Below, one piece after another: positions 1-64,000 of a stretch of DNA of 64,000 nucleotides. Numbering within the stretch: the stretch's first letter is position 1; the number at the start of each line of letters is the position of its first letter. The stretch covers positions 4,022,001 to 4,086,000 of the forward strand of contig NZ_CP025803.1 of assembly GCF_003352065.1 (NCBI RefSeq), read 5' to 3'. A model generated the notes under the pieces. That model had not been told where the DNA came from and did not search any database. It saw nothing but the letters and a program-made list of their open reading frames with translations. This DNA is from Sulfitobacter sp. SK011. GTDB taxonomy: Bacteria; Pseudomonadota; Alphaproteobacteria; Rhodobacterales; Rhodobacteraceae. A program made the translations under genes and the position numbers.

Positions 1-1
1 C

Positions 2-247
2 GGCGACAAGCTCAAGGAGAAGGTTGAAGGCCTTGCAGCAGAGGCCTCCGTGCGCCGCATTCGCATAAAGGAGCCTGACGGCGACATCGCAGTCGATATT
101 CCATTGACGGTTGGGGCCGTGGCGGGCGGCGCAATTGCACTTGCAGCACCCATTTTGGCTCTGATCGGCGTCATCGCGGCATTCTTTGCCAAGGTGAAGG
201 TAGAGATTGTCCGAGAGGAAGCAGACAAAAAAGAGACCAAGAGCTAA
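2..247 (+). CDS. DUF4342 domain protein, 3' part
   Basis: The open frame runs in from the left edge without a stop, so this is the C-terminal part of a longer gene. A GTG at position 50 is an internal codon rather than the real start. The visible 81 residues contain a basic strand ('VRRIRIKEPDGD'), a proline-preceded stretch ('VDIPLTVGAVAGG'), one strongly hydrophobic segment (about residues 36-63) and a charged tail. This order of 'RIRIK...G...IPLTVG', membrane segment and short charged tail is what I know from the DUF4342 family, small membrane proteins of unknown function. The gene converges on the minus-strand operon, with a stem-loop between them. The family call is from pattern memory; the function is unknown. 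Confidence 0.6.
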   Translation, partial: GDKLKEKVEGLAAEASVRRIRIKEPDGDIAVDIPLTVGAVAGGAIALAAPILALIGVIAAFFAKVKVEIVREEADKKETKS

Positions 248-267
248 GCTCTCGAGCCTGCCAACCT

Positions 268-293
268 ATGCGGTCACCCTAAGGTGGCCGCAT
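268..293. terminator. Bidirectional stem-loop between convergent genes
   Basis: Arms ATGCGGTCACC (268-278) and GGTGGCCGCAT (283-293) pair over 11 positions with one G-U wobble and a 4-base loop. There is no clear T-run on either side. The position exactly between two convergent genes supports a shared terminator. Confidence 0.6.
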
Positions 294-296
294 GAT

Positions 297-560
297 CTAA
301 AAGCCTGTGCTGTCCTCCAGAAACCGTTCCAGCAGACCGGGGCAAAGCGCCCTGATATCCTGTGACAACGCCTGTGCGCCATCGGCCTTGTAGGATTGGA
401 GGTGCCGCTCTGGACCGGTCCTGATCAGGATGAAAACCGGCTGTTTTGTCCCATGAAAAGCAAGGCCCGCTCTGCCACCGTGACACCCGACCTTGATGCC
501 GGATATAACGCCAACCGGCCCGGCAGCCGTCACAAACATCTTGTCCAGCACATACCTCAT
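297..560 (-). CDS. Small hypothetical protein coupled to DUF2953 gene
   Basis: This is an 87-residue protein that I do not recognise. The chosen ATG at 560 overlaps the TGA of the upstream DUF2953 gene as ATGA, a usual translational-coupling arrangement. A longer version starting at 644 would overlap that gene by nearly 90 bases and is less likely. The N-terminal half is glycine- and valine-rich and mildly hydrophobic ('VTAAGPVGVISGIKVG'). The C-terminal half is polar and looks like normal protein ('ALSQDIRALCPGLLERFLE'). It is the last gene of the GerW-DUF2953 operon before the convergent terminator. No function is proposed. Confidence 0.6.
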   Translation of the reverse strand: MRYVLDKMFVTAAGPVGVISGIKVGCHGGRAGLAFHGTKQPVFILIRTGPERHLQSYKADGAQALSQDIRALCPGLLERFLEDSTGF

Positions 561-1111
561 CGCGCTGGCCCAAAGACCTGCCAAACAAAACGCAACAACG
601 GCAAAGCCAGCGCAATGGGTCTGACCCTGAAGGTCGCCTCGCAAAAGCCTTCCAGACAGGGGCCATCAAAGACGGGTTCAAGGCGAATGCATGAACCCGT
701 CCCATATATCACTGGTGTCAAAAGGCCGAAAATCTGCCCGGTGTCCGCCGGATCGCCCAGACCAAAGACAGCCTCTGCGCGCAGCCGCTCAAAATGAATG
801 AGGCGCAGCAGGGATGCGACAAGGCGCAGGGCCTCTGACCCAAAGAGCACCCGCATTCCGGTGCGGCGTTTCTTCGACTTCTCGGGTGCCTCGTTGTTTT
901 TTTGGGCGGGTTTGGGTTTTCGCGGCCGGTTGCTGTCAAGGATCGTGATGCGGGGGCCATGGCCCCCTAAAGGTCGCGCGCTCAGCAAAAACCGCAGGGC
1001 CTGATGTCGGCTGAGCCGGAAGTCCATCAAAACCGGCAAACTCAGCAGCACCATCACCAGAACAAGCAACAGCGCAAACGTGGCCCCCAAAATGATCAGC
1101 ACCACAGACAT
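557..1111 (-). CDS. DUF2953 domain protein (YtfI-like)
   Basis: A 184-residue protein that starts with one strong membrane segment (residues about 3-28, 'VVLIILGATFALLLVLVMVLL'-type). A basic lysine/arginine/proline-rich linker follows (about 60-85), then a soluble part with 'VLFGSEALRLVASLLRLIHF' and 'FGLGDPADTGQIFG'. The 'GLGDPADTG' element after a short helical stretch is typical of DUF2953, the family of Bacillus YtfI. It starts six bases after the stop of the GerW-like gene, the same pairing as ytfI-ytfJ in Bacillus. The likely place is the cytoplasmic membrane. Biochemical function is unknown, and nothing else in this window points to sporulation. Confidence 0.7.
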   Translation of the reverse strand: MSVVLIILGATFALLLVLVMVLLSLPVLMDFRLSRHQALRFLLSARPLGGHGPRITILDSNRPRKPKPAQKNNEAPEKSKKRRTGMRVLFGSEALRLVASLLRLIHFERLRAEAVFGLGDPADTGQIFGLLTPVIYGTGSCIRLEPVFDGPCLEGFCEATFRVRPIALALPLLRFVWQVFGPAR

Positions 1112-1116
1112 GACGC

Positions 1117-1470
1117 TCAGGCGTCCTTTGCCTTCTCAGGCTTTTTCCCACGATCCATGGCAAGCGTGACTGCCTGCCCCACAACTTCGGCCACATTCGT
1201 GACAGCCCCTTTGACAGCCTCCACCCGAGCACCGTGATCATCAAAGATGATCGCGCCCAGTGGTTTGATCCCGCCGCCTGCCCCGGTGCCGCTGCCCGCT
1301 CCGGATTTACCACCCGAGTTGCCCCCAGCCCCAAATCCGAAGCCATAGCTGACAATTGGAATAACGGTTGATCCTTCGCGCTCAATCGGGTCGCCCAAAA
1401 CATTCTTGGCGTTCAGCAATTTATCCAATTCTTCGACTGTTCCTTTCAAAAGGCGTTCGACATCTTCCAT
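1117..1470 (-). CDS. GerW/YtfJ family protein
   Basis: A 117-residue protein. The start at 1470 follows AGGAG at a good distance; the longer reading frame upstream lacks a ribosome site. The protein has an N-terminal helix ('MEDVERLLKGTVEELDKLL'), the segment 'VLGDPIEREGSTVIPIVSYG', a glycine/serine-rich loop ('GAGGNSGGKSGAGSGTGAGG'), then 'GAIIFDDHGARVEAV' and a charged tail. This order, with 'G.pi...g.tviPv..v..gfgaG' and the Gly-rich loop, is the GerW (YtfJ) family signature. Family members occur in spore formers, where YtfJ is a spore protein, and also in many bacteria that do not form spores. It is first in a three-gene operon with the DUF2953 gene. Confidence 0.8.
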   Translation of the reverse strand: MEDVERLLKGTVEELDKLLNAKNVLGDPIEREGSTVIPIVSYGFGFGAGGNSGGKSGAGSGTGAGGGIKPLGAIIFDDHGARVEAVKGAVTNVAEVVGQAVTLAMDRGKKPEKAKDA

Positions 1471-1605
1471 GGTATTCTCCTCATGTGATTGTCCTTTGAC
1501 AGGACATATCAGCGGATTCCCCACTGCGGATTGATCTTGATCAGCCGCCGCAAACACAAAGTTCTTATGCTTTTCCCAATCGGAGTCAGTTGAAATGGGG
1601 TGCGC

Positions 1606-3347
<1,742 letters not shown>

Positions 3348-3351
<4 letters not shown>

Positions 3352-5351
3352 CCGTCACAAACCTCAAACCCAGCCTTGATCACGCTCACGTCCGCGCGCT
3401 GCTCAGGGGTATGATCCGCATTCGCCGCTTTGAGGACAAATGCGCAGAGCTTTATACGCAGGAGAAAATCCGCGGCTTTCTGCACCTCTACGACGGCGAG
3501 GAAGCCATCGCTGCAGGGATCATTCCGCTGCTGGATCCGAAAGACCGGATTGTCGCCACCTACCGTGAACACGGCCACGCGCTGGCGCGGGGTGTGCCGA
3601 TGGGGACGGTGCTGGCGGAAATGTATGGAAAGGCCGAAGGGTGCGCCGGTGGGCGCGGTGGGTCGATGCATCTGTTCAGCAAGGACCACAACTTTTATGG
3701 CGGCAATGCGATTGTGGGCGGCGGGCTGCCCATGGCGGTGGGATTGGGGCTGGCTGATCAGATGTCCCAAAGCGAGGGCGTAACCGTCTGTTTCTTTGGC
3801 GAAGGGGCCGTGGCTGAAGGAGAGTTTCACGAGAGCATGAATCTGGCCGCGCTCTGGAATTTGCCAGTGCTGTTTGTCTGCGAAAACAACGGCTATGCCA
3901 TGGGTTCTGCCATCGGCATCACTGAATCCCAAACGGAAGTCTGTGCCAAGGCCCGCAGCTACAATATGGTGGCCGAACAGGCGGATGGCATGGATATTGT
4001 CGCCGTAGAAGCCGCCGCCCGGCGCGCGCTCAAATCCATCACAGACACCGGGAAACCCTTTTTCCTTGAATGCCAGACCTACCGGTTCAGGCCCCACTCC
4101 ATGTTTGACGCACAGCTTTACCGTTCCAAGGAAGAAGTGGCAGAATGGCGCAAGCGTGGCCCGATCGTGCGGTTTCAGAACTGGCTGGAAGAGGCACGGC
4201 TTATGCACCCCGAAGAGGTTGCGCAGATCATCACCGAAGTCGACGCAGAAATCACAGAGGCCGTCGCCTTTGCCGAAGCCGCAAACGATGAACCCGTCGA
4301 AACGCTGACCCGCTATGTCACCGCGACAGACCGGCCTGCTCCGCCCGACCTGATCGAACCGGGCACACTGAGGACCAGCACCTACCGTGACGCAGCACGT
4401 GCTGGCATCATTGATGCGATGACCCGCGATGACCGCGTTTTCCTGATGGGCGAGGACGTCGGTCGATATGGCGGATGTTATGCGGTCAGCAAGGGGTTGC
4501 TTGATCAATTCGGGCCGGACCGCATCCGCGACACGCCGCTGTCAGAATCCGGCTTCACCGGCGCAGGCATCGGGGCGGCCATGGCTGGCATGCGCCCGAT
4601 TGTCGAGTTGATGACGGTCAACTTCTCCCTTCTGGCGCTGGATCAGATCCTGAACACCGCTGCAACCATGCGACATATGTCCAACAATCAGTTTGGCGTG
4701 CCGCTGGTGATCCGCATGGCCACTGGTGCCGGCAAACAGCTCGCAGCACAGCATTCGCACAGCCTTGAGGGGTGGTATGCCCATATTCCGGGCCTGCGCG
4801 TGCTGGCACCGGCCACCGTTGCGGATGCGCGCGGCATGCTCTGGACGGCCCTGCAAGACCCCGATCCGGTGCTGATCTTTGAAAACGTGATGCTTTACAA
4901 TACCGAAGGTGCGCTGGCGGAAAACGCTGGCCCGGTTGACATCAGCCATGCCACGCTGCGCCATGTGGGTCATGACCTCAGCATCATCACCTATGGCGGA
5001 TCGCTGCCCAAAGCGTTGAGTGCAGCGCAGGCCCTTGGCTATGATGGAATTTCTGCTGATGTGATCGACCTGCGCAGCCTGCGCCCGCTGGATATGGACA
5101 CGATCCTGAAATCCGTGCGCAAGACACGCCGCGCCCTGATTGTCGATGAAGGCTGGAAATCCGGCAGCCTTGCCGCCGAAATCGGGATGCGACTGGCGGA
5201 GGAGGCGTTTTTTGACCTCGATGCGCCGCTTGCGCGGGTCTGCAGCGAAGAAGTCCCAATCCCCTATGCGCAGCATTTGGAACAGGCCGCACTTCCGCAA
5301 AGTGACAAAATCATCGCCGCCGCGAAAGCACTGATGCAGGCCAAACCATGA
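3348..5351 (+). CDS. 2-oxoacid dehydrogenase E1, alpha-beta fusion
   Basis: A 667-residue thiamine-diphosphate enzyme that joins both E1 subunits in one chain: alpha at about 1-325 and beta at about 340-667. E1 decarboxylates a 2-oxoacid and loads the acyl group on the E2 lipoyl arm. The alpha part has '[15 protein letters not shown]', 'GRGGSMHLF' and the TPP-binding stretch '[10 protein letters not shown]...CENNGYAMG' (the usual GDG is GEG here). The beta part has '[12 protein letters not shown]', '[20 protein letters not shown]' and '[14 protein letters not shown]'. Many bacterial relatives (PDH, acetoin dehydrogenase) have two genes. It overlaps both neighbours by four bases. No E3 (lipoamide dehydrogenase) gene is present here, so E3 must be shared from elsewhere. 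Pyruvate, acetoin or another short oxoacid are all possible substrates. Confidence 0.88.
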
Positions 5352-6559
5352 GCATCTTTGTCATGCCTTCACTGGGTGCGGACATGGAGGCCGGAACGTT
5401 GGTTGAACAGCTGATCGCGGCGGGTGAGCCGGTCCGTCACGGTGATGTCATCGCGGCTGTGGAAACCCAGAAAGGCGTGATCGAAATTGAAGCGTTCGAG
5501 GACGGGCTACTGCAAGACTGGCTGGTCGAGATCGGCACGCAGGTGCCGGTTGGCGCGCCGCTGGCGCTGATCCGCGCGCCCGGTGAGGCAGCGTTGGCGG
5601 TTCCAGAGGCCCCTGTGCCGACTCAACCAGCCTCCCCCAAAATGTCCATCCCGGAAGAAACCCCGGCAGATCCTGCACCGCAGGTGGTGCCGCAAACACA
5701 GCCCACACCTGCGACCGAGACCCCGCAACAGGGCCTGCGCGCCTCGCCCGCAGCACGGCGGCTCGCAAGTCAAAAGGGCATTGATATCTCAAAGGTCTCC
5801 GCCGGGGCAGACGGCATCATCACCCGCGCGGATGTGGAAGGATTTTCTGATACGGACACCGCCACTGCTGGCCCGGGCACCACCGCTGCTACGCCAGACA
5901 TGCGCAGTGCCATCGCCGCCGCAATGTCGCGGGCCAAACGCGAGATCCCGCATTATTACCTGTCCCACCAGATCGACCTGACCGCCGCTGACCAGTTCCT
6001 GCGCCGTGAAAACGCCGACCGCCCGCCTGCCGACAGGCTTTTGATGAGCGCGCTTTTTGCCAAGGCCACAGCCAAGGCACTTGCCAAATTCCCCGAATTC
6101 AACGGCCACTACGCCGATGGCATCTTCACCCCCAAAGACGCGGTCCACCTTGGTATAGCGATTCATATCCGCAGTGGCGGGCTGGTGGCCCCTGCTTTGT
6201 TTGACACACAATCCCGCCCCCTCGACGGGCTGATGTCAGACCTGCGCGATTTGGTCACGCGAGTGCGTGAGGGGCGTTTCAGGGCGCGCGAACTGTCCGA
6301 GGCGACAATCACACTGACCAATATGGGCGAGCGCGGGGTCGATCAGCTGTTTGGCGTGATCTACCCGCCGCAAGTCGCCATTGTCGGGCTTGGCACGCCG
6401 CGCCTCTGCCCAATGGTGCACGACGGAAAAGTTGCTGCGCGGCTTGGCTGTACCTGTACGCTTTCGGCCGATCACAGGGTCAGTGACGGGCATCGCGGGG
6501 CGCTTTTCCTGCGGGCCATCGACAAGCACCTGCAACATCTCGAAGGGCTGAACAAATGA
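5348..6559 (+). CDS. Dihydrolipoamide acyltransferase E2
   Basis: A 403-residue E2 component with one lipoyl domain (residues 1-76, attachment lysine K42 in '[12 protein letters not shown]'), a proline/alanine linker, a peripheral subunit-binding domain (about 131-166, '[17 protein letters not shown]') and a catalytic acyltransferase domain (about 175-403). The catalytic motif '[13 protein letters not shown]' keeps the His and Asp of the usual HxxxDG. The protein takes the acyl group from E1 and normally passes it to CoA. It overlaps E1 (ATGA) and the following ACP gene (ATGA), so all are probably made together. The ACP next door makes it possible that the acyl acceptor is not only CoA; this is inference. 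Confidence 0.9.
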
Positions 6560-6801
6560 CACCTCATCAAACCGCTGTTGCCGAGGCATTGCGCCGCATC
6601 GCCCCGGACATTGACGTGACGCAGATCGACCAAACCGGCGATCTGCGCGAGGAATTTGACATCGATTCGATGGATTTTCTGAAGCTCGTCACAGCGCTGT
6701 CTGAGCGTTATGGCATGGACATGCCCGAAGCCGACTATGACCAGATGGGCAGCTTTGACGCGCTGGCGACTTACCTGGCGCAACACTCCGGTCAGGATTG
6801 A
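6556..6801 (+). CDS. Acyl carrier protein
   Basis: An 81-residue acidic carrier protein. The phosphopantetheine site is Ser38 in 'EEFDIDSMDFLKLV', matching the DSx motif of acyl or peptidyl carrier proteins. The helices around it ('TAVAEALRRIAPDID', 'DALATYLAQ') fit the four-helix fold. It is the last gene of the synthetase-E1-E2-ACP operon, overlapping E2 by four bases. It is clearly not the housekeeping fatty-acid ACP, since no fab gene is nearby. Its presence suggests that an acyl group made by the E1/E2 pair or by the ligase is held on a pantetheine arm. Which enzyme uses it is not visible. Confidence 0.88.
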   Translation: MTPHQTAVAEALRRIAPDIDVTQIDQTGDLREEFDIDSMDFLKLVTALSERYGMDMPEADYDQMGSFDALATYLAQHSGQD

Positions 6802-6804
6802 TCC

Positions 6805-8232
6805 TCATGAACCCTGCCTCACCGGATGCGTCAGAGCGATCCCTCTCAGCGCATCAAGCACCTTTTGGCCCAGCAAGGCGACCTCGCACTGCGTGCCTGC
6901 AAAACTCAGCACGTTTGCCGATGAAGCGTCGGCATTGCCGGGGGGTGACAAAAGGATCGATCCCCCCTCAAACGGTTTCCCCCGGTAAAGCAGCCCGCGC
7001 AAGGCTCTTATCGCCTGCGCAGTTTCAATAGGGCCACCGGGGATTTTTTCCTGAATGATCATCATGCCTTCTGAGACATGTTCGGTGTCTAACGAATTCA
7101 GGATCGCCAGCGGAATCGAAACCCCGCTCCACCGGCCGTTGCATTCAATCCAGTGGATCGAGACCGGATCACCAGCGCACAGGACTGCATCAAAACTGCA
7201 CCTACCGTAGTAGCCAAGGCGCTGCAGCACATGCGAGATCTGCAGCGCCTGTGTCACCAGAATATCCTGCACCTCTTCTGGAAGGGTTGAGCGCGTCGCC
7301 CCAACAAAAGCCGCCGCAGCGCCAAAAACTCTCTGCTCGAACACCCCATGCGCTTCGGGCGCGCCCTCTCCATTCAGCGGAATCCACAGTTGCACCGAGG
7401 GGCTGCACGTCACATGAGAATCCCAGACACCCACCAGGATCGGGTAGCTGTCATCCCAGCCAGTGCTGTGCAGCCGGTCCATCAGCAATGCCTCGACCTG
7501 CGCAGCCGTGAGGGTGGCCAGCGTGTCCCGGTCCAGCCGGATGTTGCCTGCCGACCCTGCGCTGTCGGGAACCTTAACGATCACTTGCTCTCCGTGTTTG
7601 CTGAGGTGCAGGATCTGCGCGGCGGCGGCTTTTGGGCCAAAGGCGGACATCGTGGGCGGCACCGCGCAGGTACCAATGACGGCCTTAACCAATTGCGCAA
7701 ACCACAGTTTGTCATTGACCCGTGCGCTGATACGCGGCGCGGGCCCGTTGACATGAACAACGCACCCTGCCCGCGCTGCAATGCACTGTGCAAGATGCCA
7801 GATCGTCCCGGTTGTCAGATAGGACGTTATCGTCAGACCACCATGTTGCTTTGCCACATCCGCCAACTTTTTCAACAGCGGCTCTGACGTGAAAGCCTGT
7901 TTCGCCACCGGGTCGGCACTGGCCGTATCCGCCTCCAAAAAAGTGATGCCATCCAGACCACGGAAATCCTTGAGGTAGATTTCAAACCGGGGGTCCCGCT
8001 TGCGCACCAGAACCACGTCGCCCGGTTTTGCGAGATGCGCCATACGATGATCCAGAAATGAATTGCGCGCGGACCGCATCAGGCTGATCTCGGAGGGGTC
8101 CCCGATCAGCAGGGACGGACCCGCCCCACTGCCCTGCGCCACCAACGGACCGAAATCCAGTGACGACAGCAATGCAGGCTCATCCGCCAGCAGCCGATCC
8201 GCAATATCGCCCTTCTCTAGCGTGTCAGACAT
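6805..8232 (-). CDS. PGM1-like ATP-grasp ligase
   Basis: A 475-residue protein. The start at 8232 (MSDTLEKGD...) is preferred to a longer frame because the extra N-terminal part overlaps the upstream promoter region and looks non-coding. The N-terminal part has a 'pre-ATP-grasp' look ('SLLIGDPSEISLMRSAR', 'LAKPGDVVLVRKRDPRFE'). It is followed by an ATP-grasp-type region: 'EQVIVKVPDSAGSAGN' for nucleotide-binding lysine and loop, 'HSTGWDDSYPILVGVW', and 'SIHWIECNGRWSGVSIPLAI' with the Mg-binding E-x-N. Relatives such as Streptomyces PGM1 join an amino acid or acid to an amine or peptide. It is convergent with the ACP gene and stands alone, so its partner and product are unknown. The family call is moderate. 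Confidence 0.6.
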   Translation of the reverse strand: MSDTLEKGDIADRLLADEPALLSSLDFGPLVAQGSGAGPSLLIGDPSEISLMRSARNSFLDHRMAHLAKPGDVVLVRKRDPRFEIYLKDFRGLDGITFLEADTASADPVAKQAFTSEPLLKKLADVAKQHGGLTITSYLTTGTIWHLAQCIAARAGCVVHVNGPAPRISARVNDKLWFAQLVKAVIGTCAVPPTMSAFGPKAAAAQILHLSKHGEQVIVKVPDSAGSAGNIRLDRDTLATLTAAQVEALLMDRLHSTGWDDSYPILVGVWDSHVTCSPSVQLWIPLNGEGAPEAHGVFEQRVFGAAAAFVGATRSTLPEEVQDILVTQALQISHVLQRLGYYGRCSFDAVLCAGDPVSIHWIECNGRWSGVSIPLAILNSLDTEHVSEGMMIIQEKIPGGPIETAQAIRALRGLLYRGKPFEGGSILLSPPGNADASSANVLSFAGTQCEVALLGQKVLDALRGIALTHPVRQGS

Positions 8233-8358
8233 GCACACCCTTTCCCAAAACCACAGTTTCGCGAAAATAACCCAGCATCCTTGCTCCGAACTGATCCAGA
8301 TCATGCCGGCCCGTACTGAGCCGCTATTCTGCGTCTACCCAAATACAGGAGCAACAGA

Positions 8359-9180
8359 ATGTGCCGTCTCTATGCCATGCATGCCAATGAACCCACGCGC
8401 GTGGAATGCGGATTGGTCAAGGCCCAGAACGCCCTGATGCAGCAAAGTAAGGGCGACATGCAGGGCTATGCCCATGGCCACGGCTGGGGCGTCGCGGATT
8501 ACAACAACGGCCTGCCGCTGCTTGAAAAGCAGACTTGGGCGGCCTTTCATGGCGAGCATTTCGCACGCAATGCGGCGCGCATCTACGCCCGCACCGTGGT
8601 TGCCCATGTCCGCCGCGCCACCGTTGGCGGCACCAGCATGGAAAATACCCACCCGTTTCATCACGGAAAATGGATTTTTGCCCACAACGGTACCGTGCCC
8701 AATTTTGACCTTGTCCGCCCGTTGATACTTGAACACATGGACCCGCTCCACCGCAGCGAAATTGCGGGCACCACCGATAGCGAACATGTATTCCGCTATC
8801 TGCTGAGCCTGTTTCTGCGCCACCCCGAGCGGGGTCTTAAAACCGTGGTGGGACAGGGGCTGGAACAGATCATCAAATGGTCCGAACGGATTAATCCCAA
8901 GGCGCGTGTGGGGCTCAACATTGTGCTGACGGACGGTGAACACGTGATCGGATCGCGCTTCAATCGCTCGCTGCATTATTTGGTGCGCGACCATCTCTTT
9001 GACTGCCCGATCTGCGGCAAACCGCATGTGCATCACAACCCCAGGACCGCCTATCAATCTGTCGAAATCGCCTCCGAACCGGTGACCCTGAACGAAGACT
9101 GGTACGAGGTGCCCAACAAAACGCTTTACACCATCGCCGAGGACTTTCGGCTGGACATGGAACCACTGGCCCACGGCTAG
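8359..9180 (+). CDS. Class II glutamine amidotransferase
   Basis: A 273-residue N-terminal-nucleophile hydrolase. Cys2 right after the start Met ('MCRLYAMHANEP') is the expected catalytic nucleophile. Other family features are 'GYAHGHGWGVADY', 'RTVVAHVRRATVGG' (glutamine binding) and 'HPFHHGKWIFAHNGTVPNF'. This is the YafJ/EgtC-like stand-alone type, which releases ammonia or hydrolyses a gamma-glutamyl bond. A C-terminal 'CPICGKPHVHH' cluster looks like a small metal site and is not a usual part of this family. AGGAG lies just before the ATG. No synthase partner is adjacent, so the substrate is unknown. Confidence 0.8.
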   Translation: MCRLYAMHANEPTRVECGLVKAQNALMQQSKGDMQGYAHGHGWGVADYNNGLPLLEKQTWAAFHGEHFARNAARIYARTVVAHVRRATVGGTSMENTHPFHHGKWIFAHNGTVPNFDLVRPLILEHMDPLHRSEIAGTTDSEHVFRYLLSLFLRHPERGLKTVVGQGLEQIIKWSERINPKARVGLNIVLTDGEHVIGSRFNRSLHYLVRDHLFDCPICGKPHVHHNPRTAYQSVEIASEPVTLNEDWYEVPNKTLYTIAEDFRLDMEPLAHG

Positions 9181-9258
9181 GGTCAGCAACAATGCCCCAC
9201 CCCGCCGCTGCCAAGTCACACACTACGTCCCACCCCCTTTTGAATGAGGAGAAATCAC

Positions 9259-9765
9259 ATGCAAACCAACGCCTTTCCGCGCTACGATGTCAGTGAAGAC
9301 GCCACCTGCTGCTGTCCCCGCTTCAAGCCACAGGGCTGGGACAACCAGACTTTACACTTCGAAAACAAGAAGTTCGTCCGCGCCACCACACGCAGTGCGA
9401 TGCATATTCCCTGGAATATGGGCCAGGTCTTTACACGCGTGCAACAGCACATTGAAGAAGCCGGGGCCGCCGATCCGGAAACCGAAATTGTCCTCAGCAG
9501 CGATCTGTCCCCCTGGGAGGCGGAGCATTTCTTTGCAGTCGAGCGCGACGTTGAGGGCGAAGAGATGACCACGCTTTCGGGTAACTTTTTCACCCGTGTC
9601 TTTGAGGGGCCCTATCGGCGTGCCAAGGATTTCGAACATGACATGGAAGTGGCCGCAACCGCGATGGGCAAAACCGTCAGACGGGTTTTCTTTTTCTACA
9701 CCACCTGTCCGAAATGCGCCAGGACCTACGGCGAAAACTACATGATTGGCGTGGCCGAAATCTGA
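9259..9765 (+). CDS. Hypothetical protein with CCC and CxxC motifs
   Basis: A 168-residue protein that I do not recognise. The start at 9259 has TGAGGAG upstream; the longer frame from 9244 would include that ribosome site. It has a triple cysteine near the N-terminus ('DATCCCPRFKPQGWD') and a CxxC close to the C-terminus ('TTCPKCARTYGENYM'), which together could hold a metal ion. The centre ('AMHIPWNMGQVFTRVQQHI', 'YRRAKDFEHDMEVAATAMG') is mixed alpha/beta and looks like a compact cytosolic protein. The upstream gene on the same strand also has a CxxC near its end, so the two may be expressed together, 78 bases apart. No function is proposed. Confidence 0.7.
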   Translation: MQTNAFPRYDVSEDATCCCPRFKPQGWDNQTLHFENKKFVRATTRSAMHIPWNMGQVFTRVQQHIEEAGAADPETEIVLSSDLSPWEAEHFFAVERDVEGEEMTTLSGNFFTRVFEGPYRRAKDFEHDMEVAATAMGKTVRRVFFFYTTCPKCARTYGENYMIGVAEI

Positions 9766-9771
9766 CGTCTT

Positions 9772-10521
9772 TCAATCAGCAAGACCCGGCTCCGCACAGG
9801 CCAACGCCAGCTTTTGGGTCGCTGGTGCAGGCGCGACTGACCCGGCCTGCAGGCCATAGATATCGGCGTGACGCACAATCTGGCCTGCCGCATCAGGAAA
9901 GCGCGTGTAATAGCCCAGCTCAACCGGGATCGGCTGTGCGGGCGCGTCAAAAGTGCGCCTGCCATTTGCCAACTGATGAACGCGGTCGATCTCCATATCA
10001 AGCACAAAGGACACCAGCCAATCCCACTGTTGCACCCGCACGCAGCCATGCGACAGCGCGCGGTTTTCCTCTGCAAACAGCTCGCGCCGGTTGGTGTCAT
10101 GCAGATAGACCAGCAATCCCGGCCCCAGCCGCACCGCGGCAAGCCCCAGCGGATTTTTCCGCCCAGGCGGTCTGACATAATCACGGTATTCACCGCTGGC
10201 AATCATTGACGGGGTTGGCCGCCAGGTTGGGCGGAACCGCACGGTTGAAACATGCGTGCTGAGGCGCGGCGTGCGGTGCCACGGTGCGCCCACAATGACC
10301 CGGCTGCGCAAGACCGGTGCGCCATCCTGAAACGCGATCAGTTCGAATGCGGGGATGTTAACCAATATCGCCTTGCCGCTCTGAGGCACGCGGTAGGCAA
10401 TCCCCGCCCGGTCAAGCTGCGCCTGAAAACTGTCTGCCGTGGCGGTGTGTGGCTCTGCCAGCACCAACAGCAGCAGCAAAGCAAGGTTTCTAATTGACCA
10501 TTGAAAAAAGGGATTGCGCAT
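9772..10521 (-). CDS. L,D-transpeptidase, YkuD domain
   Basis: A 249-residue exported protein with a signal peptide (about 1-29, ending 'LAEPHTATA'). The YkuD catalytic motif is 'LHDTNRRELF...RALSHGCVRV', with His and Cys160 of the HxxxSHGCxR pattern. Such enzymes make 3-3 cross-links in peptidoglycan or anchor proteins to it in the periplasm, using a cysteine rather than a penicillin-binding serine. The region before the catalytic motif ('STVRFRPTWRPTPSMIASGE') matches the VarL,D type of proteobacteria. AAGGAG precedes the ATG. The N-terminal 32 bases overlap the end of a small hypothetical gene upstream, which may be in the same transcript. Confidence 0.88.
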   Translation of the reverse strand: MRNPFFQWSIRNLALLLLLVLAEPHTATADSFQAQLDRAGIAYRVPQSGKAILVNIPAFELIAFQDGAPVLRSRVIVGAPWHRTPRLSTHVSTVRFRPTWRPTPSMIASGEYRDYVRPPGRKNPLGLAAVRLGPGLLVYLHDTNRRELFAEENRALSHGCVRVQQWDWLVSFVLDMEIDRVHQLANGRRTFDAPAQPIPVELGYYTRFPDAAGQIVRHADIYGLQAGSVAPAPATQKLALACAEPGLAD

Positions 10522-10768
10522 GATCGCTCCTTGTTTTCACACAACATAGAACCGCGCACAGGCCGGTTCCTGCCCGCGCAGCACGCGCCGCCGCCTTTGC
10601 GCATAAACCTCTCGGATCGGATGCGACGTAGATTGCAGCCTCGTGATAGGCGCGCGTGCAAAACGGTGCGGCGCACTGCAGATCCAGCATTTTCGCAACT
10701 CCGCGCAGTTTCGCTGCCACAAAAGCATTCTGGTCGACTGACCTGGAAGGCTTGTCATGCTCTGTCAT
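10490..10768 (-). CDS. Small cysteine-rich hypothetical protein
   Basis: A possible 92-residue protein starting at an ATG that follows GAGG by five bases. It has a helical start ('DQNAFVAAKLRGVAKML') and several cysteines ('LQCAAPFCTRAYH', 'GLCAVLCC'). I do not recognise it. It overlaps the start of the L,D-transpeptidase gene by 32 bases, which is unusual but possible. Competing open frames on both strands over the same stretch weaken the call. If real, it would be the first gene of the transpeptidase operon. Confidence 0.35.
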   Translation of the reverse strand: MTEHDKPSRSVDQNAFVAAKLRGVAKMLDLQCAAPFCTRAYHEAAIYVASDPRGLCAKAAARAARAGTGLCAVLCCVKTRSDHAQSLFSMVN

Positions 10769-10939
10769 GTGGGCCTCGTGCATCTTGAAGGGCTGACAGC
10801 AGTCTAGGTCCGTTCCCCGAACCGCCATTGATCAGTGTCAAGATGCCGCGGCTGCTTGCGATGCATCACTAACAGGCCGTAAAAAGGCAACGTCGTGGTG
10901 GGTTTCTGGGCGTTCACCATGACCACGTGATTCAGGATA

Positions 10940-11269
10940 TCAGCCCGAAAGCAATGCTTTTTGAACCGTCTCATCCCACCCTAAATAGAACCTGCCTTGG
11001 TCACGTATCACCGGGCGGGCCATCACCTTGGGTTGGGCCGATATCTGTGCCTCTGCCTCTGAATTTTTCAGCCAGTTATTAAGCGCACGGTAGTCGTTTG
11101 ATTTTCGATCCACCAACCGATCCCCGAATTCTGTTATGAGGTCAGCCAGTTCTGCCTCACTCAGAGGGTCGGCCCGGACATCACGGAAGCTGACGTCCCT
11201 GCCCTCAGCCTCCAGTGCCTTGAGGGCCTTTTGGCAAATTGCGCAGGTGCTCAAACCATAGATCATCAT
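10940..11269 (-). CDS. ArsC/Spx family protein
   Basis: A 109-residue thioredoxin-fold protein of the arsenate reductase/Spx family. The N-terminal motif 'MIYGLSTCAICQKALKAL' carries a CxxC. The centre has 'SFRDVRADPLSEAELADLI', and the C-terminal part has 'NNWLKNSEAEAQI' and 'VMARPVIRDQGRFYLGWDE', where the Arg-Pro is conserved in this family. Members are either glutaredoxin-dependent arsenate reductases or uncharacterised YffB/Spx-like proteins. The CxxC and short length favour the latter group. AAGGGAG precedes the ATG at 11269. No ars genes are nearby, so arsenate reduction should not be assumed. Confidence 0.8.
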   Translation of the reverse strand: MMIYGLSTCAICQKALKALEAEGRDVSFRDVRADPLSEAELADLITEFGDRLVDRKSNDYRALNNWLKNSEAEAQISAQPKVMARPVIRDQGRFYLGWDETVQKALLSG

Positions 11270-11941
11270 ATCGCAATCTCCCTTCACCATGATCTTGCAA
11301 TCTCGTTCATCAACCGCACCAACGCAACCATTTCGGTCCCTTGTGAAAGCCCAGTTGTTCCCAGAGTTCAAGCAATGTGGAGATTCAGTTGTCTCTGCAA
11401 GGACGTGTTCGCCATCGCTGGACGGGTGACAACATCCGCAGCCGCAAATCTGCGGATGTGTCTTTCCCATCGTGAACCGAATCCAGCGCAGCAGGCCCAA
11501 GGCCATTGGCTCCGAATTGCGGGATCTGAAATTGGAAAGCCGGAATTTCCGGGCGAGATGTTGCCTTATCGGGCAAAGCGCCCAAGCGGTTTGCAGCCGG
11601 ACAGGTTTTTTTCCGCAATTTGCCGCTTACGGCTGATCAAATCCGGCCAGTTTAAGCTTGCGAATGACAGGTTCCGGGCGCGGCGTTGACCCCAATCCGA
11701 GCATCGGTAACGTGGCGAATGTCAGCTGGACAGTACTTGGTCCGGTTGCGGATTGTGCTGCTAACCTATTGTGGTAGCGCAATAAAAGAACTGATCCTGC
11801 TGGGGGGTCTACCATGAATGCTCTGGTTCGACGTCGGACCGGAACCGGGAAACCTATGCCGGTTCGCAGGTGGCGTTGGGGCAGACAAATTGAAACCTAC
11901 CGGGCAGCCAAATGGCGGTCTCTAAATAAAGGAATGACACT
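11270..11941. other. Gene-poor stretch upstream of CAP protein
   Basis: About 670 bases. Open frames exist on both strands (for example 11231-11689 plus and 11385-11618 minus), but they lack ribosome sites and recognisable protein features. No promoter is confidently visible for the gene at 11942. The stretch is long enough for regulatory DNA of the secretion cluster. Confidence 0.4.
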
Positions 11942-13123
11942 ATGTCAGTCGCTAACAATCTCGAAATACAGATGCTTCAGCTTATCAACTCCGAAAGGGC
12001 AACCGCTGGGTTGGCACCCCTGACTTTTGCGGACAAGCTCAATGATTCAAGCGAGGATCATAGCAGCTGGATGATCGATGCGGACAATTTCTCACATACT
12101 GGCAAGGGAGGATCGAGCGCGCAGGACCGGATGGCCGACGCCGGATACAAATTCGAAGGTAACTGGAGTTCCGGTGAAAACATCGCCTTTCAAAGCGAAC
12201 GCGGGGAGCCGGGACTGTCCGATGATGTCGTGGACCTTCACAACGGACTGATGAATAGCCCCGGCCACCGGGCGAACATCCTGAATCCTGACTTCAAGCA
12301 AATCGGCATTGGAATCGAACGTGGCGATTTCACCGACAACGGATCAACTTTTGACTCGGTCTTTGTGACGCAAAACTTTGCTGCCAGTGATGCGGACAAT
12401 ACGGCGACACCGGATTCGGTCACTCCGGCACCGGATCCGGTCACTCCAACATCCGGTGATGACATGCCGGGCAACGACGAAGTCGCCGACACTGATCAAC
12501 CCACCGAAGGCGAAACTGTCGACACACCTGTCGAAGACGTGGTGGACGTGACTGATCCGGGCGAAGGTGGTGACAATGATGTCCCTGCCGACGAAGACGT
12601 GGTCGGCGCTGGCAACACCGACGAAGACTCAGACAAGCCAGATCAGGAAGATGTCGTTGGCGAAGACGACGCGCCCAAGGAGGGTGACACCGTTGCAGAA
12701 GACGACACCGAAATGCCTGTCGAAGACGACACAGTTGCAGAAGAGGGTGGCGATACGCCTGCGGACAACGAGGTAACAGATGTTGTCGATACCGATGACA
12801 CACCGTCGGACGGCGATACAGATGACGTCACGGACGATGACGACATGCTGGCCGCCGACGGGTGCGGCTTTGATTTCGGCGATATCTTTACGAACTTTGA
12901 CGGCAGTGAGTTCCTGATCAGCATCGACGCCGACGATTGGGTCAAGGCAGAAGGCCCTGATGATGCGGAGATGGTGAGCACCGTCGTCAACGCGGACGAA
13001 ACCAGTGACAGCGATGCGGGGGCCTGTGCGTTCGACATGGATACGTTCCTGCAGCAGATCAACGACATGTTCGACGGCTGCTCACAGACGCAGGCTGACA
13101 CCACACACGATGAAATGGCCTAG
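11942..13123 (+). CDS. CAP-domain protein, putative T1SS substrate
   Basis: A 393-residue protein with a CAP (SCP/PR-1) domain at about 6-150 ('MLQLINSERATAGLAPL', 'DHSSWMIDADNFSHTG', 'GYKFEGNWSSGENIAF', 'MNSPGHRANILNPDFKQIG'). A very acidic, low-complexity middle follows (about 155-300, repeated Val-Glu/Ala-Asp-Asp and Asp-Thr units). The C-terminal region has three spaced cysteines and 'FDFGDIFTNFDGSEFLISI'. There is no N-terminal signal peptide, so Sec export is unlikely. A type I secretion ATPase and HlyD adaptor lie directly downstream, so the protein is probably their cargo, with the C-terminus as secretion signal; this is inference. Acidic stretches often bind calcium, but no RTX nonapeptides are seen. 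Function outside the cell is unknown. Confidence 0.85.
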   Translation: MSVANNLEIQMLQLINSERATAGLAPLTFADKLNDSSEDHSSWMIDADNFSHTGKGGSSAQDRMADAGYKFEGNWSSGENIAFQSERGEPGLSDDVVDLHNGLMNSPGHRANILNPDFKQIGIGIERGDFTDNGSTFDSVFVTQNFAASDADNTATPDSVTPAPDPVTPTSGDDMPGNDEVADTDQPTEGETVDTPVEDVVDVTDPGEGGDNDVPADEDVVGAGNTDEDSDKPDQEDVVGEDDAPKEGDTVAEDDTEMPVEDDTVAEEGGDTPADNEVTDVVDTDDTPSDGDTDDVTDDDDMLAADGCGFDFGDIFTNFDGSEFLISIDADDWVKAEGPDDAEMVSTVVNADETSDSDAGACAFDMDTFLQQINDMFDGCSQTQADTTHDEMA

Positions 13124-13180
13124 GGCTATGGATTGGCGCCCCTTTTTGGCTCTGACCGAACTGGATGCCACCTGATCTGG

Positions 13181-13216
13181 CCCGCTCCCCGGCGCATTAC
13201 CGCGCCGGGGAGCGGG
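13181..13216 (+). terminator. Strong hairpin between CAP gene and transporter
   Basis: Perfect 15-base arms CCCGCTCCCCGGCGC (13181-13195) and GCGCCGGGGAGCGGG (13202-13216) with a 6-base loop, followed by CAAATTTT. The stem is very stable and lies between the secreted-protein gene and its transporter genes. It would reduce read-through, so that substrate is made in excess over the transporter. Confidence 0.8.
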
Positions 13217-13274
13217 CAAATTTTCCTATGGCAGTTCAGCGGAGTGCAGGAAATCACACCGCGAAAGGAAGCAC

Positions 13275-15005
13275 ATGACCAAGAAACATCAAGGGCTGCG
13301 CGAGCTGAAATTAGCATGGCATTCAGGCATCAGCCTGTTGATCCCAATCTTTATTTTCAGTGTTTTCACCAATCTGCTTTTGCTGACCGGTCCTCTGTTC
13401 ATGCTGCAGATTTATGATCGGGTGCTTGCGTCGCGATCAGAAGAAACGCTCTTGGCGCTGTTTCTGCTGGTCGGGATGCTCTACCTTTTCCTTGGCTTGC
13501 TCGACTATGCCCGCGGGCGCGTGCTTGTCCGGTTCGCGTCACGGTTTCAGGTGCTGCTGGATGAACGGGTCTTCGGCGCGGTGCTCAAATCCTCGGGCGC
13601 GGGCGGGCAGACCGGTCAAAAGTCGCATGGGCTGAGGCATCTTGAAACGGTGCAGAAATTGCTGTCCTCACCCGCGATGCTGTCGATTTTTGACCTACCG
13701 TGGGCACCCTTGTTCATATTCGCCATCTTCGTTTTTCACCCGACACTTGGATGGATTGCTGTCGCCGGCGCATTGGTTCTGGCCACCTTTACCATGCTCA
13801 ACAACCGACTGACGCGGACCCGCGCGGAAGAGGCACAATCAACCTCGCTTGCCGCGCACGGGCTTGCCGATACGGCCTCAACTCACGCGCGGCTCATCCT
13901 TGCACAGGGCATGGACGTTTCGATCCGGCGGCGCTGGCAAGAGCTTCGGGGCCGCGCATTGGCGACGGCGGCGAAATCAAGCGACTGGTCCGGCCTATTT
14001 ACGGCTTCGACGAAATCTTTCCGGTTGTTCCTGCAATCGGCGATCCTTGCGGCAGGCGCACTTTTAACCCTGCGCGGAGAACTGTCCGCCGGGGCCATCG
14101 TTGCCAGTTCGATCCTCATGGGCCGCGCGCTTGCCCCAATCGAGCAGATCCTGGGGCAATGGCAAATAATCCAGCACGCCAGCGCCAGTTGGCGGCTGCT
14201 TGCCGAACTTTTGAACGATCACCCGGTAGAGCCGGACAAGCTGGTACTTGGTCGTCCCACGGCAAGCCTGGCAGCCCGTGGCATCACCGTCCACCCGCCG
14301 TTGTCACGAACAGCGACCCTAAAGCAGATCAGTTTTGATCTTGGGCCGGGTCAGATCCTTGGCGTCGTCGGCAAAAGCGGGGCTGGCAAGTCAACGCTTG
14401 CTGAAATGATCGTGGGGCTACAACGTCCCACCGCCGGAGAACTGCGGATCGGTGGCGCAGCGACGCGGCAGTTCCGGCAGGGCGATCTGGCCAGTTATAT
14501 CGGATACCTGCCGCAGAACGTGACGTTGTTCGACGGAACAGTCGCCGAAAATATCGCACGGATGGAAGTCGAACCCGACAGCGACAAGGTCATTGCCGCC
14601 GCCAAGAAGGCCAATGCCCATGATTTCATATTGGAGCTTCCAGATGGATATCAGACGCGGATTTCCTATATCGAGGGCCGCATTTCTGGCGGGCAACGCC
14701 AGCGGATCGCTCTGGCGCGCGCGCTCTACAACGATCCTGTTCTGCTCATTCTGGATGAACCAAACTCTTCACTTGATGCTGAGGGCTCTCTCGCTCTCAA
14801 TCAGGCGATGCGGGAATTCAGGGCCGACAACCGCGCCGTCGTCATAATGACGCATCGCCCGCAGGCTCTGTCGACTTGCGACCGGCTGATCGTTCTTGAC
14901 GAAGGACGCATTGTTGCCTCTGGCCCGCGTGACGACATCCTAAAGAAATTGCTGCGAAAAGCAGACACAACACAGAAACTTTTACCTATGGCGGTGGCAA
15001 AATGA
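13275..15005 (+). CDS. Type I secretion ABC permease/ATPase
   Basis: A 576-residue fused membrane and ATPase subunit of the PrtD type, without a C39 peptidase domain. Membrane helices fill about residues 20-300 ('LLIPIFIFSVFTNLLLLTG', 'LFLLVGMLYLFLGLLDYARG'). The ATPase domain has Walker A 'GVVGKSGAGKST' (about 362-374), the signature 'ISGGQRQRIALARAL' (about 470) and Walker B 'VLLILDEPNSSLD' (about 488). It drives export of an unfolded protein from cytoplasm to outside in one step together with HlyD and an outer-membrane TolC. AAGGAAG precedes the ATG. It overlaps the HlyD gene by four bases. No TolC gene lies in this window. Confidence 0.92.
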   Translation: MTKKHQGLRELKLAWHSGISLLIPIFIFSVFTNLLLLTGPLFMLQIYDRVLASRSEETLLALFLLVGMLYLFLGLLDYARGRVLVRFASRFQVLLDERVFGAVLKSSGAGGQTGQKSHGLRHLETVQKLLSSPAMLSIFDLPWAPLFIFAIFVFHPTLGWIAVAGALVLATFTMLNNRLTRTRAEEAQSTSLAAHGLADTASTHARLILAQGMDVSIRRRWQELRGRALATAAKSSDWSGLFTASTKSFRLFLQSAILAAGALLTLRGELSAGAIVASSILMGRALAPIEQILGQWQIIQHASASWRLLAELLNDHPVEPDKLVLGRPTASLAARGITVHPPLSRTATLKQISFDLGPGQILGVVGKSGAGKSTLAEMIVGLQRPTAGELRIGGAATRQFRQGDLASYIGYLPQNVTLFDGTVAENIARMEVEPDSDKVIAAAKKANAHDFILELPDGYQTRISYIEGRISGGQRQRIALARALYNDPVLLILDEPNSSLDAEGSLALNQAMREFRADNRAVVIMTHRPQALSTCDRLIVLDEGRIVASGPRDDILKKLLRKADTTQKLLPMAVAK

Positions 15006-16312
15006 GACCAGCAGAAATCAAGAGCGCATGGCGCGCCAGACTGCCTCTGGCGATTGGATATGTAACGCTGGCTTTGCTGATCGGCATGGTGTGGGTTTGG
15101 GGAATTCAATCCAGAATTGCCGGGGCGGTCGTGTCCTCAGGTGTGATCGAGGTCGAAACCCACCGGCAGGTGATCCAGCATCCGACTGGCGGCGTTGTCG
15201 GTGAAATCCTTACCCGCGACGGGGACCGGATTGAGGCCGGCGATGTTCTGATCCGGCTTGACGACAAACTGATCCGCTCCGAACTGACAGTCATCGAAAA
15301 CCAACTGCTTGAAGCTATGGCCCACAAGGCCCGGCTGGTGGCCGAGCGGGACGGTACTGATACGATCACCCTTCCAGACGACCTGCAGCAACTGGCTGCA
15401 AAAACGCCCGACTCAGCCTCTCAAATCGAAGGCCAACAACGCCTGTTTGAAGAGCGCAGCGCGGCGCTTGTGACCGAAAAGCAGCTAATCGCCGAGCAGA
15501 TCGCGCAGATCCGCAACCAGATCACCGGAACAGAAGCGCAATTAGAGGCCTTGTCAGAACAAAACAATCTGCTCTCAGAGGAGCTGGGGAATGCGCAAAA
15601 TCTGCTCAACAAGAAGCTGGTCGAATCTTCTCGTGTTTCGCGGTTGAAGAGCGAAACCGCCGGACTGACCGGTCAGGTTGGGCAGCTTCAGGCGCAGGTC
15701 GCCCAACTTAACGGCGAGATCGCGAAGCTGATGATCGAAAAGCTGAAACTGCAAAACCAGCGCCGCGAAGAAGCTGTCGAAAATCTGCGAGAACTTGCAC
15801 CACAGGAGGTTGAGCTGGCCGAGCGGCGCTTTTCAAAACTCGAAACGCTGTCACGGATGGACATTCGTTCGCCCGTCAGCGGCATAGTCTACGGATCGAC
15901 GGTCTTTGCTCTGAAATCCGTCATTCAGCCCGCAGAACCGATCATGTACGTGATCCCGATGGAACATAAACTGATCGTTTCCGCCCGCATTGATGCCGCG
16001 AGCATTGATCAGGTCCGTGTTGGGCAGGACGTCTCGCTGCGGTTCTCGGCGTTCAACCAACGCTCGACCCCCGAAGTCCGTGGCCACGTGACAACGGTAT
16101 CGGCCGATGTGTTCACCGACGACGCAACTGGAAAGGACTATTATGAGGCGATCGTGGCCCCAGAGCAGGATGATCTGAAGACGCTGGGAAACAAGGACAT
16201 CGTGCCCGGTATGCCGGTTCAGGTATTTGTGCAAACCGAAGAGCGGACGCCGCTGAGCTATCTTACCAAGCCGCTGACCGATTACTTCACCAAGGCGTTT
16301 CGTGAAAGTTGA
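15002..16312 (+). CDS. HlyD-type membrane fusion protein
   Basis: A 436-residue periplasmic adaptor. It has a single N-terminal membrane anchor (about 15-37), a lipoyl-like half 'GVIEVETHRQVIQHPTGGVV', long coiled-coil stretches (about 130-285, rich in Gln, Glu and Leu) and the C-terminal 'LSRMDIRSPVSGIVYGSTV' and beta-barrel region that closes the lipoyl fold. This is the standard plan of the HlyD/PrtE adaptors that link the inner-membrane ATPase to TolC. Its start overlaps the ATPase stop (ATGA), so the two are co-translated. Together with the upstream CAP protein they form a complete secretion unit apart from TolC. Confidence 0.92.
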   Translation: MRPAEIKSAWRARLPLAIGYVTLALLIGMVWVWGIQSRIAGAVVSSGVIEVETHRQVIQHPTGGVVGEILTRDGDRIEAGDVLIRLDDKLIRSELTVIENQLLEAMAHKARLVAERDGTDTITLPDDLQQLAAKTPDSASQIEGQQRLFEERSAALVTEKQLIAEQIAQIRNQITGTEAQLEALSEQNNLLSEELGNAQNLLNKKLVESSRVSRLKSETAGLTGQVGQLQAQVAQLNGEIAKLMIEKLKLQNQRREEAVENLRELAPQEVELAERRFSKLETLSRMDIRSPVSGIVYGSTVFALKSVIQPAEPIMYVIPMEHKLIVSARIDAASIDQVRVGQDVSLRFSAFNQRSTPEVRGHVTTVSADVFTDDATGKDYYEAIVAPEQDDLKTLGNKDIVPGMPVQVFVQTEERTPLSYLTKPLTDYFTKAFRES

Positions 16313-16674
16313 TCCGAGCCGATCCGCAAGTTGATGCCTGCACTCTAGAAATTAGCCTTTGGTTGCAGGGGAACTCACATTCCACACCTTGAAATGGCAT
16401 GACAGCAGCCCCGAACGCCGGCGAAGTAGAAGGCCGATGTTCATCAAAAAGCCATGGCCCCTGCCTGAATACGATACATTTTAAGGCATTCGAGCCCAAT
16501 CCGCCTGGCCTTATTGCGACCTCGGCTCTTAAATCAGTTGCTGCGGTTTCTGCTGGCAGCCCACACTCAGACAAGATGTCTCGACAGTGCAGCTGCCTTG
16601 CTGATGCTCAGTCAGACTCCTAACATCGGAGTCTGGAGTGCTGATTGCCTCCGCAATTCGAGGACAAAACAAGC
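16313..16674. other. Intergenic region with one inverted repeat
   Basis: No convincing gene. It holds an 8-base inverted repeat, CAGACTCC (16613-16620) and GGAGTCTG (16628-16635), with a 7-base loop. The repeat lies 39 bases before the next start and has no T-run after it, so an operator or leader hairpin is more likely than a terminator. Confidence 0.4.
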
Positions 16675-19600
16675 ATGGATAAGAGCCTTTTTCAGTTCAT
16701 CTGGAAATATTCAAAGCGCGATCAGCTTGTCTTGCTGGGCGTTACTCTGCTGACGTTCCCCTTGCTTTATGTTTCATTGGAATTGCCCAAGCGGATCATT
16801 AATGACGCAATCGGCGGGTCCGGCAACGATGTAACGGTGCTGGGCATTACGCTGAGCCAGATCCAATTCTTGATGGTGCTTTGCATTGGCTTCTTGCTGG
16901 CTGTGCTGGCGAACGGGCTTCTTAAAATGAAGCTGAACACCATGAAAGGTGTGCTGGCAGAACGCCTGCTTCGACGGTTTCGATTTCAGCTTCTGACGCG
17001 CCTCCTGCGGTTTCCGCGCCCGTTTTTTCGCACAACCAGCCAGGGTGAATTGGTATCGATGGTGACATCCGAAGCAGAGCCCATGGGCGGCCTCATGGGG
17101 GATATGCTGTCGCAGCCGGTGTTTCAGGCCGGGCAGATGATGACCATTCTGGTATTCCTGTTTGCACAGAGCTTCTGGTTCGGTTTGGCATCCGTCGCGT
17201 TGATCCCCCTGCAAGCCTGGATCATCCCAAAGCTGCAGCGCCAGATCAACCAACTCAACAAGGCCAGGATTCAGGAAGTGCGCAGACTGGCCGCCGACAT
17301 TGGTGAGACCGCTGTCGGAGTGAGCGATATTCGGACCAACGGCGGACTTCGTCATAGGATGTCATTGTTTTCGGACCGGTTGGGAAGCCTGTTTGGCATT
17401 CGGCTGGAGATCTACCAAAAGAAGTTCTTCATGAAGTTCCTGAACAACTTCATCAACCAATTGACCCCGTTCTTTTTCTATTCGGTCGGCGGATATCTTG
17501 CGATCACAGGGCAGATTACCGTGGGCGCGCTTGTTGCTGCATTGGCGGCGTACAAGGATTTGTCGTCGCCCTGGAAAGAGCTTCTCGCCTATTACAACCA
17601 GACACAGGATATGGCGCTGCGCTGGGAAGTTGTTACTGAAAAATTCGCCCCCAAGACTTTGGTCGATGACGCATTGTTTGAGGGTGCACCCGACACATTC
17701 CCCGACCTGAAAGGCGACATAGAATTAGATGATGTGACGGTGTTTGATGATGAGGGGCACCCGGTTTTGGAAGATATCAATCTCGTGATTCCTCAGGGCG
17801 CACGCGTTGCCATAAAGACGAATAGTGAAACCGCGGCTTTGGCCTTTGCAGATGTTCTGACGCGAGAGGTTATTCCCCACCGTGGAAAAGTGCGGATCGC
17901 CGGGCATGAATTGAATGAACTACATCAGGCTGTGGTCGCCAACAGCATCGGGTACGCCCATTCAAAACCCCAGATATTTCAGGGGACGCTTGGCGAAAAC
18001 CTGTTGATGCCGTTCAAAAGCGCGCCTGCTGCTGCCCTTGAAACAGCCTATGCCGTGGTGCGCCGCCAAGAAGAATCCGCGCGCTCAGGCAACAGTGTCG
18101 ATCCGTTCGACGTCGATTGGGTTGATCCCAAACTTGCCGGATTTGAAACGTCCGACGATATCCGCGAATGGTGGTTTCAACTTGTCGAGGCCATGGGCAT
18201 CGATGATTTTATGGTGCGACGCGCGCTCCGATCCCGTCTTGAACCAGACGCGCAGCCTGAGCTTGTCGATGCAATTGTGAAGATGCGGCCAGAGATTGCC
18301 CGCCGCCTCAGCAAGGCCGGGCTCGACGACATAGTGTATGCTTTTGATCCCGAAAAATTCAATCCGGTTTCTCCGCTGGCAAGCAATCTTTTATATGCGT
18401 TGCCCACTCGGTTTTTGACGCAGGAAACGCTGTCAAAAGAAGCCGGCTTTGTCGAAATGTTGGCAGAAAACGGGATTGTGGATGAACTTGCGCAGATCTC
18501 GGTCGGTGTCATTGAAGGGCTGACAGCGACCTTTGGTAATGACGGCACCGATCATCCGCTGTTTCGGCGTCTCAATATGGACGATGAATTGTATCATCGC
18601 CTTAGTGCCATAACGACAAAACGGCGCGAGGTTGGGGATGCAGGTTTGCCGCCTGACGATTTCGCGTTGATGCTGACGGTGCCATTTGCGTTTTCGGCAG
18701 AACAGATCGGCCCCGCTTTCAGCGCGTCTTTCAAAGAACGTGTTCTGGAAATCAGAAAGCACAAAGCCCAACAGATCGTGGCGGAACTTGACGGGATGTT
18801 TGAAACCATCGACCCGCTGAAATACATCCCGGTGATGTCCGTTCTTGGCAATGCGATCTTTGGTCGAGTCTCAAGCATGGCCGGGGCGCGGGAAAAACAG
18901 GTTGAAGACATCGCCGTCGAAGTGCTGAACGAGAATGGGGTCAGGCGACTGGCCGCTCAATCAGTTTTTGACCTCGTGACCTCGCAAGGCGGGGAAAATC
19001 TGCCAGCGGTATTTCGTGAGCGGATCGCCTTTAGCCGTGCCGGGATCAAGAAACCGGATATTCTGATCCTGGGGAATGCGCTGGCCAGCCATGATGAAAA
19101 TGCACGTTCGCAGATGCGTGATCGGATCAGCGATCTGATGCCTGATACGACGAAAATATTCATTGAAAGAGAATTCCTAAATCCCGAAGCTTATGACTTG
19201 ATCGTAGAGATCAAGGACGGCCGGATCGACGGTGGCGCACGCGACGAAGACCCCGGCGATGAAGATGCGCGGCAAGACCTGAATCGCAAGTTGCGAATTG
19301 TGGCTCAGACCGAACTTTTTGCTGGTCTCGACCAAAAACAACAACGATTGCTCGCCTTTAGCAGCCAATGGTACAAGACCAAAGCTGGACAAGTGATCTT
19401 TGAGGCTCAGCAAGACGCAGACGCGGCGTATTTGTGCGTAAAGGGTTTGGCAGGGTTGTATTGGCCTGACGCGGAAAGTCAGAACATTCTTATTTCAGAA
19501 ATCAAACCCGGACGGTTGATCGGTGATCTGGCTGTGATTCAAAATCAAAAACGCCCCCTGAACCTGATAGCTATCGAAGACAGTGTGTTTCTGCGGATCG

Positions 19601-19779
19601 GTGCCAACGAACTATTGGCTGTCATTGAGAACGACGCCGCAGTAGCGACGAGCCTGCTGCGCTCCGTTGCCAATCACCTGATGGGTGCCGCAGATAACCT
19701 GCGCGCAACTCGGGCCTTTGCGGTCGAGCGCGGGTTGGATTTGTCTGAACTGGACGCAAGGCAGACGGAAAACAGTTAA
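16675..19779 (+). CDS. Degenerate ABC transporter protein with cNMP domain
   Basis: A protein of about 1034 residues (start ATG with GAGGA 10 bases upstream). Residues about 1-330 are an ABC-exporter-type membrane domain. The ATPase-like domain starts near 350 ('LEDINLVIPQGARVAIKTN'), but the Walker A lysine motif is missing ('VAIKTNSETAALAFADVL'). The late half ('ERIAFSRAGIKKPDILILGN') lacks a normal LSGGQ and the Walker B Asp-Glu. About 330 residues are inserted between these halves. The C-terminus (about 890-1010) resembles a cyclic-nucleotide-binding domain ('LFAGLDQKQQRLLAFSSQWY', 'GRLIGDLAVIQNQKRPLNLI'). It therefore probably does not hydrolyse ATP as usual, and may be a regulated or partner-dependent membrane protein. 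It follows the type I secretion genes but is 360 bases away. Confidence 0.75.
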   Translation: MDKSLFQFIWKYSKRDQLVLLGVTLLTFPLLYVSLELPKRIINDAIGGSGNDVTVLGITLSQIQFLMVLCIGFLLAVLANGLLKMKLNTMKGVLAERLLRRFRFQLLTRLLRFPRPFFRTTSQGELVSMVTSEAEPMGGLMGDMLSQPVFQAGQMMTILVFLFAQSFWFGLASVALIPLQAWIIPKLQRQINQLNKARIQEVRRLAADIGETAVGVSDIRTNGGLRHRMSLFSDRLGSLFGIRLEIYQKKFFMKFLNNFINQLTPFFFYSVGGYLAITGQITVGALVAALAAYKDLSSPWKELLAYYNQTQDMALRWEVVTEKFAPKTLVDDALFEGAPDTFPDLKGDIELDDVTVFDDEGHPVLEDINLVIPQGARVAIKTNSETAALAFADVLTREVIPHRGKVRIAGHELNELHQAVVANSIGYAHSKPQIFQGTLGENLLMPFKSAPAAALETAYAVVRRQEESARSGNSVDPFDVDWVDPKLAGFETSDDIREWWFQLVEAMGIDDFMVRRALRSRLEPDAQPELVDAIVKMRPEIARRLSKAGLDDIVYAFDPEKFNPVSPLASNLLYALPTRFLTQETLSKEAGFVEMLAENGIVDELAQISVGVIEGLTATFGNDGTDHPLFRRLNMDDELYHRLSAITTKRREVGDAGLPPDDFALMLTVPFAFSAEQIGPAFSASFKERVLEIRKHKAQQIVAELDGMFETIDPLKYIPVMSVLGNAIFGRVSSMAGAREKQVEDIAVEVLNENGVRRLAAQSVFDLVTSQGGENLPAVFRERIAFSRAGIKKPDILILGNALASHDENARSQMRDRISDLMPDTTKIFIEREFLNPEAYDLIVEIKDGRIDGGARDEDPGDEDARQDLNRKLRIVAQTELFAGLDQKQQRLLAFSSQWYKTKAGQVIFEAQQDADAAYLCVKGLAGLYWPDAESQNILISEIKPGRLIGDLAVIQNQKRPLNLIAIEDSVFLRIGANELLAVIENDAAVATSLLRSVANHLMGAADNLRATRAFAVERGLDLSELDARQTENS

Positions 19780-20659
19780 TGCCGGCAATCTAATGCGGAT
19801 GAGGGTCCGCCAGCCTGATACCGGATTAGGAGGACCGTCCAAAAGAGGATCGATACAAAAGGATGCCGATTATCTACGCTGCAGCAAAAGACGCCAATGT
19901 AATCGCCCGCAACAAGGCGGCATCAGCGCAGGACATGGTTACATCTGGAATGCAAACCTGTCGCTGTCCGGGTCCGACCTGGAAGAGGCCTGAATAAAAT
20001 GTCCCCGGCGCAATCTTGATGGCGCATGGGACCCAATTCCCACCTGGTCCCTTCACAATCGCCCCACGGCGAACGTTCTGAGCGCCCGGTGGTGGGCTGG
20101 CAGCCATCTCGGAGAGATCGAACAGTTTTTTGATATCGCAGTTCAATTCGATTCCTTTCTTCGATTTGGGTAGGTAATAGACCGATATTATGTTCGAAAA
20201 ATGGCACCTTTTTGCCGATCTTGATCCATCTGTTCAATTTCTCTTGAGCTATCGCAGTGGGATGGCCTGACCATTCATCCCCGTCTTAAATCTCTGATCG
20301 GTAATGCAACCTATAGGTGATTGAATAGGGTCCAGAATGAGACATAATGGCCTGATTCAGCCTAGAATCCGCCCTACCGCAGGAAGCCGACCCATCGTGA
20401 TTATGAACGACAGAAAGCATCTGCCATCATCACAAACGCAAAAACCGCATCAGCAGTCAGTATTCGCCTGTCCAAGAGTAACGACTTCAAATCAGGCTGG
20501 GTGAGGATTGCCAAAAAAGCGCACTTCTCGCAATAAGTGAACCTTGTTGAAAGGTAAGGTGTTATTTATGGTAATTTCAAAGTATTCATGTCAGTCAATG
20601 ACCGACCAAAAGATTATTGGTTGCTCATTTTTTTGTTATTAAACGTGCGGAGATAGAGT
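19780..20659. other. Long gene-poor stretch, AT-richer towards the right
   Basis: About 880 bases with several short open frames on both strands but no ribosome-site-supported or recognisable protein. The last 150 bases are AT-rich and must hold the promoter of the regulator at 20660; no clear -35/-10 pair is visible. No tRNA, repeat array or transposase remnant was recognised. Confidence 0.4.
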
Positions 20660-21541
20660 TTGTATCAGTCCAAAGACAGTGGTGGCGTAACTGTAGCTAT
20701 GTTGCGCGCTTTTATAACTTTAAGCAAAACTTTGAATTTAACTAAGGCATGCGACGAACTGAAAACAACGAGACAGACTGTGCGACGGCACATCAATGAC
20801 CTCGAAAGGATCAAGGGACAGCCACTATTTGTAGTTGAAAATCGCGAATATTCGATGACACCTTTTGGAAAGGCGTCAGTTGCAGACGCTGAGACCATAT
20901 TAAGGCACATCGAAACCTGGTCGGGCCAGTCTCAGGTCACCAAGCAAAGTTCGCAATGGCTGGAAGTGAGCAGCTATCTCGACCCTGACGGACGTGAGTT
21001 TTTTTCCCAGCAGCAGCCTATGTTTCGGCTGGCCTCCAACGGCCTGCCCATTATGAAGACCGCCCTTGGTGCCTGGGGGATGGCTCAAACGCAAATCGAA
21101 GATCCTGCGATGGCCGACGTCAGGCCCTATCTGGTGATCTACAGAAAGGGCGTGAACGGTTGGGTTTTTGTCGAAGTGGGCAAGAGTTCAGCTTATGCAA
21201 AATGGTTTGGATGGGCTTGGTCAAAAAGCGCCATCGGAAAACTGATGCAGGAAGACAACGTTGGCGATGATTTCAATGAATTCATCTCTGGGGCTTATTC
21301 ACGCATCTACGGCGAAGGGGGTGTTCGCCTTGATCACCTTTATGCCTATCTTCCGAAAGAAGACAGCGACGAGGTGATACCGGTCAGTTTTCAACGCTTG
21401 TTGATGGGCTGCGTCTTTCCTGATGGGACTCCAGGTCTTGGCGTTCTGGTTCTAATCACGAACGATATCGAAATCGATGCTCTTGAGTCTGTGGATGTTC
21501 CTGGCGTACCGCAGGAACTTGTCATGGACTTCGAACTTTAG
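20660..21541 (+). CDS. LysR-type HTH regulator with unfamiliar sensor domain
   Basis: A 293-residue protein with TTG start; GGAGA lies seven bases upstream. Residues about 10-75 form a LysR-like winged helix ('AMLRAFITLSKTLNLTKACD', 'TTRQTVRRHINDLER', 'QPLFVVENREYSMTPFG'). The rest does not read as a LysR periplasmic-binding-type effector domain. It has 'YLVIYRKGVNGWVFVEVGKS' and 'AKWFGWAWSKSAIGKLMQED', which look more like a PAS-like or unknown mixed fold. It would act as a DNA-binding regulator, probably of the two genes that follow (unknown protein and MFS transporter), which are separated by a stem-loop region. The ligand is unknown. Confidence 0.7.
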   Translation: MYQSKDSGGVTVAMLRAFITLSKTLNLTKACDELKTTRQTVRRHINDLERIKGQPLFVVENREYSMTPFGKASVADAETILRHIETWSGQSQVTKQSSQWLEVSSYLDPDGREFFSQQQPMFRLASNGLPIMKTALGAWGMAQTQIEDPAMADVRPYLVIYRKGVNGWVFVEVGKSSAYAKWFGWAWSKSAIGKLMQEDNVGDDFNEFISGAYSRIYGEGGVRLDHLYAYLPKEDSDEVIPVSFQRLLMGCVFPDGTPGLGVLVLITNDIEIDALESVDVPGVPQELVMDFEL

Positions 21542-21560
21542 TTGGTCTTTGTGTTAAATA

Positions 21561-21586
21561 TAAATGTGGGGCAAGTACCCCATTTA
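21561..21586 (+). promoter_or_regulatory. Stem-loop between regulator and acyltransferase-like gene
   Basis: TAAATGTGGGG (21561-21571) and CCCCATTTA (21578-21586) pair with a two-base bulge and a 6-base loop, about 50 bases before the next start. AT-rich sequence surrounds it. It could be a terminator for the regulator gene or an operator; there is no T-run. Confidence 0.35.
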
Positions 21587-21634
21587 AATGAAAAATTCTG
21601 TTAAGGCCGAGTAGGTCAATACAAGGGAAAGCTA

Positions 21635-22390
21635 ATGTCAGCACTCGGCCTATACAACACGATCAATAGCGTCTCGGGCATTATCAAGAAGCTTGAAGAA
21701 GCAGGGATGCGTGTTGAGATCGGAGACGACTTTGCGGCTTACCGAAGGATACGGAACTTACAGAAAGACCGATCAGGACTGTATCCGATGTTCGATGTTA
21801 CTTGTTCTTACGTCGATCAGTCCAACGCATTCTGGGTTTGCGGATTTAATGAAACCGACGAGCTGGTTCACACGCAGGCAATAAGACTGTTGGATTTGTC
21901 AGGCGTAACACTTGGCCAGCACATGGACATGCACCGGCACAAGTACATGACGCCAAACTCAACACCTGATCCGGATCGCACCTATTATTCTCGACCCCAA
22001 GCCCTGCATAAGATCACTGGAAAAGTCTGCTATCACGGTGATTTCTGGCTGAAGGCTGGTGATGGCGGGCATAGAAAGCTGGGCTTAACACCTCTTCTTT
22101 CGCGCTTCGTTCTGGAAATGGCGCTGAAGACCTGGGTGCCTGACTATGTGTTCGGCTTTGTACCGACAACATTGTCGTACAAAGGAATCCAGGCTCGCTA
22201 CGGCTATACCCACTGCGAACCCGGTGTATGGCTTGGACCTGACAATCAAGTGACCGATGAAGACGCACTTGTCTGGATGAACACGGAAGAGATCATGCAC
22301 TTCCTGGAGATCCAACCCGGAGAAATGTCACATGATCGCCATAATGCTGCACAAAGTTTGATGGTAAGACCAATTGGTGTCGTTGCTTGA
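21635..22390 (+). CDS. Unknown protein, possibly GNAT-fold acyltransferase
   Basis: A 251-residue protein that I do not recognise by name. Its layout recalls N-acyltransferases: an early 'YRRIRNLQKDRSGLYPMFDV', a strand pair with 'AFWVCGFNETDELVHTQAIR', and a later 'YVFGFVPTTLSYKGIQARYG' followed by 'YTHCEPGVWLG'. The 'G..R.GY' late in the chain is typical of GNAT-like folds, but a clear acetyl-CoA loop (Q/RxxGxG/A) is not seen. The stop overlaps the start of the MFS transporter gene (TGATG), so the two are co-translated. A product made here may be exported by that transporter; this is inference. Confidence 0.55.
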   Translation: MSALGLYNTINSVSGIIKKLEEAGMRVEIGDDFAAYRRIRNLQKDRSGLYPMFDVTCSYVDQSNAFWVCGFNETDELVHTQAIRLLDLSGVTLGQHMDMHRHKYMTPNSTPDPDRTYYSRPQALHKITGKVCYHGDFWLKAGDGGHRKLGLTPLLSRFVLEMALKTWVPDYVFGFVPTTLSYKGIQARYGYTHCEPGVWLGPDNQVTDEDALVWMNTEEIMHFLEIQPGEMSHDRHNAAQSLMVRPIGVVA

Positions 22391-23613
22391 TGGCATTTAA
22401 TGATTTCCAACGGATGTCGATAAGATCAATGTCAGACAGTGCTTGCATTGAACCGAAAAAACAGCGTTTTGCGATGACCTTGGCGTCACGCAGAACGATC
22501 ATCAGTTCGATTGCCGCAAGCATTGCTTTCGTGATGGAATTGACTTTGGTTCCGCTGGTTCTTCCAGCAATTCAGACATTTTATGATTTGACGCTCAGCC
22601 ACGTTGCCTGGGTCTTCAACTCCTATGGTATCTCGGTGGCACTTGGTGTCATCGTTGGAGGCTTGATCGGGGATGCTTTCAACATCAAAAGAGTATTTGC
22701 TACCGGCGTCGTGATGTTCGCCTTGGGGGCAGCCATCGTTGCATATGCAGCGAACTTCGAGATGCTGATTGCAGGTCGCGTTCTGCAGGGTTTTGGGGGT
22801 GGTATTTTCTCGCCATTGGTCCCGCTTCTCCTCACCAGAACGTTGCCGCATCGACCGGGTAAGATCCTAATCATATGGGGCAGTTTAACAGGGTACGTGG
22901 CGACTTTTGCCCCTCTGGCCCTTAGCCAGACGATCACATCCACCGGTTGGCAATCGGTATTTGTTCTATTCGCAGTTCTCGCAGGCGTCGCGCTGATCTT
23001 GTCTGTGAAAACGGAAGCCGGGAAATTTATGCCCAGCGCCCAGAAGTTACCAAATCTGGGTTTGCTGTTTGGCACAGGCGATGTCTGGCTCGTCTTCGGC
23101 TACATCTTCTGTACATATGGTGCCATCACCTTTTTCCTGTTCAGACTACCGCTCTGGTTGGCAGATATTGACTACAGTGTGAATTCGATTGGCCTCATCC
23201 TGGCTGCGATTTGGCTCTCATTTTCAATCGTCGGAACGCTCCTGCGAAATTGGGTGGACAGCTACCATGTGCGGATTATCGTTCTGGCGGCACCGTTCCT
23301 GATCGCGGCCAGCTTTCTGGTCGTATACTTCTACCATGGAATAGGATGGCTCACTTTATCCGCTGCATTGGTTGGGGCTGGATTTGCCTGCAGCAATGCG
23401 CCATCAACCCAATTGGTCCTGCAATTCGCTCCGCAAAGTCTGAGCGCCATCTGCACAAGCCTCGATATCACATTCGCAAGGCTTGGAGGCGTTGCAGCAG
23501 TTGCTTTGCTGGCACAGGCAGGGTTTGCCGCGTCCGTTGGGTCGGTTGTTCTGCTGTCGTTTGTCGCTCTGATCTGTGCGCTGGTTTTCTTGCGAAAAGT
23601 CGTCGATAGCTAG
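22390..23613 (+). CDS. MFS transporter
   Basis: A 407-residue membrane protein of the major facilitator superfamily with about 12 membrane helices. The start at 22390 overlaps the previous stop as TGATG. Family features: 'FVMELTLVPLVLPAIQTFYD' in helix 1, 'VGGLIGDAFNIKRVFATGVV' (motif A-like loop 2-3) and 'AGRVLQGFGGGIFSPLVPLL' (helix 4). This helix 4 pattern is typical of the DHA2-like drug:proton antiporters, so export of a small molecule is most likely. It is co-translated with the acyltransferase-like unknown gene and follows the LysR-like regulator, so the three probably make up one export unit. Confidence 0.85.
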   Translation: MAFNDFQRMSIRSMSDSACIEPKKQRFAMTLASRRTIISSIAASIAFVMELTLVPLVLPAIQTFYDLTLSHVAWVFNSYGISVALGVIVGGLIGDAFNIKRVFATGVVMFALGAAIVAYAANFEMLIAGRVLQGFGGGIFSPLVPLLLTRTLPHRPGKILIIWGSLTGYVATFAPLALSQTITSTGWQSVFVLFAVLAGVALILSVKTEAGKFMPSAQKLPNLGLLFGTGDVWLVFGYIFCTYGAITFFLFRLPLWLADIDYSVNSIGLILAAIWLSFSIVGTLLRNWVDSYHVRIIVLAAPFLIAASFLVVYFYHGIGWLTLSAALVGAGFACSNAPSTQLVLQFAPQSLSAICTSLDITFARLGGVAAVALLAQAGFAASVGSVVLLSFVALICALVFLRKVVDS

Positions 23614-23997
23614 TTTCTGTTGGCTCTGTCGCAGTGCCTTGCGCATCAATCGACCCTGAGCGGACAATGGCATGCAGCGATCGTGAACCAGCCCGCCTCT
23701 TACACCGCACCGCTCTGAACCCTGAGTTCATTGATTTAGACATATCCATATTTATGGGCTGGTGCGTTTAATCCCCCGCTTTGGCCTTGCTACATTAACC
23801 CACCCGCGCACGCGCCCCGGGATGAAATCACATTCTCGTTGTGAATGATGGAGCCTTTGGGGGCCGGGTCGGGTGCTCAAATAGATTGCAGCGCAAACCA
23901 AAGACACCGTCCAGATTTTGAACCGAAGATACTGGTTAAGTTAACAGCGGCTTGCTAGACCACAGCCCAGGTCACAAAAGAACTGGAAGAAGTCGAG
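23614..23997. other. Intergenic region before the polysaccharide-type genes
   Basis: About 384 bases without a supported gene; the minus-strand open frames over it are extensions opposite the MFS gene. No terminator with a T-run, no tRNA and no complete insertion sequence end were found. Confidence 0.4.
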
Positions 23998-25074
23998 ATG
24001 ATGCGGAAATGCTTGATCGTTCAGTTTGAACCTCGTCATGAAGAGGTGCTTCCTTCAGTCATCGCGGCATGTAATTTTGCAGGCTATCGACCCACAGTTC
24101 TGCTGAACCGCAGGATTAAGCGGGTCCGCGGTGACATCTTTCAGCTTGTTCAGGGGGGCATTGCAGATATTCGATATCATTCTTTGTCGCCGGATCAGGA
24201 CGCAGAAGCGGTTGATTGGGATCGCGAGTTGGCAGACGACATAGATTTCGTCATCGTAAATACATTAAACCGACCCAAGGTCGCGAACTGGGCGAAACGA
24301 TGCGGCAAGCCGGTCATTGCGCTGATACACAATGTCGACCAATTCATGAAAAACCCCAAATTCACTGATCTATTGGGGCGGCCTGATTTTGTATTCATGA
24401 CCTTGGGAATGCATGTGACGTCCGCATTGAACGCGCGTACCGATGGGAAATACATAGATAAATTTGGGTTCCTTGCCCCCTATGTGCTCACCGACACACC
24501 GCAAGATTATCACGTGTCGACCCCACGCAAAGTTGTTGTTCCGGGCAACTTGACGTTGCGATCGCGGAACTACCTTGGACTGATTGATGCATTGTCTGCC
24601 GATCCTGCGCGATGGGAAAATCTTGTCTTTGAGTTTCCGTCCAGCGGTGACTCTCGGGATCTGGTTGCAGACGCTATCGCAGAAAATAAATTGAGCCATA
24701 AGATCACGATCTTGCCTGCGGGTGCGAACAATGAAGTGCCGCATGAAGATGTTTTTAATTGCTTTCGTTCGGCAACGTTCTTCCACCCGTTGATCGCAGA
24801 TGGTTTTGCACAATATCAAACGATCAAAATAACTTCGACCACATCTATGTCGGTTGGCTTTGGTGTTCCGATGATCATGGATCGCTATTCTGAATCCTGC
24901 TACCGGTTTCCGATGCTCGTCTCTGACCACTCAATTGAAGCGACGCTCGACCGTCTCTCGACAGCTGAGGAACGGGAGTTGATGGACATCAGCGCCAAGC
25001 TCACTGCGTATCGGACAGATATGACAGTGCGATCTGGTCGAGATATGGCGCGAATGATCTCCTTGATCGTATAG
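23998..25074 (+). CDS. Glycosyltransferase-like protein, GT-B-type fold
   Basis: A 358-residue cytosolic protein with no signal peptide. The order of elements fits a two-domain glycosyltransferase: N-terminal 'CLIVQFEPRHEEVLPSVIAA' and 'FVIVNTLNRPKVANWAKRCG', then 'KVVVPGNLTLRSRNYLGLID', 'HKITILPAGANNEVPHEDVF' and 'FFHPLIADGFAQYQTIKITS'. The last segment looks like the place where GT-B enzymes bind the nucleotide sugar. I do not recognise a named family. It is next to a hydrolase, a GT61-FkbM fusion and a sulfotransferase-glycosyltransferase fusion, which supports a role in a surface polysaccharide or glycan. Confidence 0.5.
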   Translation: MMRKCLIVQFEPRHEEVLPSVIAACNFAGYRPTVLLNRRIKRVRGDIFQLVQGGIADIRYHSLSPDQDAEAVDWDRELADDIDFVIVNTLNRPKVANWAKRCGKPVIALIHNVDQFMKNPKFTDLLGRPDFVFMTLGMHVTSALNARTDGKYIDKFGFLAPYVLTDTPQDYHVSTPRKVVVPGNLTLRSRNYLGLIDALSADPARWENLVFEFPSSGDSRDLVADAIAENKLSHKITILPAGANNEVPHEDVFNCFRSATFFHPLIADGFAQYQTIKITSTTSMSVGFGVPMIMDRYSESCYRFPMLVSDHSIEATLDRLSTAEERELMDISAKLTAYRTDMTVRSGRDMARMISLIV

Positions 25075-25078
25075 ATCA

Positions 25079-25864
25079 CTATTTTGGCGTCACCGCTGAC
25101 ACCAACGCATCCGCGGCGTTTGACGAAGAAGGTTGCACAAGGTGACCGGAGTCAAAATCCTGCCTGAAAACAGCGCCATTTCGCCGCATCAAGCGTCTGA
25201 ACCTGTAAGGTCTGCCGTTTATCGCAGCACTGATTATATCGGACAATTGCTGCTTGCGTTTCAGCTTCCTGCTTAGGTTATGGCCTTGGTCTTGAACGAT
25301 ATAATGGCGCAATCCATGAAACTGAGAGAATTTCTGTGCATGTAGCAATTCCCCGGGCGTATCCCCATGAACGATGAAAACGGTTTGACCTTCCGTTCTT
25401 CGCAGCCTGACCTCTGGGAAGTCATAGGTTTTGATGTTCTTTCTGTATTTTCTCCACCGCTTTTCTTCCGGCATAACATCCGGTGAGACTGAATATTGCG
25501 GCACAATTGCCAACACGGTCTTTGCCCCAACCAAATCTTTGAGAAGCAAGGCCATCGTCCCCCCCATGGAATTGCCCAACAAGTGAATGTCAGAAGTTCC
25601 CACCTCCTTGGCGAACGCCCCGATCCGATCAATTATTTGGGCACTTACACCATCACCGTTCAGCCAACTCCGGCTCTTGTCGCTGATGAAGAGGGCATGG
25701 TTTTTCTGATCTTCTGTCGCGGATTTGAAAAACTCAAAAGGAGGGTATTCATCGGGGTTCTGCCCCACACCACTTAGAACAACAACCAGCTTGTCCGATG
25801 TCCCGCGCCAGCAGGCCATCCGCAAAGGTTCCTTTGCCTGAATTATCTCAAGTTCTTGCTTCAA
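25079..25864 (-). CDS. Alpha/beta hydrolase-like protein
   Basis: A 261-residue protein. Features of the alpha/beta hydrolase fold are 'LVVVLSGVGQNPDEYPP', the nucleophile elbow 'HLLGNSMGGTMALLL' (Gly-x-Ser-x-Gly, Ser in 'GNSMGG'), 'GQTVFIVHGDTPGELLHAQK' with a candidate acid, and 'VQDQGHNLSRKL' with the catalytic His. The start is a TTG at 25864; an ATG 15 codons further in, after AAGGA, is the alternative. It converges with the glycosyltransferase-like gene, four bases apart. A role as an esterase, deacetylase or acyltransferase on surface glycans is possible from the neighbourhood; the substrate is not visible. Confidence 0.7.
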   Translation of the reverse strand: MKQELEIIQAKEPLRMACWRGTSDKLVVVLSGVGQNPDEYPPFEFFKSATEDQKNHALFISDKSRSWLNGDGVSAQIIDRIGAFAKEVGTSDIHLLGNSMGGTMALLLKDLVGAKTVLAIVPQYSVSPDVMPEEKRWRKYRKNIKTYDFPEVRLRRTEGQTVFIVHGDTPGELLHAQKFSQFHGLRHYIVQDQGHNLSRKLKRKQQLSDIISAAINGRPYRFRRLMRRNGAVFRQDFDSGHLVQPSSSNAADALVSAVTPK

Positions 25865-25918
25865 CAGAAACCGTTTTGCATTCTTGGCATGGTCGAGATG
25901 TCCATTGCTCGCCCTCTC

Positions 25919-27775
25919 TTAATTGTTTCTCTGCGCCGCCCAGACAAATTCTGATGATTTTCGGGGCACTGGATCAAGGCCAGATTGTCTCAGAAGCTGC
26001 TTACAACGCGACATCCCATCCATACCATAGACATCTGGATGGAACTCCATGACCACCACATTGATCCCTGACAAATCAGCGCCTTCAAGGAAATCAAGCT
26101 CTCCACCTTCAATATCCATTAACAGAACTGTGGGAGCGAAATCCGCTTTCACGGCTGCATAATCATACGCTGGCACTGTAATTTGCTCAGACAGTTCACG
26201 TTTTGGGGTGTCTAATGATGAAAATGCAAAGCGCTTGGAGACATTGAATGTGACACTTTCAGGAACGTCATTGCCGCTTAGAAGTGCGCCATTGGTCACC
26301 GAAATGGTGTGATCCACCTTATTGTGCTTGTAGGTCGCCTCAATCACAGGGATCAAATTCGGGTTTGCTTCAAAGGAAAGCACCTTCTGAGGTTTACAAT
26401 TATGCGCGATCGTTGTGCCGACAATCCCAATGCCGGCCCCACATTCCAGGACCCGGTCCGTTGACTTGACAAGATGTAGAGCGCCCGCAATTTCCTCTTT
26501 TTCATATCGCCCGTTGTTTATCTTTCGAACCAACCATTTGGGGTCGGTGGCAAAGGATTTGGGCACTTGGATACCATGGCAACTGGCGACGATCCCTTTT
26601 GGCAGAGCGTCTGGAGCAGGTTTGGATTGGGGGCGGAAGGTGAATTTACTGCTCTTTTCGAGATCTTTGAGATAGCGGCGTTGGGTGGCTTCACTGGTTT
26701 CTTTCCACCCCTTATTTGTTGCCATGCCCGCATCAGCCAGTTGTTTGCCTAATGCCGGCAGATCAAGTGTCGCCAATGAAAACCGGTCAACGCGCTTCCT
26801 GTCTGATCTAATCCAATTTTCGCCAATTGCATCTATTACCAGCGGGCGCGTACCGGAAAACGATGCCAGATGATTTTCGATCCCGCCAGCGGCGGATGAA
26901 CTGCGCCGCTTGATCATCGCAATTTTCTGATCTGGCCTGGCAACCATCGCAAGAAGATGCAGGGCGGATCCATCAGGGGCGACAATCTCGCGTGCTGCTT
27001 TGTATCGCGCGATCTGCGTTTCGACGTCTTCCTGTTGCGGGTGAAATATGGTGTACCTGCTTTTCTTTAGCTGCTCCTCAACGACCGTCTCACCGATTAT
27101 TCCACCACGCCGCGCACCAAAGGCTGAGCGCGAAATATAGAGCCGTTCGGGTCCTTCCGGCGAAATGTTTTGTGCAAAATTTTCTTTAATGAAGGCTCTG
27201 AATTTAGGGGTACCGGTTGTCATGCGCGACATCCCAAACCCCTGCCCCGGCACCCAAAGTTTCGTCACTTCCGTTAGGGCGCTCACAATGCCGATTGGGG
27301 CCTTGATCCCAAGATGGGTAAATATCTGGTCTTGAAAACGCGATAAGAATGGGTTTTCAGCCGTATGCCATCTGACAGCTTTGCCATCCGACGACGCATA
27401 TGGGCGTTTCCTTAAGAACAGCACACCGTCGATCTTGCCTGGAATCTCGCCATACCCCCAGATGCGACCAAGCGTTTCCACTAGAAAATGCCCAAAATGA
27501 TCATGGAGGACGCCACCCCAAAGATAGGTGCCTTCCAATACGTCCTTGGGGGCCGACAAATCCAAAACCTTGGGGAGGGTCATGAGTGGTTTCCCTCGCC
27601 ACAGCACAGTATCGTGGCAGTAGCTCTTGTCACGGTCGAAAACGCCACATTCCTGAACCAGCCCTCTGTGAACAGAAGGTACCACATATGCGCCATCTAA
27701 TTCGCGGATCTGATGGGCCCAATTCTGCAAGTCAGTGGGATTCGGCGGCTGCATAGCCGCTTCATTGACGTTCAT
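25919..27775 (-). CDS. GT61 glycosyltransferase-FkbM methyltransferase fusion
   Basis: A 618-residue protein joining two enzymes. Residues about 20-330 match the DUF563/GT61 family ('GTYLWGGVLHDHFGHFLVET', 'RLYISRSAFGARRGGII', 'IVAPDGSALHLLAMVARP'). Residues about 405-618 match FkbM-type SAM-dependent methyltransferases ('VLECGAGIGIVGTTIAHN', 'VLSFEANPNLIPVIEATYKH', 'TVLLMDIEGGELDFLEGADL'). GT61 enzymes transfer sugars such as xylose or GlcNAc, and FkbM enzymes methylate sugar hydroxyls, so the product could be an O-methylated glycan. ATG at 27775 has AGGT ten bases upstream; GTG at 27793 is possible. It is divergent from the sulfotransferase fusion at 28070. Confidence 0.82.
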   Translation of the reverse strand: MNVNEAAMQPPNPTDLQNWAHQIRELDGAYVVPSVHRGLVQECGVFDRDKSYCHDTVLWRGKPLMTLPKVLDLSAPKDVLEGTYLWGGVLHDHFGHFLVETLGRIWGYGEIPGKIDGVLFLRKRPYASSDGKAVRWHTAENPFLSRFQDQIFTHLGIKAPIGIVSALTEVTKLWVPGQGFGMSRMTTGTPKFRAFIKENFAQNISPEGPERLYISRSAFGARRGGIIGETVVEEQLKKSRYTIFHPQQEDVETQIARYKAAREIVAPDGSALHLLAMVARPDQKIAMIKRRSSSAAGGIENHLASFSGTRPLVIDAIGENWIRSDRKRVDRFSLATLDLPALGKQLADAGMATNKGWKETSEATQRRYLKDLEKSSKFTFRPQSKPAPDALPKGIVASCHGIQVPKSFATDPKWLVRKINNGRYEKEEIAGALHLVKSTDRVLECGAGIGIVGTTIAHNCKPQKVLSFEANPNLIPVIEATYKHNKVDHTISVTNGALLSGNDVPESVTFNVSKRFAFSSLDTPKRELSEQITVPAYDYAAVKADFAPTVLLMDIEGGELDFLEGADLSGINVVVMEFHPDVYGMDGMSRCKQLLRQSGLDPVPRKSSEFVWAAQRNN

Positions 27776-28069
27776 CGGTAGCGTTACCTGCACTGCGTAG
27801 CATCTCTTCCGGAGGCTTTTCTTTGGATCACCTATAGCGAGAAATCGGTCATAATGCCAGTTTTTTCCCCCCTTTCCGATCCCCGCGCGTCAAGACAAAG
27901 CAGTGTCTGCGTCACCCTAAAGAACTTAGGAAGTGCCTCATTTCATAAGACTTTCCCGTATTGAAAGATAGGCGAGACCTAGCAAAATTCCCGGACATCA
28001 GCTGTTGTATGAAAGCAATCAACCACTCATAATTCCCAAAAACAGAATGCACACGGAAAGGTTACGAGA

Positions 28070-29920
28070 ATGCGCTTTGAGGTGGATGGGCTCAGGTTCG
28101 ACACGATAAAACCCAGAATTTTCCAGATTGGTTTCAACAAATGTGGAACCCGATCTTTCTATGATTTTTTTGAGAGAAATGGCATCAAATCAGTGCACTT
28201 CAAACGTGGTGACCTGGCGCGCGGGATCAGTGAAAACGTCTCTTCCGGACAACCGCCTCTCAAGGGCTGGGACAAGTGGACGGCATATACCGACATGCAA
28301 TCTGTCAAAAAGACGGATGTGATCGAAGCCTGCACCTTTTATCGCTCCTTCGCCGCCTACTATCCGCGCTCCTATTTCATTCTGAACACGCGCAGCAAAG
28401 ACCGTTGGATCAAAAGCAGACTGAACCACGGAACAACCCAAAACTATGGTGAGCGATACCGGCAGGGCTTGGGATTGACCTCAATGGAGGAAACGGTCGA
28501 AGCATGGTCGGCCATGTGGGACAAACATCATGTCGAGGTCCCTGCATTCTTTAAAGAAACCGGGCAACATTTCATTGTCTACGACATAGAACAGGACGAA
28601 CCCGAAAAGTTGTCCAAATTCCTGACACCTGACTTTATCACCGAACCCTCTCTTTTTGGCCACGAGGGAAAAACAAGCGCCATCCCTGAAAAGGCAAAAC
28701 CGGACACACCGGTCCCCGGACATGACCGAAAGTTAACCGTCTCAACACCGTCAAAGAAGTCAGAACCATCGCCCAAAACAACTGGTTCAGACGCGCTTGG
28801 CGGGCGCTTTGTGCCACGAAACGATCTTGTTGGCTTTGATGAAACCGCGGCCCAACCACCATTTGAACATGTGCCCCCAAAGAAACCGGAGGAAGGTTGG
28901 ACGGGAAATCTCATCATCGCTTTGATGAAGGACGAAGGCCCATTCTTGCTGGAATGGATCGCCTATCATCGGGCGATCGGGTTTGATCATTTCCTGATTT
29001 TCACCAACGATTGTTCCGATGGAACGGACGAGATGCTCCAACAATTGGAAAAGCATGGCATCGTTACGCATGTGAACAACGACGACTGGTCGGGCAAGTC
29101 ACCACAATCGACAGCGTTGCAGGATGTGATGGTCAGGCCAGCAGTGTATGAAGCTGACTGGATCGTACATATTGATGCGGATGAGTTCATTAACATCCGA
29201 ACCGGGAACGGAACCTTTGACTGTCTCGTTAAGGCGTTGCCTGAAAATGTCACCAACATCGCTATGACACAGCGCATTTTTGGATCAGCGGGTTTAGAAG
29301 AATACTACGATCAACCAACCATCGCACAATTTGACAGATGTGCACCGTCCTATCTCCCCAAACCGTATACTGCCTGGGGGTTCAAAACCGCTACGCGCAA
29401 TATTGACGCCTATCAGTCCCTCAGCACACACCGGCCCGGCAGCCTTCCCAAAAAACTTCTAAATGAGGTTTTCTGGGTGAACGGATCAGGCCAGGATATT
29501 ACAAAGGAGCGGGCAAAGAGCGGATGGCGTTCCGATAAAAAGACTGTCGGATACGATTTGGTTCAACTTAATCACTATCCTCTGCGATCATTGCACGCAT
29601 TCCTGGTCAAACATGAAAGGATGGCTCCTGAGAAAAAGGAAAAAGGGGCCGAATACTGGGTACGAATGGATTGGAATTCTTGTCAGGACATCACCGCCCA
29701 AAGGAACCTACCTCGCTTCACGCGTGAGCTTGAGCAATTGATGAACGATCCGGACTTGGCACCACTTCATGAAATATCCGTCCAGAGGCAAAAACAAAGG
29801 ATCGCAGCGATCATAGCAACACCGGAAGCCATGGATTTGATCAGCCAAGTAAAAACCAAAACTCTCGATGATGTCTCCCGTGTTGCTGAAATTTTGGAGC
29901 GAGACTCTACGACGGAATAA
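28070..29920 (+). CDS. Sulfotransferase-glycosyltransferase fusion
   Basis: A 616-residue cytosolic protein in two parts. Residues about 10-190 resemble PAPS-dependent sulfotransferases: 'IFQIGFNKCGTRSFYDFFER' is the 5'-phosphosulfate loop, and 'YFILNTRSKDRWIKSRLNHG' the 3'-phosphate-binding region. A proline/lysine/serine-rich linker follows (about 200-270). Residues about 280-500 resemble family 2/92-type glycosyltransferases ('LIIALMKDEGPFLLEWIAYH', 'FDHFLIFTNDCSDGTDEML', 'DWIVHIDADEFI' with the metal-binding DxD). The pairing suggests one protein that adds and sulfates a sugar. It has GGAAAGG before the ATG and is divergent from the GT61-FkbM gene, so both may share regulatory DNA in the 294 bases between them. 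Confidence 0.8.
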   Translation: MRFEVDGLRFDTIKPRIFQIGFNKCGTRSFYDFFERNGIKSVHFKRGDLARGISENVSSGQPPLKGWDKWTAYTDMQSVKKTDVIEACTFYRSFAAYYPRSYFILNTRSKDRWIKSRLNHGTTQNYGERYRQGLGLTSMEETVEAWSAMWDKHHVEVPAFFKETGQHFIVYDIEQDEPEKLSKFLTPDFITEPSLFGHEGKTSAIPEKAKPDTPVPGHDRKLTVSTPSKKSEPSPKTTGSDALGGRFVPRNDLVGFDETAAQPPFEHVPPKKPEEGWTGNLIIALMKDEGPFLLEWIAYHRAIGFDHFLIFTNDCSDGTDEMLQQLEKHGIVTHVNNDDWSGKSPQSTALQDVMVRPAVYEADWIVHIDADEFINIRTGNGTFDCLVKALPENVTNIAMTQRIFGSAGLEEYYDQPTIAQFDRCAPSYLPKPYTAWGFKTATRNIDAYQSLSTHRPGSLPKKLLNEVFWVNGSGQDITKERAKSGWRSDKKTVGYDLVQLNHYPLRSLHAFLVKHERMAPEKKEKGAEYWVRMDWNSCQDITAQRNLPRFTRELEQLMNDPDLAPLHEISVQRQKQRIAAIIATPEAMDLISQVKTKTLDDVSRVAEILERDSTTE

Positions 29921-30223
29921 TTCTGGAGGATATCGGTTTGGCCCAACTCACCGAACCGCACTCATCCTCCGCTCGAACTTGGACCAGTCACGATTTGTGC
30001 CGCTGTGTTGCTAGTAATCGCGCAGCAGTCCAGCGTGGGTTTTGTAACGGCGACCTACTGATTAAAAGTTATTATGAGACGGATTCTTATAGTATAGCTT
30101 ACCTGAACATATCAGCTATTACCTCTTTGTAATATATAGTATAATTTACGTTCTTCACAATCATACTTGAACATAGAGCACCCTCCTTATACCTTCGATC
30201 TATGTGACTAGAAAGAGACTAGA
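29921..30223. other. AT-rich intergenic region before the integrase
   Basis: About 300 bases. A TATAAT box is at 30140-30145, about 80 bases before the integrase start, but the expected -35 position ('TATTAC') is poor. No tRNA, and no direct repeat that I could match as an attachment site. Confidence 0.4.
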
Positions 30224-31321
30224 ATGAAGACTCATCTCACCGATATGGCGATTAAGAAACTGACTCACCCGCCTCATGGTCAGGTGACCTATTGGGATCA
30301 AGCCACTCCAGGATTTGGCCTTCGATGCTCACCCAAGTGCAAGTCATTCGTGGTCATGTTCGGCGAAAAGAGGCGGCTCAAAACTCTTGGCCGATATCCG
30401 TCTCTGACCCTCCAGAACGCCAGACAGTCGGCTCGGCTGTTTTTGTCGGAAGCCTCATTTGGCAAACACCAGGATGTCACGATTACCTACGATCAGGCAG
30501 TTGCGCGCTTTCTGACGGATTGCGAAAGTCGGCTTCGTCCACTGACGGTACGAGAATATCGCCGTCACCTGAAATTCTTCGCTTTCGCGAAACACCTCGC
30601 TGATATTGAGCGGTCAGATATCTTTGCGAAATTGGAGGAACTGCGATCTACGCCAACCAATCAGAATTATGCTTTTACCGCCATGAAGGTGTTTCTAAAC
30701 TGGTGTGTGCGTAATCAATATTTGCCCCACAACCCAATTGGGGCGGAGAAGAAACCCGCTCGCCTGCGCTCGCGGGATCGGGTGCTCAATGATGATGAGC
30801 TTCGGGTGCTATACCGGCATGTTACGAAGAACCGGGATCTGTTCAATGATCTTGTGGCGCTGCTCATCTTGACCGGGCAGAGGAAAAGCGAAATTGGAAA
30901 TCTTCGATGGGATGAAATCGATCAGGGATGCCTTGTGCTCTCCGGGGACAGAACCAAGAACCATCGCGCTCACACGCTCCCCTTGCCAAAGACGGCTCTT
31001 CATTTCATCGAAACGCGCTCGGGTGTGGGTACATACGTGTTTCCAGGTAGGGATGCATCCCGTCCATTCAATGGATTTCGACGGGTAAAAAACAAGCTCG
31101 ACAAGGTACTTGGGATTGATCACTTCACCTTGCATGATCTCAGGCGAACATTTTCTTCAAACATGGCGCGTCTGGGTGTACCGATTCATGTGACTGAGAA
31201 AATGCTGAACCATCAAAGCGGATCGTTTGGTGGTGTGGCTGGGGTGTATAATAGGCATGGATACAGGGAAGAGATGCTGGCAGCCATGCAAGAGTACGAG
31301 AGTTTTCTGAATCGTCTGTGA
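30224..31321 (+). CDS. Tyrosine recombinase/integrase
   Basis: A 365-residue phage-type integrase. The N-terminus ('MAIKKLTHPPHGQVTYWDQ', 'PGFGLRCSPKCKSFVVMFGE') resembles the arm-binding part of P4-like integrases. A core-binding SAM-like region follows (about 85-180), then the catalytic domain. Catalytic residues visible: Arg in 'LILTGQRKSEIGNLRWDE', His-x-x-Arg in 'FTLHDLRRTFSSNMARLG', His in 'KMLNHQS' and Tyr in 'VAGVYNRHGYREEM'. It cuts and joins DNA at attachment sites to move an element in or out of the chromosome. It lies at the right edge of the AT-richer block with glycan-type genes and is likely the recombinase that brought it in. No excisionase was seen. Confidence 0.88.
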   Translation: MKTHLTDMAIKKLTHPPHGQVTYWDQATPGFGLRCSPKCKSFVVMFGEKRRLKTLGRYPSLTLQNARQSARLFLSEASFGKHQDVTITYDQAVARFLTDCESRLRPLTVREYRRHLKFFAFAKHLADIERSDIFAKLEELRSTPTNQNYAFTAMKVFLNWCVRNQYLPHNPIGAEKKPARLRSRDRVLNDDELRVLYRHVTKNRDLFNDLVALLILTGQRKSEIGNLRWDEIDQGCLVLSGDRTKNHRAHTLPLPKTALHFIETRSGVGTYVFPGRDASRPFNGFRRVKNKLDKVLGIDHFTLHDLRRTFSSNMARLGVPIHVTEKMLNHQSGSFGGVAGVYNRHGYREEMLAAMQEYESFLNRL

Positions 31322-31716
31322 GACCGCATGTGTTCAATTGAGCGCGCTGCTAACGAATCTACCATACTAGTTTGCCAACGATCGCGGGCTCAGCAGTTTC
31401 TGCTACCACAAGTCGATTGTCTTTGTGGCGATCAGGTGTACGTCGTTCATGTACCCTGATGATTCATCAAATACCTGAATATAGTTTTGCGGATCCCGCA
31501 AAGATAACCCGCGCGGGTAACAACGTGTAGTTCATCTGCGACCGCTCCAACAAGAGATGCGGTTCACTATCGCTCACACTTTCGCATCCATATTCCTTAC
31601 CAAACCAACGCAATACTCCAATAATCTCGAAATTTGAGGCAGTTTTGAAATTACAGTATTATCCCAGAACTTTTCGTCTTATCACCCCTGTGACCACTTC
31701 CCGGATGATCACCTGC
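31322..31716. other. Intergenic region with tandem palindromes
   Basis: About 395 bases between the integrase and the GntR operon, without a supported gene. The only structures seen are two adjacent palindromes at 31487-31518, listed separately. Confidence 0.4.
31487..31518. promoter_or_regulatory. Two adjacent palindromes upstream of GntR gene
   Basis: TTGCGG-ATC-CCGCAA at 31487-31501 and the perfect 12-base ACCCGCGCGGGT at 31507-31518, five bases apart. They lie about 200 bases before the GntR-SDR operon. They may be operator sites for the GntR protein, or hairpins ending transcripts from the integrase side. Confidence 0.4.
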
Positions 31717-32364
31717 ATGTCCCAAGACAACGACATCTATGAAACGCTGCACTATGGGCTGATCACCAACAGATACGCCCATGGGACAAAGCTGCGCGCC
31801 GAACAGCTGCGCGTCGATCTTGGGTGTTCTGCCAGCACAGTGCGCGAGGTTCTGTTTCGTCTTTCCACAGTTGGCCTTGTCACTTTTCAGGAACAGCGTG
31901 GGTTTCGGGTGCCGGAACGATCCGCCCCGCTTTTGGCGGAACTCACCCATCTGCGTGTTCTGCTCGAAGGTGAAGGGGCCATACTGTCCATGCAATTTGG
32001 CGGCGTCGCCTGGGAGGCGCGCCTGACAGCGGCACATCATCAGCTCAGCCATATCGATTGCCGCATCCACGCCAGCAAGGATCCATCGGATCTGGTTGAT
32101 CTGTGGACCCGCGCGGAATGGGAATTTCACGAGACACTGATCTCTGCCTGCGGTTCTGACACGCTGATATCCATGCATGCGCAGGTCTATGCGCGGTTCA
32201 GGCAACAGGTCATGCTTGCAGACCTCAGCTTTGAATTTATCACCGACAACATCCGCCATCATCAACAGATATTGCAGGCTGCATTGTCAGGGGATGCCGC
32301 CGCAACACGGGGCAAAATCGCGGACCATCTGGCCCGCCATGCGAAAGGGGCGACAGCGGCATGA
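31717..32364 (+). CDS. GntR family regulator, FCD type
   Basis: A protein of about 215 residues with an N-terminal winged helix ('YETLHYGLITNRYAHGTKLR', 'LGCSASTVREVLFRLSTVGL', 'FQEQRGFRVPE') and an all-helical FCD-like effector domain (about 75-205, with Asp/His residues such as 'EWEFHETLISACGSD' and 'DNIRHHQQILQAAL' that normally hold a metal). Such proteins repress sugar-acid or amino-acid breakdown genes until the substrate binds. The start is uncertain: ATG at 31717 gives a normal length, ATG at 31705 and a TTG at 31645 with GAGG upstream are alternatives. The stop overlaps the SDR gene (ATGA), so it is co-transcribed with the operon it probably controls. Confidence 0.82.
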   Translation: MSQDNDIYETLHYGLITNRYAHGTKLRAEQLRVDLGCSASTVREVLFRLSTVGLVTFQEQRGFRVPERSAPLLAELTHLRVLLEGEGAILSMQFGGVAWEARLTAAHHQLSHIDCRIHASKDPSDLVDLWTRAEWEFHETLISACGSDTLISMHAQVYARFRQQVMLADLSFEFITDNIRHHQQILQAALSGDAAATRGKIADHLARHAKGATAA

Positions 32365-33107
32365 CGTCAGGACGATTAAGCGGAAAACGCGTTCTGGTGA
32401 CGGCTGCGGGGCAGGGCATTGGCCGTGCAAGCGCGTTGGCCATGGCCGCCGAAGGGGCACAGGTTTTCGCCACGGATGTCAACATGGATGCGCTCAGCAC
32501 ACTGGAAGGGGTCGACACCTTTGCCCTTGATGTCTGCTGTGATGACAGCGTGGCGCAGGGGGTGGCCCGCGCAGACCCGGACGTGCTTTTTAACTGCGCC
32601 GGCTTTGTGCATCACGGCACTGTTCTTGATGCGACGGACGCCGATTGGGACTTTGCCCTTGATCTGAACCTGGGCTCCATGCTGCGCACCATCCGCGCGG
32701 CATTGCCCGGCATGCTGCGCCGTGGGACAGGGTCAATCATCAACATGTCATCCGCCGCGTCATCCATCATTGGCGCACCCAACAGGTTCATCTATGGCAC
32801 CACCAAGGCGGCGGTGATCGGGCTGACCAAATCGGTCGCGGTTGATTACGTCCACAAAGGCATCAGGTGCAACTGCATCTGCCCCGGCACGGTTGATTCA
32901 CCAAGCTGGCAAGACCGGGTTGACGCCCTGGGCAAAGAGTTGGGCAGCAAGGACGCTGCCCTGAAACAATTTGTGGCACGTCAGCCGATGGGCCGCGTCG
33001 CCTCAGCAGAAGAAATCGCAGCGCTGGTCGTTTATCTTGCCAGCGACGAAAGCGCCTTTACCACTGGGCATCCACATATCATTGACGGAGGTTGGTCAGG
33101 CCAATGA
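32361..33107 (+). CDS. SDR dehydrogenase, 2-keto-3-deoxy sugar acid type
   Basis: A 248-residue short-chain dehydrogenase. NAD-binding '[20 protein letters not shown]' and Asp ('VFATDVNMD', which favours NAD), '[13 protein letters not shown]', catalytic Ser in '[11 protein letters not shown]' and Tyr-x-x-x-Lys in '[16 protein letters not shown]'. The sequence type is that of 2-keto-3-deoxy-L-fuconate or L-rhamnonate 4-dehydrogenases, which oxidise a 3-deoxy-2-keto sugar acid to the 2,4-diketo form. This fits the next two genes: an IlvD/Edd dehydratase that would make the substrate and an FAH-family hydrolase that would cleave the product to pyruvate and lactate. It overlaps both neighbours by four bases. 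Which sugar is used is not certain. Confidence 0.8.
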
Positions 33108-34921
33108 ACGACAAGAGCACATCCAGAAAACGGATCCAGATCGAAGACCTGCGCTCGCGCAAATGGTTCATGAACCCCGATAACCCCGAAATGACCGCGC
33201 TCTATCTTGAGCGCTATCTGAACTATGGGTTAACGCGCGGCGAATTGCAGTCGGGCAAGCCAATCATTGGCATCGCTCAAACGGGCAGCGACCTGTCCCC
33301 GTGTAACCGTCATCACCTTGAACTGACCAAGCGCGTGCGTGACGGCATCATCGCGGCGGGCGGCACCTGTATCGAAGTGCCTGTGCATCCCATTCAGGAA
33401 ACCGGTAAACGCCCCACTGCGATGCTGGACCGAAACCTTGCCTATCTGTCACTGGTTGAGACGTTGTTCGGCTATCCTCTGGACGGTGTCGTGCTGAACA
33501 TCGGCTGTGACAAGACAACCCCGGCCCTGTTGATGGCCGCAGCAACGGTGAATATTCCCGCCATCGCCCTGTCGGTTGGTCCGATGCTGAACGGTTGGTT
33601 CCGTGGCGAACGCACCGGGTCCGGCACCATCGTCTGGAAAGCCCGCGAAATGCTGGCTGCGGGCGAAATTGACGACGACGGGTTTATGGAGCTGGTCGCA
33701 TCCTCGGCACCTTCGGTTGGCTATTGCAACACCATGGGCACCGCAACCACGATGAATTCGCTGGCCGAGGCCCTGGGCATGCAATTGCCCGGCTCTGCGG
33801 CAATTCCCGCCCCTTACCGTGAACGTGGGCAGATCAGCTATGAAACCGGCAAACGCATTGTCGATATGGTGTGGGAGGACCTGCGCCCCACCGACATCAT
33901 GACCCGGGAAGCGTTTGAAAACGCCATCGTGATCAACTCTGCGATCGGCGGGTCCACCAATGCCCCGATCCATCTGAACGGCATTGCCCGGCACCTTGGT
34001 GTGCCGCTTGATAATGACGACTGGCAAAAGATTGGCCATGACGTGCCGCTACTGGTGAACCTGCAGCCCGCTGGGGAATACCTGGGCGAGGATTACCAAC
34101 ACGCAGGCGGCGTGCCCGCGGTCGTGGGCGAATTGATCGCCGCCGGATTGCTGCCACATCCGGGTGCCATGACGGCAAACGGTCAGACCATGGGCGACAA
34201 TTGTGCCGATAAACGGTCCGAGGACACCAAGGTGATCAAACCGGTTTCCGACCCGCTGAAAACGCAGGCCGGGTTCATCAACCTCACGGGCAATCTCTTT
34301 GACAGCGCGATCATGAAAACCTCTGTCATTTCGCCCAACTTCCGCCAGGCGTATCTATCGAACCCCGATGATCCCAATGCTTTTGAAGGGCGCGCAATCG
34401 TGTTTGATGGGCCAGAGGATTTTCATCACCGCATTGATGATCCTGCCGAAAAGATCGACGCAAAGTGCATCTTGTTCATGCGCGGTGCGGGGCCAAAGGG
34501 ATATCCCGGCGGTGCCGAGGTGGTGAACATGCGCCCCCCTGCCTATCTTTTGAAACAGGGGGTCGAGGCGCTGCCTTGCATCGGGGACGGGCGGCAATCG
34601 GGCACCTCAGGCAGCCCTTCAATCCTGAACGCGTCACCTGAGGCGGCGGATGGCGGCGGGCTGGCGCTTTTGCAAACCGGCGACATGGTGCGCATCGATC
34701 TGAACACCTGCACCGCTGACATGCTGGTGCCGCTTGATGAACTCGCGACCCGCGCCCGTGATCTGGCAGCCGCTGGTGGCTATGGCGTTCCAGATAACCA
34801 ATCGCCCTGGCAGATGCTGTTTCGCGAAAAGGTCGGGCGGTTTGATCAGGGGATGACCCTTGAAGGTGCCGACCAATTCCAGGACATTGCACGCAAACAC
34901 ATGCCGCGCGACAATCACTGA
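33104..34921 (+). CDS. IlvD/Edd-family sugar acid dehydratase
   Basis: A 605-residue enzyme. Three cysteines expected to hold the [2Fe-2S] cluster are visible: '[12 protein letters not shown]', '[14 protein letters not shown]' and '[14 protein letters not shown]'. Other family segments: '[20 protein letters not shown]', '[20 protein letters not shown]' (catalytic Ser region). The 'F.GERTGSGT' and '[11 protein letters not shown]' forms are those of the sugar-acid branch (arabonate, xylonate, fuconate, galactarate dehydratases) rather than true IlvD. It would remove water from an aldonate to give 2-keto-3-deoxy acid, which the SDR and FAH enzymes then handle. The start MNDKSTS at 33104 overlaps the SDR stop (ATGA). 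Confidence 0.88.
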
Positions 34922-34942
34922 ATTACAAAAAGGAAAGCCCAA

Positions 34943-35788
34943 ATGAAACTTGTACGTTTTGGAGAAATGGGCGCGGAAAAGCCCGGACTGATGGACGGCG
35001 ATACCCTGCGTGATCTGTCCGGTCATCTGGATGACATCACCGGCGCGACCTTGAATGATACCACGCTAAAACGCCTTCGCGCGATTGACCCTGCAACATT
35101 GCCCGCGGTCACTGGCAATCCCCGCATCGGGGCTTGTGTTGGCAACATCGGCAAATTCCTGTGCATTGGTCTGAACTATTCCGATCATGCCGCTGAAATG
35201 GGGATGGAAATACCCAAGCATCCTATCCTGTTCATCAAGGCGAACTCCGCCATCGTCGGTCCCAATGACGATGTGGTCATCCCGCGCGGCGCAACCCAGG
35301 CCGATTGGGAGGTTGAACTGGGTGTCGTGATCGGTGCCACCGCAAAATACGTCAGCGCCGTAAACGCGCTGGATTATGTGGCAGGATACTGTGTGATCAA
35401 TGACGTCACCGAACGTCATTTTCAGGCGCATCTGAGTGGGCAATGGACCAAGGGAAAATCGTGCGACACCTTTGGCCCCACAGGCCCCTGGCTTGTCACC
35501 CGCGATGAAATCCCTGACCCACAAAACCTGGCCATGTCATTGGATGTAAACGGCAAACGGATGCAGACCGGGAACACCGCAACGATGATTTTCAGCGTGG
35601 CGGAAATCATCGAACACCTCAGCGGGCTGATGACCCTGCATCCCGGTGACGTGATCAGCACAGGCACCCCACCGGGTATTGGCAGTGGCATGAAGCCGGA
35701 ACCGGTTTTCCTGAACGTCGGTGACGTGATGGAACTGTCGATTGAGGGGCTGGGCCAGCAACGGCAAAAGGTCAGACAAGACGCCTGA
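34943..35788 (+). CDS. FAH-family 2,4-diketo-3-deoxy acid hydrolase
   Basis: A 281-residue hydrolase of the fumarylacetoacetate hydrolase family. 'CIGLNYSDHAAEMGMEIPKH', 'PILFIKANSAIVGPNDDVVI', 'VELGVVIGATAKYVS' and 'YCVINDVTERHFQ' contain the metal-binding acidic residues; 'GDVISTGTPPGIGSGMKP' is the usual C-terminal signature. In L-fucose and L-rhamnose routes of this type, such enzymes cleave the 2,4-diketo-3-deoxy acid to pyruvate and L-lactate, completing the pathway. It follows the dehydratase by 21 bases, with AAAGGAAAG before its ATG. It converges with the iorB gene six bases away. Confidence 0.85.
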   Translation: MKLVRFGEMGAEKPGLMDGDTLRDLSGHLDDITGATLNDTTLKRLRAIDPATLPAVTGNPRIGACVGNIGKFLCIGLNYSDHAAEMGMEIPKHPILFIKANSAIVGPNDDVVIPRGATQADWEVELGVVIGATAKYVSAVNALDYVAGYCVINDVTERHFQAHLSGQWTKGKSCDTFGPTGPWLVTRDEIPDPQNLAMSLDVNGKRMQTGNTATMIFSVAEIIEHLSGLMTLHPGDVISTGTPPGIGSGMKPEPVFLNVGDVMELSIEGLGQQRQKVRQDA

Positions 35789-35794
35789 AGGGAT

Positions 35795-37330
35795 TTAGGC
35801 AAAGCTGCGCACGGTCTCGATTGCGCCGGCCAGCGCCTTGCCGTCCGGGTCTTGCAACGCGGCTTTGACCAACCGGTCCACCCAATCGGCAGCGTCGCTG
35901 CGGCCCTTCAACAGGTCAGCGGCATTCATCACGCTGTCAAACTTTGACAACCCCCGTGCATGGGTGTCCGAATACCCTTTGACCAGCCGCCGACATTTCA
36001 GCAGCTCAACACTCAGCGCATAATCACGCTCAAGCGGTGCCAGACTTCGGCTTAACCACGCCTCCAAATGCGCCAGTTCCACCGCATGACGGCGCGTGCG
36101 CAACCGATAGCCCTTGAGGCCGCCCACCACATGCAAACTCAAAAACGCAGGCAAGGTATCTGTGCGCAACCGCCTGCCTTTGCCAAACCACCGATCCAAT
36201 TGGGCCATCCGCTTTGGGTTTGCCTCAACACGTGCACCCATTTTAGCGGGCAACATGCCGGCAATTTCCTCGGCACGGGGATGGAAATATTCAGTGAGTT
36301 GGACCAGCTGATCCTCCTGCGCGCCCATTTCCTTTTTGATCCGCTCAAACCGCGGCCCGCGTGTTTTCAGATCTGCCACCCGGATGATGTCGTCATAGGC
36401 CATCGCATTGGCGATATATTTCGCCGCTGTCGCGGACAGCGTCCATTCCCGCGCTGCATCGTCACGCGCAAGGATGCTGTCCAGGCGGTCCAGATAGGCG
36501 GCCCCATATGCGCCATCCTGAAAATCGACCACCTTGTGCAATCCTGCTTTTACCATTGCCTGCACCGGACCCGGCATTGCCTCTGCCCGCTTCAGCAGTT
36601 GCTGCCATTCCTGCATCTGACGCGCAGGCCCTTTGAGGGCAGGCAGGGCTGATTTTGCGACCTGATCCGCCGGGGCCACCCCCCGCTCTGCCGCGTCGAA
36701 CCCAACCGCAAACGCCCTGAGCGACGCGTCAATGCCTTTGCCCCCGGCGCGGATCGCATCCTCAAACGCGGCGCGTGCAAAAGGCAAGGCACCCGACCCG
36801 GCCAATGCCCCGAACAAAGACGCGGAAATCACCGACCCCTGATCAACAGCGAGCCTGTCCATATCTGCCAAAATCAGTCTCTGTGAGGCGATTTCGGCGG
36901 CGGCGCGTACCTCTTCTGCATCCGCAATTCCGTCACCCGGTGCCGATTTTTCTGACACGGCCAGCGCCCGGTGCGTCGACCCGATCAACGTGGTCCGGTC
37001 CGGCGTGACAAACCCGCGCATCACGGCGCGACCGACCTCCATCATCTCGGCCGCGATCAGGATATCCACATCACCCGCGGACGGGGCCAGTGCAAAGACC
37101 GGTTGCTGATCACTCGCCGGCGTCATCTCAAGATAATAGATCGTCGCGCCCGTGCGTTGCGCAACCCCTGCCACTGATGTCGCCTGCACCGCATAGCCCT
37201 GCGCCCGCGCCAGCGCTTCAATCCACCCGGTCAGCACGCCACCGCCCTGCCCGCCAACGGCCATCACCGCCAGCTTGATGATCTGGCCCACCCGTGCATC
37301 CGGTGTTTTTTGGGAAAGCGCCACATTCAC
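35795..37330 (-). CDS. iorB: Indolepyruvate:ferredoxin oxidoreductase, beta subunit
   Basis: A 511-residue subunit. The N-terminal half is the gamma-type 2-oxoacid:ferredoxin oxidoreductase domain ('IIKLAVMAVGGQGGGVLTGW', 'VAGVAQRTGATIYYLEM', 'DILIAAEMMEVGRAVMRGFV'). The C-terminal half is the DUF6537-like extension found in many proteobacterial IorB-type proteins ('FHPRAEEIAGMLPAKMG', 'YRLRTRRHAVELAHLEAWL'). With IorA it converts an aryl-pyruvate (indolepyruvate, phenylpyruvate or hydroxyphenylpyruvate) to the aryl-acetyl-CoA, passing electrons to ferredoxin. The GTG start at 37330 overlaps the IorA stop as GTGA; the longer frame to 37417 would run into IorA. It is the last gene of the cyclase-oxidoreductase-MarR-iorA-iorB operon. 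Confidence 0.87.
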   Translation of the reverse strand: MNVALSQKTPDARVGQIIKLAVMAVGGQGGGVLTGWIEALARAQGYAVQATSVAGVAQRTGATIYYLEMTPASDQQPVFALAPSAGDVDILIAAEMMEVGRAVMRGFVTPDRTTLIGSTHRALAVSEKSAPGDGIADAEEVRAAAEIASQRLILADMDRLAVDQGSVISASLFGALAGSGALPFARAAFEDAIRAGGKGIDASLRAFAVGFDAAERGVAPADQVAKSALPALKGPARQMQEWQQLLKRAEAMPGPVQAMVKAGLHKVVDFQDGAYGAAYLDRLDSILARDDAAREWTLSATAAKYIANAMAYDDIIRVADLKTRGPRFERIKKEMGAQEDQLVQLTEYFHPRAEEIAGMLPAKMGARVEANPKRMAQLDRWFGKGRRLRTDTLPAFLSLHVVGGLKGYRLRTRRHAVELAHLEAWLSRSLAPLERDYALSVELLKCRRLVKGYSDTHARGLSKFDSVMNAADLLKGRSDAADWVDRLVKAALQDPDGKALAGAIETVRSFA

Positions 37331-39477
37331 GGCACCATCTCCTCCAGCCGCAGGCGTCTGGCATCCCGGCGCGTTTGCAACCAGCCAATGACCCTGGCGC
37401 GCAGCCCTGCCCGCCATGTCTCAAATCCGCCGGGATTATGCACCACATCGGCCCGATAAAACGAGGGGCAGAGCACGGCGGCATCCGCCACCTCACCACA
37501 ATTTCCACAGCCCACACAGGTCTGATCAATATGCGCCACCGGATCATCGCGCAGCGGATCATCAAGCCGCTTGAGCGACAATGACGGACAGCCCGACAAC
37601 CGGATACACGCGTGATCGCCCGTACAGACATCCGCATCCACACCAAAGCGCGGCACATCCACGCGCCGCCCCTCTTTGATCGCCGCCGTTCTGATCGGCT
37701 TTTCCCGCCGTTGCTTGTTCAGCATACATTCGGACGAGGCGACAATCACCTTTGGTCCCTTGAATTCCGTCGTCAGCGCCTCGCGCAGCACCGCCCTGAC
37801 CTTGGCCACATCATAGGTGTGATCAATCTGACGGATCCATTCCACCCCAACACCCTTGAGCGCCGCAGATATTGGATTGCCAGTATTCTTGGTGGCATTT
37901 TCTGCCCGCGACGACAGAACATCCTGCCCACCAGTGGCCGCGGAATAATAATTGTCGACAATCACCGCCACGGAATCGGATTTGTTAAACACCATGTTCC
38001 CGATCGAGGAACTCAACCCATTGTGCCAAAATCCGCCATCCCCAAGGATCGAAATCGCCCGCCGTTCCCCGCCGCCATCAAACGCCGCGTTTGACGCAGG
38101 CCCAAGGCCATAACCCATGGTGGCTCCGCCAATCTCGAACGGTGGCAGTGACGCAAACAAATGGCAGCCGATATCGCCAGTGATCTGATGTTTGCCCAAC
38201 TCTTGTTCGGTCAGTTTCATCGCTGCAAAAATCGGCCGCTCAGGACAACCTGTGCAGAACCCCGGCGGACGAATGGGCACCGTTTTGGACAGATCCGGGA
38301 TCTTGGGCGGCGCGTCATTTGGCGCGCGCACGTTGCCCGGCAACATCTCGGGTGCGGCGGCTTTCAGGAAACCCGTCACCCCATCCAACATGACCTGACC
38401 TGTGTATTCCCCGGCCATCGGCAATACGTCTTTACCATAAAGCTTTAGCCGCCGACCCGCTTTATACAGAAACGAGCCGAGGTGTTGTTCAATGTGGTCC
38501 GGTTGCCCTTCTTCCACCACCAACAGATGATCCTTGCCCTCGCAAAACGCATCGAATTCGTCTCTGACAAGGGGATAAGTCACATTCAGCACATAAAGCG
38601 GCACATCGGCATTGCCGAAAATGTCCGCCAGTCCAAGCCGCTGCAGCGCGCGGATCAGACCGTTGTACATCCCCCCCTGCACAACAATGCCAAGCTTGGC
38701 TTTCTTCGGCCCAAACACCTCGTTCAGCTTTTTTTCAACGATGAATTTCTCTGCGGCAGGCCAGCGGTTCTTGATCTTGTCCTGCTCATGCAGATAGCTC
38801 ATTGGCGGCAGTACCACGCGGTTAAAGTCGCTTTGTGGATTGGCGATCGCCTGTTTGACGGTCAGAGGCGGCGGCACGTTGTCACGGCAGATGAAACTGC
38901 CCGTCACATGGCACGACCTAATCCGCACCATCAACATCACCGGCGTATTGCTCGCCTCGCTCAGCTCGAACCCGTCTTTGACCGCTTTGGTGATGCTGGG
39001 CAGGTTTGGACGCGGGTCCAGCATCCAGAACTGCGATTTCATCGCAAAGGCATGGCTGCGTTCCTGCATGATGCTGGACCCTTCGCCGTAATCCTCGCCG
39101 ACAATCACCAACGCACCGCCATTCACACCCGATGATGACAGGTTGGCCAAGGCATCTGACGCCACATTGACCCCAACCGGGCCTTTGAAGGTGACCGCGC
39201 CGCGTATTGGGTAATGCACGGATGCGGCCAACATCGCCGCTGCTGCTGCTTCTGACGCATTTGCCTCAAACCGCACGCCCAATTCGCCCATCAGATCCTG
39301 TGCATCGGCCAGAACGTCCATCAGATGCGAAATTGGCGCGCCCTGATACCCACCGACATAGCCCACACCGTTTTCCAGCAATGCCTTGGTGATCGCGAGA
39401 ATGCCTTCGCCGGTGAACACGTCACCGGCCCCCTTGCGCAGGTGTTCAACCTCGGCTTTGAACGAACGCTCTGCCAT
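37327..39477 (-). CDS. iorA: Indolepyruvate:ferredoxin oxidoreductase, alpha subunit
   Basis: A 716-residue catalytic subunit. The pyrimidine-binding part ('NGVGYVGGYQGAPISHLMDV', 'EANASEAAAAAMLAASVHYP') is followed by the TPP part with 'PGFCTGCPERPIFAAMKLTE', 'TGDIGCHLFASLPPFEIG' and 'GDGGFWHNGLSSSIGNMVF'. Near the C-terminus are ferredoxin-like cysteines ('CTGDHACIRLSGCPSL' and 'CVGCGNCGEVADAAVLCPS'). It binds TPP and iron-sulfur clusters and, with IorB, oxidises aryl-pyruvates from aromatic amino acid transamination. AGGAAGGG lies just before the ATG. It is 11 bases downstream of the MarR gene in the same operon. The exact aryl substrate is not readable. Confidence 0.9.
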   Translation of the reverse strand: MAERSFKAEVEHLRKGAGDVFTGEGILAITKALLENGVGYVGGYQGAPISHLMDVLADAQDLMGELGVRFEANASEAAAAAMLAASVHYPIRGAVTFKGPVGVNVASDALANLSSSGVNGGALVIVGEDYGEGSSIMQERSHAFAMKSQFWMLDPRPNLPSITKAVKDGFELSEASNTPVMLMVRIRSCHVTGSFICRDNVPPPLTVKQAIANPQSDFNRVVLPPMSYLHEQDKIKNRWPAAEKFIVEKKLNEVFGPKKAKLGIVVQGGMYNGLIRALQRLGLADIFGNADVPLYVLNVTYPLVRDEFDAFCEGKDHLLVVEEGQPDHIEQHLGSFLYKAGRRLKLYGKDVLPMAGEYTGQVMLDGVTGFLKAAAPEMLPGNVRAPNDAPPKIPDLSKTVPIRPPGFCTGCPERPIFAAMKLTEQELGKHQITGDIGCHLFASLPPFEIGGATMGYGLGPASNAAFDGGGERRAISILGDGGFWHNGLSSSIGNMVFNKSDSVAVIVDNYYSAATGGQDVLSSRAENATKNTGNPISAALKGVGVEWIRQIDHTYDVAKVRAVLREALTTEFKGPKVIVASSECMLNKQRREKPIRTAAIKEGRRVDVPRFGVDADVCTGDHACIRLSGCPSLSLKRLDDPLRDDPVAHIDQTCVGCGNCGEVADAAVLCPSFYRADVVHNPGGFETWRAGLRARVIGWLQTRRDARRLRLEEMVP

Positions 39478-39488
39478 CCCTGCCCTTC

Positions 39489-39971
39489 CTAAAAGTCGTG
39501 CTTGCGAATGTTGCGCAGCATCGTTTTCAAGGTGCCGACAAAGGCGCGTTTCTGGGCTTCATCAATGCCCTTGAACATCGCTTCATAGGCCAGCGACATA
39601 TGCGGCCACAGCCGTTCATAGGTCTCGCGCCCGCTGTCGGTCAGGAACACGCGGGTGGCCCGGCTGTCGATTTCATCAGTTTCGCGGCGGATCAGACCAT
39701 CGCGGTCAAGCGCGTCTAACGCCCTGCTTAGGGTCGATTGTTGCACCACAGCATAGACGGCCAATTCACGGATCAAGATGCCGTCGATTGTTGACAACAC
39801 CGCCAGTGACCGCATCTGCGGGGTGGTCAACCCAAGTGCTGCCATTTCCGTCTGCAATGCTGCATTATAGCGCCCCATAATCCGGTTCATCAGGTAGGGC
39901 GCAAAATTCTCAAGGCCCATTTCGGCCAGTCGTATTGCCGCCGCTGTCGGGATCTCTGCGGATTCGTTCAT
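39489..39971 (-). CDS. MarR family regulator
   Basis: A 160-residue winged-helix regulator. Family elements: 'AALQTEMAALGLTTPQMRSL' (helices 1-2), 'ELAVYAVVQQSTLSRALDAL' (recognition helix), 'DRDGLIRRETDEIDSRATRV' (wing) and the C-terminal dimerisation helices. MarR proteins usually repress breakdown genes and let go when an aromatic or phenolic ligand binds. It is the third gene of the minus-strand operon, overlapping the oxidoreductase stop by four bases and preceding iorA. A TTGAT-GA-ATCAA palindrome at 42400-42411, between this operon and the divergent one, is a likely binding site, so it may control both. Confidence 0.88.
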   Translation of the reverse strand: MNESAEIPTAAAIRLAEMGLENFAPYLMNRIMGRYNAALQTEMAALGLTTPQMRSLAVLSTIDGILIRELAVYAVVQQSTLSRALDALDRDGLIRRETDEIDSRATRVFLTDSGRETYERLWPHMSLAYEAMFKGIDEAQKRAFVGTLKTMLRNIRKHDF

Positions 39972-41557
39972 GCGCCTGCCCCTTTGGATTTTTTCGACGC
40001 GCCAAGGGCATTGGCCACGTTGAACCCGGACCCGCCTCCAAGCCCCGGACCGGGATGGGTTGAGGCACCAATATGGTACAGCCCTTTGACGGGTGTGGTG
40101 TTGTTCACCTGCCCGGCGACAGGCCGCCAGACGAAAAACTGGTCCAGTGCACAGGCCCCTCCATAAGGATCGCCGCCCACCAGATTGACGTTCATCGCAG
40201 CAAGATCGGCGGGCGAATAGGCCCGGCGTTTGAGCTTGATTTCGTCAAAATTGCGAATGTGATTTTTCAGGATCGCCTCAATCCGGTCGGCAAAGGCCTC
40301 GCGGGTTTTCTCGGTCCATTCCGGCGTGGTTTTGATCTTGCCCCCGGCATCGCCTTTGATCTGCATCGGCGCGTCAGGAATTTGCAGCCAAAGCACCGCT
40401 TTACCCTCCGGGCACCGGCTTGGGTCCAACGCATGCGGCTGGCCCACACAGATCGTCGGTACCTCAGGTAACATGCCGCGCTCTGCTTCATTGCAGGATT
40501 TAGAGACTGAATCGACCCCATCAGCGAGATGGATCAGTGCGACATCCGCCAACCCGTCAGCGGCCCATTCGATCGGCCCGTCCAGCGCATAGTGCAGTTG
40601 GAAATTGCCGCGCCCATGGCGAAATTTCTTGGCGGTTTGCGGCGGCGATTGATCACCCAGCAACCCTTCATAGAGCTGCCCTGGTGCCGTGCTGGCGATC
40701 ACATTCTTGGCATAGATTTGTTCATCATCCGTGGTGATGACGCCATGTACCTTGCCGCCATCGACCATGATCTTGCGCGCCTCAATGCCGGTGCGAATGA
40801 CGCCGCCATGCGCCTCGATCAGCGACCGGAACGCTGCTGCCGCCTGCCCTGCCCCGCCTTTGACAATCGGTGCGCCTGCCGCCTCCAGCGCAAAGGCGAT
40901 CACGCGGGACATCTGCCCGCCATAGCTGGCTTCGGGTGTCAAACCGACATGCAACACCCACGGGGCCCAGAGCGCCTGAACATCTGCGCTGTCATACCGG
41001 GTTTCCAGCCAGCCGCGCGCAGGTTCCAACGCCTCACCAAACCATGTCTTGAGACCGTTTAGCCCCCTTTTCCACGCCTGTTTTGCCAACAACCAACCCG
41101 TGCCTGCCGACCAGAGCGGTTGACCCAAGAGCGCAAACAGAAAATCAGCGTCCTGTTCAACACCGCCCACATCCGCTGCGTGCTGATCCCCGTCCCCTGC
41201 CCCACTTTGATTGAATGTGGCGACGTTCGCGGCCCTGTCCATCGACAAAGCCAACGCCGACCCATCAGGGCGCAGCACGGCTGTAGGGTGTTCGGAATGG
41301 CAGAACTCCAACCCATGCGCCGCCAGATCATCGCCCAACGCCCCATGCGCGGGCCCGGTCAAAAACAGCACAAACGTCGTCGCCATCACATCGTGATGAT
41401 ACCCCGGCAACGTCACCGCATCAGAAGTGTACATGCACCCGCCGATCCGGTCCTCTCGTTCAATCACCAGCACGCTGTCACCTTTGCGCGACAACAATGC
41501 GGCGGCCACCAACGCGTTGATGCCCGACCCGATTATCAGATGATCAAACGTCGCCAC
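39968..41557 (-). CDS. FAD-dependent oxidoreductase, PYROXD2-like
   Basis: A 529-residue flavoprotein. It begins with the FAD-binding Rossmann motif 'LIIGSGINALVAAALLSRKG' and 'VLVIEREDRIGGCMYT', and ends with 'LYHIGASTHPGPGLGGGSG', the second nucleotide-contacting segment of phytoene-desaturase-like amine oxidases. The length and 'GG' forms fit the PYROXD2-like branch (NAD(P)/FAD-dependent oxidoreductases). A GTG start follows a short AAGG. It overlaps the MarR gene by four bases and is 6 bases from the cyclase gene. A paralogue on the other strand at 42467 suggests related reactions on one substrate family. Substrate unknown; an oxidation or dehydrogenation step is inferred. Confidence 0.82.
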   Translation of the reverse strand: MATFDHLIIGSGINALVAAALLSRKGDSVLVIEREDRIGGCMYTSDAVTLPGYHHDVMATTFVLFLTGPAHGALGDDLAAHGLEFCHSEHPTAVLRPDGSALALSMDRAANVATFNQSGAGDGDQHAADVGGVEQDADFLFALLGQPLWSAGTGWLLAKQAWKRGLNGLKTWFGEALEPARGWLETRYDSADVQALWAPWVLHVGLTPEASYGGQMSRVIAFALEAAGAPIVKGGAGQAAAAFRSLIEAHGGVIRTGIEARKIMVDGGKVHGVITTDDEQIYAKNVIASTAPGQLYEGLLGDQSPPQTAKKFRHGRGNFQLHYALDGPIEWAADGLADVALIHLADGVDSVSKSCNEAERGMLPEVPTICVGQPHALDPSRCPEGKAVLWLQIPDAPMQIKGDAGGKIKTTPEWTEKTREAFADRIEAILKNHIRNFDEIKLKRRAYSPADLAAMNVNLVGGDPYGGACALDQFFVWRPVAGQVNNTTPVKGLYHIGASTHPGPGLGGGSGFNVANALGASKKSKGAGA

Positions 41558-41563
41558 CGGGCC

Positions 41564-42355
41564 TTAGCCTTTTGGAACCAGCGCCAGCGCCCTGATCGGG
41601 CTGCCTGTCCCGTTTTCAATCTTGAGAGGTGCGGCAATCAGGATCGCACCCTTGGCAGGCAGCTTGTCGAGATTGGCAAGGCTTGCCAGACCAAAGCAGT
41701 TGTCGCGGTGCAGCAGGTTATGCGCAGGATACGGTGGGTCCATGCCCCCCGCCTGTCCCGCATCTGTGCCAATGCACTGGGTTCCCCAGCCGACGATTTT
41801 TTTCGACAACAGGTATTCAATGGCATCGGGCGTTGGCCCCGGCGAATGTGGCCCGCTGTCGTCGGCGTTCAAAAACGCGGCTTCGTCATCGACCCGGCTG
41901 TCCCAATCGGTGCGCATGACGACCCATTCGCCTTCACCAATTTCGCCGTATTGCTCTTCCCATTCCTTGATGCCCTTGGCGGTCAACAGATAATCCGCAT
42001 CCTCCTGCGTCTGCTCAGAGCAATCAATGACGTTCACAGGCGCAATCAGGCGCTGCACGTCCAGCTTGTCAGTATAGCCGTCCGCGTAATCCTTGCCGGT
42101 GATCCAATGGTGCGGCGCATCAAAATGGGTGCCGGAATGTTCGCCCAACACCAGCCAGTTCCATGCAAAAAACGGCCCGTCATTATCGTATTCGGAAATC
42201 TTGTGAATCTCGACCTTCGGCGTGTTCTTGGCAAAGTCCGGCGGCAACTGCAAAATCGGCGTTTTGGGGCCAAGCACCCCTGAACAATCCACCACTTCGA
42301 TGCCACCAGAGGCCAGCATCGCCCCTAAATTCTTTACGACGTTCGCAGCGCTCAT
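41564..42355 (-). CDS. Cyclase family metal hydrolase, isatin hydrolase-like
   Basis: A 263-residue enzyme. The start at 42355 follows AGGGAG; the frame to 42439 would cross the operator region. The family motif 'LGEHSGTHFDAPHHWITG' provides the His/Asp metal ligands (HxGTHxDxPxH). Other segments are 'VLGPKTPILQLPPDFAKNT', 'WVVMRTDWDSR' and 'GTQCIGTDAGQAGGMDP'. These match kynurenine formamidase/isatin hydrolase-type 'cyclase' proteins, and the 'PPDFAKN' and 'ISEYDNDGPFFAWNW' parts recall isatin hydrolase; this is from memory and not certain. Such enzymes open an amide or imide ring with manganese. It is first in the operon with the oxidoreductase, MarR, iorA and iorB, which supports an indole-type substrate. 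Confidence 0.75.
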   Translation of the reverse strand: MSAANVVKNLGAMLASGGIEVVDCSGVLGPKTPILQLPPDFAKNTPKVEIHKISEYDNDGPFFAWNWLVLGEHSGTHFDAPHHWITGKDYADGYTDKLDVQRLIAPVNVIDCSEQTQEDADYLLTAKGIKEWEEQYGEIGEGEWVVMRTDWDSRVDDEAAFLNADDSGPHSPGPTPDAIEYLLSKKIVGWGTQCIGTDAGQAGGMDPPYPAHNLLHRDNCFGLASLANLDKLPAKGAILIAAPLKIENGTGSPIRALALVPKG

Positions 42356-42399
42356 ATCGATATCTCCCTGAAAACTGCGCGATGTGCCTCGCGCTAAAG

Positions 42400-42411
42400 T
42401 TGATGAATCAA
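42400..42411. promoter_or_regulatory. Palindrome between divergent operons, candidate MarR site
   Basis: TTGAT-GA-ATCAA, two perfect 5-base arms, placed in the 112 bases between the cyclase operon (minus) and the oxidoreductase-ABC operon (plus). Its size and form are typical for MarR binding sites, and a marR gene is in the minus-strand operon. Confidence 0.5.
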
Positions 42412-42466
42412 TGCTAGACAAATTTATATGCGTTTGCAATTATCTTTGTCGGGGGACGCGACACGA

Positions 42467-44035
42467 ATGACAACTGACCCAGACGCAATTATCATCGGTG
42501 CAGGGCACAACAGCCTTGCATGCGCCTGTCATTTGGCCAGCCACGGCTGGAAAGTTGCGGTCTATGAACAAGCAGCCGAACCCGGGGGTGCGGTCAAAAC
42601 GGGGGCGTATACCCTGCCCGGCTTTCGGCACGATTGGGCGGCGATGAACCTGTCGCTGTTTGCCGGGTCCGCCTTTCACACGCAACACGGCAAAGAGCTG
42701 GCAGAGCACGGTCTGGCCTTTGCGCCGACAGGCAATCCATTTGCCAGCGTGTTTCCTGATGGTCGTTGGCTGGGCATATCAAACGATGTGGCACTGACCA
42801 CTGATCGTGTGCGCGCCTTTTCTGAGGCGGATGCGAAAGCTTGGACCAAGCTTACAACTGACTTTCCGTCCGAGGCTGAAACCATCTTTGGCCTGCTGGG
42901 CAGCCCGATGAACAGGCGCGCCCTGTCGTCGCTGGGCTGGAATACATGGCGCAGGAAGGGCGGCGGCGGCACGCTTGATCTTGCGCGGTTCCTGATGATG
43001 TCGCCACGTGCATGGCTCGACCAGACGTTTGAATCCGACCATATTAAAGCAACCCTTGCAGCATGGGGCATGCACCTTGATTTCGCCCCAGACATCGCTG
43101 GCGGTGCGCTGTTCCCGTATCTGGAGGCGATGGCCGGTCAGGCCTTTGGCATGGTCCTGGGCCAGGGCGGTGCCGACACCGCAATCAACGCAATGGTAAA
43201 GATGTTAGAGGCGCACGGCGGATCCATTGAATGCGGCACGCCCGTTACGGGTATTGAACAGGCCGGGGGCCGCGCCACCGGGATCACACTGGCCGATGGC
43301 CGCTTTGTCGGGGCGCAAAAGGCGGTGATTGCCAATGTCACCCCAGCCGCTTTGCTGAAACTGACCGGCGGCACCGGCGACGCCCGGCACGAGGCGGCGA
43401 TGCAGGGCTTTCAACACGCCCCCGGCACCATGATGATCCATCTTGCGATGGATGCCTTACCGGATTGGAAGGCACCCGAGCTGAAACAATTTGCCTATGT
43501 CCATATCGCGCCGTCGATGGATCAGATGGCGCGCACCTATGCGCAAGCCAAGGCCGGTCTGTTACCGGATGAGCCGGTGATCGTCTGCGGCCAACCAACC
43601 GTCGTTGATCCCACGCGCGCACCGGACGGCAAACACGTCCTCTGGCTGCAAATCCGCATGGCCCCCGGCACCATCAAAGGCGACGCGGCGGGCAAGATAA
43701 AGGCAAAAAGCTGGACCAAGGCCGCAACGCCCTTTGCAGACCGTGCGCTGGACATCCTAGAGGGTTATGCCCCCGGCACGCGTAAGAAAATCCTCGGCCA
43801 GCATATTGTCACACCGCTCATGTTAGAGACTGATAATCCCAATCTTGTCGGCGGCGATCAGGTTTGTGGCAGCCATCATTTGCACCAGCATTTCATGAAC
43901 CGTCCCGCACGCGGGTATGCAGACGGGACGACCCCCATTCGCAATCTTTATCATACCGGGGCCGCCGTATGGCCCGGTGGCGGAACAGGCGCAGGGCCCG
44001 GCACCCTGCTTGCAAAAAAACTAGCCGGAAAATGA
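42467..44035 (+). CDS. FAD-dependent oxidoreductase, PYROXD2-like (second copy)
   Basis: A flavoprotein of 522 residues, paralogous to the product at 39968-41557. It has 'AIIIGAGHNSLACACHLASH', 'VAVYEQAAEPGGAVKTGAY' and, near the end, 'NLYHTGAAVWPGGGTGAGPG'. The start at 42467 has GGGGGA about ten bases upstream; the ATG at 42428 is the alternative. It precedes a complete peptide-type ABC importer on the same strand by 20 bases and is divergent from the cyclase operon. The pair of paralogues on both sides of one regulatory region suggests two related oxidation steps, or two substrates, in one pathway. The exact reaction is unknown. Confidence 0.82.
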   Translation: MTTDPDAIIIGAGHNSLACACHLASHGWKVAVYEQAAEPGGAVKTGAYTLPGFRHDWAAMNLSLFAGSAFHTQHGKELAEHGLAFAPTGNPFASVFPDGRWLGISNDVALTTDRVRAFSEADAKAWTKLTTDFPSEAETIFGLLGSPMNRRALSSLGWNTWRRKGGGGTLDLARFLMMSPRAWLDQTFESDHIKATLAAWGMHLDFAPDIAGGALFPYLEAMAGQAFGMVLGQGGADTAINAMVKMLEAHGGSIECGTPVTGIEQAGGRATGITLADGRFVGAQKAVIANVTPAALLKLTGGTGDARHEAAMQGFQHAPGTMMIHLAMDALPDWKAPELKQFAYVHIAPSMDQMARTYAQAKAGLLPDEPVIVCGQPTVVDPTRAPDGKHVLWLQIRMAPGTIKGDAAGKIKAKSWTKAATPFADRALDILEGYAPGTRKKILGQHIVTPLMLETDNPNLVGGDQVCGSHHLHQHFMNRPARGYADGTTPIRNLYHTGAAVWPGGGTGAGPGTLLAKKLAGK

Positions 44036-44055
44036 ACAAAAAAGGGAGAAATCAC

Positions 44056-45582
44056 ATGTCACTATCCAGAAGAAACCTGCTGAAAACCTCGGTTGCCGCT
44101 GCGACGCTGGCCACCTTTGGCCTTCCCAGCTTTGCCCAGGAGATTGACGAGCTTGTCATCGCCTATAACGTCAACCTGCCAAGCTGGGACCCGACTGTGG
44201 GCCCTTCAGCGGTCAACCCAACGATCCAAGGCTTCTATCAGTCGGTTTTTGACCTCTATATTCCACAGAACCCCGACCTTACCTTTGGTGAGGGTCTTAT
44301 CACCGGGCACGGCTGGAACGACGATCAAACCCAGATCTGGATGGACGTGCGCGAAGGCGTGACGTGGCACAACGGCGATCCCTTTACCGCCGAGGATGTT
44401 GCTTGGTCCCTGACCCGCGCGGCCAATGCGGAAACCGGCAACCCCATCCAATTCATCTGGGGCAAGGTTGAAAACATCACAGCTGACGGCAACCGTGTGA
44501 CCGCAGACGTCAAGGAATATGAACCGACATTCTTTAAGTGGATGTCCTTTCTGACCGGCTATGTCCTGCCCAAGAAATACTACGAAGAAGTCGGCGCAGA
44601 GGGGTTTGAAGCCGCGCCGATTGGCACCGGCCCCTATATGGTCGAAAAATTCGAACGCAACGCCTTTGTCAGGCTCAAAGCCAATGAAAACTACTGGGGC
44701 GGTGCACCTGCGTTCAAAACCGTGACGATCAAATTCGTTACCGATGCCGCCAGCCGTGTCGCCGAACTGGAATCAGGCAACAGCCACGTGACATTGGAAG
44801 TGCCTTACGAAGAATTCGACCGCCTCAAGGCCAAGGACGGCATTCAGGGGGTGGCTGAACCCATCTCAGATATCGGCATGATTTTCCTCAATGATATTGA
44901 GGTGATGACCGACCCCAATGTGCGCAAGGCCGCGGCCCATGCCATCGACAAGCAGCTGATCGTTGACCGCTTGCTGTCAGGATACGGCGTCCCGATCGAT
45001 ACTTTGCAGACCCCAGACTATGTGGCTTTCGACGATACCATCAAGGTTGGATATGACCCTGAAAAATCCGTCGAATTGCTGGCCGCTTCCGGCTATGGCC
45101 CTGATAACCCAGTCAAATTCACGATCCAGACCACCAAGGGATTCAAGCCCAAGGATTACGAAATGATACAGGCCATCGTCGGTCTGTGGCGCAAGGTCGG
45201 GATTGAGGCAGAGATCGAAGTCTATGAGATCGCCAAACACTATGAGCTGCGCGCGGCCGATACGCTGGCCCCCGCTGCGTTTTACAACTGGGGCAACTCG
45301 GTCGGCGATCCGACCACCTCGACCGGGTTTGCGATGTTCGGGCCTTCGCCGCATTCCGTCTGGGATGGTGAGGATACGTTCAACGCGATCCTGCCACTTT
45401 GGGGTGAAAAGGATGAGGCCAAGCGCATTGCCGGCTGGAAAGAAGTTGACCGTCATATCGCCGAAGAAGCCGAGGTCATCCCCTTGCTGCAATATGTGCA
45501 ACCCATTCTGCACGTATCCGGTGTCGCGGTCGTGCCTCACCGCTCTGGTGCGCTGTTGCCGCACCTGATGACGCGCAGCTGA
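44056..45582 (+). CDS. Peptide-type ABC substrate-binding protein
   Basis: A 508-residue periplasmic binding protein of family SBP_bac_5. The N-terminus carries a twin-arginine-like signal ('MSLSRRNLLKTSVAAATLAT' and 'FGLPSFAQ'), so it is exported folded or by Sec. Family segments: 'LREG.T.HNG'-type 'VREGVTWHNGDPFTAEDVAW', 'APIGTGPYMVEKFERNAFV' and 'VRKAAAHAIDKQLIVDRLL'. It binds peptides, or non-peptide ligands such as opines and small aromatics, and hands them to the permeases that follow. AAGGGAG lies before the ATG. A strong terminator-like hairpin follows, which would raise its level over the permeases. The ligand is likely the substrate of the oxidoreductases and cyclase next to it; this is inference. 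Confidence 0.88.
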   Translation: MSLSRRNLLKTSVAAATLATFGLPSFAQEIDELVIAYNVNLPSWDPTVGPSAVNPTIQGFYQSVFDLYIPQNPDLTFGEGLITGHGWNDDQTQIWMDVREGVTWHNGDPFTAEDVAWSLTRAANAETGNPIQFIWGKVENITADGNRVTADVKEYEPTFFKWMSFLTGYVLPKKYYEEVGAEGFEAAPIGTGPYMVEKFERNAFVRLKANENYWGGAPAFKTVTIKFVTDAASRVAELESGNSHVTLEVPYEEFDRLKAKDGIQGVAEPISDIGMIFLNDIEVMTDPNVRKAAAHAIDKQLIVDRLLSGYGVPIDTLQTPDYVAFDDTIKVGYDPEKSVELLAASGYGPDNPVKFTIQTTKGFKPKDYEMIQAIVGLWRKVGIEAEIEVYEIAKHYELRAADTLAPAAFYNWGNSVGDPTTSTGFAMFGPSPHSVWDGEDTFNAILPLWGEKDEAKRIAGWKEVDRHIAEEAEVIPLLQYVQPILHVSGVAVVPHRSGALLPHLMTRS

Positions 45583-45599
45583 CACAGCTTTGTTGAACT

Positions 45600-45630
45600 G
45601 GCGGGGCCGTTGAATTGGCCCTGCCTTTTT
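45600..45630 (+). terminator. Hairpin with T-run after binding-protein gene
   Basis: GGCGGGGCC (45600-45608) pairs with GGCCCTGCC (45617-45625) with one G-U wobble and an 8-base loop, followed directly by TTTTT. It is an intrinsic terminator lying inside the operon, and probably leaky. It also rules out the TTG at 45610 as start of the next gene. Confidence 0.8.
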
Positions 45631-45642
45631 GTCTGGATTCCC

Positions 45643-46653
45643 ATGCCCCTTTTGCGCACGATCTTTATGCGGCTGATCAGCACCGCCATCACGCTTTTTG
45701 GCGTGGCGGTGATCGTTTTTGTCGTGATCCGTGTGGTCCCCGGCAACCCCATTGCGATGATGCTGCCCCCCGGGGCCACTGAAGCCGATATCGCAAGGTT
45801 AGAGACACAATACGGCTTTGATAAATCCATTTTTGAGCAGTTCGTCATCTGGATCGGCGGTGTCATTCAGGGTGATTTCGGCACCTCAATCTCTCTGCGC
45901 CAGCCGGTGTCGACACTTGTCCTGAACCGCCTGCCCGCGACGTTGGAATTAAGCATCGTGGCGCTGACCATCGCGGTGCTGATGGGGGGTGCCATGGCGC
46001 TCTTTGGTACACGGTTCCGGGACACCAAGGCGGAGGGGGCGATAGATGTTTCTGCTGGCATGGCCCTGTCGATCCCGGATTTCCTGTGGGGTTTGGTCTT
46101 AATCTTACTTTTTGGGGTGCTTTGGCCGATTTTTCACATCTCAGGTCGGATATCACCAAGCTTAAACATTGATTTCACTACGAATTTTTATCTGTTCGAG
46201 GCGATTGCCCGCCTGCGCTTTGACGTTATCGGCGACCTGATCGGGCATATGTTCATGCCTGCCCTTGCCCTTGCTATTCCACTGGCCGCGATCATCGCGC
46301 AGCTTTTGAAACAGTCCCTGAAAGAAACCATGCACCTCGATTATGTCACCCTTGCGCGCACCAAGGGGTACGCCGAAGGGCGCGTCATCACCCATGAGGC
46401 ACTTCCCAATGCGATCCTGCCAACGCTGACGCTTGTGGGCGTACAGTTCACCTTTCTGATCGGCGGCACTGTGATTATCGAACGGCTGTTCAGCTATGAG
46501 GGTCTGGGCAACATGGCAATCGATGCGGTGATCAACCGTGATTTGCCGCTCATTCAGGGCATCGTCATTCTGTTCGCGCTCATCTTTACCCTGGTGAATT
46601 TGGCCGTCGACATGCTTTATACCGTGCTGAACCCGAGGTTGCGTCATGCATGA
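45643..46653 (+). CDS. Peptide-type ABC permease (DppB-like)
   Basis: A 336-residue inner-membrane permease with about six helices. It has the typical DppB N-terminal 'VAVIVFVVIRVVPGNPIAMM' and the 'TPDEEIA..R..LGLD'-like extracellular part ('EADIARLETQYGFDKSIFEQ'). The cytoplasmic EAA loop includes 'MHLDYVTLARTKGYAEGRVI' and 'ALPNAILPTLTLVG', which contacts the ATPases. The start at 45643 is the first ATG after the internal terminator. It pairs with the permease at 46646, overlapping it by eight bases. Together they form the channel for the ligand of the binding protein. Confidence 0.9.
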   Translation: MPLLRTIFMRLISTAITLFGVAVIVFVVIRVVPGNPIAMMLPPGATEADIARLETQYGFDKSIFEQFVIWIGGVIQGDFGTSISLRQPVSTLVLNRLPATLELSIVALTIAVLMGGAMALFGTRFRDTKAEGAIDVSAGMALSIPDFLWGLVLILLFGVLWPIFHISGRISPSLNIDFTTNFYLFEAIARLRFDVIGDLIGHMFMPALALAIPLAAIIAQLLKQSLKETMHLDYVTLARTKGYAEGRVITHEALPNAILPTLTLVGVQFTFLIGGTVIIERLFSYEGLGNMAIDAVINRDLPLIQGIVILFALIFTLVNLAVDMLYTVLNPRLRHA

Positions 46654-47497
46654 TGCGCGTGGCGACGTGCGCCGCCCCGTTGGTCTGCGCCTCTGGCTTT
46701 CGGGTGGCTGGCTGACCCTGTTGGTTCTGGCAGCGCTCTGCGCGCCGCTGATCGCACCCCAAGACCCCCTTGCCCAGGATTTGTTCATGGGCCGCCTGCC
46801 CCCGTTCTGGGAACGCGGTACAGAGCCGGGTTTTTGGCTCGGCACCGATTCGTTGGGGCGCGACGTGCTGTCCCGCATACTCTATGGGGCGCGCTTGGCC
46901 CTGATCGTGGCGGTGGTCGCGGGGACACTCACCTGCATCATCGGGGCGACACTGGGCTTGATCGCGGGCTTTTATCGCGGCTGGCCGGATCGGATCATCA
47001 GCCGGTTCGTCGATATCTGGATGGCCTTTCCCCCCGTGCTCTTTGCGATCTTGTTGATCGCTGTTCTGGGAACCGGTCTGACCTCTATCATCATCGCCAT
47101 TGTCATTATTGACTGGACGCGTTTTGCCCGCGTCATCCGCGCCGAGGCCCTGTCGCAATCCGCGATGGATTATGTGGAGTCCGCGCGGGTCGCCGGGCGC
47201 ACCCGGTTCGGCACAATGATCACCGAGATTCTGCCCAACGTCCTGCCCACCATCATCGCCTTGCTGACCCTTGAAATGGGCATCGCGGTCATTGTCGAAG
47301 CAATCCTGTCATTCGTAAACCTGTCGATCTCAACCGACAGCCCGACATGGGGCGGCATGATATCTGAAGGGCGCACATCGGTGCATCAGGCGTGGTGGGT
47401 TCTGGTGTTTCCGCTGATCACCCTGTTCCTGACAGTGCTCAGCTTTTCGCAATTGGGCGAAGGGTTGAAAGACCGCTTTGATCCGGTGCTGCGATGA
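46646..47497 (+). CDS. Peptide-type ABC permease (DppC-like)
   Basis: A 283-residue second permease with about six helices. The N-terminal loop 'GTDSLGRDVLSRILYGARLA' is the DppC/OppC hallmark, and the EAA-type loop is 'SAMDYVESARVAGRTRFGTM' with 'ILPNVLPTIIALLTLEMG'. It forms the membrane pore with the DppB-like partner. Its start overlaps the stop of that gene, and its stop overlaps the start of the first ATPase gene (ATGA), so the complete importer is made as one coupled unit. Confidence 0.9.
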   Translation: MHDARGDVRRPVGLRLWLSGGWLTLLVLAALCAPLIAPQDPLAQDLFMGRLPPFWERGTEPGFWLGTDSLGRDVLSRILYGARLALIVAVVAGTLTCIIGATLGLIAGFYRGWPDRIISRFVDIWMAFPPVLFAILLIAVLGTGLTSIIIAIVIIDWTRFARVIRAEALSQSAMDYVESARVAGRTRFGTMITEILPNVLPTIIALLTLEMGIAVIVEAILSFVNLSISTDSPTWGGMISEGRTSVHQAWWVLVFPLITLFLTVLSFSQLGEGLKDRFDPVLR

Positions 47498-48363
47498 ACG
47501 CCTATCTGTCCATCCGCAATCTGAGTGTCGCCCTGCGCGGCGGCGGGCGGATTTTGCGGGATATGTCGCTGAACGTGGCTGCGGGTCAGGTGCATGGGCT
47601 GGTGGGTGAATCCGGTGCTGGCAAGTCGATGATCGGCAAGGCCATTCTGGGCACCCTGCCCCGCGCATTGGAAGTTACAAACGGTCAGATATGGCTCGAC
47701 GGTGTGGATCTGCTGACCTTGCCGTCAACGGTGCGGCGCAGGCGCATCGGGGCCACGGCGGCCTTGATCCCGCAGGACCCGCTGACCGCGCTGAACCCGT
47801 CGCGCCGCATTGGCCCGCAAATCACCCGCCGGTTGGTGGATATTCTGGGATGGTCAAAGACAGACGCGCAGGCCCGTGCGCTGGAACTTCTGGACGAGGT
47901 GCAAATCCGCGACCCGGACCGTGTCATGCGCAATTATCCGCATGAGTTGTCCGGCGGGATGCGGCAGCGCATCCTCATCGCCTCTGCCTTTGCGGCAGAA
48001 CCGAAACTGATCATCGCTGACGAACCCACAACCGCGCTTGATGTGACCGTGCAAAAACAGATCCTGCGCCTGATTGCTGAGATGCAGGACCGCCATGGAA
48101 CCGCACTTTTGTTCGTGACCCATGACCTTGGCGTGGTGTCCAAAGTCTGTGACACGCTTTCGGTGCTTTATGCGGGCAAGGTTGTCGAAGACGCGCACAT
48201 GCATCGGTTCTTCATGTCGCCTATCCATCCCTATTCAGCGGCCTTGCTGGCGGCGACGCCCACCTATACCGACCCCACCCGCAGCCTGACACCCGTCCCA
48301 CAGAGGGTCATCGACCGGGTGGAACAGGACGTTGCAGAGCACGACATCAGGCACCGCATATGA
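47494..48363 (+). CDS. Peptide-type ABC ATPase (DppD-like)
   Basis: A 289-residue ATPase. Walker A 'GLVGESGAGKSMIGKAILGT' (Ser-Met after the Lys-Ser instead of the usual Thr), Q-loop 'AALIPQDPLTALNPSRRIG', signature 'PHELSGGMRQRILIASAFA', Walker B 'LIIADEPTTALD' and 'LLFVTHDLGVVSKVCDTLSV'. The 'ALNPSRRIG' and 'HPY...L' parts ('IHPYSAALLAATP') are typical of the peptide/nickel transporter family. It shares ATP hydrolysis with the DppF-like partner. Four-base overlap with both neighbours. Confidence 0.92.
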   Translation: MNAYLSIRNLSVALRGGGRILRDMSLNVAAGQVHGLVGESGAGKSMIGKAILGTLPRALEVTNGQIWLDGVDLLTLPSTVRRRRIGATAALIPQDPLTALNPSRRIGPQITRRLVDILGWSKTDAQARALELLDEVQIRDPDRVMRNYPHELSGGMRQRILIASAFAAEPKLIIADEPTTALDVTVQKQILRLIAEMQDRHGTALLFVTHDLGVVSKVCDTLSVLYAGKVVEDAHMHRFFMSPIHPYSAALLAATPTYTDPTRSLTPVPQRVIDRVEQDVAEHDIRHRI

Positions 48364-49154
48364 TGTATCAGATCAACAACCTGCATCTGTCGCTGCCTGA
48401 CATGACGCGCAAACCCCTTATTGGGGCGGCACCGCGTATCAATATCCTCAAGGGGCTGTCCTTTGAGGTGCCGAAAGGCGCGGTTCTGGGCATTGTCGGC
48501 GGGTCCGGGTCCGGCAAATCGACCCTTGGACGGGCGATGCTGCGCCTGCTGGAGCCCACCACCGGACAAATCCTCTTTGATGGCACCGACATTACCCATG
48601 CGCCCGAAGACGATCTGCGGCACTTGCGGAAACGGTTTCAGATGGTGTTTCAAGACCCGATGTCCTCGCTCAATCCGCGCCGTCGTGTCGGGGGTATCAT
48701 TGCCGGTCCTTTGCGGCTGCATGGTTTTGAGGGGCCGCGCGGGCGGGTGGACGACGCCCTTGATCTGGTCGGACTGCCCCGTAGTTTTGCGCAGCGGTAT
48801 CCGCATGAATTGTCAGGGGGACAGCGGCAGCGGGTGGGCATCGCCCGCGCAATTGCGTTGCGCCCTGACTTTATCCTCGCGGATGAAATCGTCTCGGGGC
48901 TGGATGTCTCGTCGCAGGCGCAGGTGCTTAAAGTCCTCGAAGATCTGGTCCAGGAGCTTGGCCTGACGCTTGCCTTCATCAGCCACGATCTGTCGGTGAT
49001 CCGGCGCCTTTGTGACCGGGTCATCGTTCTGCAAAATGGGGCAATCGTGGAAAAGGCAGAAACCGCGACGTTGTTCGATGCGCCTCAGGCGGAGTATACC
49101 AAAGAACTCCTGGCAGCGATCCCCCTGCCAGACCCCCATCAGCCGTGGGATTGA
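48360..49154 (+). CDS. Peptide-type ABC ATPase (DppF-like)
   Basis: A 264-residue ATPase, the last gene of the importer operon. Walker A 'GIVGGSGSGKSTLGRAMLRL', Q-loop 'FQMVFQDPMSSLNPRRRVG', signature 'YPHELSGGQRQRVGIARAI', Walker B 'FILADEIVSGLDVSSQAQV' and 'LAFISHDLSVIRRLCDRVIV'. In Walker B the usual 'DEPvSaLD' is 'DEIVSGLD', a mild change seen in active members. The start overlaps the upstream stop (ATGATG). Past its stop the sequence changes to plasmid-type remnants, so this is the right end of the catabolic block. Confidence 0.92.
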   Translation: MMYQINNLHLSLPDMTRKPLIGAAPRINILKGLSFEVPKGAVLGIVGGSGSGKSTLGRAMLRLLEPTTGQILFDGTDITHAPEDDLRHLRKRFQMVFQDPMSSLNPRRRVGGIIAGPLRLHGFEGPRGRVDDALDLVGLPRSFAQRYPHELSGGQRQRVGIARAIALRPDFILADEIVSGLDVSSQAQVLKVLEDLVQELGLTLAFISHDLSVIRRLCDRVIVLQNGAIVEKAETATLFDAPQAEYTKELLAAIPLPDPHQPWD

Positions 49155-49169
49155 TTGCCCATGGGCAAT
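49154..49169. repeat. Perfect 16-base palindrome, parS-like
   Basis: ATTGCCCATGGGCAAT, perfectly symmetric, at the end of the ABC operon. A second near copy (TTGCCC-TT-GGGCAA) lies 175 bases away at 49331-49344, next to a parB-like remnant. The TTGCCC-NN-GGGCAA form is of the kind bound by plasmid partition proteins; this role is inferred from position only. Confidence 0.5.
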
Positions 49170-49330
49170 TCATCGGAAATATATATTATTTCAGTGGGTT
49201 AAGTGCTTTCAAGCTAAGCCCGAAGAGCGTAGCGAACGCTTTACCCAATCAATCAGCTCCACCGCCAACACGCCAATACGCCAATACGAAAAACAGCTTA
49301 GCCATTGATATAAAAAGAGAAATCAAAGAA

Positions 49331-49344
49331 TTGCCCTTGGGCAA
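49331..49344. repeat. Second TTGCCC-NN-GGGCAA palindrome
   Basis: TTGCCC-TT-GGGCAA with perfect 6-base arms, one base past the end of the parB-like remnant. It matches the core of the palindrome at 49154-49169. Confidence 0.5.
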
Positions 49345-49345
49345 C

Positions 49346-49827
49346 TCAGGTCTTGCGCTGTTTGAGAAAGCGATCGAAGGCGGCGCGCAGGGATGCTTCG
49401 CTCAGATCCGCATCAAACTCGGCCAGATAGGTTTTGCCCCGCTTGCGGATCGATAATCCGCGTTCGCCTGTTGAGCGGTCAAAAAGCTGCGCACCCCTGA
49501 CCTTTGGCTTGGCCACCTTGGGGTTCGCAGCCGCCTTGAGCCGTTTGAACACCTCGGTCGCATCCACATAACCGCCCTGCCCCTGGGCCGCGCGGGCCTG
49601 GGTTTTGGCCAGATATTGGCCTCTGCCAGCAAAGCTTCGGCTTGTTTTGGATTGCTCAGCAAGGGTTTTAGATCCCGCGCATGGCGTTCGCGTATGTCGC
49701 GCTTGCTGGCAAAAGCGTTGAGCACGGCCTCTGGCATTTTGGCCAAAACCAGATAACGCGATCGTCTTCATCGGTGAGTAAGGCATAGTCCCGGTTGTAG
49801 CGCGCTCACATCCGGCATCGGGGAGTG
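49346..49827 (-). pseudogene. Decayed ParB-like plasmid partition protein, C-terminal part
   Basis: A conserved-looking protein can be followed through three reading frames on the minus strand. 'RYNRDYALLTDEDDR' is in one frame (about 49765-49809). 'YLVLAKMPEAVLNAFASKRD' and 'KPLLSNPKQAEALLAEA' are in the next (about 49615-49764). 'YLAKTQARAAQGQGGYVDAT' through 'ASLRAAFDRFLKQRKT' are in the third, ending at 49346. At least two frameshifts and a stop break the gene. The 'YALLTDEDDRYLVLAKMPE' and 'VLNAFASKRDIRERHARDL' parts resemble the C-terminal half of plasmid ParB proteins of Rhodobacterales. The N-terminal half is gone. It is divergent from the Rep remnant at 49932, as par and rep genes are on several roseobacter plasmids. 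Confidence 0.65.
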
Positions 49828-49877
49828 GGTGAATACCGTTACAATCTGGGTGATAGATGGATCAGCTTCAATTGGCT

Positions 49878-49909
49878 AACTTACATTTAGACAAAAACAA
49901 AAGTAAGTT
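49878..49909. repeat. Inverted repeat between par and rep remnants
   Basis: AACTTAC (49878-49884) and GTAAGTT (49903-49909), 7-base arms with an 18-base AT-rich spacer, about 25 bases before the rep remnant. It could be part of a former replication or control region. Confidence 0.35.
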
Positions 49910-49931
49910 GTGTGGGTAAGACGGAGGTAAG

Positions 49932-50495
49932 ATGAGCCCGACCTATAGGACAATTGACGCGCGGCAAAAGGCAAAGTCCTTGGTAAAGCCGGGAGCGTCG
50001 TTGGGCCTGGTTGAGGTCACCACACACACACTCGCGGATCGACCGATCTACAACCAGCTTCTGGAAACGACGTTGGATGCCGTCGAAAAGCTTGTAACAC
50101 ATGTCATTGCAAGATGCGATCTGCGAAGGAGTGTGGAGGTCGAGCCGATCAAGACCGGGCACCGCGTCACCCATGTTGAGCTGCGCTGGTGGCGCAAGGA
50201 TGCGGGCGGCGAGGCTGAGGTGGAGCGGGAATTGCAATTCTCAAAAGTCGGCCGCAAGGAGCGGGTGACAGCCAAAGCGGATGCGGTGCGGCCACGCCCC
50301 GGTTGGCTGGATGCCAAGGGTGCTGCGTTGCGGTCGGAGACTTACGAGACGGCAAAGCTTCGGTTTCCGGGTTATGATATCTATTTCGTTGAAGGCGAGT
50401 GGCGGGCTTGGGCCGGTGGCAAGCCGCCCGCCCGTGAGCCAGACAAGGCCTACCTCGCGTTTTTTAAGACCTATGTGCAGAATAACTCAATTTAG
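49932..50495 (+). CDS. Internally deleted plasmid replication initiator remnant
   Basis: A 187-residue open frame with GGAGGT before the ATG. The N-terminal part ('SLVKPGASLGLVEVTTHTLA', 'DRPIYNQLLETTLDAVEK', 'THVIARCDLRRS') resembles the start of Rep_3-type plasmid initiators. The C-terminal part ('KTGHRVTHVELRWWRKDAGG', 'FPGYDIYFVEGEWRAWAGGK') resembles the end of the same proteins. Known initiators have roughly another hundred residues between these parts, which form most of the two winged-helix domains. The gene is therefore probably an in-frame deletion and not able to start replication. The divergent parB remnant supports a former plasmid origin region. This family reading is from memory. 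Confidence 0.6.
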   Translation: MSPTYRTIDARQKAKSLVKPGASLGLVEVTTHTLADRPIYNQLLETTLDAVEKLVTHVIARCDLRRSVEVEPIKTGHRVTHVELRWWRKDAGGEAEVERELQFSKVGRKERVTAKADAVRPRPGWLDAKGAALRSETYETAKLRFPGYDIYFVEGEWRAWAGGKPPAREPDKAYLAFFKTYVQNNSI

Positions 50496-50504
50496 AGACT
50501 TATC

Positions 50505-51626
50505 ATGACCCAGGCTGACCCCGGCTATTTTCTGTATCATTCCATCGGCCAGTATCCCGGAAAGGCGGAAGATATGACTGCCGCTCTGGGCGAATTTTCC
50601 CAAATTTGGGGGGCGATGGATGACGTCCAATGGCCAAAAGTTCTGACCAAACGCATGGAATTCATCGACCTGTGGCGCGCCTTGCTGGACGCGCCGGGCG
50701 GCACGGTCACCAGCGCCGAAAATGTGACAACAGGATTGTTTTCGATCCTCGGCGGCCTGCCAGAAAATCGGTTGCGGGACCGTCGGGTCCTGATCGCGGC
50801 GGATTGTTTTCCGTCGCTGCATTTCTTGCTGAATGGGTTGGCGGCGCGGATGGGGTTCACGCTGCACACCGTCCCGATCCGTGAAGGCGAATTCTGGGTG
50901 CGGGATGAGGACATGATCGCGGCATGGGGCCCGGATGTTGGGCTGGCCTTGCTGACCTGGGTGACGTCCACATCATCGCACCGCTGCGATCTGGCGGCAC
51001 TGACGGCACATGGGGCCAAAATGGGGTCACTGGTCGGTGTGGACCTGACGCAGGGAATTGGCATCATTCCATTTTCACTGGCGCAATATCCGGTCGATTT
51101 TGTGGTGGCATCCTCGCTCAAATGGCTTTGCGGGACACCGGGGGCCGGCATCATTCAGATGCGTGCCGATCTGCTGAAAGAGGTAAAGCCGGAATTGCGG
51201 GGCTGGTTCAGTCAGGACAATCCGTTTTCGTGGGATTTGGATGCATTTGACTATGCGCCCGATGCCCGTCGGCTGGAACACGGCACCCCGTCCGTGCTGG
51301 CCTGTCTGGGGTCTGTGCCGGCGTTGCGGTGGCATGCGGCACAAACCGATTTACTGGTCCGCAACCGCGAAATGACGGTGATGATCATCGAAGAGGCGGG
51401 CAGGGCTGGCCTAACCCTTGCCACCCCACACGCCGAAGCGGAGCGGGGCGGGTCCGTGATGTTGAAAATGCCAGACGCCACAGACACAAGCGCGGTCATT
51501 GCCCAGCTGGCAAAACACGGCGTGCTGGCAGATTGCCGGGGTCAGATCCTGCGTCTGTCGCCCGGTGCCGTGACCGAATTGCGCCATGTGGAACATTTGT
51601 GTGCGGCGCTGCATGCAGTGACTTAG
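50505..51626 (+). CDS. Kynureninase-like PLP enzyme (class V aminotransferase fold)
   Basis: A 373-residue PLP-dependent enzyme. 'VLIAADCFPSLHFLLNGLAA', 'VGLALLTWVTSTSSHRCDL', 'GVDLTQGIGIIPFSLAQYPV' (PLP-contacting Asp) and 'DFVVASSLKWLCGTPGAGI' with the Schiff-base lysine are the features of kynureninase and relatives. Kynureninase hydrolyses kynurenine to anthranilate and alanine. The Trp-rich 'SSLKWLCGTPG' and 'NVTTGLFSILGG' forms support that group, but other class V enzymes cannot be ruled out. It converges with the aminotransferase gene at 51623, overlapping by four bases. With IorA/IorB and the cyclase nearby, a role in tryptophan or indole breakdown is plausible. Confidence 0.68.
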   Translation: MTQADPGYFLYHSIGQYPGKAEDMTAALGEFSQIWGAMDDVQWPKVLTKRMEFIDLWRALLDAPGGTVTSAENVTTGLFSILGGLPENRLRDRRVLIAADCFPSLHFLLNGLAARMGFTLHTVPIREGEFWVRDEDMIAAWGPDVGLALLTWVTSTSSHRCDLAALTAHGAKMGSLVGVDLTQGIGIIPFSLAQYPVDFVVASSLKWLCGTPGAGIIQMRADLLKEVKPELRGWFSQDNPFSWDLDAFDYAPDARRLEHGTPSVLACLGSVPALRWHAAQTDLLVRNREMTVMIIEEAGRAGLTLATPHAEAERGGSVMLKMPDATDTSAVIAQLAKHGVLADCRGQILRLSPGAVTELRHVEHLCAALHAVT

Positions 51627-52786
51627 AGGGCGTTGAAAAACCGCTGCATGCGGTCCATCGCCTCGGTCAATACGTCAAGTTCGGCACAGCCGAAACACAC
51701 CCGCAGATGGCCTTCCCCGGCCGGGCCGTAGAAACTGCCGGCCTCGACCACCACGCCGGTTTCGGCAAGCAGTTGATCTGCACAGTCCTGCGCACTGAGC
51801 CCGGTGGCGGTAATGTTGGGAAAGGCATAGATTGTCCCCTCAACCGGGGCGCAGCTTACGCCGGGCATCTGGTTCAGCCGCGCCACCACCATATCACGCC
51901 GCGCCTGATCCCGTGCTACCATGTCCCTGAGGACGGTCGGATCGCCGGTCAAGGCGGCCAGCGCCCCATGCTGGACAAAGGTGTTCACATGGGTGACTTC
52001 GTTTGTGGTGATCTTCATGCAAGGGCCAATCAGGGCGGCGTCAGCGGCGATATAGCCCAGCCGCCAGCCGTCCATCGCGTGGGATTTGGTAAAGGCGCAC
52101 ATCGTGATGGTGCGTTCTTTCATGCCCGGCAGTGACGCGATTGAGATGTGTTGAGCCCCGTCATAGGTGATCTCTTCGTACACCTCGTCGGACAGCACCA
52201 GCAGGTCGTGTTTTTGCGCAAGATCGGCAAGCTGTTGCAGTTCACCGCGGGAATAGACGCGGCCGGTGGGGTTGCACGGGTTGATCAGGGCGATGGCACG
52301 GGTCGCTGGGGTGATATGTGGCTCTATCAAGGCGGAGTTGATTGAAAATCCGTTGGCCGCATCCAATGGCGCGATGGTGACGCGGGCACCGGCAAGTTCG
52401 GCCTTGCCAATGTGCTGGGGGTAATAGGGGGCCAAGAGCAGACATTCGTCGCCCTCATCAAGAAAGGCCATGAATGCGGCAAAAGACGCCTGGGTCAGCC
52501 CGTTGGTCACGATGATTTCGTCTGGCGTGACGTCGATGTTGTTCTGGCGGCGCAGTTTGTCGGCAATGGCGCGGCGCAAATCGGGCAGGCCCTGCAGATC
52601 AGAGTAATGCACCGCCCCGTCCTGAAGGGCCGCGATGGTCGCATCTTTGATGTGTTGCGGCGTATCTTCGGCGGGCATACCAAGTTCGAGGTGAATGAGA
52701 TCGCCTGACATCCGGGACGCTTTGGCAAACATCCCAAAATCTTTCGGTGAGGTTTCAGTGATGCGGCGGGCAGGGCGGATCGGCAT
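51623..52786 (-). CDS. PLP-dependent aminotransferase, class I/II
   Basis: A 387-residue enzyme; AAGGAG precedes the ATG at 52786, and the longer frame runs through the operator region. Family features: 'HYSDLQGLPDLRRAIADKLR', 'EIIVTNGLTQASFAAFMAFL', 'ALINPCNPTGRVYSRGELQQ', 'LLVLSDEVYEEITYDG' and 'CAFTKSHAMDGWRLGYIAAD' with the PLP lysine. It moves an amino group between an amino acid and a 2-oxoacid; aspartate/aromatic types share this form. Divergent from an SDR gene with a short inverted repeat between them. Could supply the aryl-pyruvate used by IorA/IorB; not certain. Confidence 0.85.
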   Translation of the reverse strand: MPIRPARRITETSPKDFGMFAKASRMSGDLIHLELGMPAEDTPQHIKDATIAALQDGAVHYSDLQGLPDLRRAIADKLRRQNNIDVTPDEIIVTNGLTQASFAAFMAFLDEGDECLLLAPYYPQHIGKAELAGARVTIAPLDAANGFSINSALIEPHITPATRAIALINPCNPTGRVYSRGELQQLADLAQKHDLLVLSDEVYEEITYDGAQHISIASLPGMKERTITMCAFTKSHAMDGWRLGYIAADAALIGPCMKITTNEVTHVNTFVQHGALAALTGDPTVLRDMVARDQARRDMVVARLNQMPGVSCAPVEGTIYAFPNITATGLSAQDCADQLLAETGVVVEAGSFYGPAGEGHLRVCFGCAELDVLTEAMDRMQRFFNAL

Positions 52787-52808
52787 GATGCACTCCTTGC
52801 TTGGCGAG

Positions 52809-52826
52809 ATATGTGCGTTTACATAT
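52809..52826. promoter_or_regulatory. Inverted repeat between divergent aminotransferase and SDR genes
   Basis: ATATGT-GCGTTT-ACATAT, 6-base perfect arms, in the 92 bases between two divergent starts. It is a plausible operator for a regulator that is not adjacent. Confidence 0.4.
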
Positions 52827-52878
52827 ATACCGAAATAACGCGGGCGCAGACAAATGGCCACAGGCATCGGGGGATAAT

Positions 52879-53601
52879 ATGGATAAGGTTGCAGTGGTGA
52901 CAGGGGCCGCCGGAGGCATGGGACGCGCGATTGTGGCGCGGTTGATGGCCGATGGTCTGCATGTTGTCGGGCTGGATGTCGATGCTGCCGGATTGTCCGA
53001 CATGGCAGCAGATGGGTTCGAAGGGATCGTGACAGACTTGATGGATGTCGCCGCCATCACCAGGGCATTTGAAGACATTGGCGCGGCGCATGGTGGCATT
53101 GATGTCTTGGTGAACAATGCCGGCACCTGTTTCATGTCTGAATTTCCCAACATCCCCGCCGAAGAGTTTGAACAACAAATGCAGCTGAATTTTTCAGGGG
53201 CATTTCATTGTTGTCAGGCGGTGATCAAGTTGATGACGGGGCGTGAAGGCGTGCGCAAGATCGTCAATATCTCGTCCAATGGAGCCTATAATTTTGATGT
53301 CTTTGACCCGCCGCATTACCGGGCGTCCAAGGCGGCGCTGGACACGCTCACAAAAGACCTCGCGCGGCGCTATGCCAAAGACAAGATTGCGGTGAATTCC
53401 ATTGCCCCCGCCATGACCGAAACACCTTTGTTTGGTGTGCTGAGCGCAGAAACCCTTGCCAAAGCGGTAGCGCAGATGCCGCATGGTCGGGCGATGCTGC
53501 CCAGTGAAATTGCCGATTGGGTTGGATTTCTGGTGTCTCCTGCGGGCGATATATCCAGCGGGAATGTGATCATCCTGAACCAGGGGCGCGATGTGCGTTG
53601 A
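52879..53601 (+). CDS. SDR family oxidoreductase
   Basis: A 240-residue dehydrogenase. GGGGGA precedes the ATG at 52879. 'VAVVTGAAGGMGRAIVARLM' binds the nucleotide and 'VVGLDVDAAGL' has the Asp expected for NAD. 'DVLVNNAGTCFMSEF', catalytic Ser in 'KIVNISSNGAYNF' and 'HYRASKAALDTLTKDLARRY' with Tyr and Lys complete the set. It oxidises or reduces an alcohol/ketone. It is divergent from the aminotransferase and 49 bases upstream of ccdA. It resembles sugar and acyl dehydrogenases equally, so no substrate is given. Confidence 0.85.
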   Translation: MDKVAVVTGAAGGMGRAIVARLMADGLHVVGLDVDAAGLSDMAADGFEGIVTDLMDVAAITRAFEDIGAAHGGIDVLVNNAGTCFMSEFPNIPAEEFEQQMQLNFSGAFHCCQAVIKLMTGREGVRKIVNISSNGAYNFDVFDPPHYRASKAALDTLTKDLARRYAKDKIAVNSIAPAMTETPLFGVLSAETLAKAVAQMPHGRAMLPSEIADWVGFLVSPAGDISSGNVIILNQGRDVR

Positions 53602-53650
53602 CGATGTTTTCCTTTATGCGCATACTGAATGCGCATGGACTGAGGATGAT

Positions 53651-53893
53651 ATGAACAAGCAGACATCATTGCGCAAAGCAACAAATGTATCGCTCGATTC
53701 CGAGCTGTTGAAAGATGCCAAGGCACTTGGCGTGAACATCAGCCGTGCCGCCGAAGAAGGTGTGAATGATGCGGTGCGCAAGGCCAAGGGCGAGGCGTGG
53801 AAGCGCGAAAATGCGGCGTCGCTTGAGGCCTGGAATGAATGGGCCGAGGTGAACGGTCTGCCGCTGGAAAAGTACCGCATGTTCAATGTCTAA
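53651..53893 (+). CDS. ccdA: CcdA-type antitoxin
   Basis: An 80-residue protein. GAGGA precedes the ATG at 53651; the longer frame starting at 53591 overlaps the SDR gene. The N-terminal 'KATNVSLDSELLKDAKALGV' and 'NISRAAEEGVNDAVRKAKGE' form the ribbon-helix-helix DNA-binding part of CcdA. The C-terminal 'WNEWAEVNGLPLEKYRMF' is the toxin-binding tail of the family. CcdA neutralises CcdB and represses their operon. The stop overlaps the ccdB start by eight bases. Such pairs are typical plasmid maintenance genes and fit the nearby rep and par remnants. Confidence 0.88.
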   Translation: MNKQTSLRKATNVSLDSELLKDAKALGVNISRAAEEGVNDAVRKAKGEAWKRENAASLEAWNEWAEVNGLPLEKYRMFNV

Positions 53894-54185
53894 ATACAAT
53901 CTGCATCCGACGCAGGTCGAAGGCGAATATTTGCTGGACGTGCAAACCGATCTGCTGGATGTGCAATCCACCCGAATGATGGTGCCCGTATTGCCGCAAG
54001 CCGCTGTGCCAAACGCGGTACGTTCGCTTCATCCCGCGTTCGATATGGATGGCAAAATGTTTGTGATGGCAACGCATCTCATGGGTGCAGTGCCAAAGGC
54101 CGCGTTGCGCCCGCCGATCAGAAATTTCGCAGAGCACGGCGATCAGATCACCCGCGCTTTGGATTTCCTGTTTCAGGGGTATTAG
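53886..54185 (+). CDS. ccdB: CcdB-type toxin
   Basis: A 99-residue toxin of the CcdB family, which poisons DNA gyrase. Features: 'EGEYLLDVQTDLLDVQSTRM' (CcdB: 'pylLdvQsdll..l.tRv'), 'MMVPVLPQAAVPNAVRSLHP' and the C-terminal 'RNFAEHGDQITRALDFLFQG', whose last residues contact gyrase in known members. It overlaps the ccdA stop. Both genes look intact, so this unit may still be active and could keep the region in the genome. Confidence 0.86.
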   Translation: MSKYNLHPTQVEGEYLLDVQTDLLDVQSTRMMVPVLPQAAVPNAVRSLHPAFDMDGKMFVMATHLMGAVPKAALRPPIRNFAEHGDQITRALDFLFQGY

Positions 54186-54191
54186 GCCCGT

Positions 54192-54950
54192 TCACGTAAA
54201 CCAGTCAGGTGCCTTTTTCAGGTCGGGCCATTGTTCGGGGCCGTGCCCATAAATCACCAGAGCATCCCGTTCTTTGGCCAAGGCCATCAACCGGTCTGCG
54301 TGATAGATTGCCTGATCCACATCCCAAGAGCCGGCAAATTTCTCGTCGATTTCGGATGCACGGCTGATCGCGTCTGAGGTCAGCAGAACCCAACCGGTAT
54401 GTGGCAGACGCACCATAAACGCCAATTGGCCCGGCGCATGACCGGGGCAATGCAGGATCTCGAAATCAGGGCCAAGCGTTATGTCCTTGTCGATCAGATG
54501 ATAGTCGCGGTCGGGCCATTCCAGTGCCTGCTTGCCCGACCAGTAAAGCGGGCGGGGCAGGGCGCGTTCATCGGCTGACATCAAAATTGGTGCCTGGGGG
54601 TAGCCTGCCATGTCGCCGACGTGATCAATGTGCGTATGGCTTTGGATCATCAAAGTCACATCAGACTTGCGCAGCCCAAGCTTGGCCAGCTGCGGCCCCG
54701 GCATGTTGTCGGGTGTAACTGACAGGACGCGCCCAAAACTGCCCAGCTCGTCCTCGCGTGTTGCGGCGTCGGCATCCACTGCATATTTTTGCGGAAACCC
54801 GGTGTCGATCAGCACAACTTCGCCCACGTCGGTTTCGATCAACGTCCCGCAAATGCCAATCGTGCGCGGTCCAGCGTGGACCTCAAAGAGCCCGTAATCC
54901 AGCACGGCAAGGCGTTTCGGTTTGCCCTTTAGCGTCACTTGGTTTCTCAT
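54192..54950 (-). CDS. MBL-fold metallo-hydrolase, AHL lactonase-like
   Basis: A 252-residue metallo-beta-lactamase-fold enzyme. The metal motif is 'MIQSHTHIDHVGDMAGYPQA' (HxHxDH), with 'ILHCPGHAPGQLAFMV' and 'GWVLLTSDAISRAS' giving the further His and Asp ligands and 'VIYGHGPEQWPDLKKAP' the last His. The form is that of the N-acyl homoserine lactonase/AttM family, so a lactone-opening role is possible. No signal peptide, so cytosolic. It converges with ccdB and is divergent from the aminotransferase at 54992 by only 41 bases, where they may share a promoter region. Confidence 0.78.
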   Translation of the reverse strand: MRNQVTLKGKPKRLAVLDYGLFEVHAGPRTIGICGTLIETDVGEVVLIDTGFPQKYAVDADAATREDELGSFGRVLSVTPDNMPGPQLAKLGLRKSDVTLMIQSHTHIDHVGDMAGYPQAPILMSADERALPRPLYWSGKQALEWPDRDYHLIDKDITLGPDFEILHCPGHAPGQLAFMVRLPHTGWVLLTSDAISRASEIDEKFAGSWDVDQAIYHADRLMALAKERDALVIYGHGPEQWPDLKKAPDWFT

Positions 54951-54991
54951 GGGCGCAGCCCCTTTCAGGGGGAGTTAGCCGGGGGACCGCG

Positions 54992-56122
54992 ATGAAAGTC
55001 AAGATACACAGGCTGTTTGAGTATCTGCTTGAAACCACCAATGCCGCACCCGAGGCGATTGTCGGTTTTTCGCTGTCCGGCTCGCCTGTGTTGGCCGATT
55101 ACCTGAATGATCTGGACCCCAATCTGTCGCTGGACTGGAACAACCGGGATTTTCGCGGGCTGCCGGAACTGCGCGATCATGTGTTGGCGCAAGCGGGGTT
55201 GAGCGCCATGTGCACACCTTCGGACGTTTTGATCACTGCGGGTGCGGCAGAGGCGAACTATCTGGCAATCATGCAATTGGTACAGCCAGGCGATGAGATT
55301 GTGATCGAAACGCCCGGCTGGCCGCAAGCCGAGGTCTTGGCCAAGGCCATCGGCGCGCATGTGGTCAAGGTTGAGCGGCAGGAGGCGGACGCCTGGCGCT
55401 TGCCGCTGGACCGGGTGGCGGCCAGCGTATCGGCGCAGACCAGAATGATCTTTATCTCAAACCCCAACAATCCAACCGGTGATTTGTTAAACGCTGATGA
55501 CATTGCCGAACTGGTGCGGATTGCCGACAGTGTCGGTGCGTGGCTTTTGATAGATGAGGTTTATGCGGGCCTTGAATGGGACGGGCCACGCAGCGCCTCG
55601 GTGGCGGGCATGTATGCGCGCGGCATCACGACCGGGTCAGTCAGCAAGGCCCTCGGCCTGCAAGGACTGCGCACCGGGTGGTTGATCTGTCCTGATGCGC
55701 AGATGGTGATGGATGCGGTAATCCTGCGCGAAAACGCCTCAGAGATTATGAATATCTTGGGCGAGGTGATCGCCGAGGTGGCCTTGCGCCCCGATCGCTA
55801 TGGCCCCGCGATGGATAAAGCGCGGCGCGAGGGGGCGGCGAATTTGGTGCAGATGGACAGGTGGGTCGCGGACCAAGAGGGATTGAGTTGGGTCAGTCCA
55901 CGTGCCGGGTTGATCGGGTTGGCGCGGTTGCCAGATGGCATCGACAGTGATGAATTCGCCAAGGTCTTGCTGGCCGACCCATACCGCACGTTTTTGCTGC
56001 CCGGCAGTGCCTATGATCAGCCGGGGCACATTCGCCTGGGTGTGGGTGGCGGCGCATCAGTGAACCTTGCCAAAGGGTTGGACAGGGTATCGCAGGCGTT
56101 GGCGGATTGGGGGCAATCATGA
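54992..56122 (+). CDS. PLP-dependent aminotransferase
   Basis: A 376-residue enzyme. GGGGGA precedes the ATG at 54992; the longer frame to 54758 is antisense to the MBL gene. Features: 'DVLITAGAAEANYLAIMQLV', 'IFISNPNNPTGDLLNADDIA', 'AWLLIDEVYAGLEWDG' and 'ITTGSVSKALGLQGLRTGWL' with the PLP lysine. It is a class I/II aminotransferase and differs in sequence from the one at 51623-52786. The stop overlaps the start of an amidohydrolase gene (ATGA), so the two are co-translated. A pairing of aminotransferase and amidohydrolase suggests breakdown of an N-substituted amino acid or lactam; the substrate is unknown. Confidence 0.82.
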   Translation: MKVKIHRLFEYLLETTNAAPEAIVGFSLSGSPVLADYLNDLDPNLSLDWNNRDFRGLPELRDHVLAQAGLSAMCTPSDVLITAGAAEANYLAIMQLVQPGDEIVIETPGWPQAEVLAKAIGAHVVKVERQEADAWRLPLDRVAASVSAQTRMIFISNPNNPTGDLLNADDIAELVRIADSVGAWLLIDEVYAGLEWDGPRSASVAGMYARGITTGSVSKALGLQGLRTGWLICPDAQMVMDAVILRENASEIMNILGEVIAEVALRPDRYGPAMDKARREGAANLVQMDRWVADQEGLSWVSPRAGLIGLARLPDGIDSDEFAKVLLADPYRTFLLPGSAYDQPGHIRLGVGGGASVNLAKGLDRVSQALADWGQS

Positions 56123-57045
56123 ACACGAAAGCGGATACTTTTCCGATCATCGACGCCCATCACCATCTTTGGGCACCGCAAAGTGATCCGGGGCAGGTTG
56201 GTTATGTTTGGCTGCGCAATCTTGGCGCGATGAAACCGTTTGGTGACCCGACACCGATTCAGCGTGATTACCTGATTGACGAATTTCTGGCGGAGCCGGA
56301 CCCACGCACCCTCGCCGGGTCCGTGCATGTGCAATGCGATCCGAAACTGCCCAACCCGATTGCAGAGACCGCGTTTATCCAAGGCATCAGCGACGCATCC
56401 GGGCATCCGATCATGATCGTCGGTTTTGCAGATTTGGCTGCCGGAGATTTTGCCGATCAGCTTTCCGGGCATCTGGCCCATGCCAATCTGCGCGGCATTC
56501 GCCAGATCATTGCCCACCTGCCGGACAGGCCTGACATCAGCTTTGCGGCAACCAACCTGCTGGCAGATCTGACCTGGCGGGGGCAATATGCACTGCTGGC
56601 TGATCACGGGCTCAGTTTTGATCTGCAGCTCTATCCAGAACAGATGCCTGAGGCCGCAGATTTCCTGGCCCAGCATCCTGATGTTTCCGTTGTTATCGAC
56701 CATATTGGGTCGCCCCATGACCTGAGCGATGCAGGGCTGACCAGATGGTCGAGCGGTATGCGCGCGCTGGCGCACTTGCCCCATGTCTGTGTCAAACTGT
56801 CCGGCTATGCGATGTATTTCCGCAGCGAACTGGCGGGAAAAGCGGTGCGGTTGACCCAAGACACACTGCGGATGTTTGGCCCGGATCGGGTGATGTTTGG
56901 CAGCAACTTTCCAGTTGACAGCCTGCATCTGACCTATCCTGATCTGCTCAATTTTGTGATCGGGCAGGTGGATGATGATCCGAGTGTTTTGGAAAAAGTG
57001 ATGTACCGCAACGCGCATCGTTTTTATCGATTTGGCGGCACCTGA
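56119..57045 (+). CDS. Amidohydrolase family protein, TIM-barrel type
   Basis: A 308-residue metal-dependent hydrolase of the COG3618 type (amidohydrolase_2). The N-terminal 'FPIIDAHHHLWAPQ' holds the HxH metal site. Later parts 'VVIDHIGSPHDLSDAGL' and 'PDRVMFGSNFPVDSLHLTY' contain the expected His and Asp. The group includes sugar lactonases (fuconolactone, rhamnonolactone) and other lactone or amide hydrolases. It starts inside the stop of the aminotransferase gene (ATGA) and is followed 43 bases later by a xylulokinase-like gene. This supports a sugar-acid or lactone route, but other uses are possible. Confidence 0.83.
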   Translation: MNTKADTFPIIDAHHHLWAPQSDPGQVGYVWLRNLGAMKPFGDPTPIQRDYLIDEFLAEPDPRTLAGSVHVQCDPKLPNPIAETAFIQGISDASGHPIMIVGFADLAAGDFADQLSGHLAHANLRGIRQIIAHLPDRPDISFAATNLLADLTWRGQYALLADHGLSFDLQLYPEQMPEAADFLAQHPDVSVVIDHIGSPHDLSDAGLTRWSSGMRALAHLPHVCVKLSGYAMYFRSELAGKAVRLTQDTLRMFGPDRVMFGSNFPVDSLHLTYPDLLNFVIGQVDDDPSVLEKVMYRNAHRFYRFGGT

Positions 57046-57088
57046 TATTAGCGCTAACATCAACCAAAATTCGAGAGAGGGGACGCAT

Positions 57089-58546
57089 GTGTTTCTAGGA
57101 TTGGACCTTGGTACATCTGGCCTGCGGGCACTGCTGGTCGACGAAACCGGCACCACCATCGGCGCGGCAGAGGCGCATTATAGCGTGAGCCACCCGCATC
57201 CGGGATGGAGCGAACAGGACCCGCAACACTGGTTGGATGCGCTTGCCACAACCCTTGCCGCGTTGCGCGCAGATCATGCAGATGCAGTGTCGAAGCTGCG
57301 GGGCATCGGCATTTCAGGGCATATGCACGGTGCGACGCTGATTGATGAAAAAGGCGCGGTGCTGCGGCCATGTATCTTGTGGAATGACACCCGCAGTCAT
57401 GCAGAAGCCGCGCATCTTGATGCTGACCCGCAGGTGCGCGCATTGTCTGGCAATATTGTATTTCCCGGCTTTACGGCCCCCAAATGCATGTGGGTGGCGA
57501 CACATGAACCACAGGTGTTTGCCTTGATCGCAAAGGTACTGCTGCCCAAGGATTACCTGTCATATTGGTTAATCGGGCGGGCGGTCTCAGAAATGTCCGA
57601 TGCTGCTGGCACCTCATGGCTGGATGTGGGTGCACGTGCCTGGTCCGACGTGTTGTTGACCGCATCCGGCATGCGCCGCGACCAGATGCCTGATTTAGTT
57701 GAGGGCAGCCAGGTGGCAGGCACGGTTGATGACAGCCGCGCCGCTCAGCTGGGGTTGCCGAAGGGCGTGCAGGTTGTCGGCGGTGGTGCCGACAACGCAG
57801 CGGCGGCTTGCGGTGTTGGCGCGCTGCACGAAGGGCAGGGGTTCGTCTCGCTCGGCACCTCGGGTGTGCTGTTGGCCGCCCGCGACAGTTTTGCGCCGAT
57901 GCCCGCCTCTGCCGTTCATACGTTTTGCCATGCCATTCCCGATGCCTGGTATCAGATGGGGGTCATTCTGGCGGCCACGGACAGCCTGAACTGGTTGTCG
58001 GGCATTCTGGAAACACCGGCAGGGGACCTGGCAGGTGCGCTGGATGATCACATTGGCGAACCGCAGCAGGTGCGGTTTCTGCCCTATTTGTCCGGCGAAC
58101 GGACCCCGCATAACGACAGCTCCATTCGCGGCGCATTTCTGGGCCTCGACATCGGCACGGACCGCGCAGCGCTGGTGCGCAGTGTGATGGAAGGGGTCAG
58201 CTTTGCCTTGCGCGACAGTCTGGAGGCACTGAAATCGACGGGTGCCAGGCTGGACCGCGTGCTGGCCATCGGCGGTGGCGCACGGTCACCCCATTGGGTC
58301 GAGTTGTTGGCGACCATTCTCGACCTTCCTGTTGATCTGCCCGCGCAGGGCGAATTCGGTGCCGCACTGGGCGCCGCAAGGTTGGCGATTTGTGGGGTCA
58401 CAGGGGCCGATCCGAAAAAGGTCATGACGCCGCCATTGGTTCAAAAAACAATCCACCCGCGGCAGGATGTATCGGCGCAATATGAGGCGGCGTACCAACG
58501 GTTTCACGCCAGTTACCCGGTGCTCAGGCAGTTGCGTTGTCGCTGA
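57089..58546 (+). CDS. xylB: Xylulokinase, FGGY family
   Basis: A 485-residue sugar kinase. The start is a GTG at 57089 after GAGAGGGG; the upstream frame (57032) overlaps the previous gene. 'FLGLDLGTSGLRALLVDE' is the phosphate-1 motif, 'GISGHMHGATLIDEKGAVLR' the substrate loop with 'RPCILWNDTRSHAEA', 'VSLGTSGVLLAA' the phosphate-2 motif, and 'LAIGGGARSPHWVELLATIL' the adenosine motif. It phosphorylates D-xylulose or a close ketose. Its neighbours are an amidohydrolase and aminotransferase, not xylose genes, so another ketose is possible. The operon end is followed by an IS6-type element. Confidence 0.85.
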   Translation: MFLGLDLGTSGLRALLVDETGTTIGAAEAHYSVSHPHPGWSEQDPQHWLDALATTLAALRADHADAVSKLRGIGISGHMHGATLIDEKGAVLRPCILWNDTRSHAEAAHLDADPQVRALSGNIVFPGFTAPKCMWVATHEPQVFALIAKVLLPKDYLSYWLIGRAVSEMSDAAGTSWLDVGARAWSDVLLTASGMRRDQMPDLVEGSQVAGTVDDSRAAQLGLPKGVQVVGGGADNAAAACGVGALHEGQGFVSLGTSGVLLAARDSFAPMPASAVHTFCHAIPDAWYQMGVILAATDSLNWLSGILETPAGDLAGALDDHIGEPQQVRFLPYLSGERTPHNDSSIRGAFLGLDIGTDRAALVRSVMEGVSFALRDSLEALKSTGARLDRVLAIGGGARSPHWVELLATILDLPVDLPAQGEFGAALGAARLAICGVTGADPKKVMTPPLVQKTIHPRQDVSAQYEAAYQRFHASYPVLRQLRCR

Positions 58547-58571
58547 CAATGCAAGCTGGCTTTCCGTATAT

Positions 58572-58585
58572 ACGCACAAGTGCGT
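58572..58585. repeat. 14-base palindrome before the insertion sequence
   Basis: ACGCAC-AA-GTGCGT, 6-base perfect arms, 25 bases after the xylB stop and 40 bases before the IS. It may be the end of the xylB transcript or an operator left next to the insertion. Confidence 0.35.
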
Positions 58586-58625
58586 CCAGCTCGAGGGCCA
58601 TTGTCGAGGGGCAACAAGATCGAAA

Positions 58626-58642
58626 GGGACTGTTGCATTAAC
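58626..58642 (+). repeat. Left terminal inverted repeat of the IS6 element
   Basis: GGGACTGTTGCATTAAC; pairs with the right end at 59427-59443 with one mismatch. Confidence 0.8.
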
Positions 58643-58680
58643 CATGTGATTTTGTGAGTTTTGGTGCGGAGGATCCCGTT

Positions 58681-59391
58681 ATGCCGAGCAAACAACCATT
58701 CAAGCGCCGTCGTTTTCCTGCCGCGATCATTCTGTGTGCTGTACGGATGTACCTGCGATATCCACTTTCCTATCAGGATGTGGCTGATCTGCTAGCTGAA
58801 CGTGGTGTGGACGTGGATAGATCAACTGTGTTCCGTTGGGTGCAGAAATTTGGACCGGAGCTATCCCAGCGCACCGAGAAACATCTTAGCCGCGCAAGCC
58901 TGAATTGGCATGTTGATGAAACATATCTTCGGGTAGGTGGGAAATGGCGCTATCTTTGGCGCGCAATTGATGCAGATGGACGGTTGGTGGATTTTAAACT
59001 CACTGCCAGGCGTGATGCTAAGGCTGCCAAAGTCTTTCTAATCAAAGCTATTGAACGCGTACGCCTCCATCGTCCTGTCTCAATCTGCACGGACAAGGCC
59101 CAAACCTATCGGAAGGTGATCCGTGAGATAAACCACCACTATGATCCACACTTCGACTACATCACACATATTGATCGCAAATATCTCAACAACCGCGTCG
59201 AGAGTGATCACGCCGCTTTGAAACGGCTCCTTGGATACCGGCAAAGCTTCCGATCTCTGCAATCAGCGAAGGTAACATTACGAGGGATGGAGACAATCAG
59301 GACAATCAAGAACGGGCATATTGACAGCAGACCACCAGGTGTTCGAGGGGAGATCGCTTTCGTAAACAACCTATTCGGACTGGCCGCTTGA
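58681..59391 (+). CDS. IS6-family DDE transposase
   Basis: A 236-residue transposase. GGAGG lies eight bases before the ATG at 58681. The helix-turn-helix is 'YLRYPLSYQDVADLLAERG'. The catalytic triad is visible: Asp in 'LNWHVDETYLRVGGKWRYLW', Asp in 'SICTDKAQTYRKVI' and Glu in 'LNNRVESDHAALKRLLGYR'. 'RSLQSAKVTLRGMETIRTIK' is a typical IS6-family end. The frame is complete, so it is probably active or recently active. Confidence 0.92.
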   Translation: MPSKQPFKRRRFPAAIILCAVRMYLRYPLSYQDVADLLAERGVDVDRSTVFRWVQKFGPELSQRTEKHLSRASLNWHVDETYLRVGGKWRYLWRAIDADGRLVDFKLTARRDAKAAKVFLIKAIERVRLHRPVSICTDKAQTYRKVIREINHHYDPHFDYITHIDRKYLNNRVESDHAALKRLLGYRQSFRSLQSAKVTLRGMETIRTIKNGHIDSRPPGVRGEIAFVNNLFGLAA

Positions 59392-59426
59392 CTTACAGCA
59401 GCCACGCTCTGCAAAAGACCTGCTCA

Positions 59427-59443
59427 GTTAACGCAACAGTCCC
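59427..59443 (-). repeat. Right terminal inverted repeat of the IS6 element
   Basis: GTTAACGCAACAGTCCC, the inverted partner of the left end. Confidence 0.8.
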
Positions 59444-59570
59444 CTCACGATTCAGGTTTTGCTAGAAATGCTTTAAACCGCGACAAGACCAAGAAGCCAC
59501 AGTTCTGCTCTTGATACTATGTTGTCTACGACGCCAAGAAAATTGTTAGCAAATTTAGCTGAAATAGATT

Positions 59571-60302
59571 TTAGGGAGAAAATGAACCAAGACTGCTGAT
59601 AAGTCCGTTCTGCTCTTTGTGGCTGGCCTTAAGCAGCAACCGATCTTCGATGCCCTGCAAATGCGTGTTCATGAGTTCGACAGCTTCATCCGCTTTGCCA
59701 GAAACCACCAGATCGGAAAGCAAACGATGCTCATCGATCTCGCATTCGCTAGGGGCCTTGGCTTCGTAGACAGCGATAATGAGCGATGAACGCGCGATCA
59801 GCTCACGAACAAAACGCGCCATAATCGGGCTATCTGCCTGATCGGCCAAAACCTGATGATACCTGCCGCAGCGGCGTATGACCCGACTGGTGTCACCGGC
59901 TTCACGCGCTTCGTGTTCGCAGTGCATATGCTGTTCGAGTGCGGCCTTCATACCAGTGTCACGCCGTTCAGCAGCACGGCGGGTCAGGTCACCTTCGATC
60001 AGGCGGCGCGCACGAAAAACTTCGCGCGCTTCGTCTACCGAGGGGCGAGCGACAAAGGCACCGCGGTTGACGACCAATTCAACGACATGATCAGCCGCGA
60101 GCCGCGAAAGAACCTTTCGCAGGCGGGTACGGCCGATGCCAAAAAGCTCGCAAAGCTCATCTTCCTTGAGGTGGGTTCCCGGTTGCAGTCGATGATCCAC
60201 AATCGCATCAAAAACATGCGCATAGATTCGGTCAACCTGCGCTTCACCCTTAAGACTTTTCTTACTGTTCGCCTGCGGATTTTCCGAAAAAGCCTTGTTC
60301 AT
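59571..60302 (-). CDS. GntR family regulator, FCD type
   Basis: A 243-residue regulator. GGGAG precedes the ATG at 60302. Winged helix: 'DRIYAHVFDAIVDHRLQPGT', 'ELFGIGRTRLRKVLSRLAAD', 'VELVVNRGAFVARP'. The FCD domain (about 85-220) includes 'GDTSRVIRRCGRYHQVLADQ' and 'SECEIDEHRLLSDLVVSGKA' with the His residues expected for a metal. It is divergent from the ABC importer at 60500. Three related short palindromic sites lie in the 198 bases between them, so it probably represses the importer until a substrate appears. Confidence 0.85.
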   Translation of the reverse strand: MNKAFSENPQANSKKSLKGEAQVDRIYAHVFDAIVDHRLQPGTHLKEDELCELFGIGRTRLRKVLSRLAADHVVELVVNRGAFVARPSVDEAREVFRARRLIEGDLTRRAAERRDTGMKAALEQHMHCEHEAREAGDTSRVIRRCGRYHQVLADQADSPIMARFVRELIARSSLIIAVYEAKAPSECEIDEHRLLSDLVVSGKADEAVELMNTHLQGIEDRLLLKASHKEQNGLISSLGSFSP

Positions 60303-60370
60303 CTCACGCGCTCCCATGACCACCATCACACTTTAACTGCATATTCATATAGCGAAAAATCTTAAAAGAA

Positions 60371-60431
60371 AACTGCATACAATTGCGCACACGCTGATTG
60401 TACACGATTTTTATTGCTTATTGCACACAAT
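60371..60431. promoter_or_regulatory. Candidate GntR operator repeats before ABC importer
   Basis: Three related sites: CATACAATTG (60376-60385, inverted sense), ATTGTACACGAT (60397-60408) and ATTGCACACAAT (60420-60431). They share the ATTGyACACrAT pattern. They lie in AT-rich DNA between the GntR gene and the divergent importer operon, where its operator is expected. Confidence 0.45.
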
Positions 60432-60499
60432 CATGCCAGCTTACGAAGAAGACGCAGAAAGTAGCGTCGCGATCCTAACCAACCAACATGGAGCGTCTC

Positions 60500-62080
60500 A
60501 TGACCTTTTACTCTTCCCTGAAACTCAGCGTTGCGGCGACCGCACTTGCTATTGGTGTATCTGGGGCGGCCCTGGCGAATACGCTGCGTATGGCGGATTC
60601 GACAGACATTGCCGCGATGGACCCGCATTCGATGACTGAAAGCAATACAATCGGCTTTCTGAACCATGTTTATGAGGGACTGGTGCGCTACAACCAAGAC
60701 CTTCAGGTCGAACCGGCACTGGCGACATCTTGGGAGTATGTTGAACCAACCCGTCTGCGCTTTACACTGCGCGAAGGTGTGAGTTTTCACAACGGCAACC
60801 CGTTCAACGCGGATGACGTTGTTGCATCGCTTCAGCGGGCAAGCCACGAAAGCTCGCCAGTCAAAAGCAACATTCCCGGCCTGAAGTCGATTGAAAAGGT
60901 CGATGATTACACCGTTGATCTTGTGCTGAACGGACCTGATCCGATTGTGCTTAATTACCTGACGAACATGCTGATCCTTGACCAAGAATGGATGGCCGAA
61001 CATGACGCCTTGCTGCCAGCCGACATACGCAGTGGTCGTGAGAACTATGCTGTTGCCAATTCGAATGGCACAGGGCCGTTCATATTGGAAAGCCGCCAGC
61101 CCGACGCCCGCACCGTACTCACCGTTAATGAAGGGTGGTGGGATGAACCGCAGCACAATCTGACGCGGATCGAATTCAGCCCGATCGGATCAGACGCCAC
61201 ACGGATTGCTGCGTTGCTGTCGGGCGAATTGGACTTCATTACGCCCGCGCCACTTCAAGACCTTGGTCGGATCGAGAGATCAGAAGGTGCCGACGTCATA
61301 GTTGCCCCAGAGCTGCGCACGATCATGTTGGGCATGAACCAGCATGATAAATTGCTCGATTCCAACCTGACCGACGTCAACCCGCTTCAAGACCAGCGTG
61401 TCCGAGAGGCGCTGTGGCGTGCCATTGACATCGATCTGATCCGCAAAAAGATCATGCGTGACCTGTCTCGAAACACCGGCCTTCTTGTTGCGCCGCCCGT
61501 ACCGGGTTTTGACGAAGCTGAGGATACCCGCCCAGCCGTTGACCTTGAAAAAGCGAAGGCATTGCTCGCAGATGCTGGATATGCGGACGGATTTGAGGTT
61601 GGTTTTGACTGCCCCAATGACCGCTATGTCAATGACGAGGAAATTTGTCAGGCCATCACCTCCATGTGGTCGCGTCTGGGCGTCAAGGCACGGTTGAATG
61701 CACAGACCAAATCCAAGCACTTCGAGAAAGTTCTGGCGGGTGGGTCTGACATCTACATGGTGGGCTGGGCGACGCTGCCGATGCTGGATTCGTATAGCGT
61801 CATGTCTGCGTTGCTGCACACACCAGGCGACGTGATGGGTGCCTGGAACCCCGGTGGCTACTCAAACGCCGAAATCGACGCGCTGACGGCCAAGGTCGCA
61901 ATCGAACTTGATCCGGCCAAGCGCACCGCGATGATGACAGAAGCGTTGAGAATCGCGCGCGATGAGGTGGCGATGATCCCGTTACACCAGCAGCCCCTTG
62001 CCTGGGCCGTACGCAGCGGAGTCAGCATCCCGCTGACAGCAGATAACAAGCCACGGCTTTGGTACGCCAAAGTCAATTAA
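60500..62080 (+). CDS. Peptide-type ABC substrate-binding protein
   Basis: A 526-residue periplasmic binding protein (SBP_bac_5) with a Sec signal peptide (about 1-27, 'VAATALAIGVSGAALA'). Family segments: 'LRFTLREGVSFHNGNPFNAD' and 'DVVASLQRASHESSPV', 'NSNGTGPFILESRQPDARTV', 'QRVREALWRAIDIDLIRKKI' and 'AMIPLHQQPLAWAVRSG'. It binds a peptide or similar ligand for the permeases that follow. The start at 60500 has GGAGCG upstream. Its sequence differs clearly from the binding protein at 44056, so a different ligand is likely. A GC-rich hairpin follows the gene. Confidence 0.88.
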   Translation: MTFYSSLKLSVAATALAIGVSGAALANTLRMADSTDIAAMDPHSMTESNTIGFLNHVYEGLVRYNQDLQVEPALATSWEYVEPTRLRFTLREGVSFHNGNPFNADDVVASLQRASHESSPVKSNIPGLKSIEKVDDYTVDLVLNGPDPIVLNYLTNMLILDQEWMAEHDALLPADIRSGRENYAVANSNGTGPFILESRQPDARTVLTVNEGWWDEPQHNLTRIEFSPIGSDATRIAALLSGELDFITPAPLQDLGRIERSEGADVIVAPELRTIMLGMNQHDKLLDSNLTDVNPLQDQRVREALWRAIDIDLIRKKIMRDLSRNTGLLVAPPVPGFDEAEDTRPAVDLEKAKALLADAGYADGFEVGFDCPNDRYVNDEEICQAITSMWSRLGVKARLNAQTKSKHFEKVLAGGSDIYMVGWATLPMLDSYSVMSALLHTPGDVMGAWNPGGYSNAEIDALTAKVAIELDPAKRTAMMTEALRIARDEVAMIPLHQQPLAWAVRSGVSIPLTADNKPRLWYAKVN

Positions 62081-62090
62081 GGCTTGTGGT

Positions 62091-62118
62091 CCCGCGCATT
62101 CTCTCCCTGTTGCGCGGG
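62091..62118 (+). promoter_or_regulatory. Hairpin after binding-protein gene
   Basis: CCCGCGCA (62091-62098) and TGCGCGGG (62111-62118), perfect 8-base arms, 12-base loop, no T-run. It probably protects the upstream message and lowers expression of the permeases relative to the binding protein. Confidence 0.55.
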
Positions 62119-62169
62119 GCCCCCACCCCTCATTCGTCTTCATTGTTTTCCGGCAAATAGGAGCCCACC

Positions 62170-63138
62170 ATGATCGCTTTTGTCCTGCGGCGTCTAATCC
62201 AATCGGTTTTGGTCATGCTCGCTGTCGCGCTCATTGCCTTCACCATGTTTCGCTTCATTGGCGATCCTGTGAACAGCATGTTGCCTGAGAACGCAACGTC
62301 GGAGCAACGCACCGAATTACGCGAACAGCTTGGTCTGGACCAATCCGTGACTGTCCAATTTGCGCGTTTTGTTACAGGTGCTGTTCAGGGCGACTTTGGA
62401 ATTTCCTACCGCAATAAACGTCCCGTTGCCGAAATGATCGCAGAACGCCTGCCCGCGACACTCGAACTGGTTCTTGCCGCCGCCGTCTTTGCTTTGTTGT
62501 TGGGCGTACCGATGGGGATCTATACCGCCCTGCATCCAAAAGGCGTGATCTCGAACCTTCTTCAAACCGTATCGTTAATCGGTATTTCTGTACCAACTTT
62601 TGTAACAGGAATCCTGTTGATCCTCGTCTTTTCGGTCTGGTTGAACTGGTTGCCCTCCTTTGGCCGCGGCGACACAGTTCAACTCGGCTGGTGGAGTACT
62701 GGCTTTCTAACTTGGACTGGCCTCAAATCGCTGATCCTGCCTGCTGTTATGCTCGGATTGTTTCAGGTCACCTTGATCATGCGCCTGGTCCGGGCCGAAA
62801 TGATGGAAGTCCTGCGCTCGGATTTCGTACGCTTTGCCCGCGCGCGCGGTCTAACGAACCGGGCCGTCCACTTCGGCCATGCGCTTGGGAACACCCTGAT
62901 GCCGGTGATCACCATCGTGGGGCTTCAACTTGGCTCCATGATCGCCTTTGCCATCATTACTGAAACGGTCTTTCAATGGCCCGGAATGGGCCTGTTGTTT
63001 ATCCAGGCCGTCAGCTTTGCCGATATCCCGGTCATGTCCGCCTACCTCGTGATGGTCGCTTTGGTGTTTGTCGCAATCAACATGATTGTCGATCTGCTCT
63101 ACTTCGCCATCGATCCACGCCTGTCCGCAAGCGCCTAA
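62170..63138 (+). CDS. Peptide-type ABC permease (DppB-like)
   Basis: A 322-residue inner-membrane permease with about six helices. TAGGAG precedes the ATG. DppB features: 'LAVALIAFTMFRFIGDPVNS', 'ATSEQRTELREQLGLDQSVT', 'GDFGISYRNKRPVAEMIAER' and the EAA loop 'RSDFVRFARARGLTNRAVHF' with 'NTLMPVITIVGLQLG'. It forms the membrane channel with the DppC-like partner that follows 12 bases later. Confidence 0.92.
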   Translation: MIAFVLRRLIQSVLVMLAVALIAFTMFRFIGDPVNSMLPENATSEQRTELREQLGLDQSVTVQFARFVTGAVQGDFGISYRNKRPVAEMIAERLPATLELVLAAAVFALLLGVPMGIYTALHPKGVISNLLQTVSLIGISVPTFVTGILLILVFSVWLNWLPSFGRGDTVQLGWWSTGFLTWTGLKSLILPAVMLGLFQVTLIMRLVRAEMMEVLRSDFVRFARARGLTNRAVHFGHALGNTLMPVITIVGLQLGSMIAFAIITETVFQWPGMGLLFIQAVSFADIPVMSAYLVMVALVFVAINMIVDLLYFAIDPRLSASA

Positions 63139-63150
63139 GGGAGACACGAA

Positions 63151-64000
63151 ATGTCTATGGAATCCTATCCACAATCGCGCCTTTCGATCTTTCTGGAAAG
63201 CGATCTGTACTACCGTTTTCGAACCTCACGCATCACTGTAACAGCCGCCATTGTCACCGCTCTCATCGTGCTGGCGGCACTATTGGCCCCTTGGATCGCG
63301 CCACACACGCCATTCGATGTGACCACATTAAGCCTCTGGGACAGTGAGCTGCCTCCGGTCTGGGTTGAGGGCGGCGATCCTCGCTTTGTTTTGGGCACCG
63401 ACAATCAGGGGCGCGATGTCTTGTCCGCCATCCTCTACGGCTCTCGCATCTCGCTTTTTGTAGGCTTTGTTAGCGTGGCGTTCGCCATGGTGATCGGCAT
63501 CATCATCGGCTTAGTCAGCGGATATTTCGGTGGTGCAATTGATGCGTTTTTCATGCGCATTGCCGATGTCATGCTGAGCTTCCCAACGATCCTTGTTGCT
63601 TTATTGATCAGCGGTATTGCCAGAGGTGCCCTGCCGCGTGAAATGCACGACAGTGCCGCATTGGTCGTACTGGTTTTCGCAATCACCATCACAACATGGG
63701 TTCAATACGCTCGCACAGTGCGCAGCTCCACCATGGTCGAACGCAAGCGCGAATATGTCTACGCGGCACAGCTAGTGGGACGGCGACCCTTCGCGATCAT
63801 GTTCAGTCATATACTCCCCAACGTAATGGGTCCTGTTCTGGTAATCGCCACCATCAACCTTGCGATGGCGATCTTGATCGAGGCGACATTGTCCTTCCTC
63901 GGGGTCGGCATGCCTCCGACCAACCCTTCGCTCGGAACACTGATCCGGGTTGGCAACGAATATCTCTTCTCTGGCGTTTGGTGGGTCGTGATTTTCCCCT
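63151..64000 (+). CDS. Peptide-type ABC permease (DppC-like), 5' part
   Basis: The frame starts at an ATG (63151) with GGGAGA upstream and is open to the window edge, so the last part of the protein (about 283 residues seen) is missing. Features: 'FVLGTDNQGRDVLSAILYGS' (DppC loop), about five helices, and the EAA loop 'REYVYAAQLVGRRPFAIMFS' with 'ILPNVMGPVLVIATINLAMA'. It is the second permease of this importer. The ATPase genes are expected right after the window edge. Confidence 0.9.
   Translation, partial: MSMESYPQSRLSIFLESDLYYRFRTSRITVTAAIVTALIVLAALLAPWIAPHTPFDVTTLSLWDSELPPVWVEGGDPRFVLGTDNQGRDVLSAILYGSRISLFVGFVSVAFAMVIGIIIGLVSGYFGGAIDAFFMRIADVMLSFPTILVALLISGIARGALPREMHDSAALVVLVFAITITTWVQYARTVRSSTMVERKREYVYAAQLVGRRPFAIMFSHILPNVMGPVLVIATINLAMAILIEATLSFLGVGMPPTNPSLGTLIRVGNEYLFSGVWWVVIFP

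Follow-up and report, generated by a model that had tools for sequence, protein, structure and literature searches.

Introduction

Among the closest described systems are the type IV ABC exporters (PCAT1, ComA, TmrAB and MsbA), which share with the protein reported here a membrane domain and the fold of the nucleotide-binding domain (NBD). It differs from these exporters in being without ATP-site motifs, in an insertion of ~290 residues between the Q-loop and the signature, and in a C-terminal cyclic-nucleotide-binding (cNMP) domain. CFTR and SUR resemble it in that an ABC architecture serves as gate or regulator; both keep nucleotide-binding sites, and neither is known to have a cNMP domain.

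HetC offers a precedent for a cNMP-type domain fused to an ABC exporter, being described as a peptidase-containing exporter whose cNMP domain binds ppGpp in vitro (PMC10986499). By that account, however, HetC carries its cNMP domain at the N terminus and needs its ATPase and peptidase residues to function (PMC10986499). SbmA/BacA shares the ABC-type membrane fold and, as a SLiPT, is described as transporting without ATP, driven by protons (PMC13316013). SLiPTs are described there as having neither NBD nor coupling helices (PMC13316013), whereas our protein keeps a predicted NBD fold and its membrane domain matches Pfam ABC_membrane only.

Here, we analyze a 1034-codon gene in a stretch of 64,000 nucleotides of Sulfitobacter sp. 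SK011 (the window). A search of open-licence PubMed Central papers, a scope with most subscription papers outside it, returned no paper on the ABC-like family or on the glycan cluster described below.

Results

An exporter-like protein with a predicted NBD fold and no ATP-site motifs

The features of the gene are collected in Table 1. Relatives align from the start MDKSLFxFIWK, and a TTG 30 nt upstream is a possible alternative start. The original prediction of a normal membrane domain held, with Pfam ABC_membrane at residues 40-290 (E 6.5e-18) and structural matches to exporters, and so did that of a cNMP-type tail (PF00027 at residues 903-987, E 5e-13, 49.3 bits against a cut-off of 27.5). 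The Pfam scan found no ABC_tran in the protein and nothing between these two domains; ABC_tran was recognised in 24 of 26 family members scanned, but not in the window protein. NCBIfam exporter models scored far under their cut-offs.

Table 1. Features of the 1034-codon gene, with coordinates in the window
Feature	Coordinates	Strand	Basis
Whole ORF, 1034 aa and stop	16675..19779	+	ORF list and translation
ABC-exporter membrane domain, residues 1-323	16675..17643	+	Pfam ABC_membrane, model helices, identities
Dead ATPase domain, N-terminal part, residues 345-450	17707..18024	+	alignment to solved exporters, model, structural match
Former Walker A, residues 382-389, TNSETAAL	17818..17841	+	alignment
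Former Q-loop and ENLL motif, residues 425-445	17947..18009	+	alignment; N442 invariant
Insertion, ~residues 455-745	18037..18909	+	alignment/profile; no Pfam family in this stretch
Repeat copy T2, residues 530-605	18262..18489	+	profile comparison
Repeat copy T3, residues 685-760	18727..18954	+	profile comparison
Dead ATPase domain, C-terminal part, residues 765-850	18967..19224	+	alignment to solved exporters, model, structural match
Former ABC signature, residues 776-780, LPAVF	19000..19014	+	alignment
Former Walker B, residues 796-801, ending GN	19060..19077	+	alignment
Cyclic-nucleotide-binding domain (Pfam span), residues 903-987	19381..19635	+	Pfam
Pocket stretch Asp951 to Arg960	19525..19554	+	pocket alignment

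Residues 65-446 and again 765-854 align to solved exporters. In the AlphaFold2 monomer (mean pLDDT 81.3, pTM 0.65), the membrane-domain helices are present, with pLDDT under 50 at 158-175 and 284-296, and the nucleotide fold is kept, matching the ComA NBD (3vx4_A, Z 23.7, rmsd 2.2, 220 aligned). SUR2 chains are also among the structural matches. Hence, the absence of an NBD that marks SLiPTs was not found in the model.

We confirmed that the protein has lost the GK(S/T) of Walker A, the LSGGQ signature and the Asp-Glu of Walker B, since the aligned residues are TNSETAAL, LPAVF and, at 800-801, GN. Ser430 stands at the Q-loop position and Arg832 at the H-loop position; the D-loop Asp807 is retained. 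Thus, the working set of ATP-site motifs (Walker A, signature, Walker B Asp-Glu and H-loop His) is absent from the window protein.

The insertion carries an internal repeat

An insertion of 330 residues splitting the ATPase had been predicted; the insertion is present, with a length of ~290. From N442 to L776 there are 334 residues, compared with 44 from the post-Q-loop Asn to the signature in the canonical type I secretion (T1SS) ABC protein of the window. The segment had also been called unknown, and it indeed matches no Pfam family, but it carries a tandem repeat with weak likeness to the Q-loop segment of the ATPase. T2 and T3 are copies of each other (profile comparison, E 4.8e-18, score 84.4; best of 30 shuffles 17.2), and each holds an N-LLFG-like motif with an invariant Asn (N571, N726). 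The motif also follows the Q-loop (N442, invariant), where similarity beyond it is weak. A putative third copy there (T1, residues 400-470) gave weak scores of 28.7 and 26.6 over 16 and 26 columns. When columns were shuffled 30 times, the comparison of T1 with T2 reached 14.5 at best. In a control of 75 windows with the eight highest scores listed, five overlap their comparison segment, two are the window 380-455 that holds most of T1, and the remaining one reached 21.0. Because T2 and T3 are copies and the N-LLFG-like motifs are shared, tandem copying probably contributed to the origin of the insertion; the copied piece was perhaps part of the NBD itself, which is the uncertain step.

Modelled alone with its flanks, the insertion gave a confident prediction (88.4). 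Against solved structures, its sequence profile reached a best E of 0.091 and its model a best Foldseek E of 0.68, and a second structural search with the model gave a best Z of 3.6, with two IrtAB rows (Z 2.3 and 2.1) treated as noise. This absence of a structural match does not show that the fold is new.

The cNMP pocket is conserved, fused or separate

In the clade of the window protein the cNMP domain is fused, and in most sampled members from other taxonomic families it is a separate protein encoded just downstream. Across 51 loci from other families and 3 from the same family (54 in all), it is fused in 7, just downstream in 41 and absent by our criterion in 6, at least two of which do show a cNMP gene nearby. 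We found pocket Arg960 invariant in both states (110/110 fused, 41/41 separate), and position 951, which lies two strands earlier, carries an acid (Asp or Glu) in all 151. We take Asp951 and Arg960 to be the acid and the Arg of the phosphate-binding cassette. Fused pockets are less canonical, with Leu for Ala at 962 in 80/110 and Asp for Glu at 951 in 76/110; the window protein has Asp951, Arg960 and Leu962. The sensing side is retained where the ATP side is lost. Since the HetC domain binds ppGpp, the ligand of this tail need not be cAMP.

The family is alphaproteobacterial

A search with the insertion profile found the family in 147 of 387 Alphaproteobacteria genomes, and in a phylum-wide sample 26 of 299 genomes matched, every one from the same class. 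Among the named holders are Ruegeria, Phaeobacter, Azospirillum, Rhizobium and Sinorhizobium, and a RefSeq plasmid annotates the gene as 'ABC transporter transmembrane domain-containing protein'. The family also occurs in metagenome bins named Granulosicoccus and Oceanospirillaceae, by possible transfer or mis-binning. Six copies 66-70% identical to the window protein (L072, L073, L074, L075, L078 and L079, among the best 80 of 571 relatives) come from bins named Gammaproteobacteria, which likewise hints at lateral transfer or mis-binning.

Within the genus, 4 of 58 genomes (G025, G038, G047 and G050) have no good full or split match among the matches listed. Outside the genus but in the same taxonomic family, 2 of 5 genomes match in the class set and 2 of 21 in the phylum-wide set, among the genomes listed; such patchy presence would speak against a core role. 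Counts at the loci come from a BLAST-guided neighbour pass, used because longer antisense ORFs can mask family genes; two neighbour clusters (c34 and c35) looked like antisense ORFs and were dropped. This is an old alphaproteobacterial family, real and conserved, with known parts in an unusual combination.

The family co-occurs with a glycan cluster

The gene adjoins, in many other taxonomic families, a six-gene cluster that encodes four glycosyltransferases (two GT28-like, two GT4) together with a histidine phosphatase and a polysaccharide deacetylase. Pfam supports the identity of the first five, and the sixth, which has no Pfam hit, is named from the RefSeq annotation of a Sulfitobacter dubius plasmid. 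On a Sinorhizobium meliloti plasmid, the ABC-like gene stands in a row with the cNMP gene and three of the glycosyltransferase genes. At least three of the six genes lie nearby at 34/54 other- and same-family loci, 6/23 genus loci and 0/80 close-relative loci (best 80 of 571), counts that are lower bounds because stretches are cut by contig ends.

Even when they lie apart, the genes tend to share a genome: among the 387 class genomes, we found both the family and the first GT28-like gene in 142, the family only in 5, the glycosyltransferase only in 1 (143 with the gene in total) and neither in 239; co-occurrence was scored on this gene alone, and the Fisher test ignores shared ancestry. The gene is present in 35 of 36 Sulfitobacter genomes searched. 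In the window genome, the six-gene cluster lies at ~C1:3422516-3428530 with no family gene adjoining, and the window gene lies elsewhere. Since this genome has three full-length family copies, the co-occurrence is not assignable to the window copy. This near-exclusive co-occurrence with sugar-polymer genes suggests a pump turned signal-operated part of a surface-sugar system.

The type I secretion genes appear incidental

The gene does follow T1SS genes, as noted earlier, with the HlyD ORF ending at 16312, 362 nt upstream. The proposed link to the CAP and T1SS genes did not hold up: seven window proteins (CAP, T1SS ABC, HlyD, LysR and those encoded at 21635, 22387 and 23998) were compared with the ORFs of 165 other loci (stretches of ~5 to 21 kb) at E 1e-30 and coverage over 60%, with no hit. 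A T1SS partnership was rejected on this count, and the adjacent secretion genes are, judging from gene content, incidental. The region 11942-16312 encodes a CAP-domain protein that ends in a long acidic part and may be a secreted T1SS substrate, followed by the T1SS ABC and HlyD genes. Positions 20001-32000 have a GC content of 0.48-0.52, compared with 0.53-0.62 elsewhere in the window, and are perhaps acquired DNA.

Discussion

A proposed signal-operated device without ATP hydrolysis

We propose that the window protein belongs to a surface-glycan system, as an ABC-derived component that responds to a cyclic nucleotide and does not hydrolyse ATP, a reading we hold with belief and doubt in about equal parts. 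It would be a membrane protein derived from an ABC exporter that has lost ATP hydrolysis, its ATPase fold surviving as a structural relay enlarged by the repeat-bearing segment. A cyclic nucleotide would bind the tail, and the dead ATPase domain would relay the change to the membrane domain. In this way the protein would gate or scaffold the handling of a surface glycan that the cluster makes, or of its lipid-linked precursor. Of this reading, the ligand, the gating and the substrate are the inferred parts. The loss of ATP-site motifs, the predicted fold, purifying selection, the cNMP pocket residues and the co-occurrence with the glycosyltransferase gene are the basis in sequence or model. 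This evidence favours a protein that does not hydrolyse ATP, is controlled by its cNMP tail and serves a glycan pathway. The original prediction of a sensor or scaffold made from a transporter fits, in that the ATP motifs are gone, the predicted fold is kept, the pocket is conserved and the loss of Walker A is old and shared.

In a FastTree phylogeny of 94 sequences, fused members group in a single clade (47 sequences, support 0.992), and 3 of the 47 have the Walker A Lys. That proportion suggests that Walker A decayed after fusion; this clade is not recovered in a membrane-domain tree of 82 sequences, where fused members are split and support at deep nodes is low. A bolder reading is that the nucleotide input was exchanged, with the ATP site abandoned after the cNMP fusion and cyclic nucleotide gating an ATP-independent translocator or channel for the glycan or glycolipid of the cluster, a course of events that we find doubtful though plausible.

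Could the ATP site still work?

Loss of the motifs was counted in 158 aligned sequences, among them relatives of the window protein and 51 members from other families of the class; the close relatives are 80 loci (best 80 of 571) and 23 genus loci. In neither set does any member have the Walker A Lys or the catalytic Glu of Walker B (0/80 and 0/23 for each), and Arg stands at the Lys position in 68/80 and 15/23. The Walker B Asp is still there in 47/80 and 7/23, so motif loss is incomplete in some. All three copies in the window genome are without Walker A and the catalytic Glu, and one has the Walker B Asp.

The 51 members from other families differ. Their Walker A has Lys in 32 and Arg in 16 (together 48), its Ser/Thr position has Asp/Glu in 42 and Ser/Thr in 2, and the Walker B Asp position has Asn/Ser in 39 and Asp in 5. 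In canonical ABC proteins, the residues at these two positions act at the Mg site. This charge swap, an acid in Walker A and Asn/Ser in Walker B, is near-uniform among these loci (e.g. L036:8405-11122). As a control, 30 canonical exporters from the same genome set were chosen with a search pattern containing Walker A or GGQ, and two atypical picks were kept; their Walker A count (28/30 Ser/Thr) is therefore biased, and the Walker B Asp, which was not a selection criterion, is present in 30/30.

Since the 51 members also have the Walker B Glu in 30 and the signature Gln in 45, ATP might outside the window's clade be bound, and perhaps hydrolysed, at a charge-swapped Mg site, with the cNMP partner only regulating. 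The fused member L167:7941-11252, possibly an intermediate, retains the GKS of Walker A and the DE of Walker B and would agree. However, the H-loop His is found in just 18/51 and the Walker A Ser/Thr in those two members, and for the window protein this activity is impossible because it has no Lys, Glu or signature. We consider such a non-canonical active ATPase unlikely.

Does the membrane domain work alone?

Across the 51 members, conservation is highest in the membrane domain, whose mean pairwise identity is 0.52, compared with 0.40, 0.43 and 0.43 for other parts (NBD 0.40-0.43), and in the 30 canonical exporters the order is reversed (membrane domain 0.37, NBD 0.59). The genus also holds membrane-domain-only relatives of 402-472 aa without NBD (L046:9310-10518, L048:8421-9839, L068:8079-9476 and L069:8170-9471), with rows from at least 26 of 58 genomes. 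They have an N-terminal extension with a hydrophobic stretch, and the Pfam scan covered all but L048. L068 has a plastocyanin-type copper protein and an outer-membrane efflux protein as neighbours. These relatives are possibly another NBD-free ABC-fold lineage besides SbmA. A second membrane-domain-only kind (L070:8116-9144, 342 aa) directly follows dipeptide-type ABC ATPase genes.

Both the conserved membrane domain and these NBD-free relatives would agree with secondary transport or channel activity that is independent of ATP and performed by the membrane domain, with the NBD remnant as a dimer clamp, and SbmA, described as ABC-like, proton-driven and without NBD, is a precedent (PMC13316013). 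Yet the NBD fold and the insertion are maintained under selection, and in the membrane-domain tree of 82 sequences the NBD-free relatives branch outside the fused members and are not descended from the fused clade. Hence, we judge this alternative improbable.

Half of a heterodimer, or a relic?

The protein might instead be the inactive half of a heterodimeric exporter with a canonical ATP-hydrolysing partner, as in TmrAB or TM287/288. Such pairs exist and are among the top structural matches to the model, and a distant partner gene elsewhere in the genome is conceivable; but no full-length canonical half-transporter lies nearby at any of 157 other loci, some in stretches cut by contig ends. 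Moreover, the degenerate halves of known heterodimeric exporters still bind ATP, for which Walker A is needed. We regard this arrangement as very improbable.

Of 20 domain comparisons with four relatives at 69-83% identity, 8 were saturated and 12 had a usable dS, the latter giving dN/dS of 0.029-0.172; several dS values exceed 2 and are rough. The five usable NBD ratios are 0.084, 0.145, 0.172, 0.083 and 0.054. These ratios indicate that the protein is under purifying selection and no relic. The original prediction had named intact homologues as the sign of recent decay, a sign that the close relatives do not show: the Walker A loss is common to all 103 close relatives counted and so is old and shared, and distant members do keep partial motifs. 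Although every ATP-site motif is lost, a recently decayed copy heading to a pseudogene is hardly credible, and was rejected, given the open frame, the low dN/dS and this shared loss.

If the proposed mechanism of a cyclic-nucleotide-responsive, non-hydrolysing component is right, a bacterial ABC pump would have been turned into a signal-operated membrane device, with stages of the change still living: unfused members with the charge swap, fused members with partial motifs, and members in which Walker A is lost. In addition, a widespread alphaproteobacterial glycan system would gain a probable membrane component.
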